Assembly: GCA_030765845.1 (NCBI GenBank)
Contig: JAVCDJ010000263.1
Coordinates: forward strand, 1-47,737
Direction: 5' to 3'
DNA from: Candidatus Stygibacter australis
GTDB lineage: Bacteria; Cloacimonadota; Cloacimonadia; Cloacimonadales; TCS61
DNA length: 47,737 bases
The notes under the pieces were generated by a model that was given only the letters and a program-made list of their open reading frames with translations, did not search any database and had not been told where the DNA came from. A program made the position numbers and the translations under genes. The stretch's first letter is position 1, and each line of letters starts with the position of its first letter. Below are positions 1 to 47,737 of this stretch, piece by piece.

Positions 1-3000
1 ACAGGTTTCCAAACCATCACTTTCACGGTGCTATTTGTTTCATCGAAAGAAAACTCGCCGATATCAGAACCATGCTGAGATTCGCATCCAGCCCAGGGCT
101 GTCCTGCCTGCAGAGCCGTAAATTTGGCAACTGTTGCTGATGTGTTGATCCCCGAAGCATCTGGATTAGCTAAAATCTCCAAGGGGGGATTAGTTTCGTT
201 TTCAAATACTGTCCAGGTCCAGTCTGCGCCATATCCACCTTCTTCAAAATCAATTGGGGCATTCAGTTCTCTGGTATTTTCTGAATTTCCTTCTGGTGAA
301 AATTCATATCTTTTTGTTATGCCATTGATGCTAAGTATTAATTCCATATTACTGCTCTTTGCGACAGTTTTATAAGGAATACGTAAAATTTCACCGGTCA
401 ATTCTTCAGCACTGGCTAAGGCAATTGAGAAAACTTCTGGATTAACTGCATTCAGAATGCCTTCTTTGATAACAGGAGTACCAAATTCTATAGCACTGCC
501 TTCCGATGTCATTTGCAAACTGTATAATTCACCAGCCGCTTTAATTATTATCTCATTATTATCTATTTCTATATCAACACTTCCCTGTGGTGAATCAATT
601 TCTCTTTCTTCCACAGGAAATACTTCTATCATATCGACACTGTATTGCAGAACAAGAGCTGCATCATAAGCTTCTACTGCTTCATTTCCATCAACATCAC
701 CAGCGATAAGTTGCCATGTCCATGGTAAAGGAGCTCCGATTGGATCAAGCTGAACAGCGTATTGCAGCATATTAGCAGCGTCAAACGCGTCCACACTCCA
801 GTCCCCTGTTACATCACCATAAATCCAGTAAGGACCTTCATCATAGAAATATACATTGTCCATATAGATTGTATTGGGATCTCCTGAAATTATCAGTTGA
901 GCCAAATGTCCGGTAGTAACCAGTCCTGTGAATTCTGATAAAGGAATATCCAGGCTGACCCACATTTCTGATTCCATAACGGTTTCATCAAAAGTGAGTT
1001 CATGTTCCACATCATCTCCGCCCCAGACGCCATCAGCACCAAAATCAACCAGTTTAACTCTAAATACTGAAGGTGCAGATGTGTCATCTGGAGTCCAAAT
1101 ATCCATATGGAAATTGGTCATTCCAGAAGCGTCAATAGTTTGAGAAGTAAATTCGATTCCAGCAAATGCTAGATTAGTGTACAGCTTGGTATCATTACCG
1201 GCAATCTGGATGTCTTCCAGGTCTGCCTGATCCCATCCTGCTGACCAGGTATCTACTGCAACATTTTCATAAGCATTACTGTAAAGCGAGATCACGTGTT
1301 CAGCATCAATTTCCGGTGTTGGTGCAGCAATTTCAGGAACTGCATCAGCTACAGTGAAATTAACATTATAAGTTAAGGTGGTAGTTCCATCTTCGGCAGT
1401 TACTATCACTTCTGTGTTACCTGGAAGCATTTCTGCATCATTGATAACATAACTGGCTAAGGGGTCTGTTGTTGTAGCTGTAACCACAGGAACTTCCATA
1501 GTACCAGCAGGTAATTCTACCCAGTAGTCCATGGTTTCTGGCATAAAGCCATCCACAGTAATTCCATCAACCTGAAGGTCGCTCAATGTGGCATCTCCAC
1601 CAGGTACAAATGCTGAGTAAAAATAGATGTTATCAAGGTATATAGTGGATGGATTAACTCCCTGTTGTCCGTCAAATTTGAATTGAATAATATCTGCCAT
1701 GGAGAGACCTGTGAAATTTACCAGAGGGATATCATAGCTGTTCCAGGTTGCTGTCATAATCGGTTCCAGTGGAAGTAGATTCTCACCTGTAGAAGCACTG
1801 ATTGGAGTAAACATTACTACAGTTGCGTCTGGTGTCCACATATCGATATGCAGATAATCCATTCCTGAAAAGTCCTGAGCACCAGCAAAACCTGTACCCT
1901 GATAATTGAAATTATCATACATCAGCATCATATTACCATCAATTTCTTCAAAGGTAACAACTGTGCTCTGTCCCCAATTCGGATTGAAATCAGTTCCAAC
2001 CAGATCATCATAAGAATCACTGTAAATGGAAATCACATCATTTGCTGACTGGGTTGGGTCTGGAGCTGCTGTCTGGGGAGCCGGAGTCGGGAAGAAGAAA
2101 TTAACATTATAGGTAATAACATTCATCTCATTAGCAGAAGTAACAACAACTTCTGTAGTTCCAGGCAGCATTGCAGCTTCATTGATCACATAAGTGGCTT
2201 CTGGATTATTAGTTTCGGCAGTAACTACGGGAACTATAACTGTTCCTGTAGGCAGTTCAATATTATAATTAAGGGTTAACGGATCAAATCCTGCTACAGT
2301 TTCACCATCAATCTGCAAGTCAATCAATGTAGCATCAGTTTCTACTCCTTCAGGTAATTTATAAAAATAGATATTATCAAGATAAATATTAGAAGGTGTC
2401 ACACCCTGCTGTCCATCAAATTTCAATTGAAAGATACTTGCCATTGGAACGTTTATAAAATTAGCTAAAGGAATATCTATACTGTTCCAGGTTTCTTGTT
2501 CCAGAGGAGCAAGTGGTAATAAAAATTCACCAGGAGGGGCACTGATTGGAGTAAACATAACTACGGTAGCATCAGCTGTCCACAGATCTATATGGACAAA
2601 TTCCATCAAAGACAAATCCTGAGCTGCACTAAACTGTGTACCCTGATAATTGAAATTAGCATATTTCAGGGTTGCGTTTCCACCAATTTCTTGTGTAGAT
2701 ACTATAGTTGACTGCCCCCAGGGAGGATTAAAATCTGTTCCAGCAAGGTCATCATAAGAATCGCTGAAAACGGAAATAACATCTCCAGGTTCTGCGGTTG
2801 GAGCTGGGGCAGCTACTTGTGGTTCAGCACCTGCTATCTGTTCGCTAAAAGTTATATTATCATAATAGATAATATTATCCTGTAATCTTCCAGCCATATC
2901 AAAATCCGGGAAAAATACAAATTTATTATAAGTATTTCCGATTGCACCGGAAAAATCGTAAATTATCTCTTCCCATTCTCCGGTTATAGTATTAGTAGAA

Positions 3001-3380
3001 TTGATCTCTGCCGGGGCACCCGGTCCTTCAAGTTTAAGCCGTACATCACTTACCACATCTTTGTGAACCATAATACTGATTGTGCTATTATTCTCATCGA
3101 TAATAAATTCGCCAATATCGAGGGTTTCACATCCAGCCCAGGGCTGTCCTGCCTGTAAAGCGGTAAATTGACCCACTGTAGCTGAAGTATTGATACCTGA
3201 GACATCAGGATTAGCAATTATTTCAATGGGGGGATTACTGGCATTTTCAAATGCTGTCCATGTCCAATCTGCTCCATAACCACCAACTTCAAAATCTACT
3301 GGTGCATTCTGGGCATAAATTACAGCATTCATCGCCATGACGAAAACAATGATCATAAATAACGCTGTTTTGTTTTTCAT
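1..3380 (-). CDS. Large secreted multi-module carbohydrate-binding protein with dockerin domain (3' end outside window)
   Basis: This open frame starts at 3380 behind a strong AGGAGGAAAA site and stays open to the window edge (about 1126 codons seen). Modules in order: a signal peptide (about residues 1-24, MKNKTALFMIIVF...), a beta-sandwich module beginning NAPVDFEVGGYGADWTW, then three related modules starting DVISVFSDSYDDLAGT / DVISIYSDSYDDLVGT / HVISLYSNAYENVAVD. These resemble the carbohydrate-binding modules attached to marine GH16 laminarinases. Two cadherin-like beta-sandwich domains (ATLIDLQIDGETV, ATLSDLQVDGITV) lie between them. A type-I dockerin follows at 630-818, with two calcium-loop repeats GDVTGDWSVDAFDA and GDVDGNEAVEAYDA. 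A second copy of the first module then begins and is cut off. No catalytic domain is visible, so binding or scaffolding of beta-glucan is inferred. It is the last gene of the GH16-transporter-GH30-GH17 operon; its ATG overlaps the GH17 stop as ATGA. Confidence 0.85.
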   Translation of the reverse strand, partial: MKNKTALFMIIVFVMAMNAVIYAQNAPVDFEVGGYGADWTWTAFENASNPPIEIIANPDVSGINTSATVGQFTALQAGQPWAGCETLDIGEFIIDENNSTISIMVHKDVVSDVRLKLEGPGAPAEINSTNTITGEWEEIIYDFSGAIGNTYNKFVFFPDFDMAGRLQDNIIYYDNITFSEQIAGAEPQVAAPAPTAEPGDVISVFSDSYDDLAGTDFNPPWGQSTIVSTQEIGGNATLKYANFNYQGTQFSAAQDLSLMEFVHIDLWTADATVVMFTPISAPPGEFLLPLAPLEQETWNSIDIPLANFINVPMASIFQLKFDGQQGVTPSNIYLDNIYFYKLPEGVETDATLIDLQIDGETVAGFDPLTLNYNIELPTGTVIVPVVTAETNNPEATYVINEAAMLPGTTEVVVTSANEMNVITYNVNFFFPTPAPQTAAPDPTQSANDVISIYSDSYDDLVGTDFNPNWGQSTVVTFEEIDGNMMLMYDNFNYQGTGFAGAQDFSGMDYLHIDMWTPDATVVMFTPISASTGENLLPLEPIMTATWNSYDIPLVNFTGLSMADIIQFKFDGQQGVNPSTIYLDNIYFYSAFVPGGDATLSDLQVDGITVDGFMPETMDYWVELPAGTMEVPVVTATTTDPLASYVINDAEMLPGNTEVIVTAEDGTTTLTYNVNFTVADAVPEIAAPTPEIDAEHVISLYSNAYENVAVDTWSAGWDQADLEDIQIAGNDTKLYTNLAFAGIEFTSQTIDASGMTNFHMDIWTPDDTSAPSVFRVKLVDFGADGVWGGDDVEHELTFDETVMESEMWVSLDIPLSEFTGLVTTGHLAQLIISGDPNTIYMDNVYFYDEGPYWIYGDVTGDWSVDAFDAANMLQYAVQLDPIGAPLPWTWQLIAGDVDGNEAVEAYDAALVLQYSVDMIEVFPVEEREIDSPQGSVDIEIDNNEIIIKAAGELYSLQMTSEGSAIEFGTPVIKEGILNAVNPEVFSIALASAEELTGEILRIPYKTVAKSSNMELILSINGITKRYEFSPEGNSENTRELNAPIDFEEGGYGADWTWTVFENETNPPLEILANPDASGINTSATVAKFTALQAGQPWAGCESQHGSDIGEFSFDETNSTVKVMVWKP

Positions 3381-4501
3381 TTTTCCTCCTTAAGGAATTG
3401 TTTATTGGTTTTAGCTTTATGCTTTAGATAATTTATAAATGATACTTTGGGAGTGCGGTCTTCATAAAAAACTCCCCAGTTCTTCTCTATTTCAGTTGCT
3501 CCTGATGCTTCACCGCCACCTTTCCAGGGTTCATCAAAAGCTTCGAATAAAAATGTAGTTACATGATTCTTCATAATCCATTCATCAAGTTGGATCAGAA
3601 ATTTCTCCTGAGCCTGCAAACTTACTGCTCCCTTGATCAAAGAACCCTGTTCTCCAGGTCCCTTTTTATCTGGATTATAAATAGTCGCCCAGCCAATCTC
3701 TCCCAAAACCACTTGTTTGCTCTTATGGAAAGCACTTATTTCATTATAAGTCTTATCCAGCCAGGGGATAGATTCATCGAGGGTTTTACCGTTCCAGAGT
3801 GGATAGATATGAGTTATAATAAAATCAATTTCATCTGCGATAGTTTTGCTCTCTTCTTTATTCCAAAAATTATAGTCATCTGCTGTTGTTACTGGAATTT
3901 TGGTGTAGAGCCTCAGTACCCTGATATATCTGATCAGATCATTACTGTCCATTTTATGACCAGACCAGAATACCTGCGTTTCATTACCTGCATTTACAGC
4001 AGCAATAATATGTGGATATTTATCAGCAAGCTCAAGACAGCGGAGTGTATTTGTGATATTAGCTTTCTTTGCTGCTGGATCATTATCTTCATTCACCAGC
4101 CAGATTCCAAGTATCACTCTTATATGAAGTTCTTTTTCCTTGATCACCTGCAAAATTCGTTCAGTATCATCATCAGCATTATATACTCTGATCAAATTCC
4201 AGTATTGCGATATTATAGTTAAGTCCTTAAATATCTCTTCACTTGATGGTCCTTTTGCTCCTGGAGCCTGTCCCTTTCTATAGCAGCCATAAGAAACTGC
4301 CTTCCCGATCCATTGATTTTCCAGATAGGGTTTAAAAGCTCTTTCAGCAAAAGGAACTAATTTTTCGATTACTACTTCATTTTCCAACCTTTCACGGATT
4401 GATGATATTGATAGTACCGGCTGATTATTATCATCAATTTGAGATACTAACGGACTCATGATGATAAATATTAATACTGATAGGATTATTCTTTTTTTCA
4501 T
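3377..4501 (-). CDS. GH17-like beta-1,3-glucanase / glucanosyltransferase
   Basis: This 374-residue secreted glycoside hydrolase has an N-terminal hydrophobic signal (MKKRIILSVLIFIIMSPLVS) followed by a single TIM-barrel domain. The barrel carries the two hallmarks of clan GH-A family 17: the acid/base region VNAGNE (Glu174) and the nucleophile region LGEIGWAT (Glu268). The stretch GKAVSYGCYRKGQAPGAKGP near residue 66 matches the start of bacterial and fungal GH17 exo-acting enzymes. The expected activity is hydrolysis or transglycosylation of beta-1,3-glucan such as laminarin; the exact mode cannot be read from the sequence. Start and stop both overlap the neighbouring genes by four bases (ATGA), which indicates translational coupling with the upstream GH30 and downstream dockerin protein. 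Confidence 0.85.
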   Translation of the reverse strand: MKKRIILSVLIFIIMSPLVSQIDDNNQPVLSISSIRERLENEVVIEKLVPFAERAFKPYLENQWIGKAVSYGCYRKGQAPGAKGPSSEEIFKDLTIISQYWNLIRVYNADDDTERILQVIKEKELHIRVILGIWLVNEDNDPAAKKANITNTLRCLELADKYPHIIAAVNAGNETQVFWSGHKMDSNDLIRYIRVLRLYTKIPVTTADDYNFWNKEESKTIADEIDFIITHIYPLWNGKTLDESIPWLDKTYNEISAFHKSKQVVLGEIGWATIYNPDKKGPGEQGSLIKGAVSLQAQEKFLIQLDEWIMKNHVTTFLFEAFDEPWKGGGEASGATEIEKNWGVFYEDRTPKVSFINYLKHKAKTNKQFLKEEK

Positions 4502-6174
4502 AATTGAACTCTCACTGTTTGAACTGCATTTGCCAGAATTTCTATTTCAGCAAATTGCTCTCCGATCTGCAACTTATAATTGATCTTATTATCGGCTGTA
4601 TTCAATACCTGAATGCTTAACACATTATCTGAATTAAGGGTAGCACAGGTATGCAGATCATCATTTCCAAGATCCACAAGCTGCTTTTGGGTTTTTACTG
4701 CAATGTCACCAGGACGAATAGTTTTGCTGAATTGAGCTAATACATAAAATATTGGAGTATAATAAACATTCTGTGCAGCAGTATCTATCATGATAGGAGC
4801 TCCACAGAAATTGCCAACATGATTTGGTCCACCATCCTTATCCAGAACCACATTCCAGTCTATCCAGCCATTAGCCCAGTGATCAAGGCTGACGATTATA
4901 TTACGGGCATAACGATGAACCGGCACATACATAGGATGATCTTCCACCTTCACACCCTGCCAGGTTACTGAATATGCCCAGTCAGTAGCACTTTTACTCC
5001 ACCAGAAATCATCATTATCAAACCAGTTGCTCTCAGTGTAACCCTCAGGATCAGTAACTCCTCCAGGAGCATCTTTTCCCAGGTCATCAATGCAACCTTC
5101 CGTATGGATGATCGATTGATCAGGATATTGGGCATGAACCCTGTCAAACACATCTTCATAGACTTTATTAGTGCTTTCATACCAGTGAACTGCTGCTCCA
5201 TCCACATATTGTGAAGTCTCCTGATCAGCAAAGATCACATTTGCCCATTCCTCAAGTCCATCTCTATTCTGGTCGAATATGAATAGCTTTGTATTATCAT
5301 AGCCAGCAGTCTGCAATTTAGGTCCCAGAAAGTTTTTGATAAATTCATTCTGTGATTCTGGTGTAAAATTCATGCTTTCCCATTGCCCGTTATTGCCATG
5401 CGGCTCATTCACTGGCGTTAGACCCCAGATATCCACACCTTCAGCCTTATATACATTCAGGTATTTCACCAGGTAATCTGCATAAGTGGAGATATATTCT
5501 TTTTTTAGAGATCCTCCCGTACCTTGCCAGTTATTCTCAGGAGCTCCAGGGATATACCACTGCTCAATATCTTTCATCCAGTATGGTGCTGTCCAGGCAG
5601 AAGAAACAATTCTCAGTTCTCCATCCTGTTGAGCCTGCTTAATTGCTAATGCCTCTTTGATCATAGGCAAAAGATCATAGGATTCATCCTTGATACCAGG
5701 ATATTCTACCTGCTTAAATCCTTTAGTGTCCTCAGATATATTGAAGTTTTCCAGTTCTGCATCTGCTTTAGCCGCATAGGAATACTTGCCTTTCACTGTA
5801 AAATCACAGGCACCAATATGCGTTCTTGTCAAAGTAAAATCAGCTCCCTTCTCACCAAATATCTTTTCCATCACTTCTCGCCTGCGCTCTTTTTCCAAAT
5901 GAGCCAAAACGAAGGCTGATGATTCTGTAAACGAGGTTCCGATACCGTCAATCGTCTGTTTTATGCTGTCAGGATAAATGCTGATTACTATTCCTTCAGC
6001 CTTTCCAGCTTTGAATGTGACATTTTCCATTTCATTCAATTTATCACCTTCTGCTGAAGTGAGCAGAATTTCGGACGTGGAGCCAAGTTTATTACTTTTA
6101 TTGGCTCCACAACCGAAAAATAATATTAAAAGAATAATGAAAACTAGTGTTTTAAATATATTCTTTCGCATCAT
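4498..6174 (-). CDS. GH30-family lipoprotein, probable beta-1,6-glucanase
   Basis: This 558-residue protein begins with a lipoprotein signal ending LILFFGCGAN (lipidated Cys22). The catalytic barrel has the GH30 pattern: IDGIGTSFTESSAF near residue 75 (the usual GFGGA.TD..A position), WTAPYWMK at 194, acid/base in LTPVNEP (Glu257) and nucleophile in IIHTEGC (Glu359). A short C-terminal beta domain ends at 558. Family GH30 includes beta-1,6-glucanases and glucosylceramidases; in an operon with GH16 and GH17 enzymes, removal of beta-1,6 branches from laminarin is the natural reading. Two consecutive ATG codons open the gene, and either could be used. It follows the transporter by six bases and overlaps the GH17 gene by four. 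Confidence 0.88.
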   Translation of the reverse strand: MMRKNIFKTLVFIILLILFFGCGANKSNKLGSTSEILLTSAEGDKLNEMENVTFKAGKAEGIVISIYPDSIKQTIDGIGTSFTESSAFVLAHLEKERRREVMEKIFGEKGADFTLTRTHIGACDFTVKGKYSYAAKADAELENFNISEDTKGFKQVEYPGIKDESYDLLPMIKEALAIKQAQQDGELRIVSSAWTAPYWMKDIEQWYIPGAPENNWQGTGGSLKKEYISTYADYLVKYLNVYKAEGVDIWGLTPVNEPHGNNGQWESMNFTPESQNEFIKNFLGPKLQTAGYDNTKLFIFDQNRDGLEEWANVIFADQETSQYVDGAAVHWYESTNKVYEDVFDRVHAQYPDQSIIHTEGCIDDLGKDAPGGVTDPEGYTESNWFDNDDFWWSKSATDWAYSVTWQGVKVEDHPMYVPVHRYARNIIVSLDHWANGWIDWNVVLDKDGGPNHVGNFCGAPIMIDTAAQNVYYTPIFYVLAQFSKTIRPGDIAVKTQKQLVDLGNDDLHTCATLNSDNVLSIQVLNTADNKINYKLQIGEQFAEIEILANAVQTVRVQL

Positions 6175-6180
6175 AATATC

Positions 6181-7647
6181 CTAAGATTTTTCTAAATTAA
6201 GCTTTTCATCTTCAATTTTTTGAGCATGACGTTTTTCCAGTTCAACACGAACTTCATTTGCACGTTTTTCAGTTAAATCATAATTACGCATCAGTAAAAT
6301 AGCGATAGTCGTACCCAGTATTGGAAATCCGGAATAAAAAATTCTCAATCCTGTTATCGCGCCCTCAGTTTGCGTAGCAGCACTGGCATCGAATCCTACT
6401 ACTGACATAATAATACCAGTTAATAATCCTGCGATAGCGAAGCCAAACTTGACCATCCACCAATAAATAGCACCAAATACCCCCTCGCGACGTTTTCCTG
6501 AATTTAACTCATCCAGATCCATCACATCTGCAGTCATTGACATCATCAAGGTAAATAAACTCCCAATCCCAAAGGAAAAGAAAGGTAGCGCAAAGATAAA
6601 CATGTAAGGTTTTCCCGGAACAAAGAGAAACCACAACAAGAAATAGCCGAAGATTGAGATGCTTTGTGAGAGAATAAATGCTTTCTTTTTTCCAAGTAAC
6701 TTAGACATGCGAGCAACAGTAGGAATCACTAAAAAGGTAGTTACCAATGAAGCCAGGCTGCCAAAAAGTGTAGGCCAAATACCAGCAGCCTCTGCATTTC
6801 CACTAAATAAATGCCAAACTATAATAAAAAATGAAAACGCCGCAATGGTGTTAAATGCATTAAAAATAAAAAATGTGGAGACACATAATTTTACAAACTG
6901 AGGGATCCTAAACGCTTCCTTAAAGTTTGAAAAGATTTCTAATAAACTGCTCCCGATTGCATTTAGATTAAGGGGGGAGTAGTTTTCTCCGACTGTCGAT
7001 TTACTTTTTAGGAATATTGCTGGAACCATAGCAAGCAACATACAGATGATCCCCACCCATATCGCAAGTGTCCTTGTAGCTATATCCGCCGATGGAAACC
7101 AGCCCTTGTTGTACATGATGACCCAAAACCAGGGAGCAATAACCCAGGCCCACTGCCCGATCCATTGGGCTACGGCCATAATGCTTGTACGTTCGTGAAA
7201 ATCATTGCTCATTTCATAGCCCATTGCAACGTAAGGCACACTAAAAATGGTAAGACCTAGATAGAAGACAAACGAAAAGAGAAGGAAATAAATAAAGTTG
7301 TACTCGACTCCATTCACACGATATAATTGCCACATAACAATAAACGCAATTCCCATGATGATCGAACCAATGAAGATGTACTGTCTTCGTCTGCCCCATT
7401 TCGATTTAGTGTTATCCGAAATATAACCCATGATGGGATCCGTAATAGCGTCAAATACTCTTGGCAGGAAAAATAACATTCCCCACATCCAACCCGGGAA
7501 ACCCAAATCCTGGACCAAGACAACCATAAATATTCCCAGGACCGCAGGAAACATTTGATTGGCTAACATACCAATGCCAAAAGCAACTTTCTGTCCGAAT
7601 GGAACTACATGTCTGCTATTTGTTGATTCAACTTTTTCTTTTATCAT
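6181..7647 (-). CDS. GPH-family sugar:cation symporter (MFS superfamily)
   Basis: This 488-residue protein has about 12 hydrophobic membrane segments and the glycoside-pentoside-hexuronide symporter signature near its start: FGQKVAFGIGMLANQMFP, then PRVFDAITDPIMGYISDNTKSKWGRRRQYIF in the first cytoplasmic loop. A second GPH-type motif, MTADVMDLDELNSGKRREG, lies near residue 375. It should import mono- or oligosaccharides across the inner membrane, driven by Na+ or H+. Lying between GH16 and GH30 genes, its substrate is probably glucose, laminaribiose or gentiobiose-like oligosaccharides released outside the membrane. The start is supported by AAGAAGG upstream. No SusC/SusD or ABC sugar importer accompanies it. 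Confidence 0.9.
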   Translation of the reverse strand: MIKEKVESTNSRHVVPFGQKVAFGIGMLANQMFPAVLGIFMVVLVQDLGFPGWMWGMLFFLPRVFDAITDPIMGYISDNTKSKWGRRRQYIFIGSIIMGIAFIVMWQLYRVNGVEYNFIYFLLFSFVFYLGLTIFSVPYVAMGYEMSNDFHERTSIMAVAQWIGQWAWVIAPWFWVIMYNKGWFPSADIATRTLAIWVGIICMLLAMVPAIFLKSKSTVGENYSPLNLNAIGSSLLEIFSNFKEAFRIPQFVKLCVSTFFIFNAFNTIAAFSFFIIVWHLFSGNAEAAGIWPTLFGSLASLVTTFLVIPTVARMSKLLGKKKAFILSQSISIFGYFLLWFLFVPGKPYMFIFALPFFSFGIGSLFTLMMSMTADVMDLDELNSGKRREGVFGAIYWWMVKFGFAIAGLLTGIIMSVVGFDASAATQTEGAITGLRIFYSGFPILGTTIAILLMRNYDLTEKRANEVRVELEKRHAQKIEDEKLNLEKS

Positions 7648-7662
7648 ATTTTACCTTCTTTA

Positions 7663-9852
7663 TTATTCTTCTAAATAGATATCATCAAAATAGAGCATTC
7701 CAGTAAGCAGATTATTGCTGCTGTCCTGGGGATTCCATAAACCTAAATATTTGATATCAGTGAGATCTGGTGTACTAAAATCACTTAACGGGATTTCATA
7801 TCTCATCCAGTCTCCTGTTACGATAGGGGTATAATAAGTAATATTGATCTCTGTTTGTCCTGTTGAGGTATCTTCAAATTTAATGCCCAGCTTATCCAAA
7901 GTTGGCATAGCTGATTTATTGATATTTATTATCAAGGTATTATAAGCAGAAATATCCTGACCGGAATTACCAAAATCAAAAGCTATTCCACCCCAGCCCA
8001 TACTGCCCGTCTGAAAATCTGCTGATAGTACATAGGTGCCGTCCACTGGAGCAACTGCTGTGCTTTCTTCATCTGGTTCCGTGGGATTACCACTCCAGTC
8101 AGCACTATTCCAGATCTGCTGATATACCAGCATCTGATCGTTATGAGATTCTGTGTAGATACCAATAACATCTCCAGTTGAGCCGCTTTCAATTGCAGCC
8201 GTGTCAGTTTTCATTATTCCATTACCATCAGTATATGTAGCTGTTAATGAGCCTCCGGGATTAATTGCGATTGTGTCTGTAGCATCATCTGTAGTACCAA
8301 AATTCAATGTCCCTGTTCCCATGCCCACTGCATCAAGAACAACATCAAGACTGATCGTCTCTGTCCCGTTATCTACATCTACGGAAACTGTATTTAACGC
8401 AGCAGCCAGATCATTCACTGTGATCACTGCACCAGTAGCATCAATTGCATAGCTGTCTGCATCAAAGGAAACACTGCTCGGAACTGTTCCGCCACCAGCC
8501 CAGTAAATATCATCAAGGCCAAAATCACATTGTGTGCCATTTTGTTCTAAAATGATAAATTCGTAAGCCAGTATCTCCAGATCTACATTCCCCTTAACTT
8601 CCTCTACAGGTATGGTTGCCTGTCCCCATTCACCATCTCTAACCAGACCAAAGGCAGTTTCATTTGCCGGGAAGGTCACATAATTCTCGATTCCATCTGT
8701 ATCATTTATTCCTATTTTAAAGGTCACATCTGCCGGTATTTTGATCATGAATTTTATATTACCGTAGGCAAATCCTGAAAGATCTACCGGTAATGTAGAA
8801 CTGATTCCACCTCCAAACCAGCCGACTCCAGTTGTTGACCATGATATCACATTATCACCCTCATAAGGAGGCATCGTTCCTCCAGAAAGGGTATTTTCCC
8901 AAACATATATCTCAGCATTTACACCAACTTCCAAACCAGCATCCACTGGGGTTTCATCTGTAAATATTCCATAAGTACCAATATCTGGACCCTCAGCCTG
9001 AAATACTCGTACCCAGTCCACATACATATTCTGGTTCCACTGGGTCGCCTCATCTGGTGATCCACCCAGATTGCCACCAACCGCTACATTAAATATTAAG
9101 AAGAATTTCTTCATAAATTCATCCATTGAACCTGGATCTATTAATTTAACAAAATAGGTAATATCATCTATCTTCCCGATCACTCTCTGTTCATCCCACA
9201 CCACCTCAAATATATGATAATCATCAGTGAGTGAATAGCTGAATTCTCGTGTTGCCCCATCAGAATCATGATATTGTCCTTCGTCATTCCACCAATGAAG
9301 CGTGAACATGGTTGTATTATCATTATGGTATAAGGGGCTCATCTCCATGATGTCTATCTCACCGCACTGGGGCCAGCCTATTGAATCAAAACTATCGCCA
9401 AGCATCCAGAAGGCAGGCCACATCCCTGCTCCACTGGGTGGCTTGACCCGAGCTTGCACCTTACCATATTTGAATGAAAATTTGTCCTTTGTGTTTACCC
9501 TTGCAGAAGTTACGGATCCATCACGTTTGCCTGGTTCAGAATAATTTACCGAATCCCAGGCTGCTGTTATCACCATATTGCCATCTTCTATTTTTACGTT
9601 TTCGGGAGAGTCCGTGTAAAGCTGCCACTCATCATTACCCCAGCCGTCTCCACCATATCCTGTGTCATATCCCCATTTAGTTGCGTCAAGACTACTGCCT
9701 GTCTGGTCAAATTCATCAAACCAGACCATTTCATAATTCTCATTATCTACTTCATCAATAATTGTATCTGGCTCCGTAACCTGATCACAACTGCTTAAAA
9801 TAAATAAAAAAAATGCTGCCATTAGAATTAAACTGAAAATCTTATTTATCAT
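7663..9852 (-). CDS. GH16 lipoprotein, laminarinase (endo-beta-1,3-glucanase) with two accessory modules
   Basis: I place the start at 9852, not at the in-frame ATG at 9900, because AGGGAGGT lies just upstream and the protein then opens with a clean lipoprotein signal (MINKIFSLILMAAFFLFILS, Cys about 23). This gives 729 residues. The GH16 domain spans about 37-290 and contains WPAFWMLG followed by catalytic GEIDIMEM (Glu165, Asp167, Glu170). A beta-sandwich module (about 295-460, YGIFTDETPVDAGLEVG...) is almost the same as one in the second GH16 of this locus. A short Ig-like stretch follows, then a second binding-like module to the C-terminus. It should cut beta-1,3-glucan at the cell surface. 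It is the first gene of the leftward operon and has a perfect palindromic operator 60 bases upstream. Confidence 0.9.
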   Translation of the reverse strand: MINKIFSLILMAAFFLFILSSCDQVTEPDTIIDEVDNENYEMVWFDEFDQTGSSLDATKWGYDTGYGGDGWGNDEWQLYTDSPENVKIEDGNMVITAAWDSVNYSEPGKRDGSVTSARVNTKDKFSFKYGKVQARVKPPSGAGMWPAFWMLGDSFDSIGWPQCGEIDIMEMSPLYHNDNTTMFTLHWWNDEGQYHDSDGATREFSYSLTDDYHIFEVVWDEQRVIGKIDDITYFVKLIDPGSMDEFMKKFFLIFNVAVGGNLGGSPDEATQWNQNMYVDWVRVFQAEGPDIGTYGIFTDETPVDAGLEVGVNAEIYVWENTLSGGTMPPYEGDNVISWSTTGVGWFGGGISSTLPVDLSGFAYGNIKFMIKIPADVTFKIGINDTDGIENYVTFPANETAFGLVRDGEWGQATIPVEEVKGNVDLEILAYEFIILEQNGTQCDFGLDDIYWAGGGTVPSSVSFDADSYAIDATGAVITVNDLAAALNTVSVDVDNGTETISLDVVLDAVGMGTGTLNFGTTDDATDTIAINPGGSLTATYTDGNGIMKTDTAAIESGSTGDVIGIYTESHNDQMLVYQQIWNSADWSGNPTEPDEESTAVAPVDGTYVLSADFQTGSMGWGGIAFDFGNSGQDISAYNTLIININKSAMPTLDKLGIKFEDTSTGQTEINITYYTPIVTGDWMRYEIPLSDFSTPDLTDIKYLGLWNPQDSSNNLLTGMLYFDDIYLEE

Positions 9853-9911
9853 CCAAAAACCTCCCTTGTCATTATTCTTTTTTCCCATTATTCCCATCAC
9901 ACAATCATTTG

Positions 9912-9927
9912 ATTGCTATATAGCAAT
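9912..9927. promoter_or_regulatory. Operator 1, perfect 16-bp palindrome
   Basis: ATTGCTATATAGCAAT reads the same on both strands. It is 59 bases upstream of the GH16 lipoprotein start and recurs with few changes at 10059 and 11464. The sites flank a GntR/LacI regulator gene, so it is probably that regulator's binding site. Confidence 0.75.
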
Positions 9928-10058
9928 TTCTGCCTTCTGGGTTTTCCCTGTCAAGTATTTTATTATTTTTCACTATTTTTATGCTCTGTTGCCTGTGCCT
10001 TACACCCCTCATAATTGTTTTCTTGACGGATTTATAGCTATTATTATTTTTGTGACTG

Positions 10059-10074
10059 ATTGCAGTATAGCAGT
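10059..10074. promoter_or_regulatory. Operator 2, imperfect copy
   Basis: ATTGCAGTATAGCAGT matches operator 1 at 13 of 16 positions. It lies 97 bases upstream of the regulator's ATG, where it could give autoregulation or pair with operator 1, about 147 bases away, by looping. Confidence 0.6.
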
Positions 10075-10171
10075 TTTCAAATACGGGGTAGATTATTTCT
10101 GCTACGGCATTACATGCTATATGTTATTAGTGAAAAAGAAAGCGTTACTAAGGAAAGAGGAGCATTGAAAA

Positions 10172-11227
10172 ATGACTGAGCATATTCCTAAATATCTTAA
10201 AGTAAAAAATAAAATCAAAGATGATATCAAAGACGGTAAAATAGTCGATAAATTGCCTGGTGAAAGGGCTCTTGCGAAAGAATTTGGTGTTGCCTATATG
10301 ACAGTGAGAAAAGCTCTTATGGAATTGCAGGAAGAAGGTATTCTGCATAGAACCACCACCAAGGGGACATTTGTAAGTAATGGTAAGATGAGCCCCAAGG
10401 TAACCAAAAATATCGGATTCTTCCTTGATGATAAGATCGATGAAGGAATTTCCAGTCCCTATTATTCACTTATTTTCAAAGCTCTTGAAAAAGCAGCAAA
10501 AAAGGCTGGTTATAATATCATGATTTATTCAGATTCTGATGAGATGAATCCCATTAATGATCAGAAAAAAATTGATGGCAGTATCATCTGTTGTTTCCCC
10601 CGTATTGAATATAAAATCCAGGAACTCAAAAAATTCATGCCAATTGTCCTCCTGGACAATATTGCTTCAGATAAATCCATCGCCTCAGTAACGATAGATA
10701 ATTTCAACAGTGTCTTTGAATCCACAAAATACCTGGCATCTCAGGGACATGAGCGGATTGGTTTTATCTCCGGTTTGATGAATTCAGATATTTGCAAAGA
10801 AAGACTTCATGGCTATCTAAGTGCTTTAAATAATGAGAATCTGCACGTTGACAAATCCCTGGTTTATAAAGGAGATTATTCCTATGGATCAGGTGAAAAA
10901 GCTGCCATGTACTTCTTATCATTAAAAAATCCACCTACTGCCATTTTATGCGCTAATGACTCCATGGCTATTGGGGCAATGAAAGTGATCCAGGAATTAG
11001 GGCTCAGTATCCCTAAAGACATAAGTGTTGTGGGTTTCGATGATATTGAGGTCGCCTCCAGAGTATTCCCCACCCTCACCACAAATGCTGCTCCAGTAGA
11101 AGATATTGCCCAAAAATCCCTTAAATTACTGGTCTCTGCTATTAATGGACATGATATAGATTACCAGCATATCATCCTCCCGGCAAAGCTCATCCTCAGA
11201 GATTCCTGCTCCACAATTAAAAAATAA
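10172..11227 (+). CDS. GntR/LacI-type (AraR-like) transcriptional regulator of the beta-glucan locus
   Basis: The 351-residue protein has a GntR-type winged helix at about 1-70 (KYLKVKNKIKDDIKDGKI, LPGERALAKEFGVAYMTVRKAL, then the wing LHRTTTKGTFV). A LacI/periplasmic-binding-protein-like sensor follows from about 80 to 345 (IGFFLDDKIDEG, GHERIGFISG, PTAILCANDSMAIGAMKV, DISVVGFDDIEVA). This arrangement is that of AraR of Bacillus, in which a sugar bound to the C-terminal domain releases the repressor from DNA. The ligand is unknown; a beta-glucan oligosaccharide is inferred from its position between the two glucan operons. The ribosome site GAGGAG precedes the start. Three copies of a 16-bp palindrome in the flanking promoters are its likely targets. 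Confidence 0.88.
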   Translation: MTEHIPKYLKVKNKIKDDIKDGKIVDKLPGERALAKEFGVAYMTVRKALMELQEEGILHRTTTKGTFVSNGKMSPKVTKNIGFFLDDKIDEGISSPYYSLIFKALEKAAKKAGYNIMIYSDSDEMNPINDQKKIDGSIICCFPRIEYKIQELKKFMPIVLLDNIASDKSIASVTIDNFNSVFESTKYLASQGHERIGFISGLMNSDICKERLHGYLSALNNENLHVDKSLVYKGDYSYGSGEKAAMYFLSLKNPPTAILCANDSMAIGAMKVIQELGLSIPKDISVVGFDDIEVASRVFPTLTTNAAPVEDIAQKSLKLLVSAINGHDIDYQHIILPAKLILRDSCSTIKK

Positions 11228-11280
11228 TACTTTCCAAATTCCCCTTCCCCGTCCCCCAAACCCCTAAAAATACCCCTCAC

Positions 11281-11359
11281 CCGGATACAAGCCATAGCAA
11301 CAAAGCACGTACTCACATTAAAATGTCACTATGTGCCATGTTGCTCTGCTATAAGATCC
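11281..11359. repeat. Long imperfect hairpin, copy A of a dispersed palindromic repeat
   Basis: The arms TAGCAACAAAGCACGTA (11295-11311) and TATGTGCCATGTTGCTC (11330-11346) pair with few mismatches around an inner ACATT/AATGT pair. The core matches, in reverse complement, the hairpin at 34904-34955 over about 40 bases. It lies in the 317-base gap after the regulator gene. The gap also has a C-rich stretch at 11240-11285; I see no other gene in it. It may act as a transcription barrier or be a mobile palindrome. Confidence 0.65.
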
Positions 11360-11440
11360 CTTTTACAGATAAACATATACTTTTTATAGTACTTAAAGGT
11401 ATTATAGAGCATATAAAACCTATATCTTCAAAAAAAAGTC

Positions 11441-11479
11441 TTGACAGAAAACCGGCATTGGTAATTGCTATATAGCAGT
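11441..11479 (+). promoter_or_regulatory. Operator 3 with upstream TTGACA
   Basis: ATTGCTATATAGCAGT at 11464-11479 differs from operator 1 at one base. It sits 65 bases upstream of the glycosidase-barrel gene. A consensus -35 hexamer TTGACA is at 11441-11446; TATATA inside the operator could serve as a -10, but the 22-base spacing is long. An operator overlapping the promoter would suit repression. Confidence 0.65.
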
Positions 11480-11544
11480 CATTGAGAGGATAACTGAATT
11501 AGAGATAAAAAATAAAAAACGCCAACAATGAATGGGGGAAAGTT

Positions 11545-14500
11545 ATGAATGAATTAGTAAGAGCAGTACAGGAGAAGAGAATTCTTGTCTTACTGGCAGT
11601 GCTCCAGATTTTGTTTTTCACAGCGACCGTTTTTGCCCAGTCACCTGAAAAAGTGACAACCTATCAAGATGATAATGGTTGGAAACTTCTGGTAGATGGA
11701 CAGGATTATTTCGTAAAAGGTGTAGTTTGGGGTTATACTCCAATCAATGAGAATTATGCCTACAATTTATATGCAAACACCGACGAGCAAATTGAGAAAA
11801 TTCTTGATTATGAATGCAATTTAATGAAGGAAGCGGGTATCAATACAATACGTTGTTTTGGGCTGATTCCTCCCCGCTGGGTAAGCTATATTTATAATAA
11901 GCATGGCATCATGACGATCGTGAACCCTCTTATGGGAAGATATGGTTATAATGTAGGTGGGGTATGGACTGCTCAGACAAATTATTCTGATAAACTCACC
12001 CGCCAGACCTTGAAGCATGACATTGTGGAACTGGTGAAGAAGTATAAGGATACTCCCGGAGTTATCATGTATGCCCTGGGAAATGAGAGTAATTATGGAC
12101 TGGAGTGGTCAAGCTTTGAAATCGAGAACCTTCCGGTTGGAGAGCGTCATAAAGAAAAAGCAAAATCACTTTACAGCTTATTTAATGAGATAATTGCTGC
12201 TGGTAAAGAAGTGGATACTAATCATCCATTCATGATTGTAAATGGTGACATCCAGTATCTTGATCTGATAGTTGAATTCTGTCCAGACCTTGATATATTA
12301 GGCGTTAATGCCTATCGTGGAGTAAGTTTTACTAATATGTGGAGCAGAGTTAATAAGGAACTCGGTTTACCAATACTTTTAACAGAATTTGGTTCTGATG
12401 CCTTTAATGCCGTTACATTTAAGGAAGATCAGGAAGGTCAGGCTAATATAATCAAGGGTAACTGGCAGGAAATCTATAATAAGAGCTATGACAAAAATGA
12501 AGAAGGCAATGCCCTGGGTGGCTGTGTGTTTGAATGGCGCGATGAGTGGTGGAAATATAAGCAAACCGAAAACCTGACAGTTCATGACAAGCATGCCTCC
12601 TGGAGTAATGGTGGTTATTCCTTTGATTTTGTGCAGGGCAAAAATAATATGAATGAAGAATGGTATGGTATCTGCCGTCTGGGTGGTCCTAATGATGATA
12701 GAGTTTACCAGGCAGAACCAAGAATGGCTTATGATGTGCTTTCCGAGATCTGGGCAATTGATAATTTTAAAGTAGATAAAGCAGAGATGAACGCTGAAAT
12801 TGATAATATCGATATGAATCTCCATAAGATTGGCAGTGGGGTGAATCTTTTGAATAGTCAAATTGCCAAACGCAGCATTATTAGACTGACTGGGGGAAAC
12901 CTTAATGGTGAAATGGCATTTAGTGGAAAATCCCTGGAAGTTGAAAATAATGGCAAAAATGGAGTGGCTTTTTCTAATGGAGAAATGATCAATCTGGAAT
13001 TTGAATTTCAGCCTACAAATCAGATTTCAGGAAACTTTGCTTTAAATATCCTGGGCAATGTTGTAAATAAACCCCTTGAACAATATTATGGAAAGCGTGG
13101 GCTTTCCTATGTGACTTTAACTACAGAGATTGATGAAACCGGGATGGAAGTAACAACTTCCAAGGAAGTTACAGATCCTGAAAGAGTGGAGATCTATAAT
13201 TTTGACGTACTTTACAGTACGGATGCTTTTGATATGAGAGCTTTTTATCATGTACCTCGTTATCATTGGGGATATAAGGGAGATATTTACGGACTGCTTT
13301 ATGAAGCCACTGATATGGATGGAATGGATATCTGGAATGCCAAAGCACCTTTTGGAATAGAATATATGGGCAAGAAGTCTCTTGAAGGTCTCACAGTTTT
13401 GGCAGGACCTGAGGTGTACTGGGGAGCCAATCCTAAAGCTATAGCTAAATATGATTTTGGCATCAAAGGATTTGATTTTACCTTTATCCATTCAGAAGAT
13501 TTTTCGCGTGCCGATGCTTCATCGACCGCTACAGAATCAACTGAACGGGCTACACGTCAAACAGCACTTTCGATCAAGACCACTATTATTCCGAGGACTA
13601 CATTGGAATTTGGTTACCTAATGGCAGGTACAGAAAAGCTGGATGAAGAATATGATTATTATGAAGCTGGAAATATTTACCAGGATAAAATAGACCTTAA
13701 GGATACCCAGGGAGCAAGGGCCAAAATCACTTATAATACTGGATTTGGGCTATTAGATGTCTCTGCAAATTATGCAGGTCTGGTAGCTGATGGAGGAAGT
13801 CCTTTAAGGGAATTTGATACCACTATTCCTTATTCTACATTGGGTAACAAAATGGAATTTGTTGGTGGCATGCTGATACCGATAGGAAATGTGTGGCTGT
13901 TACCTCGGGGATTATACAGAAAAAATCTGATTGATTCCAATCCAATAATAGATCCTTACATTGAAGGCTCACAGCTCTATCCGGGCATTAGCCCTCGTAA
14001 TCGTGATGATGATCCATTTGCCGTGCTGGATAATAGAGAAGCCGTTTCCGGAGAATTCTTTATCACTTATGATCCCACTCCAGCCAGTGATTTTTATGCC
14101 TGGGATGCTGATAAAAGAGAAGATGCCGGATTTGCTTTCAGCATAGGTGGAAATGTCACCAGTTATAAAAAAGATGCTGATGCTGATATGTTCTTTTACC
14201 AGGAAGGCAATACAAATGCTTCCTTTGGTGTGGGAATGCCGGCAGAAGATGTCTGGCTGGCAAAAGGCAGATTTGTCATGAACCCCAATCCTAATTTTAA
14301 ATTGATAGTTAATCTGGAGGGAGGAAAGCAGCAGTCAACTGGTAATCCTGATGGTGATGCAGCAGAATACCTGTCTCTGGACGCCAAAATGATATTTAAT
14401 AAGAAATATTATCTTGAGGGTTATGCCAAACAAGATGCCTGGGGTCCCTATGACTGGTATCGTCAATTCAATATCACCTATCCCCAGCAATTCAAGCTTG

Positions 14501-14667
14501 ATTATTCTATCCTGATCGATAATATACTTGATGATGTGCTTTCCAGTAAAATTGGTATCAATTCCATCTTTAGAACTCTTGATGAGAATTCACCGACAAA
14601 TGAAGGGATTGGTGAAGATAATGATTACGAATTCCAGGCTGGTATTTATTACAGCATTGAATTTTAA
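11545..14667 (+). CDS. TIM-barrel glycosidase (GH2/clan A-like) fused to a C-terminal outer-membrane beta-barrel-like domain
   Basis: This 1040-residue protein has a hydrophobic signal at about 11-31 (cleavage after VFAQ likely). The catalytic TIM-barrel (about 35-425) begins GWKLLVDGQDYFVKGVVWGY, has INTIRCFG near 99, the acid/base motif YALGNESNYG (Glu181) and the nucleophile motif LLTEFGSDAF (Glu281). These are the landmarks of clan GH-A enzymes such as the GH2 catalytic domain; the exact family is not certain. The remaining 600 residues alternate polar and aromatic/hydrophobic residues in repeated short strands and end in EFQAGIYYSIEF, with a C-terminal Phe as in outer-membrane barrels. 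A hydrolase-porin fusion is inferred. It heads the rightward operon with a lipoprotein and a GH16, has GGGGGAAA upstream, and an operator in its promoter. Confidence 0.8.
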   Translation: MNELVRAVQEKRILVLLAVLQILFFTATVFAQSPEKVTTYQDDNGWKLLVDGQDYFVKGVVWGYTPINENYAYNLYANTDEQIEKILDYECNLMKEAGINTIRCFGLIPPRWVSYIYNKHGIMTIVNPLMGRYGYNVGGVWTAQTNYSDKLTRQTLKHDIVELVKKYKDTPGVIMYALGNESNYGLEWSSFEIENLPVGERHKEKAKSLYSLFNEIIAAGKEVDTNHPFMIVNGDIQYLDLIVEFCPDLDILGVNAYRGVSFTNMWSRVNKELGLPILLTEFGSDAFNAVTFKEDQEGQANIIKGNWQEIYNKSYDKNEEGNALGGCVFEWRDEWWKYKQTENLTVHDKHASWSNGGYSFDFVQGKNNMNEEWYGICRLGGPNDDRVYQAEPRMAYDVLSEIWAIDNFKVDKAEMNAEIDNIDMNLHKIGSGVNLLNSQIAKRSIIRLTGGNLNGEMAFSGKSLEVENNGKNGVAFSNGEMINLEFEFQPTNQISGNFALNILGNVVNKPLEQYYGKRGLSYVTLTTEIDETGMEVTTSKEVTDPERVEIYNFDVLYSTDAFDMRAFYHVPRYHWGYKGDIYGLLYEATDMDGMDIWNAKAPFGIEYMGKKSLEGLTVLAGPEVYWGANPKAIAKYDFGIKGFDFTFIHSEDFSRADASSTATESTERATRQTALSIKTTIIPRTTLEFGYLMAGTEKLDEEYDYYEAGNIYQDKIDLKDTQGARAKITYNTGFGLLDVSANYAGLVADGGSPLREFDTTIPYSTLGNKMEFVGGMLIPIGNVWLLPRGLYRKNLIDSNPIIDPYIEGSQLYPGISPRNRDDDPFAVLDNREAVSGEFFITYDPTPASDFYAWDADKREDAGFAFSIGGNVTSYKKDADADMFFYQEGNTNASFGVGMPAEDVWLAKGRFVMNPNPNFKLIVNLEGGKQQSTGNPDGDAAEYLSLDAKMIFNKKYYLEGYAKQDAWGPYDWYRQFNITYPQQFKLDYSILIDNILDDVLSSKIGINSIFRTLDENSPTNEGIGEDNDYEFQAGIYYSIEF

Positions 14668-14677
14668 GGAGTAAATT

Positions 14678-15298
14678 ATGAAAATCAAAATAATATTTGT
14701 TCTTCTCGGCCTGCTGACCATCTTATTTATGGGTTGCGACCCCAAGAATGGCACCATTTTAGAATTTGAGCAGCTTCCTACTGATTATGAGTTAAATTTA
14801 TATGGCGAAAACGAAGGCATACATCCTGATACTAATGTCCTGAATGATCCCGAGAATCCCTATGCTGATGCTGGGATTAATATGATAAATGTCTGGGATT
14901 TTAATGATAACAGCCCTTCGCCAAAGGCAAAATTCTATCTATGGGCAACTATTCTGGCAAGAATACCCTATGGTGAACATCAATATATGACCGCCCAGGC
15001 ACTACATGAGCTTTACACTGTTGGTGGCAGCGTGAATGCCAAAGAGCAGGCAAAAAAAGCTTATCATGCAGCTCTCGATCACTTCTTTGATTCTGCTACC
15101 TGGTGGAAGGCAGATTGGCTTAATGACGAAACATATTATGCTGTTCTGATCAGAGAACTGGTGGGACATTACCTCTATGATCCTTCGGATATGAACCTGC
15201 TGCCACTATATAATGATCCCGCTATAGCTCTGGCAGAAATGAGCGAATGGGGATATGTGTATGATATTGAAACGGGGGCTGTATCAAGAAGAAATTAA
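14678..15298 (+). CDS. Lipoprotein of unknown function in the glucan operon
   Basis: This 206-residue protein has a classical lipoprotein signal (MKIKIIFVLLGLLTILFMGC, Cys20). The mature part is acidic and looks mostly helical (HQYMTAQALHELYTVGG, AKEQAKKAYHAALDHFFD, WLNDETYYAVLIRELVGHYL). I do not recognise a family. It starts ten bases after the barrel-fusion gene behind AGGAG and is followed 22 bases later by a secreted GH16. The pairing of a barrel protein with a surface lipoprotein recalls SusC/SusD logic, but there is no sequence resemblance to SusD, so a partner role for the barrel is only a guess. Confidence 0.7.
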   Translation: MKIKIIFVLLGLLTILFMGCDPKNGTILEFEQLPTDYELNLYGENEGIHPDTNVLNDPENPYADAGINMINVWDFNDNSPSPKAKFYLWATILARIPYGEHQYMTAQALHELYTVGGSVNAKEQAKKAYHAALDHFFDSATWWKADWLNDETYYAVLIRELVGHYLYDPSDMNLLPLYNDPAIALAEMSEWGYVYDIETGAVSRRN

Positions 15299-15320
15299 TC
15301 AGTTACCCTGGAAGTATAAA

Positions 15321-17138
15321 ATGAATTTAGGGAGAAAACGGGCAGTTCAGCTAATATTTCTGCTGATCATCACGATGTCAGTTAATCTGTTAACTGCTGA
15401 AATAGGCGATATTATCTGGGAAGAGAATTTTGATAACCTGGATAACTGGCTGATTGAAACCGGTAACGGTTCTTGGGGCTGGGGTAATGGAGAACTGGAA
15501 TATTACCATGGAGATAATGTAGAAATAGCTGAAATCCCTGGTGATCCGGGTAATAATGCCCTCCATATCACAGCCCGACAGGAATCGGGTCCTGGGATAG
15601 TAGATCAATGGGGCAATCCGCTTAATTATACTTCCGGAAAAGTGACCACAAAGTCGTTTCTATCCCTTAAATATGGTATGATAGAAACAAGGGTCAGCAT
15701 CCCTGACCTTGATGTGGGTGGCTGGCCAGCGATCTGGATGCTGGGTACAGCAAATTATAACTGGCCCCTGCGCGGTGAAATTGATCTTATGGAAATGGGG
15801 CATACCCAATCCTTCAGAGACCTGCACGATAGTCATAATGGCGGAAATGGACAGAATAATTCAACTGCCAATCAAATGGTGAGTGCAAATGCTATCTATT
15901 ATTCTGAAGATGCCGTTTCACCGGGAAATCCCTCTGGAGCAGCAAGCCTCTCCTGGGATCCGGAGGATGAATTTTGCCGTCCATATTACAGTTATGATCC
16001 ATCGCTCACTAATAGATTTCTGACCTACCGTACTTACTGGGATGAAGAAAGCCTTAGATTTACTGTGATCGATGATGAAATCGAATATGATCTATATACT
16101 GAGCCATTTGTAATTGACAGCGTTTCTGCTGAGCTTCAGCAACCTTTTTATCTGATAGCCAATCTTGCTATTGGCGGGGCGCTTACTGATGCTTATAATC
16201 TTGGTGATCCCGGCAGCGGTCTTCCTGTTTCCATGCCCTTCCCGGCGCACATGTATCTTGATTATATAAAGGTTTATCAGTGGAATGATATGGGAGAAGT
16301 ACATATTGGACCACCAGATTTTGAGGGTGGCACATTTGGTATTTTCACAGATAACACTCCCACAAATAATGAATTAGAAGCCGGAATCAGTTCCGAGATA
16401 TATGTCTGGGAAGGAACTTTGACGGAGGGAACAATCCTGCCTTATGAAGGTGAGAATGGGATTTCCTGGTCATCTACCGGAATAGGCTGGTTTGGGGCAG
16501 GGATTATGTCAATTCAGCCCGTAAATCTTTTTAATTTCGGAGAGGGAAATTTAAAGTTCATGATCAAGATCCCTGCTTCCATCGCTTTTCAAATTGGCAT
16601 TATTGATGCCTGGGGCAATCAGTCTTATGTGGAATTTCCAGCTTATCAAACCACCTATGGACTCGTTCGAAACGGAGAATGGGCTCAGGCAAGTATCCCA
16701 GTCGATGATTTGCGGGGACAATTCATTGATCTGCGTATGTTAACCTATGAGTTCGTTATCCTGGAAGTAAATGGTGCTCAGTGCGAATTTGCCCTGGATG
16801 ATATTTATTATGATGGTGGGCTTAATGATAATACAGAAGAGATCATCACCACAGTACCATCATCTTTGCAGCAGAATTATCCCAATCCCTTTAACCCTGA
16901 AACTACTATCAAGTTCACTCTGGCAAGTCAAAGTGACAGTAATGAAATATCTATTTATAACCTGAAGGGACAAAGGGTATATTCTAAAGATTTGAGCGGT
17001 TATCCTGCCGGAGAAAATCAGGTCACCTGGAAAGGAATCGCTAATAATGGCAGTCCGGTAGCTTCTGGAATATATTTCTATCAGCTAAAGGCTAATGGAA
17101 ATATCTGTGATACCAGACGGATGCTCTTGCTTAAATAA
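15321..17138 (+). CDS. Secreted GH16 beta-glucanase with accessory module and type IX-like sorting domain
   Basis: I start the gene at 15321 (MNLGRKRAVQLIFLLIITMS, a signal peptide); the upstream in-frame ATG would overlap the lipoprotein gene and spoil the signal. The 605-residue protein has a GH16 domain at about 28-330 with GWPAIWMLG and catalytic RGEIDLMEMG (Glu153, Asp155, Glu158). A beta-sandwich module (about 345-510, GTFGIFTDNTPTNNELEAG) is a close relative of the one in the lipoprotein GH16. The C-terminal sorting domain runs LQQNYPNPFNPETTIKF, YNLKGQRV, VASGIYFYQL and ends MLLLK. It should act on the same beta-1,3-glucan as the first GH16 but be exported by a type IX-like route. It is the last gene of its operon and is followed by a strong terminator. 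Confidence 0.9.
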   Translation: MNLGRKRAVQLIFLLIITMSVNLLTAEIGDIIWEENFDNLDNWLIETGNGSWGWGNGELEYYHGDNVEIAEIPGDPGNNALHITARQESGPGIVDQWGNPLNYTSGKVTTKSFLSLKYGMIETRVSIPDLDVGGWPAIWMLGTANYNWPLRGEIDLMEMGHTQSFRDLHDSHNGGNGQNNSTANQMVSANAIYYSEDAVSPGNPSGAASLSWDPEDEFCRPYYSYDPSLTNRFLTYRTYWDEESLRFTVIDDEIEYDLYTEPFVIDSVSAELQQPFYLIANLAIGGALTDAYNLGDPGSGLPVSMPFPAHMYLDYIKVYQWNDMGEVHIGPPDFEGGTFGIFTDNTPTNNELEAGISSEIYVWEGTLTEGTILPYEGENGISWSSTGIGWFGAGIMSIQPVNLFNFGEGNLKFMIKIPASIAFQIGIIDAWGNQSYVEFPAYQTTYGLVRNGEWAQASIPVDDLRGQFIDLRMLTYEFVILEVNGAQCEFALDDIYYDGGLNDNTEEIITTVPSSLQQNYPNPFNPETTIKFTLASQSDSNEISIYNLKGQRVYSKDLSGYPAGENQVTWKGIANNGSPVASGIYFYQLKANGNICDTRRMLLLK

Positions 17139-17159
17139 TTTAATTAGATCATAAATGAT

Positions 17160-17191
17160 AAGGATCAGGTTGTTATGCCTGATCCTTTTTT
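17160..17191 (+). terminator. Rho-independent terminator after the rightward glucan operon
   Basis: A perfect 10-bp stem AAGGATCAGG / CCTGATCCTT with an eight-base loop is followed by six T. It lies 22 bases after the GH16 stop. Confidence 0.92.
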
Positions 17192-17813
17192 GTTAAATTC
17201 CGAAAAGGATATTTGAGAATACCTGCGAATAAAATAGCTTATTTTTCGGTAGTAACGTTATAATATTATCTAATAACATTAGCGATGCCATAAAAAGGCG
17301 AAAACAGAAAATGATACACTTGTAACCCACAGGGAACCCACCCTCGGGGCACAGTGGGTAATTTGGGGCGGTAAAATGTACTTATATTATTACTATTCAG
17401 TAATTTAGGCTGAAAGGTGTATTTTCGGGGTGGAAAATGGGCAAAATGAAACAATCGGACTAATATTGATTGGGGGAGAAATGGGGAATATTTTTATGTA
17501 ACTGTTGTATAATTAGATATTTTCACACCGAACTAAGTCAGTCCCGATACATCGGGAGGAAATGTCTTCTTTTAGCACGTAGTGCTTATTTTATTGTAGA
17601 AAAAACGAACCCGATACCCCACTCCTTTTCCCCGCCACGGTTGAACCTTGCTGGAGTATTTATTATTGAATCACAAATTGGCAAGGTGCATGAAGAGATT
17701 TGACCATTTTCCAAATTTCGTGAAGATACAAGTGAAATATTAAACTTGACAGTTAATTAAATGATGTCAGTTCTTTTATGAGAACTTGATATCCACTAAT
17801 TGCAGGAGAGAAT
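17192..17813. other. Gene-poor stretch with repeat fragments
   Basis: About 620 bases without a convincing gene. It contains a G-rich tract (17340-17490) and one copy of a 27-base repeat with a CCCGATACATCGGG hairpin (17531-17557). A 77-codon frame at 17470-17703 runs straight through the repeat and resembles no known family, so I do not call it. The end (from about 17750) probably carries the promoter of the HEPN/MNT pair. Confidence 0.5.
17531..17557. repeat. 27-base dispersed repeat, copy 1
   Basis: It begins AACTAAGTCAG and continues into the small palindrome TCCCGATACATCGGGA. The same 27 bases recur exactly at 18657-18683, and a relative of the palindrome lies at 29131-29154. Confidence 0.85.
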
Positions 17814-18200
17814 ATGGATAACGGAAAATATTTAAAATACTGGTTAGAGGCAGGAGATCGAGATCATGATGCCATGCTGCACCTCTATGAGAATAAGGAT
17901 TATCATTGGTCTCTCTTTATGGGTCATCTTGTAATTGAGAAATTATTAAAAGCTTACTATGTAATAAATAAGAGTGATCAACCTCCATATATACACGATT
18001 TATTAAGACTTGCCGAAAAGGCTGAATTGAAGCTTACAGATGATCAGATGGATAAGCTGGATACGATTACAACTTTCAATATAAGAGCAAGATATGATGA
18101 TTATAAACTGCGTTTTTATAAAAAATGCACCAGAGAATTTACCGAAAAATGGATCAATGAGATTGAGGAGTTCATCAAATGGATAAAAATGATGCTTTGA
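17814..18200 (+). CDS. HEPN-domain protein, toxin partner of MNT/HEPN pair
   Basis: This 128-residue all-helical protein fits the COG2250-type HEPN family: KYWLEAGDRDHDAMLHLYENKDYHWSLFMGHLVIEKLLKAYYV at the N-terminus is typical, and FNIRARYDDYK near residue 83 is where this family has its ARY(P) motif. Some HEPN proteins are ribonucleases, and in MNT pairs they can be modified by the nucleotidyltransferase. The canonical RNase Rx4-6H motif is not clear here, so RNase activity is uncertain. The start has AGGAGAG upstream. It overlaps the nucleotidyltransferase gene by 22 bases, which fits a two-gene toxin-antitoxin unit, set in a repeat-rich region. Confidence 0.85.
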   Translation: MDNGKYLKYWLEAGDRDHDAMLHLYENKDYHWSLFMGHLVIEKLLKAYYVINKSDQPPYIHDLLRLAEKAELKLTDDQMDKLDTITTFNIRARYDDYKLRFYKKCTREFTEKWINEIEEFIKWIKMML

Positions 18201-18493
18201 TAATAGCCAGAAATTACATAAACTATTTAATAAAGAAAAATATGAAGATTCACAATGCTTATTTATTTGGGTCTTATGCAAAAGGAACTTTTAGTGAAGA
18301 CAGCGATATTGATATAGCAATAATCTTCAATGAAATGGCTGATGAAATTGATATGCAGATTGAATTGATGAAACTAAGAAGAAAAATAGATACAAGAATT
18401 GAACCTCACCCTTATTTGAGGAGTGAACTGGATATGTATAATCCTCTTTGGAGAGAAATTTTAAGCAAGGGTATTGAGATACCAGTCGTTTGA
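18179..18493 (+). CDS. MNT-type minimal nucleotidyltransferase, antitoxin partner
   Basis: This 104-residue protein carries the minimal nucleotidyltransferase signature AYLFGSYAKGTFSEDSDIDIAI (residues 27-49), with GS followed by the two metal-binding Asp residues of DID. MNT proteins paired with HEPN toxins transfer AMP or similar groups onto the toxin, neutralising it. A third carboxylate is plausibly in RIEPHPY (about residue 77). It overlaps the HEPN gene by 22 bases, so the two are translated together. Confidence 0.88.
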   Translation: MDKNDALIIARNYINYLIKKNMKIHNAYLFGSYAKGTFSEDSDIDIAIIFNEMADEIDMQIELMKLRRKIDTRIEPHPYLRSELDMYNPLWREILSKGIEIPVV

Positions 18494-18568
18494 AGCTTAT
18501 CCTGATTAAATGACGCATGCAGAGAAATAGGTATTTTGTTTAGGTCATTAATTTCCTACAAATAAATA

Positions 18569-18584
18569 ACCCCATACGGGGTAA
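18569..18584. repeat. REP-like hairpin ACCCCATACGGGGT with conserved-looking tail
   Basis: A compact hairpin (ACCCC/GGGGT around ATAC) is followed by a tail containing GTTTGCTACAA at about 18606. CCCC-GTA-GGGG hairpins with a TTTGTAGC-like flank are common intergenic elements in FCB genomes, often spread by REP-associated transposases. Only one copy is seen here. Confidence 0.5.
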
Positions 18585-18656
18585 TGTCCTATTGTGTGAT
18601 CGTTGTTTGCTACAATTAATTAACATCTACAATGTAAAATGTATTTTTACTCACCT

Positions 18657-18683
18657 AACTAAGTCAGTCCCGATACATCGGGA
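18657..18683. repeat. 27-base dispersed repeat, copy 2
   Basis: This is identical over 27 bases to 17531-17557, including the CCCGATACATCGGG hairpin. Between the two copies lies the HEPN/MNT pair, so they flank it as direct repeats. Confidence 0.88.
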
Positions 18684-18819
18684 TGAACCGTACTCGGAAT
18701 AGGAGTTATGAACGAACAGAGGGTGGTAACTGTCGCCAGAAGTCTTGTCTGGAGTACCGTTCAAAACTTCTGCTTGGCTGGTTGGATGCCCCTCCCAATT
18801 CACACCCAGCTTATCAATC

Positions 18820-19223
18820 TGATTTTGCTTGACTGGGGTGAATAATAAAATAATCTCCATCGGATATGGAAATAGAAAAAAATATTGAATTTGAGCGACC
18901 GGCAATTTATGTGGTGGCAACCCCGATAGGTAATCCCTATGATATTACGCTGCGTGCTCTAAATGTTCTCTCCAGTGCTGATCTAGTGATCTGTGAAGAA
19001 CGGAAAGTGGGTTCCAGACTTTTGAGAAGATATGGCTTTAAGCAGGAAATACTGGAAGTTATTGAGCATAATGAAAAGACTATAGTTAACGAAATAATTC
19101 ATAAAATAATCTCAGAGAACCTGGCAGTAGCCCTGATCTCAGATGCTGGAACGCCTCTTTTTGCTGATCCTGGTAATACCTTGATCCCGCAGGCATATCA
19201 GAGCGGGATTCGGAACATTCCCA
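18820..19223 (+). pseudogene. Truncated second copy of rsmI
   Basis: From 18820 the sequence follows 22314 onward at a constant offset of 3494 bases, including the leader and the start codon (18866 versus 22360). The encoded 118 residues or so (IYVVATPIGNPYDITLRALN ... ALISDAGTPLFADPG) match RsmI, with scattered differences, both silent and coding. Homology stops at about 19223, after AYQSGIRNIP, where the intact gene continues IIPVPGASS. The remaining half of the methyltransferase is missing, so this copy cannot make a functional RsmI. The frame runs on to 19384 through unrelated permease sequence. It is a decayed partial duplicate, or a remnant from a related strain. Confidence 0.88.
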
Positions 19224-19402
19224 GGCCTATCGGTCCCAATTTGAAAGCAATGTATCCGGAAATCCTTGAATATACACATCTTTGTGGTGTAAATGGTTTA
19301 AGAACTCATAAAGCTATAATTGAATTCGAAGGGAATAAATTCAGTTGTGATAAAATTTTTGCAGCAGATTCAACATTCTGTTGAAGCTTTAAAATACGAA
19401 TA
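19224..19402 (+). pseudogene. Internally deleted FtsX/MacB-type permease remnant
   Basis: The residues after the rsmI fragment (IGPNLKAMYPEILEYTHLCG, then KFSCDKIFAADSTF) align with the periplasmic domain of the intact permease just downstream (VGPLLQNEMPEIEAYMRCF ... ESSMLMTDNSIF). Immediately after, in another frame, come the last residues of such a permease, SVEALKYE and a stop at 19402. The intact gene ends PVEALKYE. So the start, and the whole middle between the periplasmic domain and the C-terminus, have been lost from a former neighbouring permease gene. Confidence 0.75.
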
Positions 19403-19411
19403 GGAGAAACC

Positions 19412-21793
19412 ATGTTTAAACAAAACATTTTACAAGCTTTCAGAGTTTTAAAGAAGGATAAATTCCATTCCTTCTTGAATATCATCGGTTTGGCACTTGG
19501 TTTGTGCTGTAGTATCCTCGTACTGCTCTTCGTGCAGAATGAATTATCTTATGACATGCATCACGAAAATATCGACCGCATCTATCGTTATGGTGTGAAT
19601 ATGACCATTGGCGACAATAACAGCACACAACCAATCTGTAATGCTGCAGTAGGACCGCTTCTTCAAAATGAAATGCCGGAGATTGAAGCTTACATGCGTT
19701 GCTTTTATCCGGGACAACTACTTGTGAATGGAAATGATAAAACTCTGTATGAAAGCAGTATGTTGATGACCGACAACAGCATCTTCCAGATTTTCAGCCA
19801 CCCCTTTATTTATGGAAACCGCTCGGAAGCTTTGGAACGAGCCAATACAATTGTGCTTACGGAAAAAACCGCTAAAAAATATTTTGAAGATCAAAATCCG
19901 GTAGGAGAAGAACTGGAAATTGATAATGAGATTTATGAAATTACCGGAGTTATAGAAAATCTACCTGAAAATTCGCATCTTAAATTCTCTGCTTTGATGT
20001 CACTTAATTCTTATTTACAAACACAAAATCTGGAAGACATTTATACACCACGGGCTTTGGGTGGAAATATGATGTTCTTTACCTATTTTCTATTTTCCAA
20101 AAACTTCACTGCTGAACAATTTTCTAAAAAATTCCAGAATTTCTATAATAGAGAAATGGTAGAAAATGATCGGATTAATTACATCGCAGTTGTAGAACCT
20201 GTCGAAGACATCTATCTCAATTCTACAATTGATAAAAGATATTCGCAGGCAAATCGTCGTTTCCTGTATGGATTTGCTTCCATTGGTTTGTTCATCCTAA
20301 TTTTGGTCTGTATAAATTACGTGAACATGGCAACATCACGTGCAGGCAGTAGGGCGCGGGAAATCGGTATGAAAAAAGTTCTGGGAGCACAAAAGAAACA
20401 ACTCATTCGACAATTCCTTAGCGAAGCAGTAATTCTTTCATTCCTGGCTCTTGTCATCGGCTTTGTTTTAGCAAATCTAATTCTAATGTTAACTCCCTTC
20501 AATGAATTGATAAATAAGAGCTTGCAGATCAATTTATTGAACAATCCGATTTTGTTGGGCAGTTCATTCCTCATCACAATTTTTGTGGGATTGATCTCTG
20601 GTTTTTATCCTGCCTTTTATCTTTCTCATTTAGCACCGATCTCTTCTTTGAAAGGTTATATGAAGAAAGGAAAAGCCGGAAGCTTCTTCCGAAATGCATT
20701 GGTTTCGTTTCAATTCATTATTTCCATCACAGCTGTTATTTTAACTCTTTTTATGCACCAGCAGATCGATTTTATGCAAAGTTTTGATTTGGGATTTGAT
20801 CAAGAAAATGTATTAACAATTTCAGCTACGAACGAAGAAATTCTAAAGAATTTCAAAAATTATCGCGAAATGATCATCGATCATCACGGTGTTGTTTCAG
20901 CAGGATTTTCAGATTCTCCTATAGGAAAAGGATTTACTGGTTATGCTTTCAATTGGGAAGCTGAAAGCGGTGAGATGGAAATTCATGCTACTCGACAACT
21001 TTATGCAGATAAGAATTACTTGGAAACAATGGGCATTCCGATAGTTGCAGGACGAAATTTTACAAAAGAAAGAAACCTCGATGATCCTTCGATCGACTTT
21101 ATCGTTAATGAAGCAATGATTGAACTTTTTGGCTGGGAAAATCCAATCGGTAAAAGAAACCAATATGGTCAGGTTATCGGAGTGATGAAAGATTTCAGTT
21201 TTGCTTCTGCCAGAAATGAAATCATTCCTCTATACATTCTTCAACCTCGTAATCCGCTTGGAGTTCTTAATATCCGCTTGAAAGGAGAAAACATTTCTGA
21301 AACCATGACTTTCATTAAACAGAAATGGCAGGAATTTGCACCTGGATTTCCAATTAATTACTCATTCCTAGAGCAGGATTTGAATACAATTTATGCCAGC
21401 GATGTAATCCAGAAGAAGCTATCCAGTATCTTCACATATTTCTGTATTCTAATCTCTTGTTTTGGTTTGTTTGGATTAACTTCATATTCCACCCTCCAAC
21501 GAACTAAAGAAGTAGCGGTAAGAAAGATCCTGGGTTCCAGCGTTCTGCAGATCATCGTAACGTTGTTCAAGGGGATTTTTACAACAATAGTTGTTTCAGC
21601 AATTTTAGCAGGTCCACTGGCCTATTTTGTTTTTAGTCTTTGGCAAAAGAATTATGCCAACAAAGTTTCTGTAAATCCCCTGATTTTTGGTCTGGCTTTT
21701 CTGGGAGCACTTCTGGTTAGTTTCCTCACTTCCGCTTATCACACAATCAAAGTTGCCAACACTAATCCAGTAGAAGCTCTTAAATACGAGTAG
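19412..21793 (+). CDS. FtsX/MacB-like ABC transporter permease
   Basis: This 793-residue membrane protein has the double-FtsX layout of the MacB-related permeases common in tandem arrays in FCB bacteria. A first membrane segment near 22-42 (FLNIIGLALGLCCSILVLLF) precedes a large periplasmic domain, then three membrane segments at about 285-400 (GIGLFILILVCINYVNMATS region, with the typical SRAREIGMKKVLGAQ), a second segment and periplasmic domain at about 430-660, and three final segments ending NPVEALKYE. The second permease half again has RTKEVAVRKILGSS. Such proteins work with a separate ATPase to move lipoproteins or peptides or to act mechanically; no ATPase gene is nearby. AGGAGA precedes the start. 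It is flanked by broken relatives on both sides. Confidence 0.88.
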   Translation: MFKQNILQAFRVLKKDKFHSFLNIIGLALGLCCSILVLLFVQNELSYDMHHENIDRIYRYGVNMTIGDNNSTQPICNAAVGPLLQNEMPEIEAYMRCFYPGQLLVNGNDKTLYESSMLMTDNSIFQIFSHPFIYGNRSEALERANTIVLTEKTAKKYFEDQNPVGEELEIDNEIYEITGVIENLPENSHLKFSALMSLNSYLQTQNLEDIYTPRALGGNMMFFTYFLFSKNFTAEQFSKKFQNFYNREMVENDRINYIAVVEPVEDIYLNSTIDKRYSQANRRFLYGFASIGLFILILVCINYVNMATSRAGSRAREIGMKKVLGAQKKQLIRQFLSEAVILSFLALVIGFVLANLILMLTPFNELINKSLQINLLNNPILLGSSFLITIFVGLISGFYPAFYLSHLAPISSLKGYMKKGKAGSFFRNALVSFQFIISITAVILTLFMHQQIDFMQSFDLGFDQENVLTISATNEEILKNFKNYREMIIDHHGVVSAGFSDSPIGKGFTGYAFNWEAESGEMEIHATRQLYADKNYLETMGIPIVAGRNFTKERNLDDPSIDFIVNEAMIELFGWENPIGKRNQYGQVIGVMKDFSFASARNEIIPLYILQPRNPLGVLNIRLKGENISETMTFIKQKWQEFAPGFPINYSFLEQDLNTIYASDVIQKKLSSIFTYFCILISCFGLFGLTSYSTLQRTKEVAVRKILGSSVLQIIVTLFKGIFTTIVVSAILAGPLAYFVFSLWQKNYANKVSVNPLIFGLAFLGALLVSFLTSAYHTIKVANTNPVEALKYE

Positions 21794-21801
21794 ATGTTAT
21801 T

Positions 21802-21885
21802 ATGTTAAAAAATTATCTAAAAATCGCTTTTCGTAATATCCTGCGGCATAAAGGATTTTCACTGACCAATATTGGGTTATCTTAA
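21802..21885 (+). pseudogene. 5' fragment of another FtsX/MacB-type permease
   Basis: Eight bases after the intact permease, an ATG opens 27 codons (MLKNYLKIAFRNILRHKGFS, then LTNIGLS) that are the standard N-terminus of this permease family, then a stop. The rest of the gene is missing. It shows that the permease once lay in a tandem array. Confidence 0.85.
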
Positions 21886-22313
21886 ACAAATAGGGGTAGT
21901 GGAAGCGAAGCTGTCACCAGCCGCCACAAGAGAAATCACGATATCTGGTTAGAGTTAATATAAAAACGACCAATAATGGAACTCAATTTTACACATTAAC
22001 TTTGGACCAGTTTTCGGGGACAACGTCAATGATCATCTGATGCCGCTAATCGTGGAAGAAGTGAAAGAATATGCCACTATCGGTGAAATTTGTGGATGAA
22101 TTTGGTATTGATTATGATAAGATGTATTTGTCGTGATTGTGCAACCCCTTCAGGATTGAATGGATTTTGGGGTATCGTGAACCATAGGTTAAAACCTATG
22201 GCTATAATAGTTCAGCCCTTTCAAGGCAGAGGGAAATAAATATGTGGGCAGATTTTAATTTTCCAACCCAGCTGGGCAAGTTCAACTTAAATTAGTGTTG
22301 ATTTGTGAATTAT
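21886..22313. other. Scrambled intergenic sequence with palindrome
   Basis: This 428-base stretch has no intact gene. It looks like a patchwork of gene and repeat fragments between the permease remnant and the duplicated rsmI leader. It contains the palindrome at 22182-22201 and a CAACCCCTTCAGGATTG piece at 22142 that resembles the hairpins at 33199-33249. Confidence 0.55.
22182..22201. repeat. Perfect 20-bp palindrome-type hairpin
   Basis: CCATAGGTT-AA-AACCTATGG forms a nine-base-pair stem. CATAGGTT...AACCTATGG hairpins are frequent dispersed elements in environmental bacteria; only one copy is in this window. Confidence 0.6.
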
Positions 22314-22717
22314 TGATTTTGCTTGACTGGGGTGGATAATAAAATAATCTCCACCGGATATGGAAATAGAAAAAAATATTGAATTTGAGCGACCGGCAAT
22401 ATATGTGGTGGCTACGCCGATAGGTAATCCCGATGATATTACGCTGCGAGCTTTAAATGTTCTCTCCAGCGCGGATCTGGTGATCTGCGAAGAACGGAAA
22501 GTGGGTTCCAGGCTGTTGAGAAGATATGGCTTTAAGCAGGAAATGCTGGAAGTGAATGAGCATAATGAAAAGACTATAGTCAACGAAATAATTCATAAAA
22601 TTATCTCAGAAAATCTGGCAGTAGCCCTGATCTCAGATGCTGGTACGCCTCTTTTTGCTGATCCTGGGAATACCTTGATCCCTGTGGCATATCAGAGCGG
22701 GATCAGGATCATTCCAG
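22314..22717 (+). repeat. Right copy of the duplicated rsmI leader and 5' half
   Basis: This segment corresponds to 18820-19223 at an offset of 3494 bases with scattered substitutions. It begins within TGATTTTGCTTGACTGGGG, upstream of the start codon, so promoter and leader were duplicated too. Confidence 0.85.
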
Positions 22718-23067
22718 TACCGGGAGCATCATCAATCATGGCTGCTTTAATGGCTGCCGGGATAACTTCTGCAAGTTTTTTATATTACGGATTTTTACCA
22801 GCTAACCGTCATAGCCGTGTGGGAGCTATTCGCAAACTTCCCAATGATCTGGATATAATTATACTTGAGGCCCCTTATAGATTGAAACCGGTGCTGGCAG
22901 ATTTGAAGAAGCATTTAGGTGGTAAACGCCAGGCTGTACTTGCCTGGAAGCTTACTTATCCAGAGGAGCAGATCATTGAGAGTGATCTTGAGAATCTGGT
23001 GAAGATAGCAGAGCATCTGGGTAAAGGAGAATTTGTCCTTATTCTGAGGGCAAAGAGAAACCGATGA
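22360..23067 (+). CDS. rsmI: 16S rRNA (cytidine-1402-2'-O)-methyltransferase RsmI
   Basis: The intact 235-residue copy contains the landmarks of this SAM-dependent tetrapyrrole-methylase-fold family: YVVATPIGNPDDITLRAL at the N-terminus, ICEERKVGSRLLRRYG, ALISDAGTPLFADPG, then IPVPGASSIMAAL, FLYYGFLP and the C-terminal EAPYRLKPVLADL and EFVLIL. RsmI 2'-O-methylates C1402 of 16S rRNA in the decoding centre. It lacks the small C-terminal extension of E. coli RsmI, as many homologues do. Its stop overlaps the rarA start as ATGA, so the two are coupled. A truncated copy lies 3.5 kb upstream. Confidence 0.93.
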   Translation: MEIEKNIEFERPAIYVVATPIGNPDDITLRALNVLSSADLVICEERKVGSRLLRRYGFKQEMLEVNEHNEKTIVNEIIHKIISENLAVALISDAGTPLFADPGNTLIPVAYQSGIRIIPVPGASSIMAALMAAGITSASFLYYGFLPANRHSRVGAIRKLPNDLDIIILEAPYRLKPVLADLKKHLGGKRQAVLAWKLTYPEEQIIESDLENLVKIAEHLGKGEFVLILRAKRNR

Positions 23068-24398
23068 ACGAGCAGATGGACATCTTTTCGGAAAAGCATA
23101 AACCTACCAATGTGCCTCTGGCAGAGCGCGTTCGCCCACTGTCATTAGCAGAAATCAAAGGGCAAAATAAATTACTGGAACCGGGTTCGCTATTGCGTAC
23201 TATGATCGAGCAGGATAATTATTCCTCCTTCATTATGTGGGGACCTCCCGGGACGGGGAAAACAACTCTGGCTCGCCTGATCCAGAATCTAACTAAGAGC
23301 CGTTTTGTTTCATTTTCGGCAGTGCTATCCAGCATAAAAGACGTGAAAAATGTGATGAAGGAAGCAGAATATAATCTGCAGACTACCAATTGCAATACAA
23401 TCCTCTTTGTGGATGAGATACATCGCTTCAATAAATCGCAGCAGGATGCTTTTTTGCATTATATCGAAAGTGGAGCAATTATTTTAATAGGAGCTACAAC
23501 CGAGAATCCGTCTTTTGAAGTGATACCTGCTCTGCTCTCCCGCTGTCATGTGTTTGTGCTGGAGAAATTAAGTGATGAAGATATACTTGGCATTTTGCAG
23601 CAGGCGATCCAGCAGATACAAAAGCCGGTAAACCTTTGCGAAGATGCTCTTCCCTATCTGGCTCAGCATAGCGGAGGAGATGGTCGCAAAGCTTTGAATA
23701 ACCTGGAAATGGTGGTTAATAACGCTGCTGCAGGAGAAGATCTTACAGTGAGCAGGATTGGTGAAATCCTGGCCCGGCAGATCATGTATTATGACAAAAA
23801 CCGTGAGGAGCATTATAATATAATTTCTGCTTTGCATAAATCTCTGCGGGGTAGTGATGCTCAGGCTGGATTATACTGGCTGGCGCGGATGCTGGAAGCC
23901 GGGGAAGATCCGCTTTATGTAGCAAGGCGACTGGTGCGCTTCGCTTCAGAAGACGTGGGACTTGCTGACCCTCAGGCACTTATTCAGGCAATAGCGGTCA
24001 AAGAAGCAGTCCACTTTTTGGGTATGCCGGAAGCAAATACAGCCCTGGCGCAACTTGTGGTATATCTGGCGACAGCACCTAAGAGCAATGCCTTGTATGA
24101 TGCCTATAAGCAGGCGAAGGATGATGCCCTTAAGAGCAGTCATCTGGGCGTGCCCATGCATATCCGCAATGCTCCCACAAAACTGATGAAAGATCTTGAT
24201 TACGGCAAAAACTATCACTACGATCATCTATATGAAAATGGCTATTATTACCAGAAATACTTTCCTGATCCCATGCCGGAAAAGAAATATTATCAACCCA
24301 GCAATTTTGGCTTTGAAAAAGAAATCAGGAAAAGGCTGGACTGGTGGACAAGACTGAAAGAGAAACAATTAAAAGATAAAAAGGATAAGAATACTTAA
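23064..24398 (+). CDS. rarA: Replication-associated recombination protein A (AAA+ ATPase)
   Basis: The 444-residue protein matches RarA/MgsA/WRNIP1 over its whole length: an N-terminal PLAERVRPLSLAEIKGQ, Walker A GPPGTGKTT (about 60-68), Walker B ILFVDEIHRFNKSQQD, sensor region LIGATTENPSFEVIPALLSR and the C-terminal tetramerisation part (SDAQAGLYWLARMLEAGEDP, LVRFASEDVGLADP). RarA acts at stalled replication forks and at gaps. It overlaps rsmI by four bases and precedes the peptidase gene by two. Confidence 0.95.
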   Translation: MNEQMDIFSEKHKPTNVPLAERVRPLSLAEIKGQNKLLEPGSLLRTMIEQDNYSSFIMWGPPGTGKTTLARLIQNLTKSRFVSFSAVLSSIKDVKNVMKEAEYNLQTTNCNTILFVDEIHRFNKSQQDAFLHYIESGAIILIGATTENPSFEVIPALLSRCHVFVLEKLSDEDILGILQQAIQQIQKPVNLCEDALPYLAQHSGGDGRKALNNLEMVVNNAAAGEDLTVSRIGEILARQIMYYDKNREEHYNIISALHKSLRGSDAQAGLYWLARMLEAGEDPLYVARRLVRFASEDVGLADPQALIQAIAVKEAVHFLGMPEANTALAQLVVYLATAPKSNALYDAYKQAKDDALKSSHLGVPMHIRNAPTKLMKDLDYGKNYHYDHLYENGYYYQKYFPDPMPEKKYYQPSNFGFEKEIRKRLDWWTRLKEKQLKDKKDKNT

Positions 24399-24400
24399 TT

Positions 24401-26800
24401 ATGCAGGAAATTATCATATTATTCGTCGTACTTTTGATAGTACCAGCACTTTTGACAGCAGATGGTTATAAAACGCCTTCAGATAAAATACAGGAAATTT
24501 ATAATATCCCGCCATTGCCTTATATGCAGTTCATTAAATATATGCCAATTGCCCTGGAAAAGGAATATTTGCGGAATGTCACTCTGGCTGATCTGGCACG
24601 GGAAGAACTGGGGCTTGCTGGTGAGAAAATTGACCCGGCCATCAATGGCGTGCATGATAAATATCCTGAGACGGTTATCAGGCTGGTGAATCTGGAAAAT
24701 GGTGAAAAGCAGGAATTAGCCCTTCCGGAAGGCATCAGGATCAGGAGCACATCCCTTTCACCTGATAGAAAATTACTGGCAATAATTAGCGAAGAAGAAG
24801 ATGGAATATATCTGGGTATATATGATCTGGAGCGTAATAAATATCGGGAATTAAAAGAGCTGCGCCTTAATGACGCAATGGATATTGACCTGCAATGGTA
24901 TAATGATAACCGGCATCTGCTGGCAAAATCTGTACCAGAAGACAGAGGCGAACGTCCCTCTCCTCCTAAAGTTCCAGAAAAGCCTATTATTCAGGAAACT
25001 TATGGCAAAACCAGCCAGACGCGCACCTATACCAATCTTTTACAGAACAGCTTTGATGAAGTGCTTTTTGAATATTTCTTTACTTCGCAGGCAGTGATCA
25101 TTGATGCTGCAAAATTGAAGTATAAAGAAATTGGTGAACCTGGAATATATAGCTGGCTAGAGCTTTCGCCTGATAATAATTATATATTCGTGTCTCAGAT
25201 CAATAAACCATTTTCCCGGGAATTACCCTGGTATAGATTTCCTCGTCAATATAAGGTCTGGAATAAAAAAGGCAAAACAGTAAAGATACTGGAAGACAGA
25301 CCACTTACGGATCAGATACCTATTGGTGGAGTTTATGCCGGTAAGCGCAGTTTTGAATGGCAGCCGCAAATGCCTGCCAGCCTCGTCTGGGTGGAAGCTC
25401 TGGATGATGGTAACCCAAAAATTGAAGTCGATCACCGTGATAAATTAATGATTTTAGAGGATATAGAAACAGGCGAAGCCTGTGAATTTATGAGATTGCA
25501 GCAACGCTTTCGGTATATCCAGTGGTCAGAAAAACCCGGCTGGTTCATTGTTTATGAATATGATCGTGATAAATTGTGGCAAAGAGGCTGGCTCACTGAT
25601 CTGGATGGTACTGAACCTGTAATCATTGATGACCGCAGTATTCAGGATCAATATAATTTTCCCGGCAGCCTGCTGACCCGCAGAAATGAATATAATCAAG
25701 AGCTTTTTATCCATCAGGATAATCACGTGTATTATCTGAATAATAAAGGTGCCAGCCCGGAAGGTCGCTATCCTTATCTGGCAAGAGTTAATCTGCTGAC
25801 TAAAGAAAAGCAGATTATTTTCCGCAGCAGAGATGGCTGGCTGGAAACTCCGGTTTGCTTTATAGATGATAACTTCAAGCAATTAGTTGTCAGTGCTCAA
25901 AACCAGGATAATCCCCGAAATTATTATGTGTATAACACGGAATCAAAAGAAATCCGCTGGTTGACTGATTATCAAAATCCCTATCCAGAATGGGCAAATA
26001 TTCCTAAAGAAATCATTTATTATGAGCGTGCAGATAGCGTGATGCTGTCCGGTACATTGTATCTGCCACCAGACTGGGATGGAATTACGCCTCTTCCCCT
26101 GGTGGTCAATGCCTATCCAGAGGAATATACTGATCTATCTACTGCCGGTCAATCAAGTAAATCAGCAGACACTTTCACCTATTTTTCAGGTGCCAGTATC
26201 AGATATTTTGCTTTAGCTGGCTATGCTGTGATAGCTGATGCTTCGATTCCCATTATCGGAGATCCCGAGACCGTTAATGAAACTTTTATCAGCCAAACCT
26301 GTCTTTCTGTGAAGGCAGCGATCGATCATCTGGCAGAAAGAGGGATAATAGATCCTCAGAAAGTGGGCATTACCGGGCACAGTTATGGTGCTTTTATGGT
26401 GGCAAATGTGCTGGCTCACAGTGATATTTGCGTGGCAGGAATAGCCAAAAGCGGTGCTTATAACAGAACCCTGACCCCGTTTGGTTTTCAAAGCGAAAGA
26501 CGTACTTTCTGGGAAGCCAAAGAATTTTATTACCAGGTTTCGCCCTTTATGAACGCAGATAAAATCAATGAACCACTCCTTTTGATCCATGGTGAAGAAG
26601 ATGATAACAGCGGAACATATCCCATTCAGTCCAAAAGATTATATGATGCTATCAAGGGTAATGGCGGAATATCGCGACTGGTAATGCTGCCTCTGGAAAA
26701 ACACGGATACAGTGCCAGAGAAAGCAACCTGCACGTTATCGCAGAAATGATCGAATGGTTTGACAGATTCCTCAAAAATGCTGAACCAGCAGGAGATTGA
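24401..26800 (+). CDS. S9-family serine peptidase, glutamyl-endopeptidase-like (S9D)
   Basis: This 799-residue protein starts with a signal peptide (MQEIIILFVVLLIVPALLTA) and has a long beta-propeller-like N-terminal part up to about 545. The C-terminal alpha/beta hydrolase has the catalytic triad in typical settings: GITGHSYGAFMVANV (Ser661), HGEEDDNSGTYPIQS (Asp734 or 735) and LEKHGYSARES (His768). The spacing and flanking words are those of the S9D glutamyl endopeptidase / prolyl oligopeptidase group. It is likely periplasmic or surface-exposed and degrades peptides. It is the third gene of the rsmI-rarA run. Confidence 0.88.
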   Translation: MQEIIILFVVLLIVPALLTADGYKTPSDKIQEIYNIPPLPYMQFIKYMPIALEKEYLRNVTLADLAREELGLAGEKIDPAINGVHDKYPETVIRLVNLENGEKQELALPEGIRIRSTSLSPDRKLLAIISEEEDGIYLGIYDLERNKYRELKELRLNDAMDIDLQWYNDNRHLLAKSVPEDRGERPSPPKVPEKPIIQETYGKTSQTRTYTNLLQNSFDEVLFEYFFTSQAVIIDAAKLKYKEIGEPGIYSWLELSPDNNYIFVSQINKPFSRELPWYRFPRQYKVWNKKGKTVKILEDRPLTDQIPIGGVYAGKRSFEWQPQMPASLVWVEALDDGNPKIEVDHRDKLMILEDIETGEACEFMRLQQRFRYIQWSEKPGWFIVYEYDRDKLWQRGWLTDLDGTEPVIIDDRSIQDQYNFPGSLLTRRNEYNQELFIHQDNHVYYLNNKGASPEGRYPYLARVNLLTKEKQIIFRSRDGWLETPVCFIDDNFKQLVVSAQNQDNPRNYYVYNTESKEIRWLTDYQNPYPEWANIPKEIIYYERADSVMLSGTLYLPPDWDGITPLPLVVNAYPEEYTDLSTAGQSSKSADTFTYFSGASIRYFALAGYAVIADASIPIIGDPETVNETFISQTCLSVKAAIDHLAERGIIDPQKVGITGHSYGAFMVANVLAHSDICVAGIAKSGAYNRTLTPFGFQSERRTFWEAKEFYYQVSPFMNADKINEPLLLIHGEEDDNSGTYPIQSKRLYDAIKGNGGISRLVMLPLEKHGYSARESNLHVIAEMIEWFDRFLKNAEPAGD

Positions 26801-26805
26801 TCTGG

Positions 26806-27150
26806 ATGATCAATTTAGAAAAACTGGAAGACTCCTTTTCTCAGATCGGCACCAGCAGGATACCGGTTTTTATCGACATATATCTGGCTTCCACAAAATC
26901 TTTTATTCACGACTTTGAGAAGTTTTATAAAAAGAGGCAAACAGATTATCTATATGACCTTGTGCATAAAGTGAGAGGGAGTACAGTAAATTTTTACGAT
27001 ACCGAACTGGATAATATCCTCATTAACCTGGAAAATAATTTATTGCAAAGTCCACTACTAATAACTGATGAGGACGTGTCACTACTCAAAACCAAGTTTA
27101 ACCAATTTAGTCAGGAACTGGCAAGCCTGAAATCAAAGTACCGTAAATAA
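26806..27150 (+). CDS. HPt (histidine phosphotransfer) domain protein
   Basis: This 114-residue helical protein has the HPt phosphorylation motif at LVHKVRGSTVNF (His54, compare HxLKGSA), with helices before and after as in single-domain HPt proteins. It would relay phosphate between a hybrid kinase and a response regulator; no partner lies next to it. I chose ATG 26806 because AGGAG at 26791 is then ten bases away; the in-frame TTG at 26797 lies only one base after AGGAG. It follows the peptidase stop by five bases. Confidence 0.75.
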   Translation: MINLEKLEDSFSQIGTSRIPVFIDIYLASTKSFIHDFEKFYKKRQTDYLYDLVHKVRGSTVNFYDTELDNILINLENNLLQSPLLITDEDVSLLKTKFNQFSQELASLKSKYRK

Positions 27151-27154
27151 ATAT

Positions 27155-27194
27155 AATAGCCCCGGTTTGAGTGAAGCGAATACCAGGGGCTATT
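27155..27194. terminator. Hairpin between convergent genes
   Basis: AATAGCCCC / GGGGCTATT forms a nine-base-pair stem extended by GGT/ACC. There is no clear T-run on the plus side. Its position between convergent genes suits a terminator serving one or both strands. Confidence 0.55.
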
Positions 27195-27224
27195 AAAGTG
27201 TATCTCTTAATTTAGTTCATTCTC

Positions 27225-28718
27225 TTACTTAAGCAATAAACATTTATTCATTCTCTCAATCTCACCATTAACTGCTATTTGATAAAAATATACTCCCGAA
27301 CTCACTTTCCTGCCACGATCATCTTCACCTGACCAGACCACAGAATGCTTACCTTTTGACATTTCATTAGCTATTAATGACTTAACTTTCTGACCTTTGA
27401 TGTTATAAATATTTAATACGACTTCACTATCAAAAGGCAATTCAAAACTGATTGTAGTAACCGGATTAAAAGGGTTAGGGTGATTATTAATTTTCAATTT
27501 TACATTTTCAATTTTAAATTCATCGCAGATGACCTGCGGTTCTTCTACAAAATTACCTGTTCCATCATTAAAAAGTATGTGAACCGAACCCGTATCAGGT
27601 GGTGGATTATAAAAATCAGTATTTAATGTAATTATATCATTCCAGCCATTACCATCTAGATCGGCTACATAAGATTTGTGTGAACAAATACCGGTATAGT
27701 AATTAACTGGATCCTGAAAGGTGCCATCTTGATTATTGAATAAGATATAAGTGTGGAATAATTCATAATCAGAATTTGGATATGAATAAGAAACATTATA
27801 TACTACATCAGGAAATTCATCATTATTAAGATCAGCGACAAAGATACAGTTCATGGCTTCATCTATCCACTTTGAATAATTTAAATAGAAATTGCCATTT
27901 CCATCACTTGCGTAAACCTGTAATCTTTTTTGAGTGCCTGGTATTCCCCAATCTACCCCTAAAATTTCATTATTTCCATTATTATCAATATCTGATATTT
28001 TGATATCACATATAAATGAAGATACACTATCAACTTCAAACGGAACAAAAATTGAGGGATAATTATAAAATACAATCAGATCAGATCCACATATTACTAT
28101 ATCTTCTCGATCATCTTCATTCAAATCACCACAAGCAAGACCACCAGGAGGATTTTCCAGATTATAATATATCGGATCAGAAAATTCTCCTTCGCCATTA
28201 TTATCCAATACTCCCCATAGAAACCCAGTATTTGAAATAAACGAAATGTTTGCTATATTTTGAGTATGAAATATCTCATATTGAGATAAAGTAACTAGAT
28301 CATAATAACAATAGACTGTATTATACCAATTATAAAGGTTATAATCGAAGATAATGTTAAAATAAGGAAGACCGATATTTTCATCATAATCCAATGTAAT
28401 AATATCCGGAAAACCATTATTATTTATTTGATCTAACTGTAATGATATCTCATAATGATAAGTTGAGATTGTATCAAGTAAAACAAAATCACCATTACCA
28501 TTATTATCTAATATTGATATCATTCCCCAATGATTCCCATGATAATGTTCATGTCCGAGTATTATATCTAAATCTCCATCCTGGTTTATATCTGCTACAT
28601 CAACAGATGCCGGTTTATTGGGCACTAAATACTCAGAACAGGATAATTCAGAAAATAGAAATACAAATATTACAACTATAGAGCTGCTAATTGAATATAC
28701 AATTTTCTTATTATTCAT
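27225..28718 (-). CDS. Secreted FG-GAP/VCBS-repeat protein with type IX-like sorting domain
   Basis: The 497-residue protein opens with a hydrophobic signal (IVYSISSSIVVIFVFLFS). It contains about six FG-GAP/VCBS-like repeats with calcium-binding loops: VADINQDGDLDIILG, DQINNNGFPDIITLD, GDLNEDDREDIVICG, SDIDNNGNNEILGVD, VADLNNDEFPDVVYN and VADLDGNGWNDIITL. These build a beta-propeller that usually mediates adhesion or ligand binding. The end is a sorting domain (NHPNPFNPVTTISF, YNIKGQKV, VSSGVYFYQI, final CLLLK). I chose ATG 28718, with GGGGAT upstream, over a TTG at 28730. No catalytic motif is visible. Confidence 0.82.
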   Translation of the reverse strand: MNNKKIVYSISSSIVVIFVFLFSELSCSEYLVPNKPASVDVADINQDGDLDIILGHEHYHGNHWGMISILDNNGNGDFVLLDTISTYHYEISLQLDQINNNGFPDIITLDYDENIGLPYFNIIFDYNLYNWYNTVYCYYDLVTLSQYEIFHTQNIANISFISNTGFLWGVLDNNGEGEFSDPIYYNLENPPGGLACGDLNEDDREDIVICGSDLIVFYNYPSIFVPFEVDSVSSFICDIKISDIDNNGNNEILGVDWGIPGTQKRLQVYASDGNGNFYLNYSKWIDEAMNCIFVADLNNDEFPDVVYNVSYSYPNSDYELFHTYILFNNQDGTFQDPVNYYTGICSHKSYVADLDGNGWNDIITLNTDFYNPPPDTGSVHILFNDGTGNFVEEPQVICDEFKIENVKLKINNHPNPFNPVTTISFELPFDSEVVLNIYNIKGQKVKSLIANEMSKGKHSVVWSGEDDRGRKVSSGVYFYQIAVNGEIERMNKCLLLK

Positions 28719-29003
28719 ACTTATCCCCAATTTGAATATGCATCCATTCTATTAATTCATGATATCCTAAATATTATTTTAACGCAATTCCTGTCAAATA
28801 TTTTTAATAAAAACTTACTGTCTTAGAGATACTATACGTGGCATAACCTCTAAAATTAGTCAAAAAGCTCAATTGTATTTAAGGCATATTTTTAGCGGAA
28901 ATGTCAATTTCACTTATTGGTGCAAATGATGATATTATTTGCACATAATAAGCCTGATTTTGTCTTTTACCTTTATTTATCAATAACTTAGGTTGAACAG
29001 TCT
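28719..29003. other. Intergenic, no gene seen
   Basis: An AT-rich 285-base stretch. The only structure noticed is GTGCAAAT / ATTTGCAC (28920-28927 and 28937-28944), an eight-base-pair hairpin of unknown role. Confidence 0.5.
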
Positions 29004-29130
29004 TCATTTCAATAAAATCATTTTTTGCGATGCCAATACATTTCCAGCATCAATTAATCTATACAAATAAATTCCAGATGATACCTGATTATGATTATTA
29101 TCAGTTCCATCCCATACCACTAAATAAATT

Positions 29131-29154
29131 TCATCCCGATATATATCGGGATGA
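29131..29154. repeat. Perfect 24-bp palindrome inside a coding remnant
   Basis: TCATCCCGATAT followed by its exact reverse complement. The inner part (CCCGAT...ATCGGG) is the hairpin of the 27-base repeat at 17531 and 18657. Read on the minus strand it encodes HPDIYRDE in frame with the sorting domain. Confidence 0.85.
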
Positions 29155-29201
29155 ATTTTGAATGATTTTACTCGTTGTCCTTTGATGTTGTAGATATTTA
29201 A

Positions 29202-29231
29202 CTCTGTGTTCTCTGTGACCTCTGTGGTTAA
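29202..29231. repeat. CTCTGTG-type 30-base dispersed motif
   Basis: CTCTGTGTTCTCTGTGACC followed by TCTGTGGTTAA is made of near-repeats of CTCTGTG. Sequences of this kind recur as short dispersed repeats in many environmental genomes; this is from memory, and only one copy lies here. Confidence 0.5.
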
Positions 29232-29363
29232 TAGTCTTACATTCAAAATTCAAAACTCAAAATTCAGAATTAATAACCTGTTGCTATTTACAACTTTTTT
29301 CTTTACATATTTCACTCAAATATAAGTTTCACAACAAATATTCACAAAAAATCAGGAGAGTTT

Positions 29364-30920
29364 ATGAAAGTATCTGAAAAGATTGAGCAGTTACAGCAGA
29401 AAGAAGCTCATATCAAAGCTATGGGTGGCGCAGCTCGGATCAAGAAACAGCATGATAAAGGCAAATTAGATGCACGAGAACGCATAACCCTGCTTTTTGA
29501 TGAAGGTTCTTTTCGCGAAATCGATATGTTCGTAAAACATCGCTCCACCAATTTCAATATGGCAGAAGTGGATGTACCCTCAGATGGAGTAGTAGTAGGT
29601 CATGGTCTCGTTAATGGACGCCCCGTATTCGCCTTTTCACAGGATTTCACTTCCCGCGGAGGATCACTGGGAGAGATGCATGCCGCCAAAATATGCAAAG
29701 TAATGGATCTGGCAGCCAAAGCCGGTGTACCCGTAGTGGGATTCAATGATTCCGGTGGAGCGCGCGTGGAAGAAGGTGTTCAAGCCCTTAAGGGTTATGG
29801 CGAGATATTCTTCCGTAATTCCCGCAGTTCTGGCGTGATACCCCAGATATCAGCGGTCATGGGACCCTGTGCCGGAGGTGCTGTATATTCACCAGCCATG
29901 ACAGATTTTATCTTCATGGTAAAAAAATCCAGCTACATGTTCATCACCGGACCTCAGGTGATCGAGACAGTTACAGGAGAAAAGACAACCTTTGAAGAAC
30001 TGGGTGGAGCGATGGCTCATAATTCCAAATCAGGAGTTGCACATTTTGCCTGCAATTCAGACGAAGATGCCATCGAACAGATCAAGATATTACTCAGCTA
30101 TCTACCTTCAAATAATCTGGAAGACCCGCCACATGTACTCATGGGCGATGACCCCACCAGATTGTGCCCTGATCTGGATACCATTATCCCCGAAAATGCT
30201 CAACAGCCTTATGATATGAAGGATATAATAAAATCAATAGTTGATGCCGGGGAATTCTTTGAACCGCATGAATATTATGCTGAAAACGCTATCATCGGTT
30301 TTGCACGTCTTAATGGCCGAAGCGTGGGTATCATCGGTAATCAGCCCATGTTCCTTGCAGGTTGTCTTGATATTGATGCTTCAGATAAGATCTCCCGCTT
30401 CATTCGTTTCTGCGATGCCTTCAATATCCCCATAATCACCTTTGTTGACGTGCCGGGCTACCTGCCAGGCTCGAATCAGGAATGGGGTGGAATTATCCGT
30501 CATGGTGCCAAGCTGCTCTGGAGTTACAGCGAAGCTACAGTTCCCAAACTTACTGTTGTAACCCGTAAAAATTATGGCGGCAGCTATATTGCCATGTGTT
30601 CCAATCATCTGGGGGCAGACATGGTGTTTGCCTGGCCCTCAGCCGAGATCGCAGTTATGGGTGCACAGGGAGCCGTGAATATCATCAGCAGTTACCGTCA
30701 GGAGATCAAATCTTCAGAAGATCCACAGGCAAAGCGTCAGGAAAAGATCGTTGAATATGAAGCAGCTTTCAGCAATCCTTATCTAGCAGCAGAGCGTGGA
30801 TATATAGATGCCGTGATCAAACCAGCCGATACGCGGATTCGCCTCATAGATGCCCTGGAGATCATGAGCACTAAACGAGAATCCTTACCTCCCAAAAAAC
30901 ACGGTAACATCCCTGTTTAG
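29364..30920 (+). CDS. Acyl-CoA carboxylase / methylmalonyl-CoA decarboxylase carboxyltransferase subunit
   Basis: This 518-residue cytoplasmic protein matches the PccB/MmdA carboxyltransferase family throughout: KQHDKGKLDARERI near 28, FSQDFTSRGGSLGEMHAAKI, PVVGFNDSGGARVEEGV (oxyanion glycine pair), VMGPCAGGAVYSPAMTDF in the N-terminal crotonase half, and FVDVPGYLPGSNQEWGGII, GGSYIAMCSNHLGAD and AEIAVMGAQGAVNII in the C-terminal half. It transfers a carboxyl group between methylmalonyl-CoA or propionyl-CoA and biotin. With a 56-residue protein and a pyruvate carboxylase B-like biotin protein downstream, it could form a methylmalonyl-CoA:pyruvate transcarboxylase-like system or a membrane decarboxylase. 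AGGAGAG lies upstream. Confidence 0.92.
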   Translation: MKVSEKIEQLQQKEAHIKAMGGAARIKKQHDKGKLDARERITLLFDEGSFREIDMFVKHRSTNFNMAEVDVPSDGVVVGHGLVNGRPVFAFSQDFTSRGGSLGEMHAAKICKVMDLAAKAGVPVVGFNDSGGARVEEGVQALKGYGEIFFRNSRSSGVIPQISAVMGPCAGGAVYSPAMTDFIFMVKKSSYMFITGPQVIETVTGEKTTFEELGGAMAHNSKSGVAHFACNSDEDAIEQIKILLSYLPSNNLEDPPHVLMGDDPTRLCPDLDTIIPENAQQPYDMKDIIKSIVDAGEFFEPHEYYAENAIIGFARLNGRSVGIIGNQPMFLAGCLDIDASDKISRFIRFCDAFNIPIITFVDVPGYLPGSNQEWGGIIRHGAKLLWSYSEATVPKLTVVTRKNYGGSYIAMCSNHLGADMVFAWPSAEIAVMGAQGAVNIISSYRQEIKSSEDPQAKRQEKIVEYEAAFSNPYLAAERGYIDAVIKPADTRIRLIDALEIMSTKRESLPPKKHGNIPV

Positions 30921-30928
30921 AGGCAGAT

Positions 30929-31099
30929 ATGACTGATAAAAGAAAAAAAAAATTAAAAGCTGCTATTGCAGCAGTGACATATTACCTGCAGGAAGAATCA
31001 AACCTGCAGACAAATAAAACCAATTACTGGTTACGCAGTGGACGTGAGATGACGATGACTAATCGCTATCTTGTGCAGATGCGTAATTTCAAACGATAA
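30929..31099 (+). CDS. 56-residue small protein of the carboxylase operon
   Basis: This short gene (MTDKRKKKLKAAIAAVTYYL ... NYWLRSGREMTMTNRYLVQM) lies eight bases after the carboxyltransferase and 17 before the biotin protein. The pattern AAIAA..YYLQEE followed by WLRSGR..M..R resembles the cytoplasmic C-terminal tail seen in some OadG/MmdD-like gamma or delta subunits, but the membrane helix of such subunits is absent. A small assembly or linker subunit is inferred. GAGG precedes the ATG. Confidence 0.75.
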   Translation: MTDKRKKKLKAAIAAVTYYLQEESNLQTNKTNYWLRSGREMTMTNRYLVQMRNFKR

Positions 31100-31116
31100 T
31101 TATTGGAGGAAGTTTA

Positions 31117-33024
31117 ATGCAATACGATAAACATGGCGTTCTGAAAATGACTGAAATGCGCTACGAAACTGACCGCCCTCAGGCAGAAAACCCGATAAAG
31201 ATTCAAGACCTTACCTTCCGCGATGGACACCAATCGATATTTGCCACTCGCGGCAGAACAGAAGATATGCTGCCGGTGGCAGAGAGAATGGATGAAATTG
31301 GCTTTTATTCCATGGAAGTATGGGGTGGTGCCACCTTTGATACCATGCACCGCTTTTTAGCTGAAGATCCCTGGGAAAGGATCAGAACCCTTAAGAAATA
31401 TATTAAGAAAACCCCCTTCTCAATGCTTCTGCGCGGTCAAAACCTGGTGGGTTACCGCAATTATGCTGATGACGTGGTGGATAATTTTGTCCAGCGAGCA
31501 TCAGATAACGGGATTGATATTTTCCGGGTATTTGATGCTTTGAATGATTTCAGGAATTTTGAAGCTGCTGCCAAAGTGATCAAGCGCAATGATAAACACT
31601 TTCAAGGTACTATCTGCTATTCTCTCACAGAAATGAGAATGGGCGGAGAAACCTATAATATTGATTATTATCTGAATAAGGCAAAAGAACTGGAAGAGAT
31701 AGGCGTAAACTCAATCTGCATCAAGGATATGGCAGGTCTGGTTTCCCCTTATGATGCCTATAACCTGGTGAAAGCACTTAAAGCCCAGACTGATATCCCC
31801 ATCCACCTGCACACTCATTTCACTTCCGGTATGGGCGATCTGACACTGCTAAAAGCTATTGAAGCTGGTGTGGATGTCATCGATACCTGCATGTCACCAT
31901 ATGCCTATCGCACCTCGCATCCTGCAGTGGAACCTCTGGTGATCACTCTGCTGGGTACTAACCGCGATACCGGTATGGATATTAAAAAACTCGCTGCTAT
32001 CAGCAAAGATATGGAAAAAACCATCCCGAAATACAAGCACTTTGCCAATAACACTAAATTCTCCATTATTGACACCAATGTGATCCTGCATCAGACACCA
32101 GGAGGTATGCTGAGTAATCTGGTGAACCAGCTTCGTCAAATGGATGAGCTTGATAAACTGGATGCCGTATTTGAAGAACTGCCCAAAGTCCGCCGTGATT
32201 TAGGACAGGTTCCCTTAGTGACACCTACCAGTCAGATAGTTGGCATCCAGACCGTCAATAATGTACTCTACGATAAAGAAGAACAATACACCCAGATCAC
32301 GCAGCAGGTGAAAGACCTCTGTTTTGGTCTTTATGGCAAAACCACCCTCCCCATTGATCCCGAAGTGCAGAAAAAAGCTCTTAAGGATTATCCTCGCGGA
32401 GAAACTCCAATTTCCTGCCGTCCCGGTGATGAACTGGAACCGGAAATGCCTCAGGTGAAAGCATCAGTAAAAGACCTGGCAAAAAACCTTGATGATGAAT
32501 TAATAGTTGCTTTATATCCGGTAACTGGCAAGCGTTTCCTGAAATGGAAATATGGACTTGTAGAAATTCCTCCGGAAGCAAAAGCCATAACTCTGGAAGA
32601 TGTGAAAAAAGAGCAGGACATGATCGAAAAAGCTAAATCTGGAAAACTCACTGATGGTGGCAAAGCACCTGAAGACGTAGCTACCAGACCTTTTGATGTC
32701 TATGTAGATGGAGAATTGTTCCACGTGGAAGTTGCTGATCCGATGAATAAATCAGGCATCAAAACTCCCAGACAAACGACTCCAAAACAGAAAGACGCAG
32801 ATTCAGATGGTGCTAAAACTCTCACTGCCCCCATCCCCGGCATGATCAATGAAATTAAGGTGAAAGTGGGAGATACCGTCAAAGAAGGCGATGCCGTGGT
32901 AGTTCTGGAAGCAATGAAGATGTTCAACAATCTGGAAGTAAACTTTGCCGGAACAGTAAAAGAAATCAAAGTCGATGTCGGTGATTCAGTCGGCAAAGGT
33001 GATGTACTCATCAGCTTTGAATAA
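31117..33024 (+). CDS. Pyruvate carboxylase subunit B / oxaloacetate decarboxylase alpha-like biotin protein
   Basis: The 635-residue protein has a TIM-barrel carboxyltransferase domain (about 25-300: IQDLTFRDGHQSIFATRGRTEDM, YSMEVWGGATFDTMHRF, LLRGQNLVGYRNYADDVV, and the metal-binding HLHTHFTSG), a PYC_OADA helical domain (about 320-475), a linker, and a C-terminal biotinyl domain with VVVLEAMKMFNNLEV (biotinyl Lys601). This layout is that of PycB/OadA/transcarboxylase 5S plus 1.3S. The enzyme would exchange carboxyl groups between biotin and pyruvate/oxaloacetate. GGAGGAAG precedes the start, and a perfect hairpin terminator follows, closing the three-gene operon. Confidence 0.93.
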   Translation: MQYDKHGVLKMTEMRYETDRPQAENPIKIQDLTFRDGHQSIFATRGRTEDMLPVAERMDEIGFYSMEVWGGATFDTMHRFLAEDPWERIRTLKKYIKKTPFSMLLRGQNLVGYRNYADDVVDNFVQRASDNGIDIFRVFDALNDFRNFEAAAKVIKRNDKHFQGTICYSLTEMRMGGETYNIDYYLNKAKELEEIGVNSICIKDMAGLVSPYDAYNLVKALKAQTDIPIHLHTHFTSGMGDLTLLKAIEAGVDVIDTCMSPYAYRTSHPAVEPLVITLLGTNRDTGMDIKKLAAISKDMEKTIPKYKHFANNTKFSIIDTNVILHQTPGGMLSNLVNQLRQMDELDKLDAVFEELPKVRRDLGQVPLVTPTSQIVGIQTVNNVLYDKEEQYTQITQQVKDLCFGLYGKTTLPIDPEVQKKALKDYPRGETPISCRPGDELEPEMPQVKASVKDLAKNLDDELIVALYPVTGKRFLKWKYGLVEIPPEAKAITLEDVKKEQDMIEKAKSGKLTDGGKAPEDVATRPFDVYVDGELFHVEVADPMNKSGIKTPRQTTPKQKDADSDGAKTLTAPIPGMINEIKVKVGDTVKEGDAVVVLEAMKMFNNLEVNFAGTVKEIKVDVGDSVGKGDVLISFE

Positions 33025-33037
33025 ATTAATTACAGAA

Positions 33038-33068
33038 TCCACGGTTGATAAATCAACCGTGGATATTT
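33038..33068 (+). terminator. Terminator-like hairpin after the carboxylase operon
   Basis: TCCACGGTTGA-TAAA-TCAACCGTGGA is a perfect 11-bp stem followed by TATTTTC. It begins 13 bases after the biotin-protein stop. Confidence 0.8.
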
Positions 33069-33328
33069 TCAAGTCGAGACACATATCTTACAACGTAGCT
33101 TAATCGTCCCCGATTAAGTTCAAGCAACTATCTAATAAGTTTGCAGTAAAGCAATTACTCCCGGGAAAAGATATTTTCTTCAAGGAAAGCCCCCCCCCCT
33201 ATTACAACCCCTGAGGGTTGTAATAGCATAAATCAACCCCCAGAGGTTGTATTTTATTAGTTTTCTATTGACATTGATACTCCTTTCTATATGTATTGAC
33301 GACAGATATTAGAAATAAGGAAAATTTT
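33069..33328. other. Intergenic between the carboxylase operon and satD-like gene
   Basis: Apart from the C tract and hairpins at 33190-33249, the 260 bases hold no gene. The satD-like promoter should lie at 33250-33310; TTGACA at 33269-33274 is a possible -35. Confidence 0.45.
33190..33249. repeat. Ten-C tract followed by two related hairpins
   Basis: A run of ten C (33190-33199) is followed by CTATTACAACCC-CTGA-GGGTTGTAATAG, a perfect 12-bp stem (33199-33226). A shorter relative CAACC...GGTTG follows at 33234-33249. Both share the word CAACCCC/GAGG/TTGT. The elements lie between the terminator and the satD-like gene. Confidence 0.75.
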
Positions 33329-33958
33329 ATGAAATACGCTGTATTAACAGGTGACATAATAAAATCACACAAATTAAGTGTAAAATTAAGCAAGGTTCAG
33401 GAATTGCTAAAATCTATTCCAGAACAGTTCAATAAAAAATATGGTAAAAGCATTGAATCTAACCTGGATATTTTTCGGGGAGATAGCTGGCAACTCATCT
33501 TATATCAAGAAAATTTAGCTATTCGATTAGCTTTATTTATTAAGGCATATTTACTATCAGAGCAAAATGTTAGAACTCGTATTTCGATAGGGATAGGAAC
33601 TGTAGATAAAATCGAAAAGAATAATGTAAGTGAATCATTTGGGAAGGCATTTGAATTGTCAGGAAAGGGTCTCGATAATTTGGATAATCAGCAGGAATTG
33701 TATTTGGCTACAGAGGATATTCATATGAAAGTAGAGATAAAATTTCTTGATTGTATTTTTAAGAAAATCACTTCTCGCCAGGCAGCAGCACTCAGATACG
33801 CTCTGCTTGGTTATAATCAGAATGAAATAGCAGAGAAATTAGAACGTAAAATGTCTAATAATAATATAACTCAACAAGCAGTAGCAAAACTATTAAAAAA
33901 CAGTTGCTGGAAAGCTGTTAGTAACTATTTAGAATCTTATGAACAAGGCAAAATTTAG
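33329..33958 (+). CDS. SatD-family protein with C-terminal helix-turn-helix
   Basis: I start at 33329 (MKYAVLTGDIIKSHKL), giving 209 residues with AAGG upstream. The N-terminal 130 residues match the SatD family: YAVLTGDIIKS, then FRGDSWQLIL near 49, TRISIGIGTVDKI near 83, SFGKAFELSGKGLD near 103. The order (GDI ... RGDSWQ ... RISIGIG ... GKAFELSGKGL) resembles, in my reading, the metal- and substrate-binding layout of class III nucleotide cyclases and GGDEF domains. The last 60 residues (TSRQAAALRYALLGYNQNEIAEKL...ITQQAVAKLLKN) look like a sigma-factor-type or LuxR-type helix-turn-helix. It is followed 30 bases later by a DUF3307 membrane protein, its usual neighbour. The biochemical role is unknown. 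Confidence 0.78.
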   Translation: MKYAVLTGDIIKSHKLSVKLSKVQELLKSIPEQFNKKYGKSIESNLDIFRGDSWQLILYQENLAIRLALFIKAYLLSEQNVRTRISIGIGTVDKIEKNNVSESFGKAFELSGKGLDNLDNQQELYLATEDIHMKVEIKFLDCIFKKITSRQAAALRYALLGYNQNEIAEKLERKMSNNNITQQAVAKLLKNSCWKAVSNYLESYEQGKI

Positions 33959-33988
33959 GAACTTACCAATAATATTCCTGGAGAAATA

Positions 33989-34714
33989 ATGATTCAATTG
34001 TATGGTTCGTTAATATTTTGTCATTTATTGGCAGATTTTGTACTACCTGTTAAGAAACTATCCCAAAAAGGGTTAACAGCCTTAGCATACAGCGCAATTC
34101 ATGTTTCGTTAGTGATTCTCATTTTATTATTGAGTGGAGATTATGATAATTATGGGATATTCAAACCTGTTTTCCTGGGAGTAATTTTCATAGAATACTT
34201 GATTATTGGTCTAATCAGGAATACATTAGCTAAGAAATCTAAAGATCATATAGTTTTCATAATTGAGCAAGCATATCATTTTATGATTTTATTAACGATA
34301 GCTTATTTCTGGGATAATAATTCTTACTTTTATTGGGATAATGATTTCTTTTATTCTATTATTGCCTGTGCCACGGGGATAATGGGTATAACCCTATTTT
34401 CTGGTAAACTGATGAAACTGGTAACTGATGACTTTATAAATCAAAATGTTAGCCTGAAAGAAGATATTGAATCTGGTCTTATAGAAGGTGGCAAGTATAT
34501 TGGTATTTTAGAAAGAATTCTCATATTTATCTTTATCCTGATAGATCAACCCTTAGCTGTTGGCTTTTTAATAGCAGCTAAATCTTTATTGCGTATTGAA
34601 TCTGATCCTAAGCACCATAGAAGAATGGAATACATTCTCGTAGGTACTTTATTCAGTTTCTTACTTGCTCTTCTTTTCTCGTTATTCACCAAAGAACTTT
34701 TATCTGGATTTTAG
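33989..34714 (+). CDS. DUF3307-family membrane protein
   Basis: This 241-residue protein has about seven hydrophobic segments and opens with the DUF3307 hallmark LIFCHLLADFVLP (residues 8-20). It then has AYSAIHVSLVILILLL and FIIEQAYHFMILLTIAYFW, where a second conserved His-containing helix (EQAYH) is expected. Its function is not known. It is co-transcribed with the SatD-like gene (AGGAG-like CTGGAGA upstream, 30-base gap), so it may act as the membrane partner of that protein. No terminator is evident after it, but a long hairpin repeat follows at 34884. Confidence 0.8.
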   Translation: MIQLYGSLIFCHLLADFVLPVKKLSQKGLTALAYSAIHVSLVILILLLSGDYDNYGIFKPVFLGVIFIEYLIIGLIRNTLAKKSKDHIVFIIEQAYHFMILLTIAYFWDNNSYFYWDNDFFYSIIACATGIMGITLFSGKLMKLVTDDFINQNVSLKEDIESGLIEGGKYIGILERILIFIFILIDQPLAVGFLIAAKSLLRIESDPKHHRRMEYILVGTLFSFLLALLFSLFTKELLSGF

Positions 34715-35068
34715 ACACCATCACAAACGACAATAAAACTTAGAACAAGTAGTAATTATTTTGCCCAGCCAGAGATCTGAAACCTGAAATACTATCAGGA
34801 ACCACAAAAATAAAAAACATCTCACAATAAAAACCCTCCCCTGACTCTCACTCCTAAATATCATACGCTTTAAATATATCCCCTATAACCCGTACTTAAG
34901 GTAGAACAACAAAGCACGTAGTGACATTTTAATGTGAGTACGTGCTTTGTTGTTCCGGGTTATAAGCACTTTGTGGGTTAAGTTATTGGGAGATATAGGA
35001 TTTATGGGTCTTATGGGACGTATAGGGCTTATATGTGGGATTTTGGGGGAATGGGGAAATATTTTAGT
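34715..35068. other. Intergenic stretch holding the long hairpin
   Basis: This 354-base gap between convergent genes has no gene. It is C-rich before and G-rich after the central hairpin (34884-34964), so the flanks may themselves pair weakly. Confidence 0.55.
34884..34964. repeat. 81-base hairpin, copy B of a dispersed palindromic repeat
   Basis: Nested perfect arms are seen: TATAACCCG (34884-34892) with CGGGTTATA (34956-34964), and GAACAACAAAGCACGTA (34904-34920) with TACGTGCTTTGTTGTTC (34939-34955). ACATT/AATGT pairs near the loop. The left arm alone has an 11-base insert, TACTTAAGGTA. Its core is shared with 11295-11346 in the opposite orientation. Confidence 0.88.
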
Positions 35069-36061
35069 TTAGAATCTGGTGATTTTTGTGATAAATGATG
35101 TGTAAAAAATTGAAAATACGTAACTGATGAGGAAGGAAAATAATATCGTGAGCAGATTAACTGGTAAATTTGCTGAGCGCGAAATATTGATGATGAGAGT
35201 ATTGATCAGGATGTGGATGAGGAAGAAAGAATATGAAATTCGGGAAGTGTAGAGAATAAATTTATTTAGGGGAATGATCCTGAGCTGGAAAATAAATACG
35301 GCAATTGCCAGGTAACCGATGAGGGCGGGAATATCATTGAATACCTTGCCGATGCTGCCAGCTTTAAGGGCAAGAAATGCGTAAACCGGCAGACAGATCG
35401 CAGCAAGGAGCAGAAAATGCCAGTTTTTGATCTTATGCTGCAATTTATCGATAGATACAAGATGGGCAATCACCATACCGAGCATGAATTCCCAGGCATA
35501 TTGGAGAAAGAAACTATTCCAGGCACGAAGTTCAGATTTTCCGAGAAGTGTTACAATTATCGCCCAGATGATGCCAATGGCGATACCTGTGGATATAAAA
35601 ACGAGATCAGAAGCACGTTTTTTGAACCAGGCCAGCAGATGGAAAATCAGATAAAGCTGGATTATAGTGGAAATAAACCAGAAATGTCCACCATAGGAGC
35701 CAGTGATCGCGCTATCAAACATTTTGTAGAGAAATACATGTCCAGCCAGGGCGTACCAGGAAGATTTAAATATGGGAATGAACTGCGTAATCAGAGCTGA
35801 TAGCAGCACAATTATAATATAGGGAATATATACTCTGGCAAACCTTTTCTTGAGTAAAACACCATAATTAAGCGGTTTGCGGAGAAATGAGAGATATAAA
35901 CCAAACCCGGAAACAAACAGGAAGGCATGCACCCCTGTTCCGCCAAACTGGATGGCTTTTTCGATAACTCCGGAATAATGCAGACTATTCAACAGATGAT
36001 AGAGTACAATGGTGATAATGGCATAACCTTTAAGAAAATCTACCAGTTCGAATTTTTTCAT
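35069..36061 (-). CDS. Acyltransferase-3 family membrane protein
   Basis: This 330-residue protein has about ten membrane segments and the acyltransferase-3 (OafA/YrhL-type) features: ELVDFLKGYAIITIVLYHLL at the N-terminus with the catalytic-type His in LYHLL, GGTGVHAFLFVSGFGLYLSF, and RFARVYIPYI, the usual R-x10-P-Y element. GGHFWFISTIIQLYLIF follows near 130. These enzymes add acetyl or other acyl groups to surface or envelope sugars. Its start overlaps the stop of the upstream glycosyltransferase by four bases, so both probably serve the same envelope glycan or lipid. Confidence 0.9.
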   Translation of the reverse strand: MKKFELVDFLKGYAIITIVLYHLLNSLHYSGVIEKAIQFGGTGVHAFLFVSGFGLYLSFLRKPLNYGVLLKKRFARVYIPYIIIVLLSALITQFIPIFKSSWYALAGHVFLYKMFDSAITGSYGGHFWFISTIIQLYLIFHLLAWFKKRASDLVFISTGIAIGIIWAIIVTLLGKSELRAWNSFFLQYAWEFMLGMVIAHLVSIDKLQHKIKNWHFLLLAAICLPVYAFLALKAGSIGKVFNDIPALIGYLAIAVFIFQLRIIPLNKFILYTSRISYSFFLIHILINTLIINISRSANLPVNLLTILFSFLISYVFSIFYTSFITKITRF

Positions 36062-37299
36062 GGTGTTTTAGCAGTAATATTTCTTTGGATTTTACGCTTG
36101 ATCCTGTCAGTCCAGAATTCAGAAATCACCGTGGCAGCCAGCAGTATAAAGGCAAAATCCGTGATCAGCCGATAACGTACAGACACAGCAATAAGTCCAT
36201 TCAGCAGGCAATTGAGCAGGGTGAGACATAAAAGAGCAATAATGAATCCATCTTTGCGATTTTTGATAAAGCCGATGATACCCAGGATCAGAAAGAGAAT
36301 ATAGGGTATGGCAGAAATGAGTTTGAACTGGGGACGGGCAAAACCACTGGTAGTAGTAGTTCGGGGGAAAGGATTCCAGAGATCAAGCTGTTTGAAGAAG
36401 GCAAGTTTGAGAGCTTTAAAGGGGTGAGTTTTAATGAATCTGAGTGCTTCTTCCTGGGCTATGTTTTGTATTTCTTCCTTATTGGCAGCAGAATCAAGAC
36501 GTTTCTGGATTGCTGGTGGCAGCGGGTAATCGAGTTTCACTCCAATAGTGGCATTTTGATTATAACTCATCAGCAGGTTATAACCTCCAGCGGAGGAGAA
36601 TACGGGTTTCCCGTGGACTGAATTATTTCTCATCATCCAGCCGAATACTGCCAGAACAGGGATTATGCAGATAAGCACACCGATCATCAGGAACTTTTTA
36701 AATTTCCAGCCGGACTTGAGCGAAACATAGAAAACAAATACGGGGATTGTGAAGATGGCAGTGGGTCTGATCATAACTGCAAGGGCAATAATGACACCGG
36801 AAATGAGCAAATAATACCATTTAGGATCAGCACCACTTTTTAGCATCATCCAGGCAATGACAGGTATCAGGTATAATAATATCGCCTCAGGATAGAGTGT
36901 GAGAGGCACATAGATGTAGAAGGGGTAGATCAAAGCAAGAGCAGCCATAATAAGCCCGGTCTGCTCATTCCTCCAATCCTTGCCTATACGGTAGAAAAAA
37001 TAAATAAATACGGGAAACAGCAGAATATGAAAGATCCTGATACTGATCACGCGTGGACCTACGATCTTTATCATGCCAGCCAGCAGATAGGGATAACCCG
37101 GAGAAAAATAGAGATTCCTTTCATTATCAATTGTGCTGAAAGATTCTCCCTGGGCAAGCTCCCGTCCAATTCTAACGTAGTCCTGAGGATCAAACCACTT
37201 CACTTCATCAGGAGCCATGCCAATAAAGAGCAGAGCAAGCTGCAGGAGAATCCCGGCAAGCATGATCAAGATCAGTATTATTGAGCCATTATTTTTCAT
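36058..37299 (-). CDS. ArnT/PMT-like membrane glycosyltransferase (GT-C fold)
   Basis: I start at 37299 (MKNNGSIILILIMLAGILLQ) because GGGAGGG lies just upstream, giving 413 residues with about ten membrane segments. The first periplasmic loop contains DPQDYVRIGRELAQGESFS and NLYFSPGYPYLLAGMIKIVG, typical of the dolichyl-phosphate-mannose mannosyltransferase / ArnT-like family, with the acidic residue of the early DPxDY motif as expected catalytic base. Such enzymes transfer sugars from polyprenyl phosphates to lipids, glycans or proteins. It is coupled (ATGA) to the acyltransferase gene; the acceptor is unknown. Confidence 0.85.
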   Translation of the reverse strand: MKNNGSIILILIMLAGILLQLALLFIGMAPDEVKWFDPQDYVRIGRELAQGESFSTIDNERNLYFSPGYPYLLAGMIKIVGPRVISIRIFHILLFPVFIYFFYRIGKDWRNEQTGLIMAALALIYPFYIYVPLTLYPEAILLYLIPVIAWMMLKSGADPKWYYLLISGVIIALAVMIRPTAIFTIPVFVFYVSLKSGWKFKKFLMIGVLICIIPVLAVFGWMMRNNSVHGKPVFSSAGGYNLLMSYNQNATIGVKLDYPLPPAIQKRLDSAANKEEIQNIAQEEALRFIKTHPFKALKLAFFKQLDLWNPFPRTTTTSGFARPQFKLISAIPYILFLILGIIGFIKNRKDGFIIALLCLTLLNCLLNGLIAVSVRYRLITDFAFILLAATVISEFWTDRIKRKIQRNITAKTP

Positions 37300-37314
37300 T
37301 TTCCCTCCCATAAA

Positions 37315-37352
37315 GAAAAAACCCGACAACAGATATTAATCTGTTGCCGGGC
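37315..37352 (-). terminator. Rho-independent terminator for the leftward secreted-protein gene
   Basis: Read on the minus strand: GCCCGGCAACAGAT-TAAT-ATCTGTTGTCGGGT followed by six T. It lies 32 bases after the 37384 stop. Confidence 0.92.
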
Positions 37353-37383
37353 TATACTATCTAAATAAGAGTGATCAAGTCAA

Positions 37384-40242
37384 TTACTTGAGCATGATCA
37401 TCTTACTTGTTACAGTCTGATTTTCTGTTTCCAGTTTGTAGAAATAAATACCGCTGGTAACAGGATTACTGTTATCATCAGTACCATTCCAGGTCACAAA
37501 GTTTTCTCCGGCAGTCATGAAGCCATCAACTAATGTATTAACCAACTGACCCTTAACATTGTAAACCTTAAGGCTTGCATATCCGTCTGAAGGGATATTC
37601 ATAGCGATAGTGGTTTCAGGATTGAAGGGATTAGGATAATTGCTTACAGCAGCAGTTGCTGGAGCAATTTCTTCTGATGTTTCACCAGTAGTGGGAACAA
37701 CGATCGCGCGGATCATAATATTACCATCGCCAACAGCTTCCCAGTCAATGCCAGGAGGAGTACCGGTAGTAATCCAGCTCTGACCCATGTTATCAGTATC
37801 CAGTCCGAGAGAGGCAAGGTTAGCCATCTCGAACACAGCTACATAGAAGCTGCCTGAACTGAATGAAAGAGAATCTGGAACCACTATAGTATTCCAACCT
37901 TCATGCAGGTTAGCCGGAGTAATACTGAACTGAGCAAGATAATCAGCACCAGGCATTCCACCTTCATCAGGGAATACGCGGAATACAAACTGACCTGTAT
38001 TCATTGTTTCGATATATACTTTGATATGAGTAAGTAATCTTGAGCTTGGATATACGGGAGTGAATTTCACAGCCATATACTGAGCAATACCTACATTAAG
38101 ACCTTCTTCTGCAGTGCCATCATCATAAGCGATTTCTACAGCATCTTCATCAAAGATATAAGCCGCTGCTTCATTACTTGCAGCACCATCAAGACCATCA
38201 TAAAGAGCAGTAACTACATAATAGTTCCATGCTCCAGCTTCAGGACTTTCATCAAGATAAGTAGGAGTATCAGAAGGATCTACAGTACCGACATTAATAT
38301 AATCTCCACCACTTTCCAGTGAATGCCATACAGTGTACCCGGTTACTTCACGCTCACGCGTAACTCCGGCAAATACAGGTAATTTACGACCGTCAGCTTC
38401 CACGAAAGCGTGGATATTCCAGTTGGCATCACTGCCACCTGCGGCTAAGGAGAGCCAGGATCCTGGAGTAGAAGCATACCAATCTCCTTTACCGACAACT
38501 GCTGGTCCGGCATCTACACCAGCAGGATAAACTCCTACAGCATGTTGTGCAGAATATCCAATCCAGTATTTCAAACCGCTTTCTACTTCCACGGGATTAT
38601 TAAGAGTTATTGTGTTCCAACTATTACCAGTAGGAGTATAAGCCTGGTTCATAAGTTGATTTGCACCATTATTGCCCTCCCAGATGTAAACGTTCATCGA
38701 GGTGGGAAGATCATAAATATAGACTTCCATTTCAGTTAGGAAACCACCAATATAAGGCAACATGTCATTCTGATCAAAACAGGCAGCAACATAAAGATTC
38801 CCTCCATCTGTAAAACCAATTGCATCGCTATTTACACCGTCATCCCATTGCAGCCAGCCTTCTTCGCCACCAACAGTGACGGGATCCCAAGTCAGGAGAA
38901 CTTGATCATCAACCGTAACTTCTGCCATCAGATTTTCTGGAGCTGGACCCAGATAAATTTCTTGAGTTACAGAGAAGTTATCAATTCTGAGACCACCGGG
39001 AACTACTTCATCAGTAATATTTGAATGCATTCCAAAACGGAACTGGACGTCGCGTCCAGCCAGCATTGAGATGTCAGCATATTCCACACCCCAACCTTCA
39101 GTAAAGAGGGTCCAGGTATCAACAGCACCAGTAAATACGTAGTTAGTTCCTCCTGGATCACCCAGAGGATTAGAAATTGAGTTCCATCCAGTCCATGCGC
39201 CACCATCGGGCATTGAACGAACTTCTACATGGATATAATCACAATCTGGGAAAGTACCTGCATCAAGCAGAGTTTCGCAATAAATATCCCAGGTGAAAAT
39301 ACCATCTGCTGGCAGATTAAATGATGGAGAAACAACAAAATTGCTCATACCAGGCAGGTAAGTGCCAGTTCCTTCATCAAAGCATCCAACCGCATTTATT
39401 GGGCTGGGAGCCATAGCATCTTCATACACGTGCCAGAGATTTCCCACAACAGCTCCACCATATCCGGGAACCATTTGAGCATCACCAGCGGCACCATCAC
39501 CATCAGAAACAAATTGTCCGGCATCGGTATCAATTTCAATGTCATCAAGTTTAAATCCGAACATATCAGGATCATCACCAGTGCTATATGCAGGATCAGA
39601 AGCAAAAGCAAAACGCAGTTTTACACTGTCACCAGCATAAGCTGAAAGATCAAAATTTGCTTCAGTCCAGGCAACCCATTCAGTAGAACTTCCCCATCCA
39701 GGGATACCTACACCTTCATTAAATTCATAACCGAAAGAATAGAAACTTGAACCATTATAGGCAGGAGTTCCTTCGATAGGAGTCCAGGTGCTGCCACCGT
39801 CAGTAGAAATACGGACATTGGCACCATCCCAGGCATTGTATGGTGGGTCTCCACCAACATCTTCGCAGCTCAGAGCGAACATAAAGTTCAATTCCGGGCT
39901 ATCTGCAGCCAGTGTGAGAGTGGGAGTATCCAGAATCAGATAACGGTGATCTGTATAACCACCAAGTTCTTCGTCACCCATCCACCATGAATCGCCGTCA
40001 TAGGCACCTACGTCGCTGATATGCCATGCTTCATTCCAGTCTGTGGGAGCGGTTTCGTCGTAATATTCCCAGTCTCCAATTCCACCTTCAAAATCTTCTT
40101 CAGTAATCGTGATAAAGTCACGAGCATGAGAATTTTGACGGCTGAAAAGAGTAGGGTTAACATCTTTAACTCTTACCGCATTGTTAGCGAACAGAACGGA
40201 AGCCAAAGCGACAACCAATAAAACAGTGAGTAATTTTTTCAT
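37384..40242 (-). CDS. Large secreted protein with MAM/immune-inhibitor-A-like domains and type IX-like sorting domain
   Basis: The 952-residue protein has a signal peptide (MKKLLTVLLVVALASVLFA). The first 450 residues hold two jelly-roll-like units: EDFEGGIGDWEYYDETAPTD...WMGDEELGGYTDHRYLILDTP ... VRISTDGGSTWTPIEG, and a second ending with ISMLAGRDVQFRFGMHSN. These resemble the domains attached to immune-inhibitor-A peptidases and surface adhesins. Fibronectin-III-like segments follow (APENLMAEVTVDDQVLLTWD, ...TGYTVWHSLESGG), then further beta-sandwiches, and a sorting domain (NYPNPFNPETTIAM, YNVKGQLV, VTSGIYFYKL, MIMLK). No catalytic motif is seen. AAGGAGGA precedes the start; it is a single-gene unit with its own terminator. 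Confidence 0.85.
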   Translation of the reverse strand: MKKLLTVLLVVALASVLFANNAVRVKDVNPTLFSRQNSHARDFITITEEDFEGGIGDWEYYDETAPTDWNEAWHISDVGAYDGDSWWMGDEELGGYTDHRYLILDTPTLTLAADSPELNFMFALSCEDVGGDPPYNAWDGANVRISTDGGSTWTPIEGTPAYNGSSFYSFGYEFNEGVGIPGWGSSTEWVAWTEANFDLSAYAGDSVKLRFAFASDPAYSTGDDPDMFGFKLDDIEIDTDAGQFVSDGDGAAGDAQMVPGYGGAVVGNLWHVYEDAMAPSPINAVGCFDEGTGTYLPGMSNFVVSPSFNLPADGIFTWDIYCETLLDAGTFPDCDYIHVEVRSMPDGGAWTGWNSISNPLGDPGGTNYVFTGAVDTWTLFTEGWGVEYADISMLAGRDVQFRFGMHSNITDEVVPGGLRIDNFSVTQEIYLGPAPENLMAEVTVDDQVLLTWDPVTVGGEEGWLQWDDGVNSDAIGFTDGGNLYVAACFDQNDMLPYIGGFLTEMEVYIYDLPTSMNVYIWEGNNGANQLMNQAYTPTGNSWNTITLNNPVEVESGLKYWIGYSAQHAVGVYPAGVDAGPAVVGKGDWYASTPGSWLSLAAGGSDANWNIHAFVEADGRKLPVFAGVTREREVTGYTVWHSLESGGDYINVGTVDPSDTPTYLDESPEAGAWNYYVVTALYDGLDGAASNEAAAYIFDEDAVEIAYDDGTAEEGLNVGIAQYMAVKFTPVYPSSRLLTHIKVYIETMNTGQFVFRVFPDEGGMPGADYLAQFSITPANLHEGWNTIVVPDSLSFSSGSFYVAVFEMANLASLGLDTDNMGQSWITTGTPPGIDWEAVGDGNIMIRAIVVPTTGETSEEIAPATAAVSNYPNPFNPETTIAMNIPSDGYASLKVYNVKGQLVNTLVDGFMTAGENFVTWNGTDDNSNPVTSGIYFYKLETENQTVTSKMIMLK

Positions 40243-40418
40243 TACTATCCTCCTTAGAAATATAATCTCATTTATCTTGGAGACATTTGTTATTGTTTAT
40301 ATCTAAACCCTAAATTTTTGTCAAATATTTTTCTTAATATTTGATAAAAGGTTGTTGAAAGGTTAATTTTCCTCTCAGGCGATATGTAGTGTTCTTTCAT
40401 CTTAAGTTATTGATATGA

Positions 40419-41417
40419 TTAATCTTCTGCCATTAATTTTACAAGATCAATGACTCTTTGGGAATATCCCCATTCATTGTCATACCAGCTCAATAATTTT
40501 ATCATCCTGCCGTTCACCATTGTGCTTTGGGCATCAAATATTGAACTGTGCGGGTTATGGATAATATCAGTAGAAACCAGTGGTTCTTCTGAATATTCCA
40601 GGATGTTTTTGAGATAACCATGGGCAGCATCTTTCATCAGAGAATTTATCTCATCAATGGAAGTATCACGCTCCACATAAATTACCACGTCCACCAGCGA
40701 AGCATTGGGAGTGGGTACCCTAACAGCCAGACCATCTATCTTCCCCTGCAGTGATGGAATCACTTTTCCGGTTGCCACAGCAGCTCCAGTGGAAGTGGGA
40801 ACAATATTTATTGCTGCAGACCGGGAACGTCTGAGGTCGCTGTGGGGAGCATCAATGAGCCTCTGGTCTCCAGTATAACTGTGAATAGTTGTCATAAAGG
40901 CACTTTCTACCTCAAAATTATCAGTGATCACTTTCATTATGGGAGCCAGACAGTTTGTAGTACATGAGGCATTGGATACGATCTCATGTTCCGGCTTCAA
41001 AGCTTCATTATTTACTCCCAATACAATAGTGGCATCCACATCATCTTTGGCAGGAGCGGAAATGATCACTTTCTTTGCTCCGGCTTCCAGGTGTTTTGCA
41101 GCCTGTGCTCTTTTACGAAATACACCAGAAGATTCAACAACATATTCTATATTCAAGTCCATCCAGGGCAAATTTGCCGGATCTTTTTCTGAAAACACCT
41201 TTATTTCATGATCATTCACAATTATCATATTTTCCATATTGGACACTTTGGCGGCTAATACTCCATGCACGGAATCATACTTGAGTAAATGAGCGAGAGT
41301 TTTGGCATCAGTGAGATCATTGATAGCTACAACATTGAATATATCCGGTTGCTCAAGCATCCCTCGATAAACCAGACGACCAATTCTCCCAAAGCCATTT
41401 ATTGCTATATTAAGCAT
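40419..41417 (-). CDS. gap: Glyceraldehyde-3-phosphate dehydrogenase
   Basis: The 332-residue enzyme has the NAD-binding start LNIAINGFGRIGRLVYRG, the catalytic SNASCTTNC (Cys152), the phosphate-binding SSGVF and STGAAVATGKVIP, and LLSWYDNEWGYSQRVIDL near the C-terminus. It oxidises glyceraldehyde-3-phosphate to 1,3-bisphosphoglycerate. It follows fba by 20 bases on the same strand, giving two consecutive glycolytic steps in one unit; AAGGAGGAAA precedes the start. Confidence 0.97.
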   Translation of the reverse strand: MLNIAINGFGRIGRLVYRGMLEQPDIFNVVAINDLTDAKTLAHLLKYDSVHGVLAAKVSNMENMIIVNDHEIKVFSEKDPANLPWMDLNIEYVVESSGVFRKRAQAAKHLEAGAKKVIISAPAKDDVDATIVLGVNNEALKPEHEIVSNASCTTNCLAPIMKVITDNFEVESAFMTTIHSYTGDQRLIDAPHSDLRRSRSAAINIVPTSTGAAVATGKVIPSLQGKIDGLAVRVPTPNASLVDVVIYVERDTSIDEINSLMKDAAHGYLKNILEYSEEPLVSTDIIHNPHSSIFDAQSTMVNGRMIKLLSWYDNEWGYSQRVIDLVKLMAED

Positions 41418-41437
41418 TATTTCCTCCTTAAATTACT

Positions 41438-42412
41438 TTAAACCAGGATTGATTTTCCAGCACTGCCAGAAATTTCAACCTGTTCCTGTACTGCTTTCGA
41501 ACACCCTTCTTCTGCTTTAAAAATCCATTTACGCGGATCGAATCTCTTTTTATCAGGAATATATTCTTTTTCAGAAATACCCGCTGGTTTCACGATTGAG
41601 TCCTTTTCCTTTTCCCAATATGCCTGCACAGCAGAAGCCATTTCCATCTGATACATCGTGTCCTTATTGATTTTCACCACTCCATTGGCTATAGCGTCCT
41701 GCTGCTGACGTGCTGTGAGTCCACTGGCACCATGCAGTACAATACCTGTTTCCACATTATTGGCAATCAGCAGATCATCAATTTTTTTAATGAGATCAAG
41801 CCTTAGAACAACTTCGCTTCCTTTGGTTACTCCATGATTTGTTCCTACACTGGCAGCAAATAGGTCTACTTTGGTTTTTTGCACAAATTCCAAAGCTTCT
41901 TCGGGATTAGTGTATAACTCAGTATCACTGACGATTTCATCTTCAGAGCCTTTTATGTAACCTATTTCTCCTTCCACCAGTACACCATGCTTATGGGCAA
42001 TTTTGACTACTTCAGACGAAATACGAATATTTTCTTTGAATTCTTCTTTGGAAGCATCAATCATAACACTGGAAACCAGATTGTTTTCTATGCAATATAC
42101 TACGAAATCAAAATAATTAGGCGTGGCATGGTCAATATGTAATCCCACTCCGGAATGCTTATATTGCTGTGCCAAAGTTTTTATTATTGTACTTATCAAC
42201 TGAGCACCGATATTCATATCCTGAGTATCACCAGCAGCAAATTTAACCGCTCCACTGCTCATCTGCAGCAGCCCATCTGATTGTTGCTGTTCATATCCCT
42301 GTAATACGCCTCTTATAGTAAAATCAAAAACCATATTTGAGGCAATAATCCCAAAACGCTGTTTTTTTGCTTTAAGAAAAACTTCTTTTAGCTGTTCTCC
42401 AGAGTAAAACAC
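41438..42412 (-). CDS. fba: Class II fructose-bisphosphate aldolase
   Basis: The 324-residue protein has class II aldolase landmarks: GVGLHIDHATPNYFDF (Asp94 as catalytic acid, His95 as Zn ligand), SSVMIDASKEEFKENI, GVLVEGEIGYIKGSEDE (Zn ligand Glu), AASVGTNHGVTKG, and IVLHGASGLTARQQQDAIANGVVKINKDT (Zn ligand His, phosphate-binding loops). The C-terminal region about 285-324 (RFDPRKWI...) is usual for this subgroup. It splits fructose-1,6-bisphosphate and lies directly upstream of gap. GGGGGAC lies upstream of the start. Confidence 0.95.
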   Translation of the reverse strand: MFYSGEQLKEVFLKAKKQRFGIIASNMVFDFTIRGVLQGYEQQQSDGLLQMSSGAVKFAAGDTQDMNIGAQLISTIIKTLAQQYKHSGVGLHIDHATPNYFDFVVYCIENNLVSSVMIDASKEEFKENIRISSEVVKIAHKHGVLVEGEIGYIKGSEDEIVSDTELYTNPEEALEFVQKTKVDLFAASVGTNHGVTKGSEVVLRLDLIKKIDDLLIANNVETGIVLHGASGLTARQQQDAIANGVVKINKDTMYQMEMASAVQAYWEKEKDSIVKPAGISEKEYIPDKKRFDPRKWIFKAEEGCSKAVQEQVEISGSAGKSILV

Positions 42413-42467
42413 ATTGTCCCCCTTTATTTATCTACAATCCAAGACTACAATATAATGGATTTTTGAA

Positions 42468-44153
42468 CTATTCCATATTTTCTATAACGTTGCTCTTTCC
42501 ATTAAGCTCATCAATCATATATTGAGCATCGTCACTCAAGTCACCCTGAGGGTATTTATCTATCAATTCCTGGAAGATAGTTATTGCCTTGTCTTTGTCC
42601 TTGATCTCTTCAGAATAAAGGAAACCCTTCATAAACATTGCTTTATAATCATCTGAGCCATTTTGATAATATTCACATATCTGATCATAATAGTAGATTG
42701 CATCGTTATAGCGCCTTTTTTTCTGGGCATTCTCGGCATTAGTGAAATATTCTTCTGGAGTGAGTTTTTCTATCAGATTATCTTCTAGTATCTCCAGATT
42801 AAATTTCTTTCTTAGATCAAGGTCAGCAGATTCAAAAAGCTCACGAGATCTATCTCGCCTCATCTCATTTTCGATCTGTACTTTGGCATCATCAAAAGGA
42901 GTTGCTACTGGCACTGTATCTTCCAGAATACGGAAAAATACGTAGTATCCTTGAGCACTTGTTAAAATATCGCTGAGATCTTCCGGGTCTGTTTTGCCAT
43001 AATCCACATCCCACACTTCCTCACACCAGAGAGTATCATTTCCACATTTAGGAATAATATTGTTTTTATAGATATGATCTAATTCACCATTCTCAAACTC
43101 AAAAACAGAGCTCTCGAGTACAGCATTCAATGACTCGGTATCACCTTTCTTAAGCGCTTTTTTTACCGTCTTTCTGGCTTTTTTTGAAGCTTTTTCATCT
43201 TTGAAACCAAATGCCTGGATCTTACGGAAGGGTTTGGTGCTAAACTTTTCAAGGTTATTGTCATAATATTCTCTGATGGTCTGGTCAGTTACATCAATCT
43301 GATTTGTAACCAGACGATTATAAGTTTCTCTCAGCATCATGTTTCTTTTTATCATTGGCAAAGTTTCCAGCACTACAGGATTCTGGTCAAAGCCTTCTTT
43401 GAGCGCTTCGTGATAATAGAGATCCATCTTAGTCATTTCATGAATTGAGTTCAGTCTTGATTCCTTACGCAAAAATGGCTGCTTATTTCTATTCGGCAAG
43501 CCATCGTAAAGCTCTTTTAGATCAGCTATGGTCTTATCTATATCAGGATCATTACTTGTGACGTATTTCTGGTCAGCAATAGGATCAATTGTGCTTTGGT
43601 CATTAAAATCAAGTGAATCGAGAAGGTCTTCATGAATGACAATATCATATTTCTGCCACAGATCAGCATCATATTTTTCAAAAAATTCTTTTTCTACCTG
43701 AGGACGATATTTGTTTTCCACCATCGTTTTGGATTCATCAAATGTAACTCCCGGGTACTCATCAAGATGTTCCAGAAAATATTCATAAAGCTCTTCATCA
43801 GTAATTTTGATCTCATCATTTTTAAGATATTTCTGATATTCTGTATAATAGGTTGATTTTATCTGGTTGGTTATTTTTTTCTGAATATCTGGATCATTTT
43901 CCAAACCCAAAGTAAGTGCTTCCTGATAAAACATTTCCTCTGTACATAACTCATTTAAAAATTTAACCTTACCTTCATAGGACTGATATCTGCCCTGATA
44001 CATTACAGGAATCATACTTAGTCGCTGATTAAATTCTTCCATTGTGATCTGACCTTCTGAATACTTCGCCAAAACTGTCTCAGGTGCAATTTCAGCTGAA
44101 ATTGCGGTAACTACAATTAATACTGCCAATATGATCAGTAATCTAATTTTCAT
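42468..44153 (-). CDS. SurA/PpiC-like periplasmic folding factor with TPR-like C-terminus
   Basis: The 561-residue protein has a signal peptide (MKIRLLIILAVLIVVTAISA). An N-terminal chaperone region follows (TVLAKYSEGQITMEEFNQRL, ELCTEEMFYQEALTLGLENDP) as in SurA/PrsA. The regions DEELYEYFLEHLDEYPG and DQTIREYYDNNLEKFSTKPFRKIQAF resemble the run-in to parvulin domains, and LTSAQGYYVFFRILED the end of one, so at least one degenerate PPIase domain is likely. From about 490 a TPR pair is seen (AQKKRRYNDAIYYYDQICEYY, DKAITIFQELIDKYP). It probably helps fold or deliver outer-membrane proteins. It is the first gene of the leftward unit with fba and gap (55-base gap), and is divergent from the PTS IIA gene. 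Confidence 0.82.
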   Translation of the reverse strand: MKIRLLIILAVLIVVTAISAEIAPETVLAKYSEGQITMEEFNQRLSMIPVMYQGRYQSYEGKVKFLNELCTEEMFYQEALTLGLENDPDIQKKITNQIKSTYYTEYQKYLKNDEIKITDEELYEYFLEHLDEYPGVTFDESKTMVENKYRPQVEKEFFEKYDADLWQKYDIVIHEDLLDSLDFNDQSTIDPIADQKYVTSNDPDIDKTIADLKELYDGLPNRNKQPFLRKESRLNSIHEMTKMDLYYHEALKEGFDQNPVVLETLPMIKRNMMLRETYNRLVTNQIDVTDQTIREYYDNNLEKFSTKPFRKIQAFGFKDEKASKKARKTVKKALKKGDTESLNAVLESSVFEFENGELDHIYKNNIIPKCGNDTLWCEEVWDVDYGKTDPEDLSDILTSAQGYYVFFRILEDTVPVATPFDDAKVQIENEMRRDRSRELFESADLDLRKKFNLEILEDNLIEKLTPEEYFTNAENAQKKRRYNDAIYYYDQICEYYQNGSDDYKAMFMKGFLYSEEIKDKDKAITIFQELIDKYPQGDLSDDAQYMIDELNGKSNVIENME

Positions 44154-44271
44154 GCTCTTTTCTCCTTATTTAAGTTACATTACTAAAGCAATACAGCAGA
44201 AAAAATAATTGACTTATTCAGTCAAGTAAATAAATAGACAAATCAGGAAGATAATGGAGGTTGTTATCTAT

Positions 44272-44727
44272 ATGGAAAGCGTGTTTCGATCGGATTTTAC
44301 CCTGGCACAATATTTGGCAGTAGATAAGAAGTCCTTTCTAAAAGAAATGGCAGATTTCCTGGCTATGAAAAAAGTAGTTAGTTCTGCTGATGACTTTTTC
44401 AAGGTTATTTGGGCACGCGAAAATGTAATGTCAACCGGAATAGGCAGGGCAGTTGCCCTACCACACGGCTGCAATGAAACAGTACTGGATTTTGTGGTTA
44501 CTGTCTGTCAATTAGCTGAACCCCTTCCCTATGATTCTATCGATCAAAAACCCGTCTCGCTGGTTTTTCTCCTTGCTGTTCCTCCCTCCAGACAATCAAA
44601 TTACATGAAGCTGCTGGCTGCAATTTCAAACTTTATCAGGACTCCTGGTAATCTTGACCAATTACTAAATGCAAAAACTAAAGAAGAAATTTTTAACCAA
44701 ATCAGTAAGATCAAAGTAGAATTTTAA
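44272..44727 (+). CDS. PTS IIA (fructose/nitrogen type) domain protein
   Basis: The 151-residue single-domain protein matches PtsN/fructose IIA: a central ENVMSTGIGRAVALPHGCNE with phosphorylatable His65, and PVSLVFLLAVPPSRQSNYMKLLAAISNFI after it. I prefer the ATG at 44272 (GGAGG 11 bases upstream) to the ATG at 44254, which has too short a gap to AGGAAG; the longer form would add six residues. It is likely regulatory, linking phosphotransfer to carbon or nitrogen metabolism; no EI/HPr gene is in the window. A porin-like gene follows nine bases later. Confidence 0.9.
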   Translation: MESVFRSDFTLAQYLAVDKKSFLKEMADFLAMKKVVSSADDFFKVIWARENVMSTGIGRAVALPHGCNETVLDFVVTVCQLAEPLPYDSIDQKPVSLVFLLAVPPSRQSNYMKLLAAISNFIRTPGNLDQLLNAKTKEEIFNQISKIKVEF

Positions 44728-44736
44728 GAGGAACAG

Positions 44737-45690
44737 ATGAAAAAAATATTTATTATTATACTCCTAACTGGCATTATTGCAGTTAGTTATGCTGCCGATG
44801 AAAACGCAGGGACCACGGGATTTACTTTCTCCCGATTATCATTCTCACCCAGAGCTTCTGCCATGGGCTCAGCATATGCCGGAATCGCCAATGATGCCGA
44901 AGCAGTGTTTTTTAATCCCGGAGGATTGTATCAATTGCAGGATTCCCAACTTAATGCTGTCTATATGAGTTACCTGGATGGAATTAATTGTGGCTCACTA
45001 ATTTTTGCCAAGCCAATTGATGATCGTTCTGCTTATGCCATATATTCCAGGTTTTTGTCAACTTCTGAAACCAAAACCCTTAGTGATGATCAGGGTAATT
45101 ATCTGGGAACCGACGGAACATTTGGATTTTTAGACCTGGAAGCCGGGGGGGCATTATCATATCATATCACAAACAGCTTGAATCTGGGTGCCACAGCCAA
45201 AATGCTCTTTGAATCAATTGATGGCCATTCAGCCTCTATGTTTGCCGTTGATCTAGGTATTTATCATATCACAGAAAACGAGAATCTTCATATCGGTATT
45301 TCCTTACGGAATCTTGGATTTCAGCGTTGGGCTTTTACCTCATCAGAATATGAAGAAAACCTGCCTTCTCTGGTCGACCTGGGTTTTGGATTCCAGATCA
45401 ATCCCAAAATTCTCCTGGCAGCAGATTTCTATAAACCATTTAAAAATGACTACTACACACGCTTTGGTCTGGAAATAGCTCCTATGGAAAATCTGAAAAT
45501 TAGAGCAGGATATAAAAGTGATGCCGCTGACTGGAAAACAGGTGGCTCCGGTGAAAAACTGGCAGGATTAACTGGTGGTTTTGGGATCAACTGGGACAGA
45601 TATGAATTTAGTTATGCAATTCTTTCCTATGGTGATCTGGGATTGGTAAATCAGCTGGGAATAAATTATAAATTAAAAGGAAATAAATAA
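44737..45690 (+). CDS. PorV/PorQ-family outer-membrane protein
   Basis: The 317-residue protein has a signal peptide (MKKIFIIILLTGIIAVSYA). It then has the PorV/PorQ (UPF0164, FadL-like) start TFSRLSFSPRASAMGSAYAGIANDAEAVFFNPGGLYQL, with its typical NPGGL turn near 65. The rest is regularly alternating beta strands. PorV shuttles type IX cargo to the cell-surface attachment complex, and PorQ-like proteins are associated factors. In a genome with YPNPFNP sorting domains, that role is plausible for this protein, although which member of the family it is cannot be told. RBS AGAGGA is present. Confidence 0.87.
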   Translation: MKKIFIIILLTGIIAVSYAADENAGTTGFTFSRLSFSPRASAMGSAYAGIANDAEAVFFNPGGLYQLQDSQLNAVYMSYLDGINCGSLIFAKPIDDRSAYAIYSRFLSTSETKTLSDDQGNYLGTDGTFGFLDLEAGGALSYHITNSLNLGATAKMLFESIDGHSASMFAVDLGIYHITENENLHIGISLRNLGFQRWAFTSSEYEENLPSLVDLGFGFQINPKILLAADFYKPFKNDYYTRFGLEIAPMENLKIRAGYKSDAADWKTGGSGEKLAGLTGGFGINWDRYEFSYAILSYGDLGLVNQLGINYKLKGNK

Positions 45691-46481
45691 TGAGATGCAA
45701 AGGAATAGATAAAGCAGAAACTAAGAAACAAGGTAAAACACAATACTGCAATGAACAATTACATCCTCATCAGATCTACTGTCAAGTATGCGGTCACGCC
45801 TCGACCGCTCTGAAAACTGATCTTTCTGCCGCAAAAAACTTCTCCGAAACCTGGCAGAATCAAAAAGAAGAATACTCAAAATCACTGGGATTGGGACTTT
45901 TGATAACTTTGGCATTCATAATTCCTATAGCAATATTATCCTATGTTTTCAGAGAAAATTATTGGACTACCAACCTGATCTTACTATTTCTGGTTCCCTT
46001 TACCCTTATCCCCTTTGCTCAAAAAGATGATCTTACTGTCTCAAAATACTTAGCAAGTATCAGATTTTATCCCCAATTCTGGTTACTCACTCTAATTGCT
46101 GAATTTTATTTCTTTGTTCTCAAGGTTATCTGCACGGGTTACCTCCTCGATATTATGGTAGATCCGGTTCTTCATATTGTCCGCCTGATCATGGTGCTTT
46201 ATGGTATTGCCTGCGTTATTCCTATTCCGTTCCTGATGGTTGAAAAAAAAATCGATCCCATTCGCGCAATAATCTTCAGCATCAAAGCAGGACATGAAAC
46301 CAGATGGCAGCAATTCTTTATCTCTTTGCAGGTTTTACTCATTAACTTATTTGGTGCTATCTGCCTGCTGGCTGGTCTTCTGGTATCATTACCTCTTTCT
46401 TATAAATTGATCAGAAACTATTATCTAAAAATGGAGGAATATGAGCTCTTCATTTCTCCTAACCCCACTTTGGATATCTGA
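45690..46481 (+). CDS. Zinc-ribbon membrane protein of unknown function
   Basis: The 263-residue protein has a Cys-rich head (MRCKGI ... YCNEQLHPHQIYCQVCGH: Cys at 3, 20, 30 and 33) that looks like a degenerate zinc ribbon with unusually wide spacing in its first pair. About six membrane segments follow from residue 68. The start overlaps the PorV/PorQ-like gene by one base (TAATG), so the two are co-translated. Membrane proteins of this shape (zinc ribbon plus helical bundle) are often annotated as hypothetical; the role is unknown. Confidence 0.75.
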   Translation: MRCKGIDKAETKKQGKTQYCNEQLHPHQIYCQVCGHASTALKTDLSAAKNFSETWQNQKEEYSKSLGLGLLITLAFIIPIAILSYVFRENYWTTNLILLFLVPFTLIPFAQKDDLTVSKYLASIRFYPQFWLLTLIAEFYFFVLKVICTGYLLDIMVDPVLHIVRLIMVLYGIACVIPIPFLMVEKKIDPIRAIIFSIKAGHETRWQQFFISLQVLLINLFGAICLLAGLLVSLPLSYKLIRNYYLKMEEYELFISPNPTLDI

Positions 46482-46589
46482 TAATTGCAGGATCTTGTTT
46501 TTTTAAGTGAAAAAATAATTTATATTGGACAAAGAATATCATTTTCAAATTTTATTGCTAATATAAAATTTAAATGAGGGAGTTGAAGG

Positions 46590-47042
46590 ATGGATACAAG
46601 TAAAAGATACATTAACATGTGCAGAAAAGCTGATGAAGTAAAGGCACATTGGAAACCGGAACAGGGTGATTATTTTTATGGTGTTCCTCAGGATTTTGCT
46701 GATATGGAATTTGAAAAGGGACTTTACAGGTTTTTGTTATGTGAAGATGAGTTTTACAGCATAGTTCCTGATAATTATAATATTAAAACAAAAGAATTTA
46801 CCGGCTTTGGAGACGAAGATGAAGCCGTATTTTTACCCAGACAGGATGATCTGCAGAATATGATTGATTATGAATTACCGTATGACTTGATCAAAAATTT
46901 TAATACCTGGGTAGACGAATTGGATATTTCTATGAGAGAAAGATTGCAGACTCTCGAGCAGATCTGGCTTGCTTATGTAATGTTCAGAAACTATAGTAAA
47001 ATCTGGAATGGAAAAGATTGGGAACATGTCAGCTTTGCCTAA
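46590..47042 (+). CDS. Conserved-looking protein of unknown function
   Basis: This 150-residue cytoplasmic acidic protein is behind a good site (GAGGGAG, seven bases from the ATG). Recognisable words include KADEVKAHWKPEQGDYFYG, LPRQDDLQNMIDY and LEQIWLAYVMFRNYSKIWNG. The last recalls the end of small proteins often found in phage or accessory regions, but I cannot name a family. It overlaps the cupin gene by 17 bases. Confidence 0.7.
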   Translation: MDTSKRYINMCRKADEVKAHWKPEQGDYFYGVPQDFADMEFEKGLYRFLLCEDEFYSIVPDNYNIKTKEFTGFGDEDEAVFLPRQDDLQNMIDYELPYDLIKNFNTWVDELDISMRERLQTLEQIWLAYVMFRNYSKIWNGKDWEHVSFA

Positions 47043-47355
47043 TTTTTTTGAAGATCTGCCTGAATTCCCCTTTCCGAAGGAAATCTCGCAAATAATATTC
47101 GATAAGCAGCAGATCAGGATTGAAAGGATTGTTTCTGCAGGGCAGGCATCCCCTCCTGGATTTTGGTATGATCAACCGCAAAACGAATGGATCTTACTTC
47201 TATCAGGCAATGCTGTTATCAAATATAGAAATCCTGACGAGATATTTCAGCTCAAGCCTGGGAGTTATCTTTATATCCCAGCTCATCAATTACATCGAGT
47301 GGATAAGACCTCTGATGCTGAAAACACTCTCTGGCTGGCATTTTTCTTCTCCTGA
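47026..47355 (+). CDS. Small single-domain cupin
   Basis: The 109-residue cupin-fold protein has the second cupin motif FQLKPGSYLYIPAHQLHRVDKT (His near 89 and 92 as metal ligands) and a first half EWILLLSGNAVIKY. Few His are visible in the first motif, so metal binding may be partial. I start at ATG 47026 (MSALPNFFEDLPEFPF), inside the end of the upstream gene. Many small cupins of this size are sugar or metabolite binders of unknown role. Confidence 0.8.
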   Translation: MSALPNFFEDLPEFPFPKEISQIIFDKQQIRIERIVSAGQASPPGFWYDQPQNEWILLLSGNAVIKYRNPDEIFQLKPGSYLYIPAHQLHRVDKTSDAENTLWLAFFFS

Positions 47356-47358
47356 TTT

Positions 47359-47388
47359 CGGGCAATTCACGGTAAAATGCCCGTTTTT
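47359..47388 (+). terminator. Terminator-like hairpin after the cupin
   Basis: CGGGCA / TGCCCG forms a six-base-pair GC-rich stem with a 13-base loop, followed by TTTTT. It starts four bases after the cupin stop. Confidence 0.7.
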
Positions 47389-47530
47389 GGGACTATTTTT
47401 TTCAACGCATAACAGCAAAGATATTACTTAAGTTACTGAAAATCATGGAAATATGTATTGTTAATAAAAAAATTAAACTTTGGTTTGAAAATTGCATTAT
47501 TTACTTTGAATTAAATTTTGTGAGGTATAT

Positions 47531-47737
47531 ATGAACAGCCTGGTAAAAGACCCGATAAAGAGAAAGATTTTTATACTGGTAGTTCTGTTTATTATTGTTG
47601 CCTTGAGTATCATAGGCAGTAAAATATTTATGGATAGCATTATTGGTTATTTTCAAAAAAGAGCCTTAAACACTGATTCCCTTTTAGACCTTAACCAGGT
47701 GATATATCGTCATTTCATGCAGATTCAGCGTGATTTT
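47531..47737 (+). CDS. N-terminus of a membrane sensor protein (3' end outside window)
   Basis: Sixty-nine codons are present to the window edge. The start MNSLVKDPIKRKIFILVVLFIIVALSI has one membrane helix (about 13-30). The following periplasmic stretch (SKIFMDSIIGYFQKRALNTD ... QVIYRHFMQIQRDF) looks like the beginning of a sensory domain of a histidine kinase or methyl-accepting protein. The type cannot be settled from this part. GAGG lies nine bases upstream of the start. Confidence 0.7.
   Translation, partial: MNSLVKDPIKRKIFILVVLFIIVALSIIGSKIFMDSIIGYFQKRALNTDSLLDLNQVIYRHFMQIQRDF

Follow-up and report, generated by a model that had tools for sequence, protein, structure and literature searches.

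Gene content of the locus

The window analyzed here, that is, the whole stretch of 47,737 nucleotides of contig JAVCDJ010000263.1 from Candidatus Stygibacter australis, contains an open reading frame with an ATG start and no internal stops upon translation that encodes a 1,040-residue protein (Table 1). A putative signal peptide, a predicted clan GH-A hydrolase, and an outer-membrane-barrel-like domain follow one another in this single polypeptide, hereafter called the fusion. Coding on the reverse strand was rejected, as the frame read there is full of stops. The signal-peptide-like stretch was recognized by eye from its basic start, hydrophobic core, and VFA-Q end, and residues 2 to 30 were modeled as a helix. 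The AlphaFold2 model, run on an alignment of 84 relatives, had a mean pLDDT of 85.9.

The genes on either side point to catabolism of beta-1,3/1,6-glucan. The GH17/GH30/MFS/GH16 run ends with a gene for a large protein carrying dockerin type I and cadherin-like segments (positions 3 to 3380, reverse strand). Farther along the window, an ADOP-type ABC permease (19412 to 21793) lies between a truncated RsmI-like methyltransferase reading frame (18866 to 19384, 172 aa) and a longer second copy (22360 to 23067, 235 aa), as if a duplication or insertion had split the methyltransferase gene.

Table 1. Positions of the fusion gene, its parts, and neighboring genes within the window
Feature	Position	Strand	Remark
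GH17-like beta-1,3-glucanase	3377..4501	-	below Pfam cut-off
GH30 enzyme	4498..6174	-	below cut-off of endo-1,6-beta-glucanase model
MFS_2 / GPH-type sugar symporter	6181..7647	-	
GH16 glucanase	7663..9900	-	divergent operon
GntR-helix/LacI-type sugar-responsive regulator	10172..11227	+	upstream of fusion
Fusion protein, 1,040 aa	11545..14667	+	signal peptide, GH-A hydrolase, outer-membrane-barrel-like domain
Signal peptide, residues 1-32	11545..11640	+	read from sequence; next domain starts at 11641
GH-A TIM-barrel domain, residues about 33-410	11641..12774	+	distant sister of GH158
Codon of Glu181	12085..12087	+	predicted acid/base, GNES motif
Codon of Glu281	12385..12387	+	predicted nucleophile, TEFG motif
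Helical linker, residues about 411-443	12775..12873	+	model helices 412-420, 424-442
Outer-membrane-barrel-like domain, residues about 444-1040	12874..14664	+	terminal Phe
Lipoprotein, 206 aa	14678..15298	+	FMGC lipobox, Cys20 invariant; 10 bp downstream of fusion
Secreted GH16-type beta-glucanase	15321..17138	+	type IX sorting tail; start probably at 15321, within an ORF open from 15255

The N-terminal domain is a distant sister of GH158

In the model, the TIM-barrel domain begins near residue 36, right behind the signal peptide, and adopts the GH-A fold with a predicted catalytic pair of glutamates at the ends of strands 4 and 7. The preliminary description had named Glu181 and Glu281 as this pair; both residues are where it placed them, within GNES and TEFG motifs, respectively, and each is at least 90% conserved in the alignment of 84 relatives. 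When the front half was compared with the PDB by Foldseek, GH158 laminarinases were the top matches (E 1e-14), followed by GH157 enzymes and glucuronidases. By sequence, GH158(Pro) was the sole solved relative with a significant match (E 1.3e-6), and its GNES and TEFG motifs line up with those of the fusion.

The GH-A TIM barrel and aligned catalytic pair are thus shared with BuGH158 and GH158(Pro), which provide the best fold match. Sequence similarity is remote, however (E 1e-6 to 1e-8), the fusion hydrolase sits on a separate branch of the tree, and GH158 enzymes lack the barrel. A true GH158 enzyme in a related locus scores 1.7e-90, compared with only a partial match of the fusion at 1.3e-6; family-level similarity does not extend over the whole catalytic domain, and membership in GH158 was rejected at the family level. 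Membership in GH2 was rejected as well: the Pfam model Glyco_hydro_2_C matched (E 1.2e-5) in the TIM barrel alone, and the jelly-roll sugar-binding and Ig-like domains that precede the TIM barrel in GH2 enzymes are missing from the fusion. The hydrolase is predicted to cleave beta-1,3-glucan of the algal type.

The C-terminal domain resembles an outer-membrane barrel

Residues 446 to 1039 were modeled almost wholly as antiparallel strands, many of them 10 to 17 residues long, joined by short turns that alternate with long loops. The DSSP string, read by itself rather than measured geometrically, suggests roughly 24 to 26 transmembrane strands; judged by which connections are short and which are long, both barrel ends would be periplasmic. 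Foldseek matched the back half to porins of the PDB, namely MOMP (E 9.7e-9), AlgE (1.1e-8), OpdK (2.5e-8), and OccAB3 (2.7e-8), all four at a probability of 1.00, with low TM-scores (0.34 to 0.37 on target, rmsd about 14 Å). No sequence similarity to AlgE, MOMP, or the OprD-type porins was found, and these porins are 18-stranded and carry no fused enzyme.

Two features of the last 600 or so residues that had been read from the sequence at the outset, strand alternation and a terminal Phe, held up among the relatives. Across 58 fusions, the 30 modeled strands of the C-domain alternated with a combined z of 5.9 relative to shuffled sequence, whereas the TIM-barrel strands showed no alternation (z = -0.7). 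The protein ends in YEFQAGIYYSIEF, and Phe is the last residue in 36 of the 40 complete relatives outside Bacteroidota, consistent with a C-terminal beta-signal with an aromatic end; Bacteroidota relatives, in contrast, end in K, Q, or N. Cysteine is almost absent from the domain.

None of the 58 C-domains scanned matched a Pfam family, and no PDB sequence matched the C-domain. This lack of a recognized barrel family, together with the low TM-scores, would be in keeping with the C-terminal half being a soluble, beta-rich carbohydrate-binding region instead of a membrane barrel. The long antiparallel strands at high pLDDT, porin matches in the range of E 1e-8, alternation, terminal Phe, and scarcity of cysteine argue otherwise, and the soluble beta-sandwich that the preliminary description had set against its own proposal appeared neither in the AlphaFold2 model nor in the Foldseek search, making a soluble region scarcely credible. 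Pfam scans of the full protein and the 58 C-domains detected no plug domain, TonB receptor barrel, or autotransporter. A classical (type Va) autotransporter was also ruled out by size, as about 600 residues and more than 20 strands compare with a 12-stranded barrel of about 300 residues.

Distribution of the fusion

The two-part architecture put forward in the preliminary description, a GH-A hydrolase joined to an outer-membrane-barrel-like domain, is well supported by AlphaFold2 and Foldseek and is kept in about 55 loci across several phyla, identified by a genome scan and a search for relatives. Carriers belong to Cloacimonadota (the group of the source organism), Gammaproteobacteria (Woeseiaceae, Thiotrichales, and others), Mariprofundus, Flavobacteriia and other Bacteroidota, a Myxococcales bin, and a Spirochaete bin labeled Brevinema. 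Several are isolates, and Flavobacterium filum, Psychroflexus gondwanensis, Thiomicrorhabdus sp. Milos-T2, and Bacteroides finegoldii are cultured carriers. The B. finegoldii copy (L125, NZ_OY725931.1), annotated at NCBI as "glycoside hydrolase family 2 TIM barrel-domain containing protein," lies with GH16 and BglX and without annotated SusC/SusD; although labeled a plasmid, its record is probably a piece of chromosome, as it includes valine-tRNA ligase and rpsA. In Mariprofundus, Thiothrix, and Thiomicrorhabdus (L028, L040, and L046), genera known as chemolithoautotrophs, the fusion occurs with GH16 and GH149, which is unexpected for users of external glucan.

A profile built from the C-domain only was run on 889 sampled genomes and matched in 17 of 125 Cloacimonadota, 4 of 369 members of the gammaproteobacterial class, and 17 of 395 members of the Bacteroidota class. 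All matches not cut by a contig end sit in open frames longer than 1,040 aa, and an intact barrel without the hydrolase was never seen in these 889 genomes. The hydrolase does exist alone, as a protein of about 420 to 445 aa, in Bacteroidota, a Neomarinimicrobiota bin, and two Chromatiales. Since the two Chromatiales proteins, which end within the linker helix, nest inside the gammaproteobacterial fusions on the hydrolase-domain tree, the barrel was most likely lost in these organisms.

A lipoprotein accompanies the barrel

The fusions are directly followed, usually at a distance of 3 to 33 bp, by a small lipoprotein gene, which the preliminary description had overlooked. Its products form a single family in Cloacimonadota, Proteobacteria, Myxococcota, and the Spirochaete bin, in which the lipobox Cys is invariant; the lipoprotein was modeled as helical (pLDDT 89), and sequence and structure searches returned no solved relative. 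The same slot in Bacteroidota is filled by an unrelated lipoprotein of 470 to 480 aa with a Big_2 segment. The flavobacterial partner showed no kinship to the first family by HMM search, and none to solved glycan-binding proteins was found.

By automatic count, a lipobox protein adjoins the fusion in 52 of 58 cases, whereas all 17 stand-alone hydrolases lack such a neighbor (Fisher p 3e-12, a value uncorrected for and inflated by kinship); the tree holds only 5 independent contrasts, and all informative ones agree (sign test, 0.06). The lipoprotein is gone from the barrel-less Chromatiales too, and three Thiotrichales fusions (L042, L044, and L046) have GH149 directly behind them and no downstream lipoprotein. 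Given the difference between fusions and stand-alone hydrolases, the lipoprotein probably goes with the barrel as part of the device, which would be a pair of pore-enzyme and lipoprotein.

Gene neighborhoods and possible transport

A GH149 beta-1,3-glucan phosphorylase, identified by NCBIfam and PDB 6hq6, is encoded in 35 of 55 fusion loci, in lineages other than that of the source organism. No GH149 match was obtained in the source genome by a search that lacked a responding positive control. Loci of other lineages also include a true GH158 a few genes away, GH3, GH1, CBM9, and genes of glucose catabolism. This context fits a role of the fusion in beta-1,3-glucan uptake.

Transport in the opposite direction, i.e., export of a self-made beta-glucan through an AlgE/PgaA-like barrel assisted by a trimming enzyme in the periplasm and by a helical lipoprotein, would accord with AlgE being among the best C-domain fold matches, with the loosely AlgK-like helical partner, and with the placement of some hosts in chemolithoautotroph genera (Thiomicrorhabdus and Mariprofundus). 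The polysaccharide synthase linked to exporters of the AlgE/PgaA type was not found, however; the neighbors scanned comprise hydrolases, GH149, carriers and a regulator of sugar type, and Entner-Doudoroff enzymes, with no glucan or polysaccharide synthase among them, which leaves export a slim chance.

Transport is supported indirectly by the pattern of TonB receptors: none was detected in 48 of 55 fusion loci or on the source contig, and one lies beside one of the two barrel-less Chromatiales loci. Many fetched loci are short, and outlying receptors would be missed. The barrel could instead merely anchor the glucanase at the outer membrane, on the surface or the periplasmic side, while sugar enters through other pores or TonB receptors. 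SusC is also encoded in seven flavobacterial fusion loci, the source genome has three TonB receptors on other contigs, and stand-alone forms of the same hydrolase occur next to SusC, all in keeping with an anchor. Yet a barrel with 600 residues and over 20 strands would be a costly anchor where a lipid would suffice, the barrel is accompanied by a conserved lipoprotein partner, and many loci have no other outer-membrane transporter within reach. We consider a purely anchoring role rather unlikely. With SusC encoded in the seven flavobacterial loci, sugar may nevertheless also enter by routes other than the fusion.

Discussion

We propose that the fusion is probably an outer-membrane hydrolase-pore for beta-1,3-glucan. 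Laminarin-type glucan would be cut outside the cell by the secreted GH16 enzyme, and the resulting oligosaccharides would enter through the C-terminal barrel, aided by the co-encoded outer-membrane lipoprotein, which may cap, gate, or feed the pore. Because both ends of outer-membrane barrels usually face the periplasm, the N-terminal GH-A domain, with its predicted fold and catalytic pair, would be located there, and beta-1,3-gluco-oligosaccharides are most likely hydrolyzed as they arrive at the periplasmic mouth of the fusion's own pore, a step that may render uptake one-way without a TonB-type plug. Judging by family, GH17, GH30, and the MFS carrier would complete the process, as would the GH149 phosphorylase in other lineages. 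The barrel would then conduct sugar, and hydrolysis and passage may be physically coupled, as the preliminary description suggested; the idea is plausible and gains a basis from the comparison of loci.

Transporter-glycosidase fusions have a precedent in FbGH17b of Formosa, an MFS transporter-GH17 fusion for which coupled cleavage and transport were proposed by the authors (PMC6246565). FbGH17b likewise unites a laminarin-degrading hydrolase and a membrane transporter in one polypeptide but differs from the present fusion in being an inner-membrane, helical MFS carrier joined to a different hydrolase family rather than an outer-membrane barrel (PMC6246565). The principle behind the new kind of uptake device suggested in the preliminary description, a transporter joined to a glycosidase, is thus not entirely new (PMC6246565). 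In the literature searched, which excluded preprints and most subscription journals, neither a glycosidase-outer-membrane-pore fusion nor the barrel nor the barrel-lipoprotein pairing was described. With SusC/SusD and other TonB-dependent transporters the fusion shares an outer-membrane barrel and a lipoprotein partner within a glycan utilization locus; however, it has no plug or TonB receptor domain, its lipoprotein is unrelated, and a catalytic domain is fused to it. There is a fair chance that the fusion represents a distinct class beyond the known enzyme-transporter fusions and barrel-lipoprotein pairs.

The gene itself may already be present in published laminarin loci. Flavobacterial loci are listed with a "GH2" gene (PMC13188888) or a "GH0" gene (PMC10108472) beside GH149, GH16, GH17, and GH30, and in the accessible portions of both papers the gene is treated as an enzyme, with the barrel domain unmentioned. 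The order of genes around it agrees with that in the flavobacterial loci that we fetched. In those of the Polaribacter and Muricauda type, the fusion is the only gene fitting the "GH2"/"GH0" slot, and the two are therefore probably the same gene. High expression of the "GH0" gene is reported from a North Sea bloom (PMC10108472). If the genes are identical, this bloom-expressed gene would encode a pore of the outer membrane that comes with its own enzyme and a partner lipoprotein.

The fullest form of our proposal, put forward tentatively, is a TonB-independent uptake machine in which a pore of about 24 to 26 strands, its own periplasmic glucanase, and a dedicated lipoprotein act together and uptake is made one-way by hydrolysis at the exit. 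If true, this would define a type of glycan importer distinct from both SusCD and plain porins, spread over several phyla and forming part of the laminarin-degrading loci of marine bloom bacteria. In the sea, laminarin ranks among the largest stocks of fresh organic carbon, and its import is commonly ascribed to SusCD or TonB receptors. The cultured carriers make the idea directly testable, and the fusion may combine digestion and import of the sugar in a single step that has so far been overlooked.
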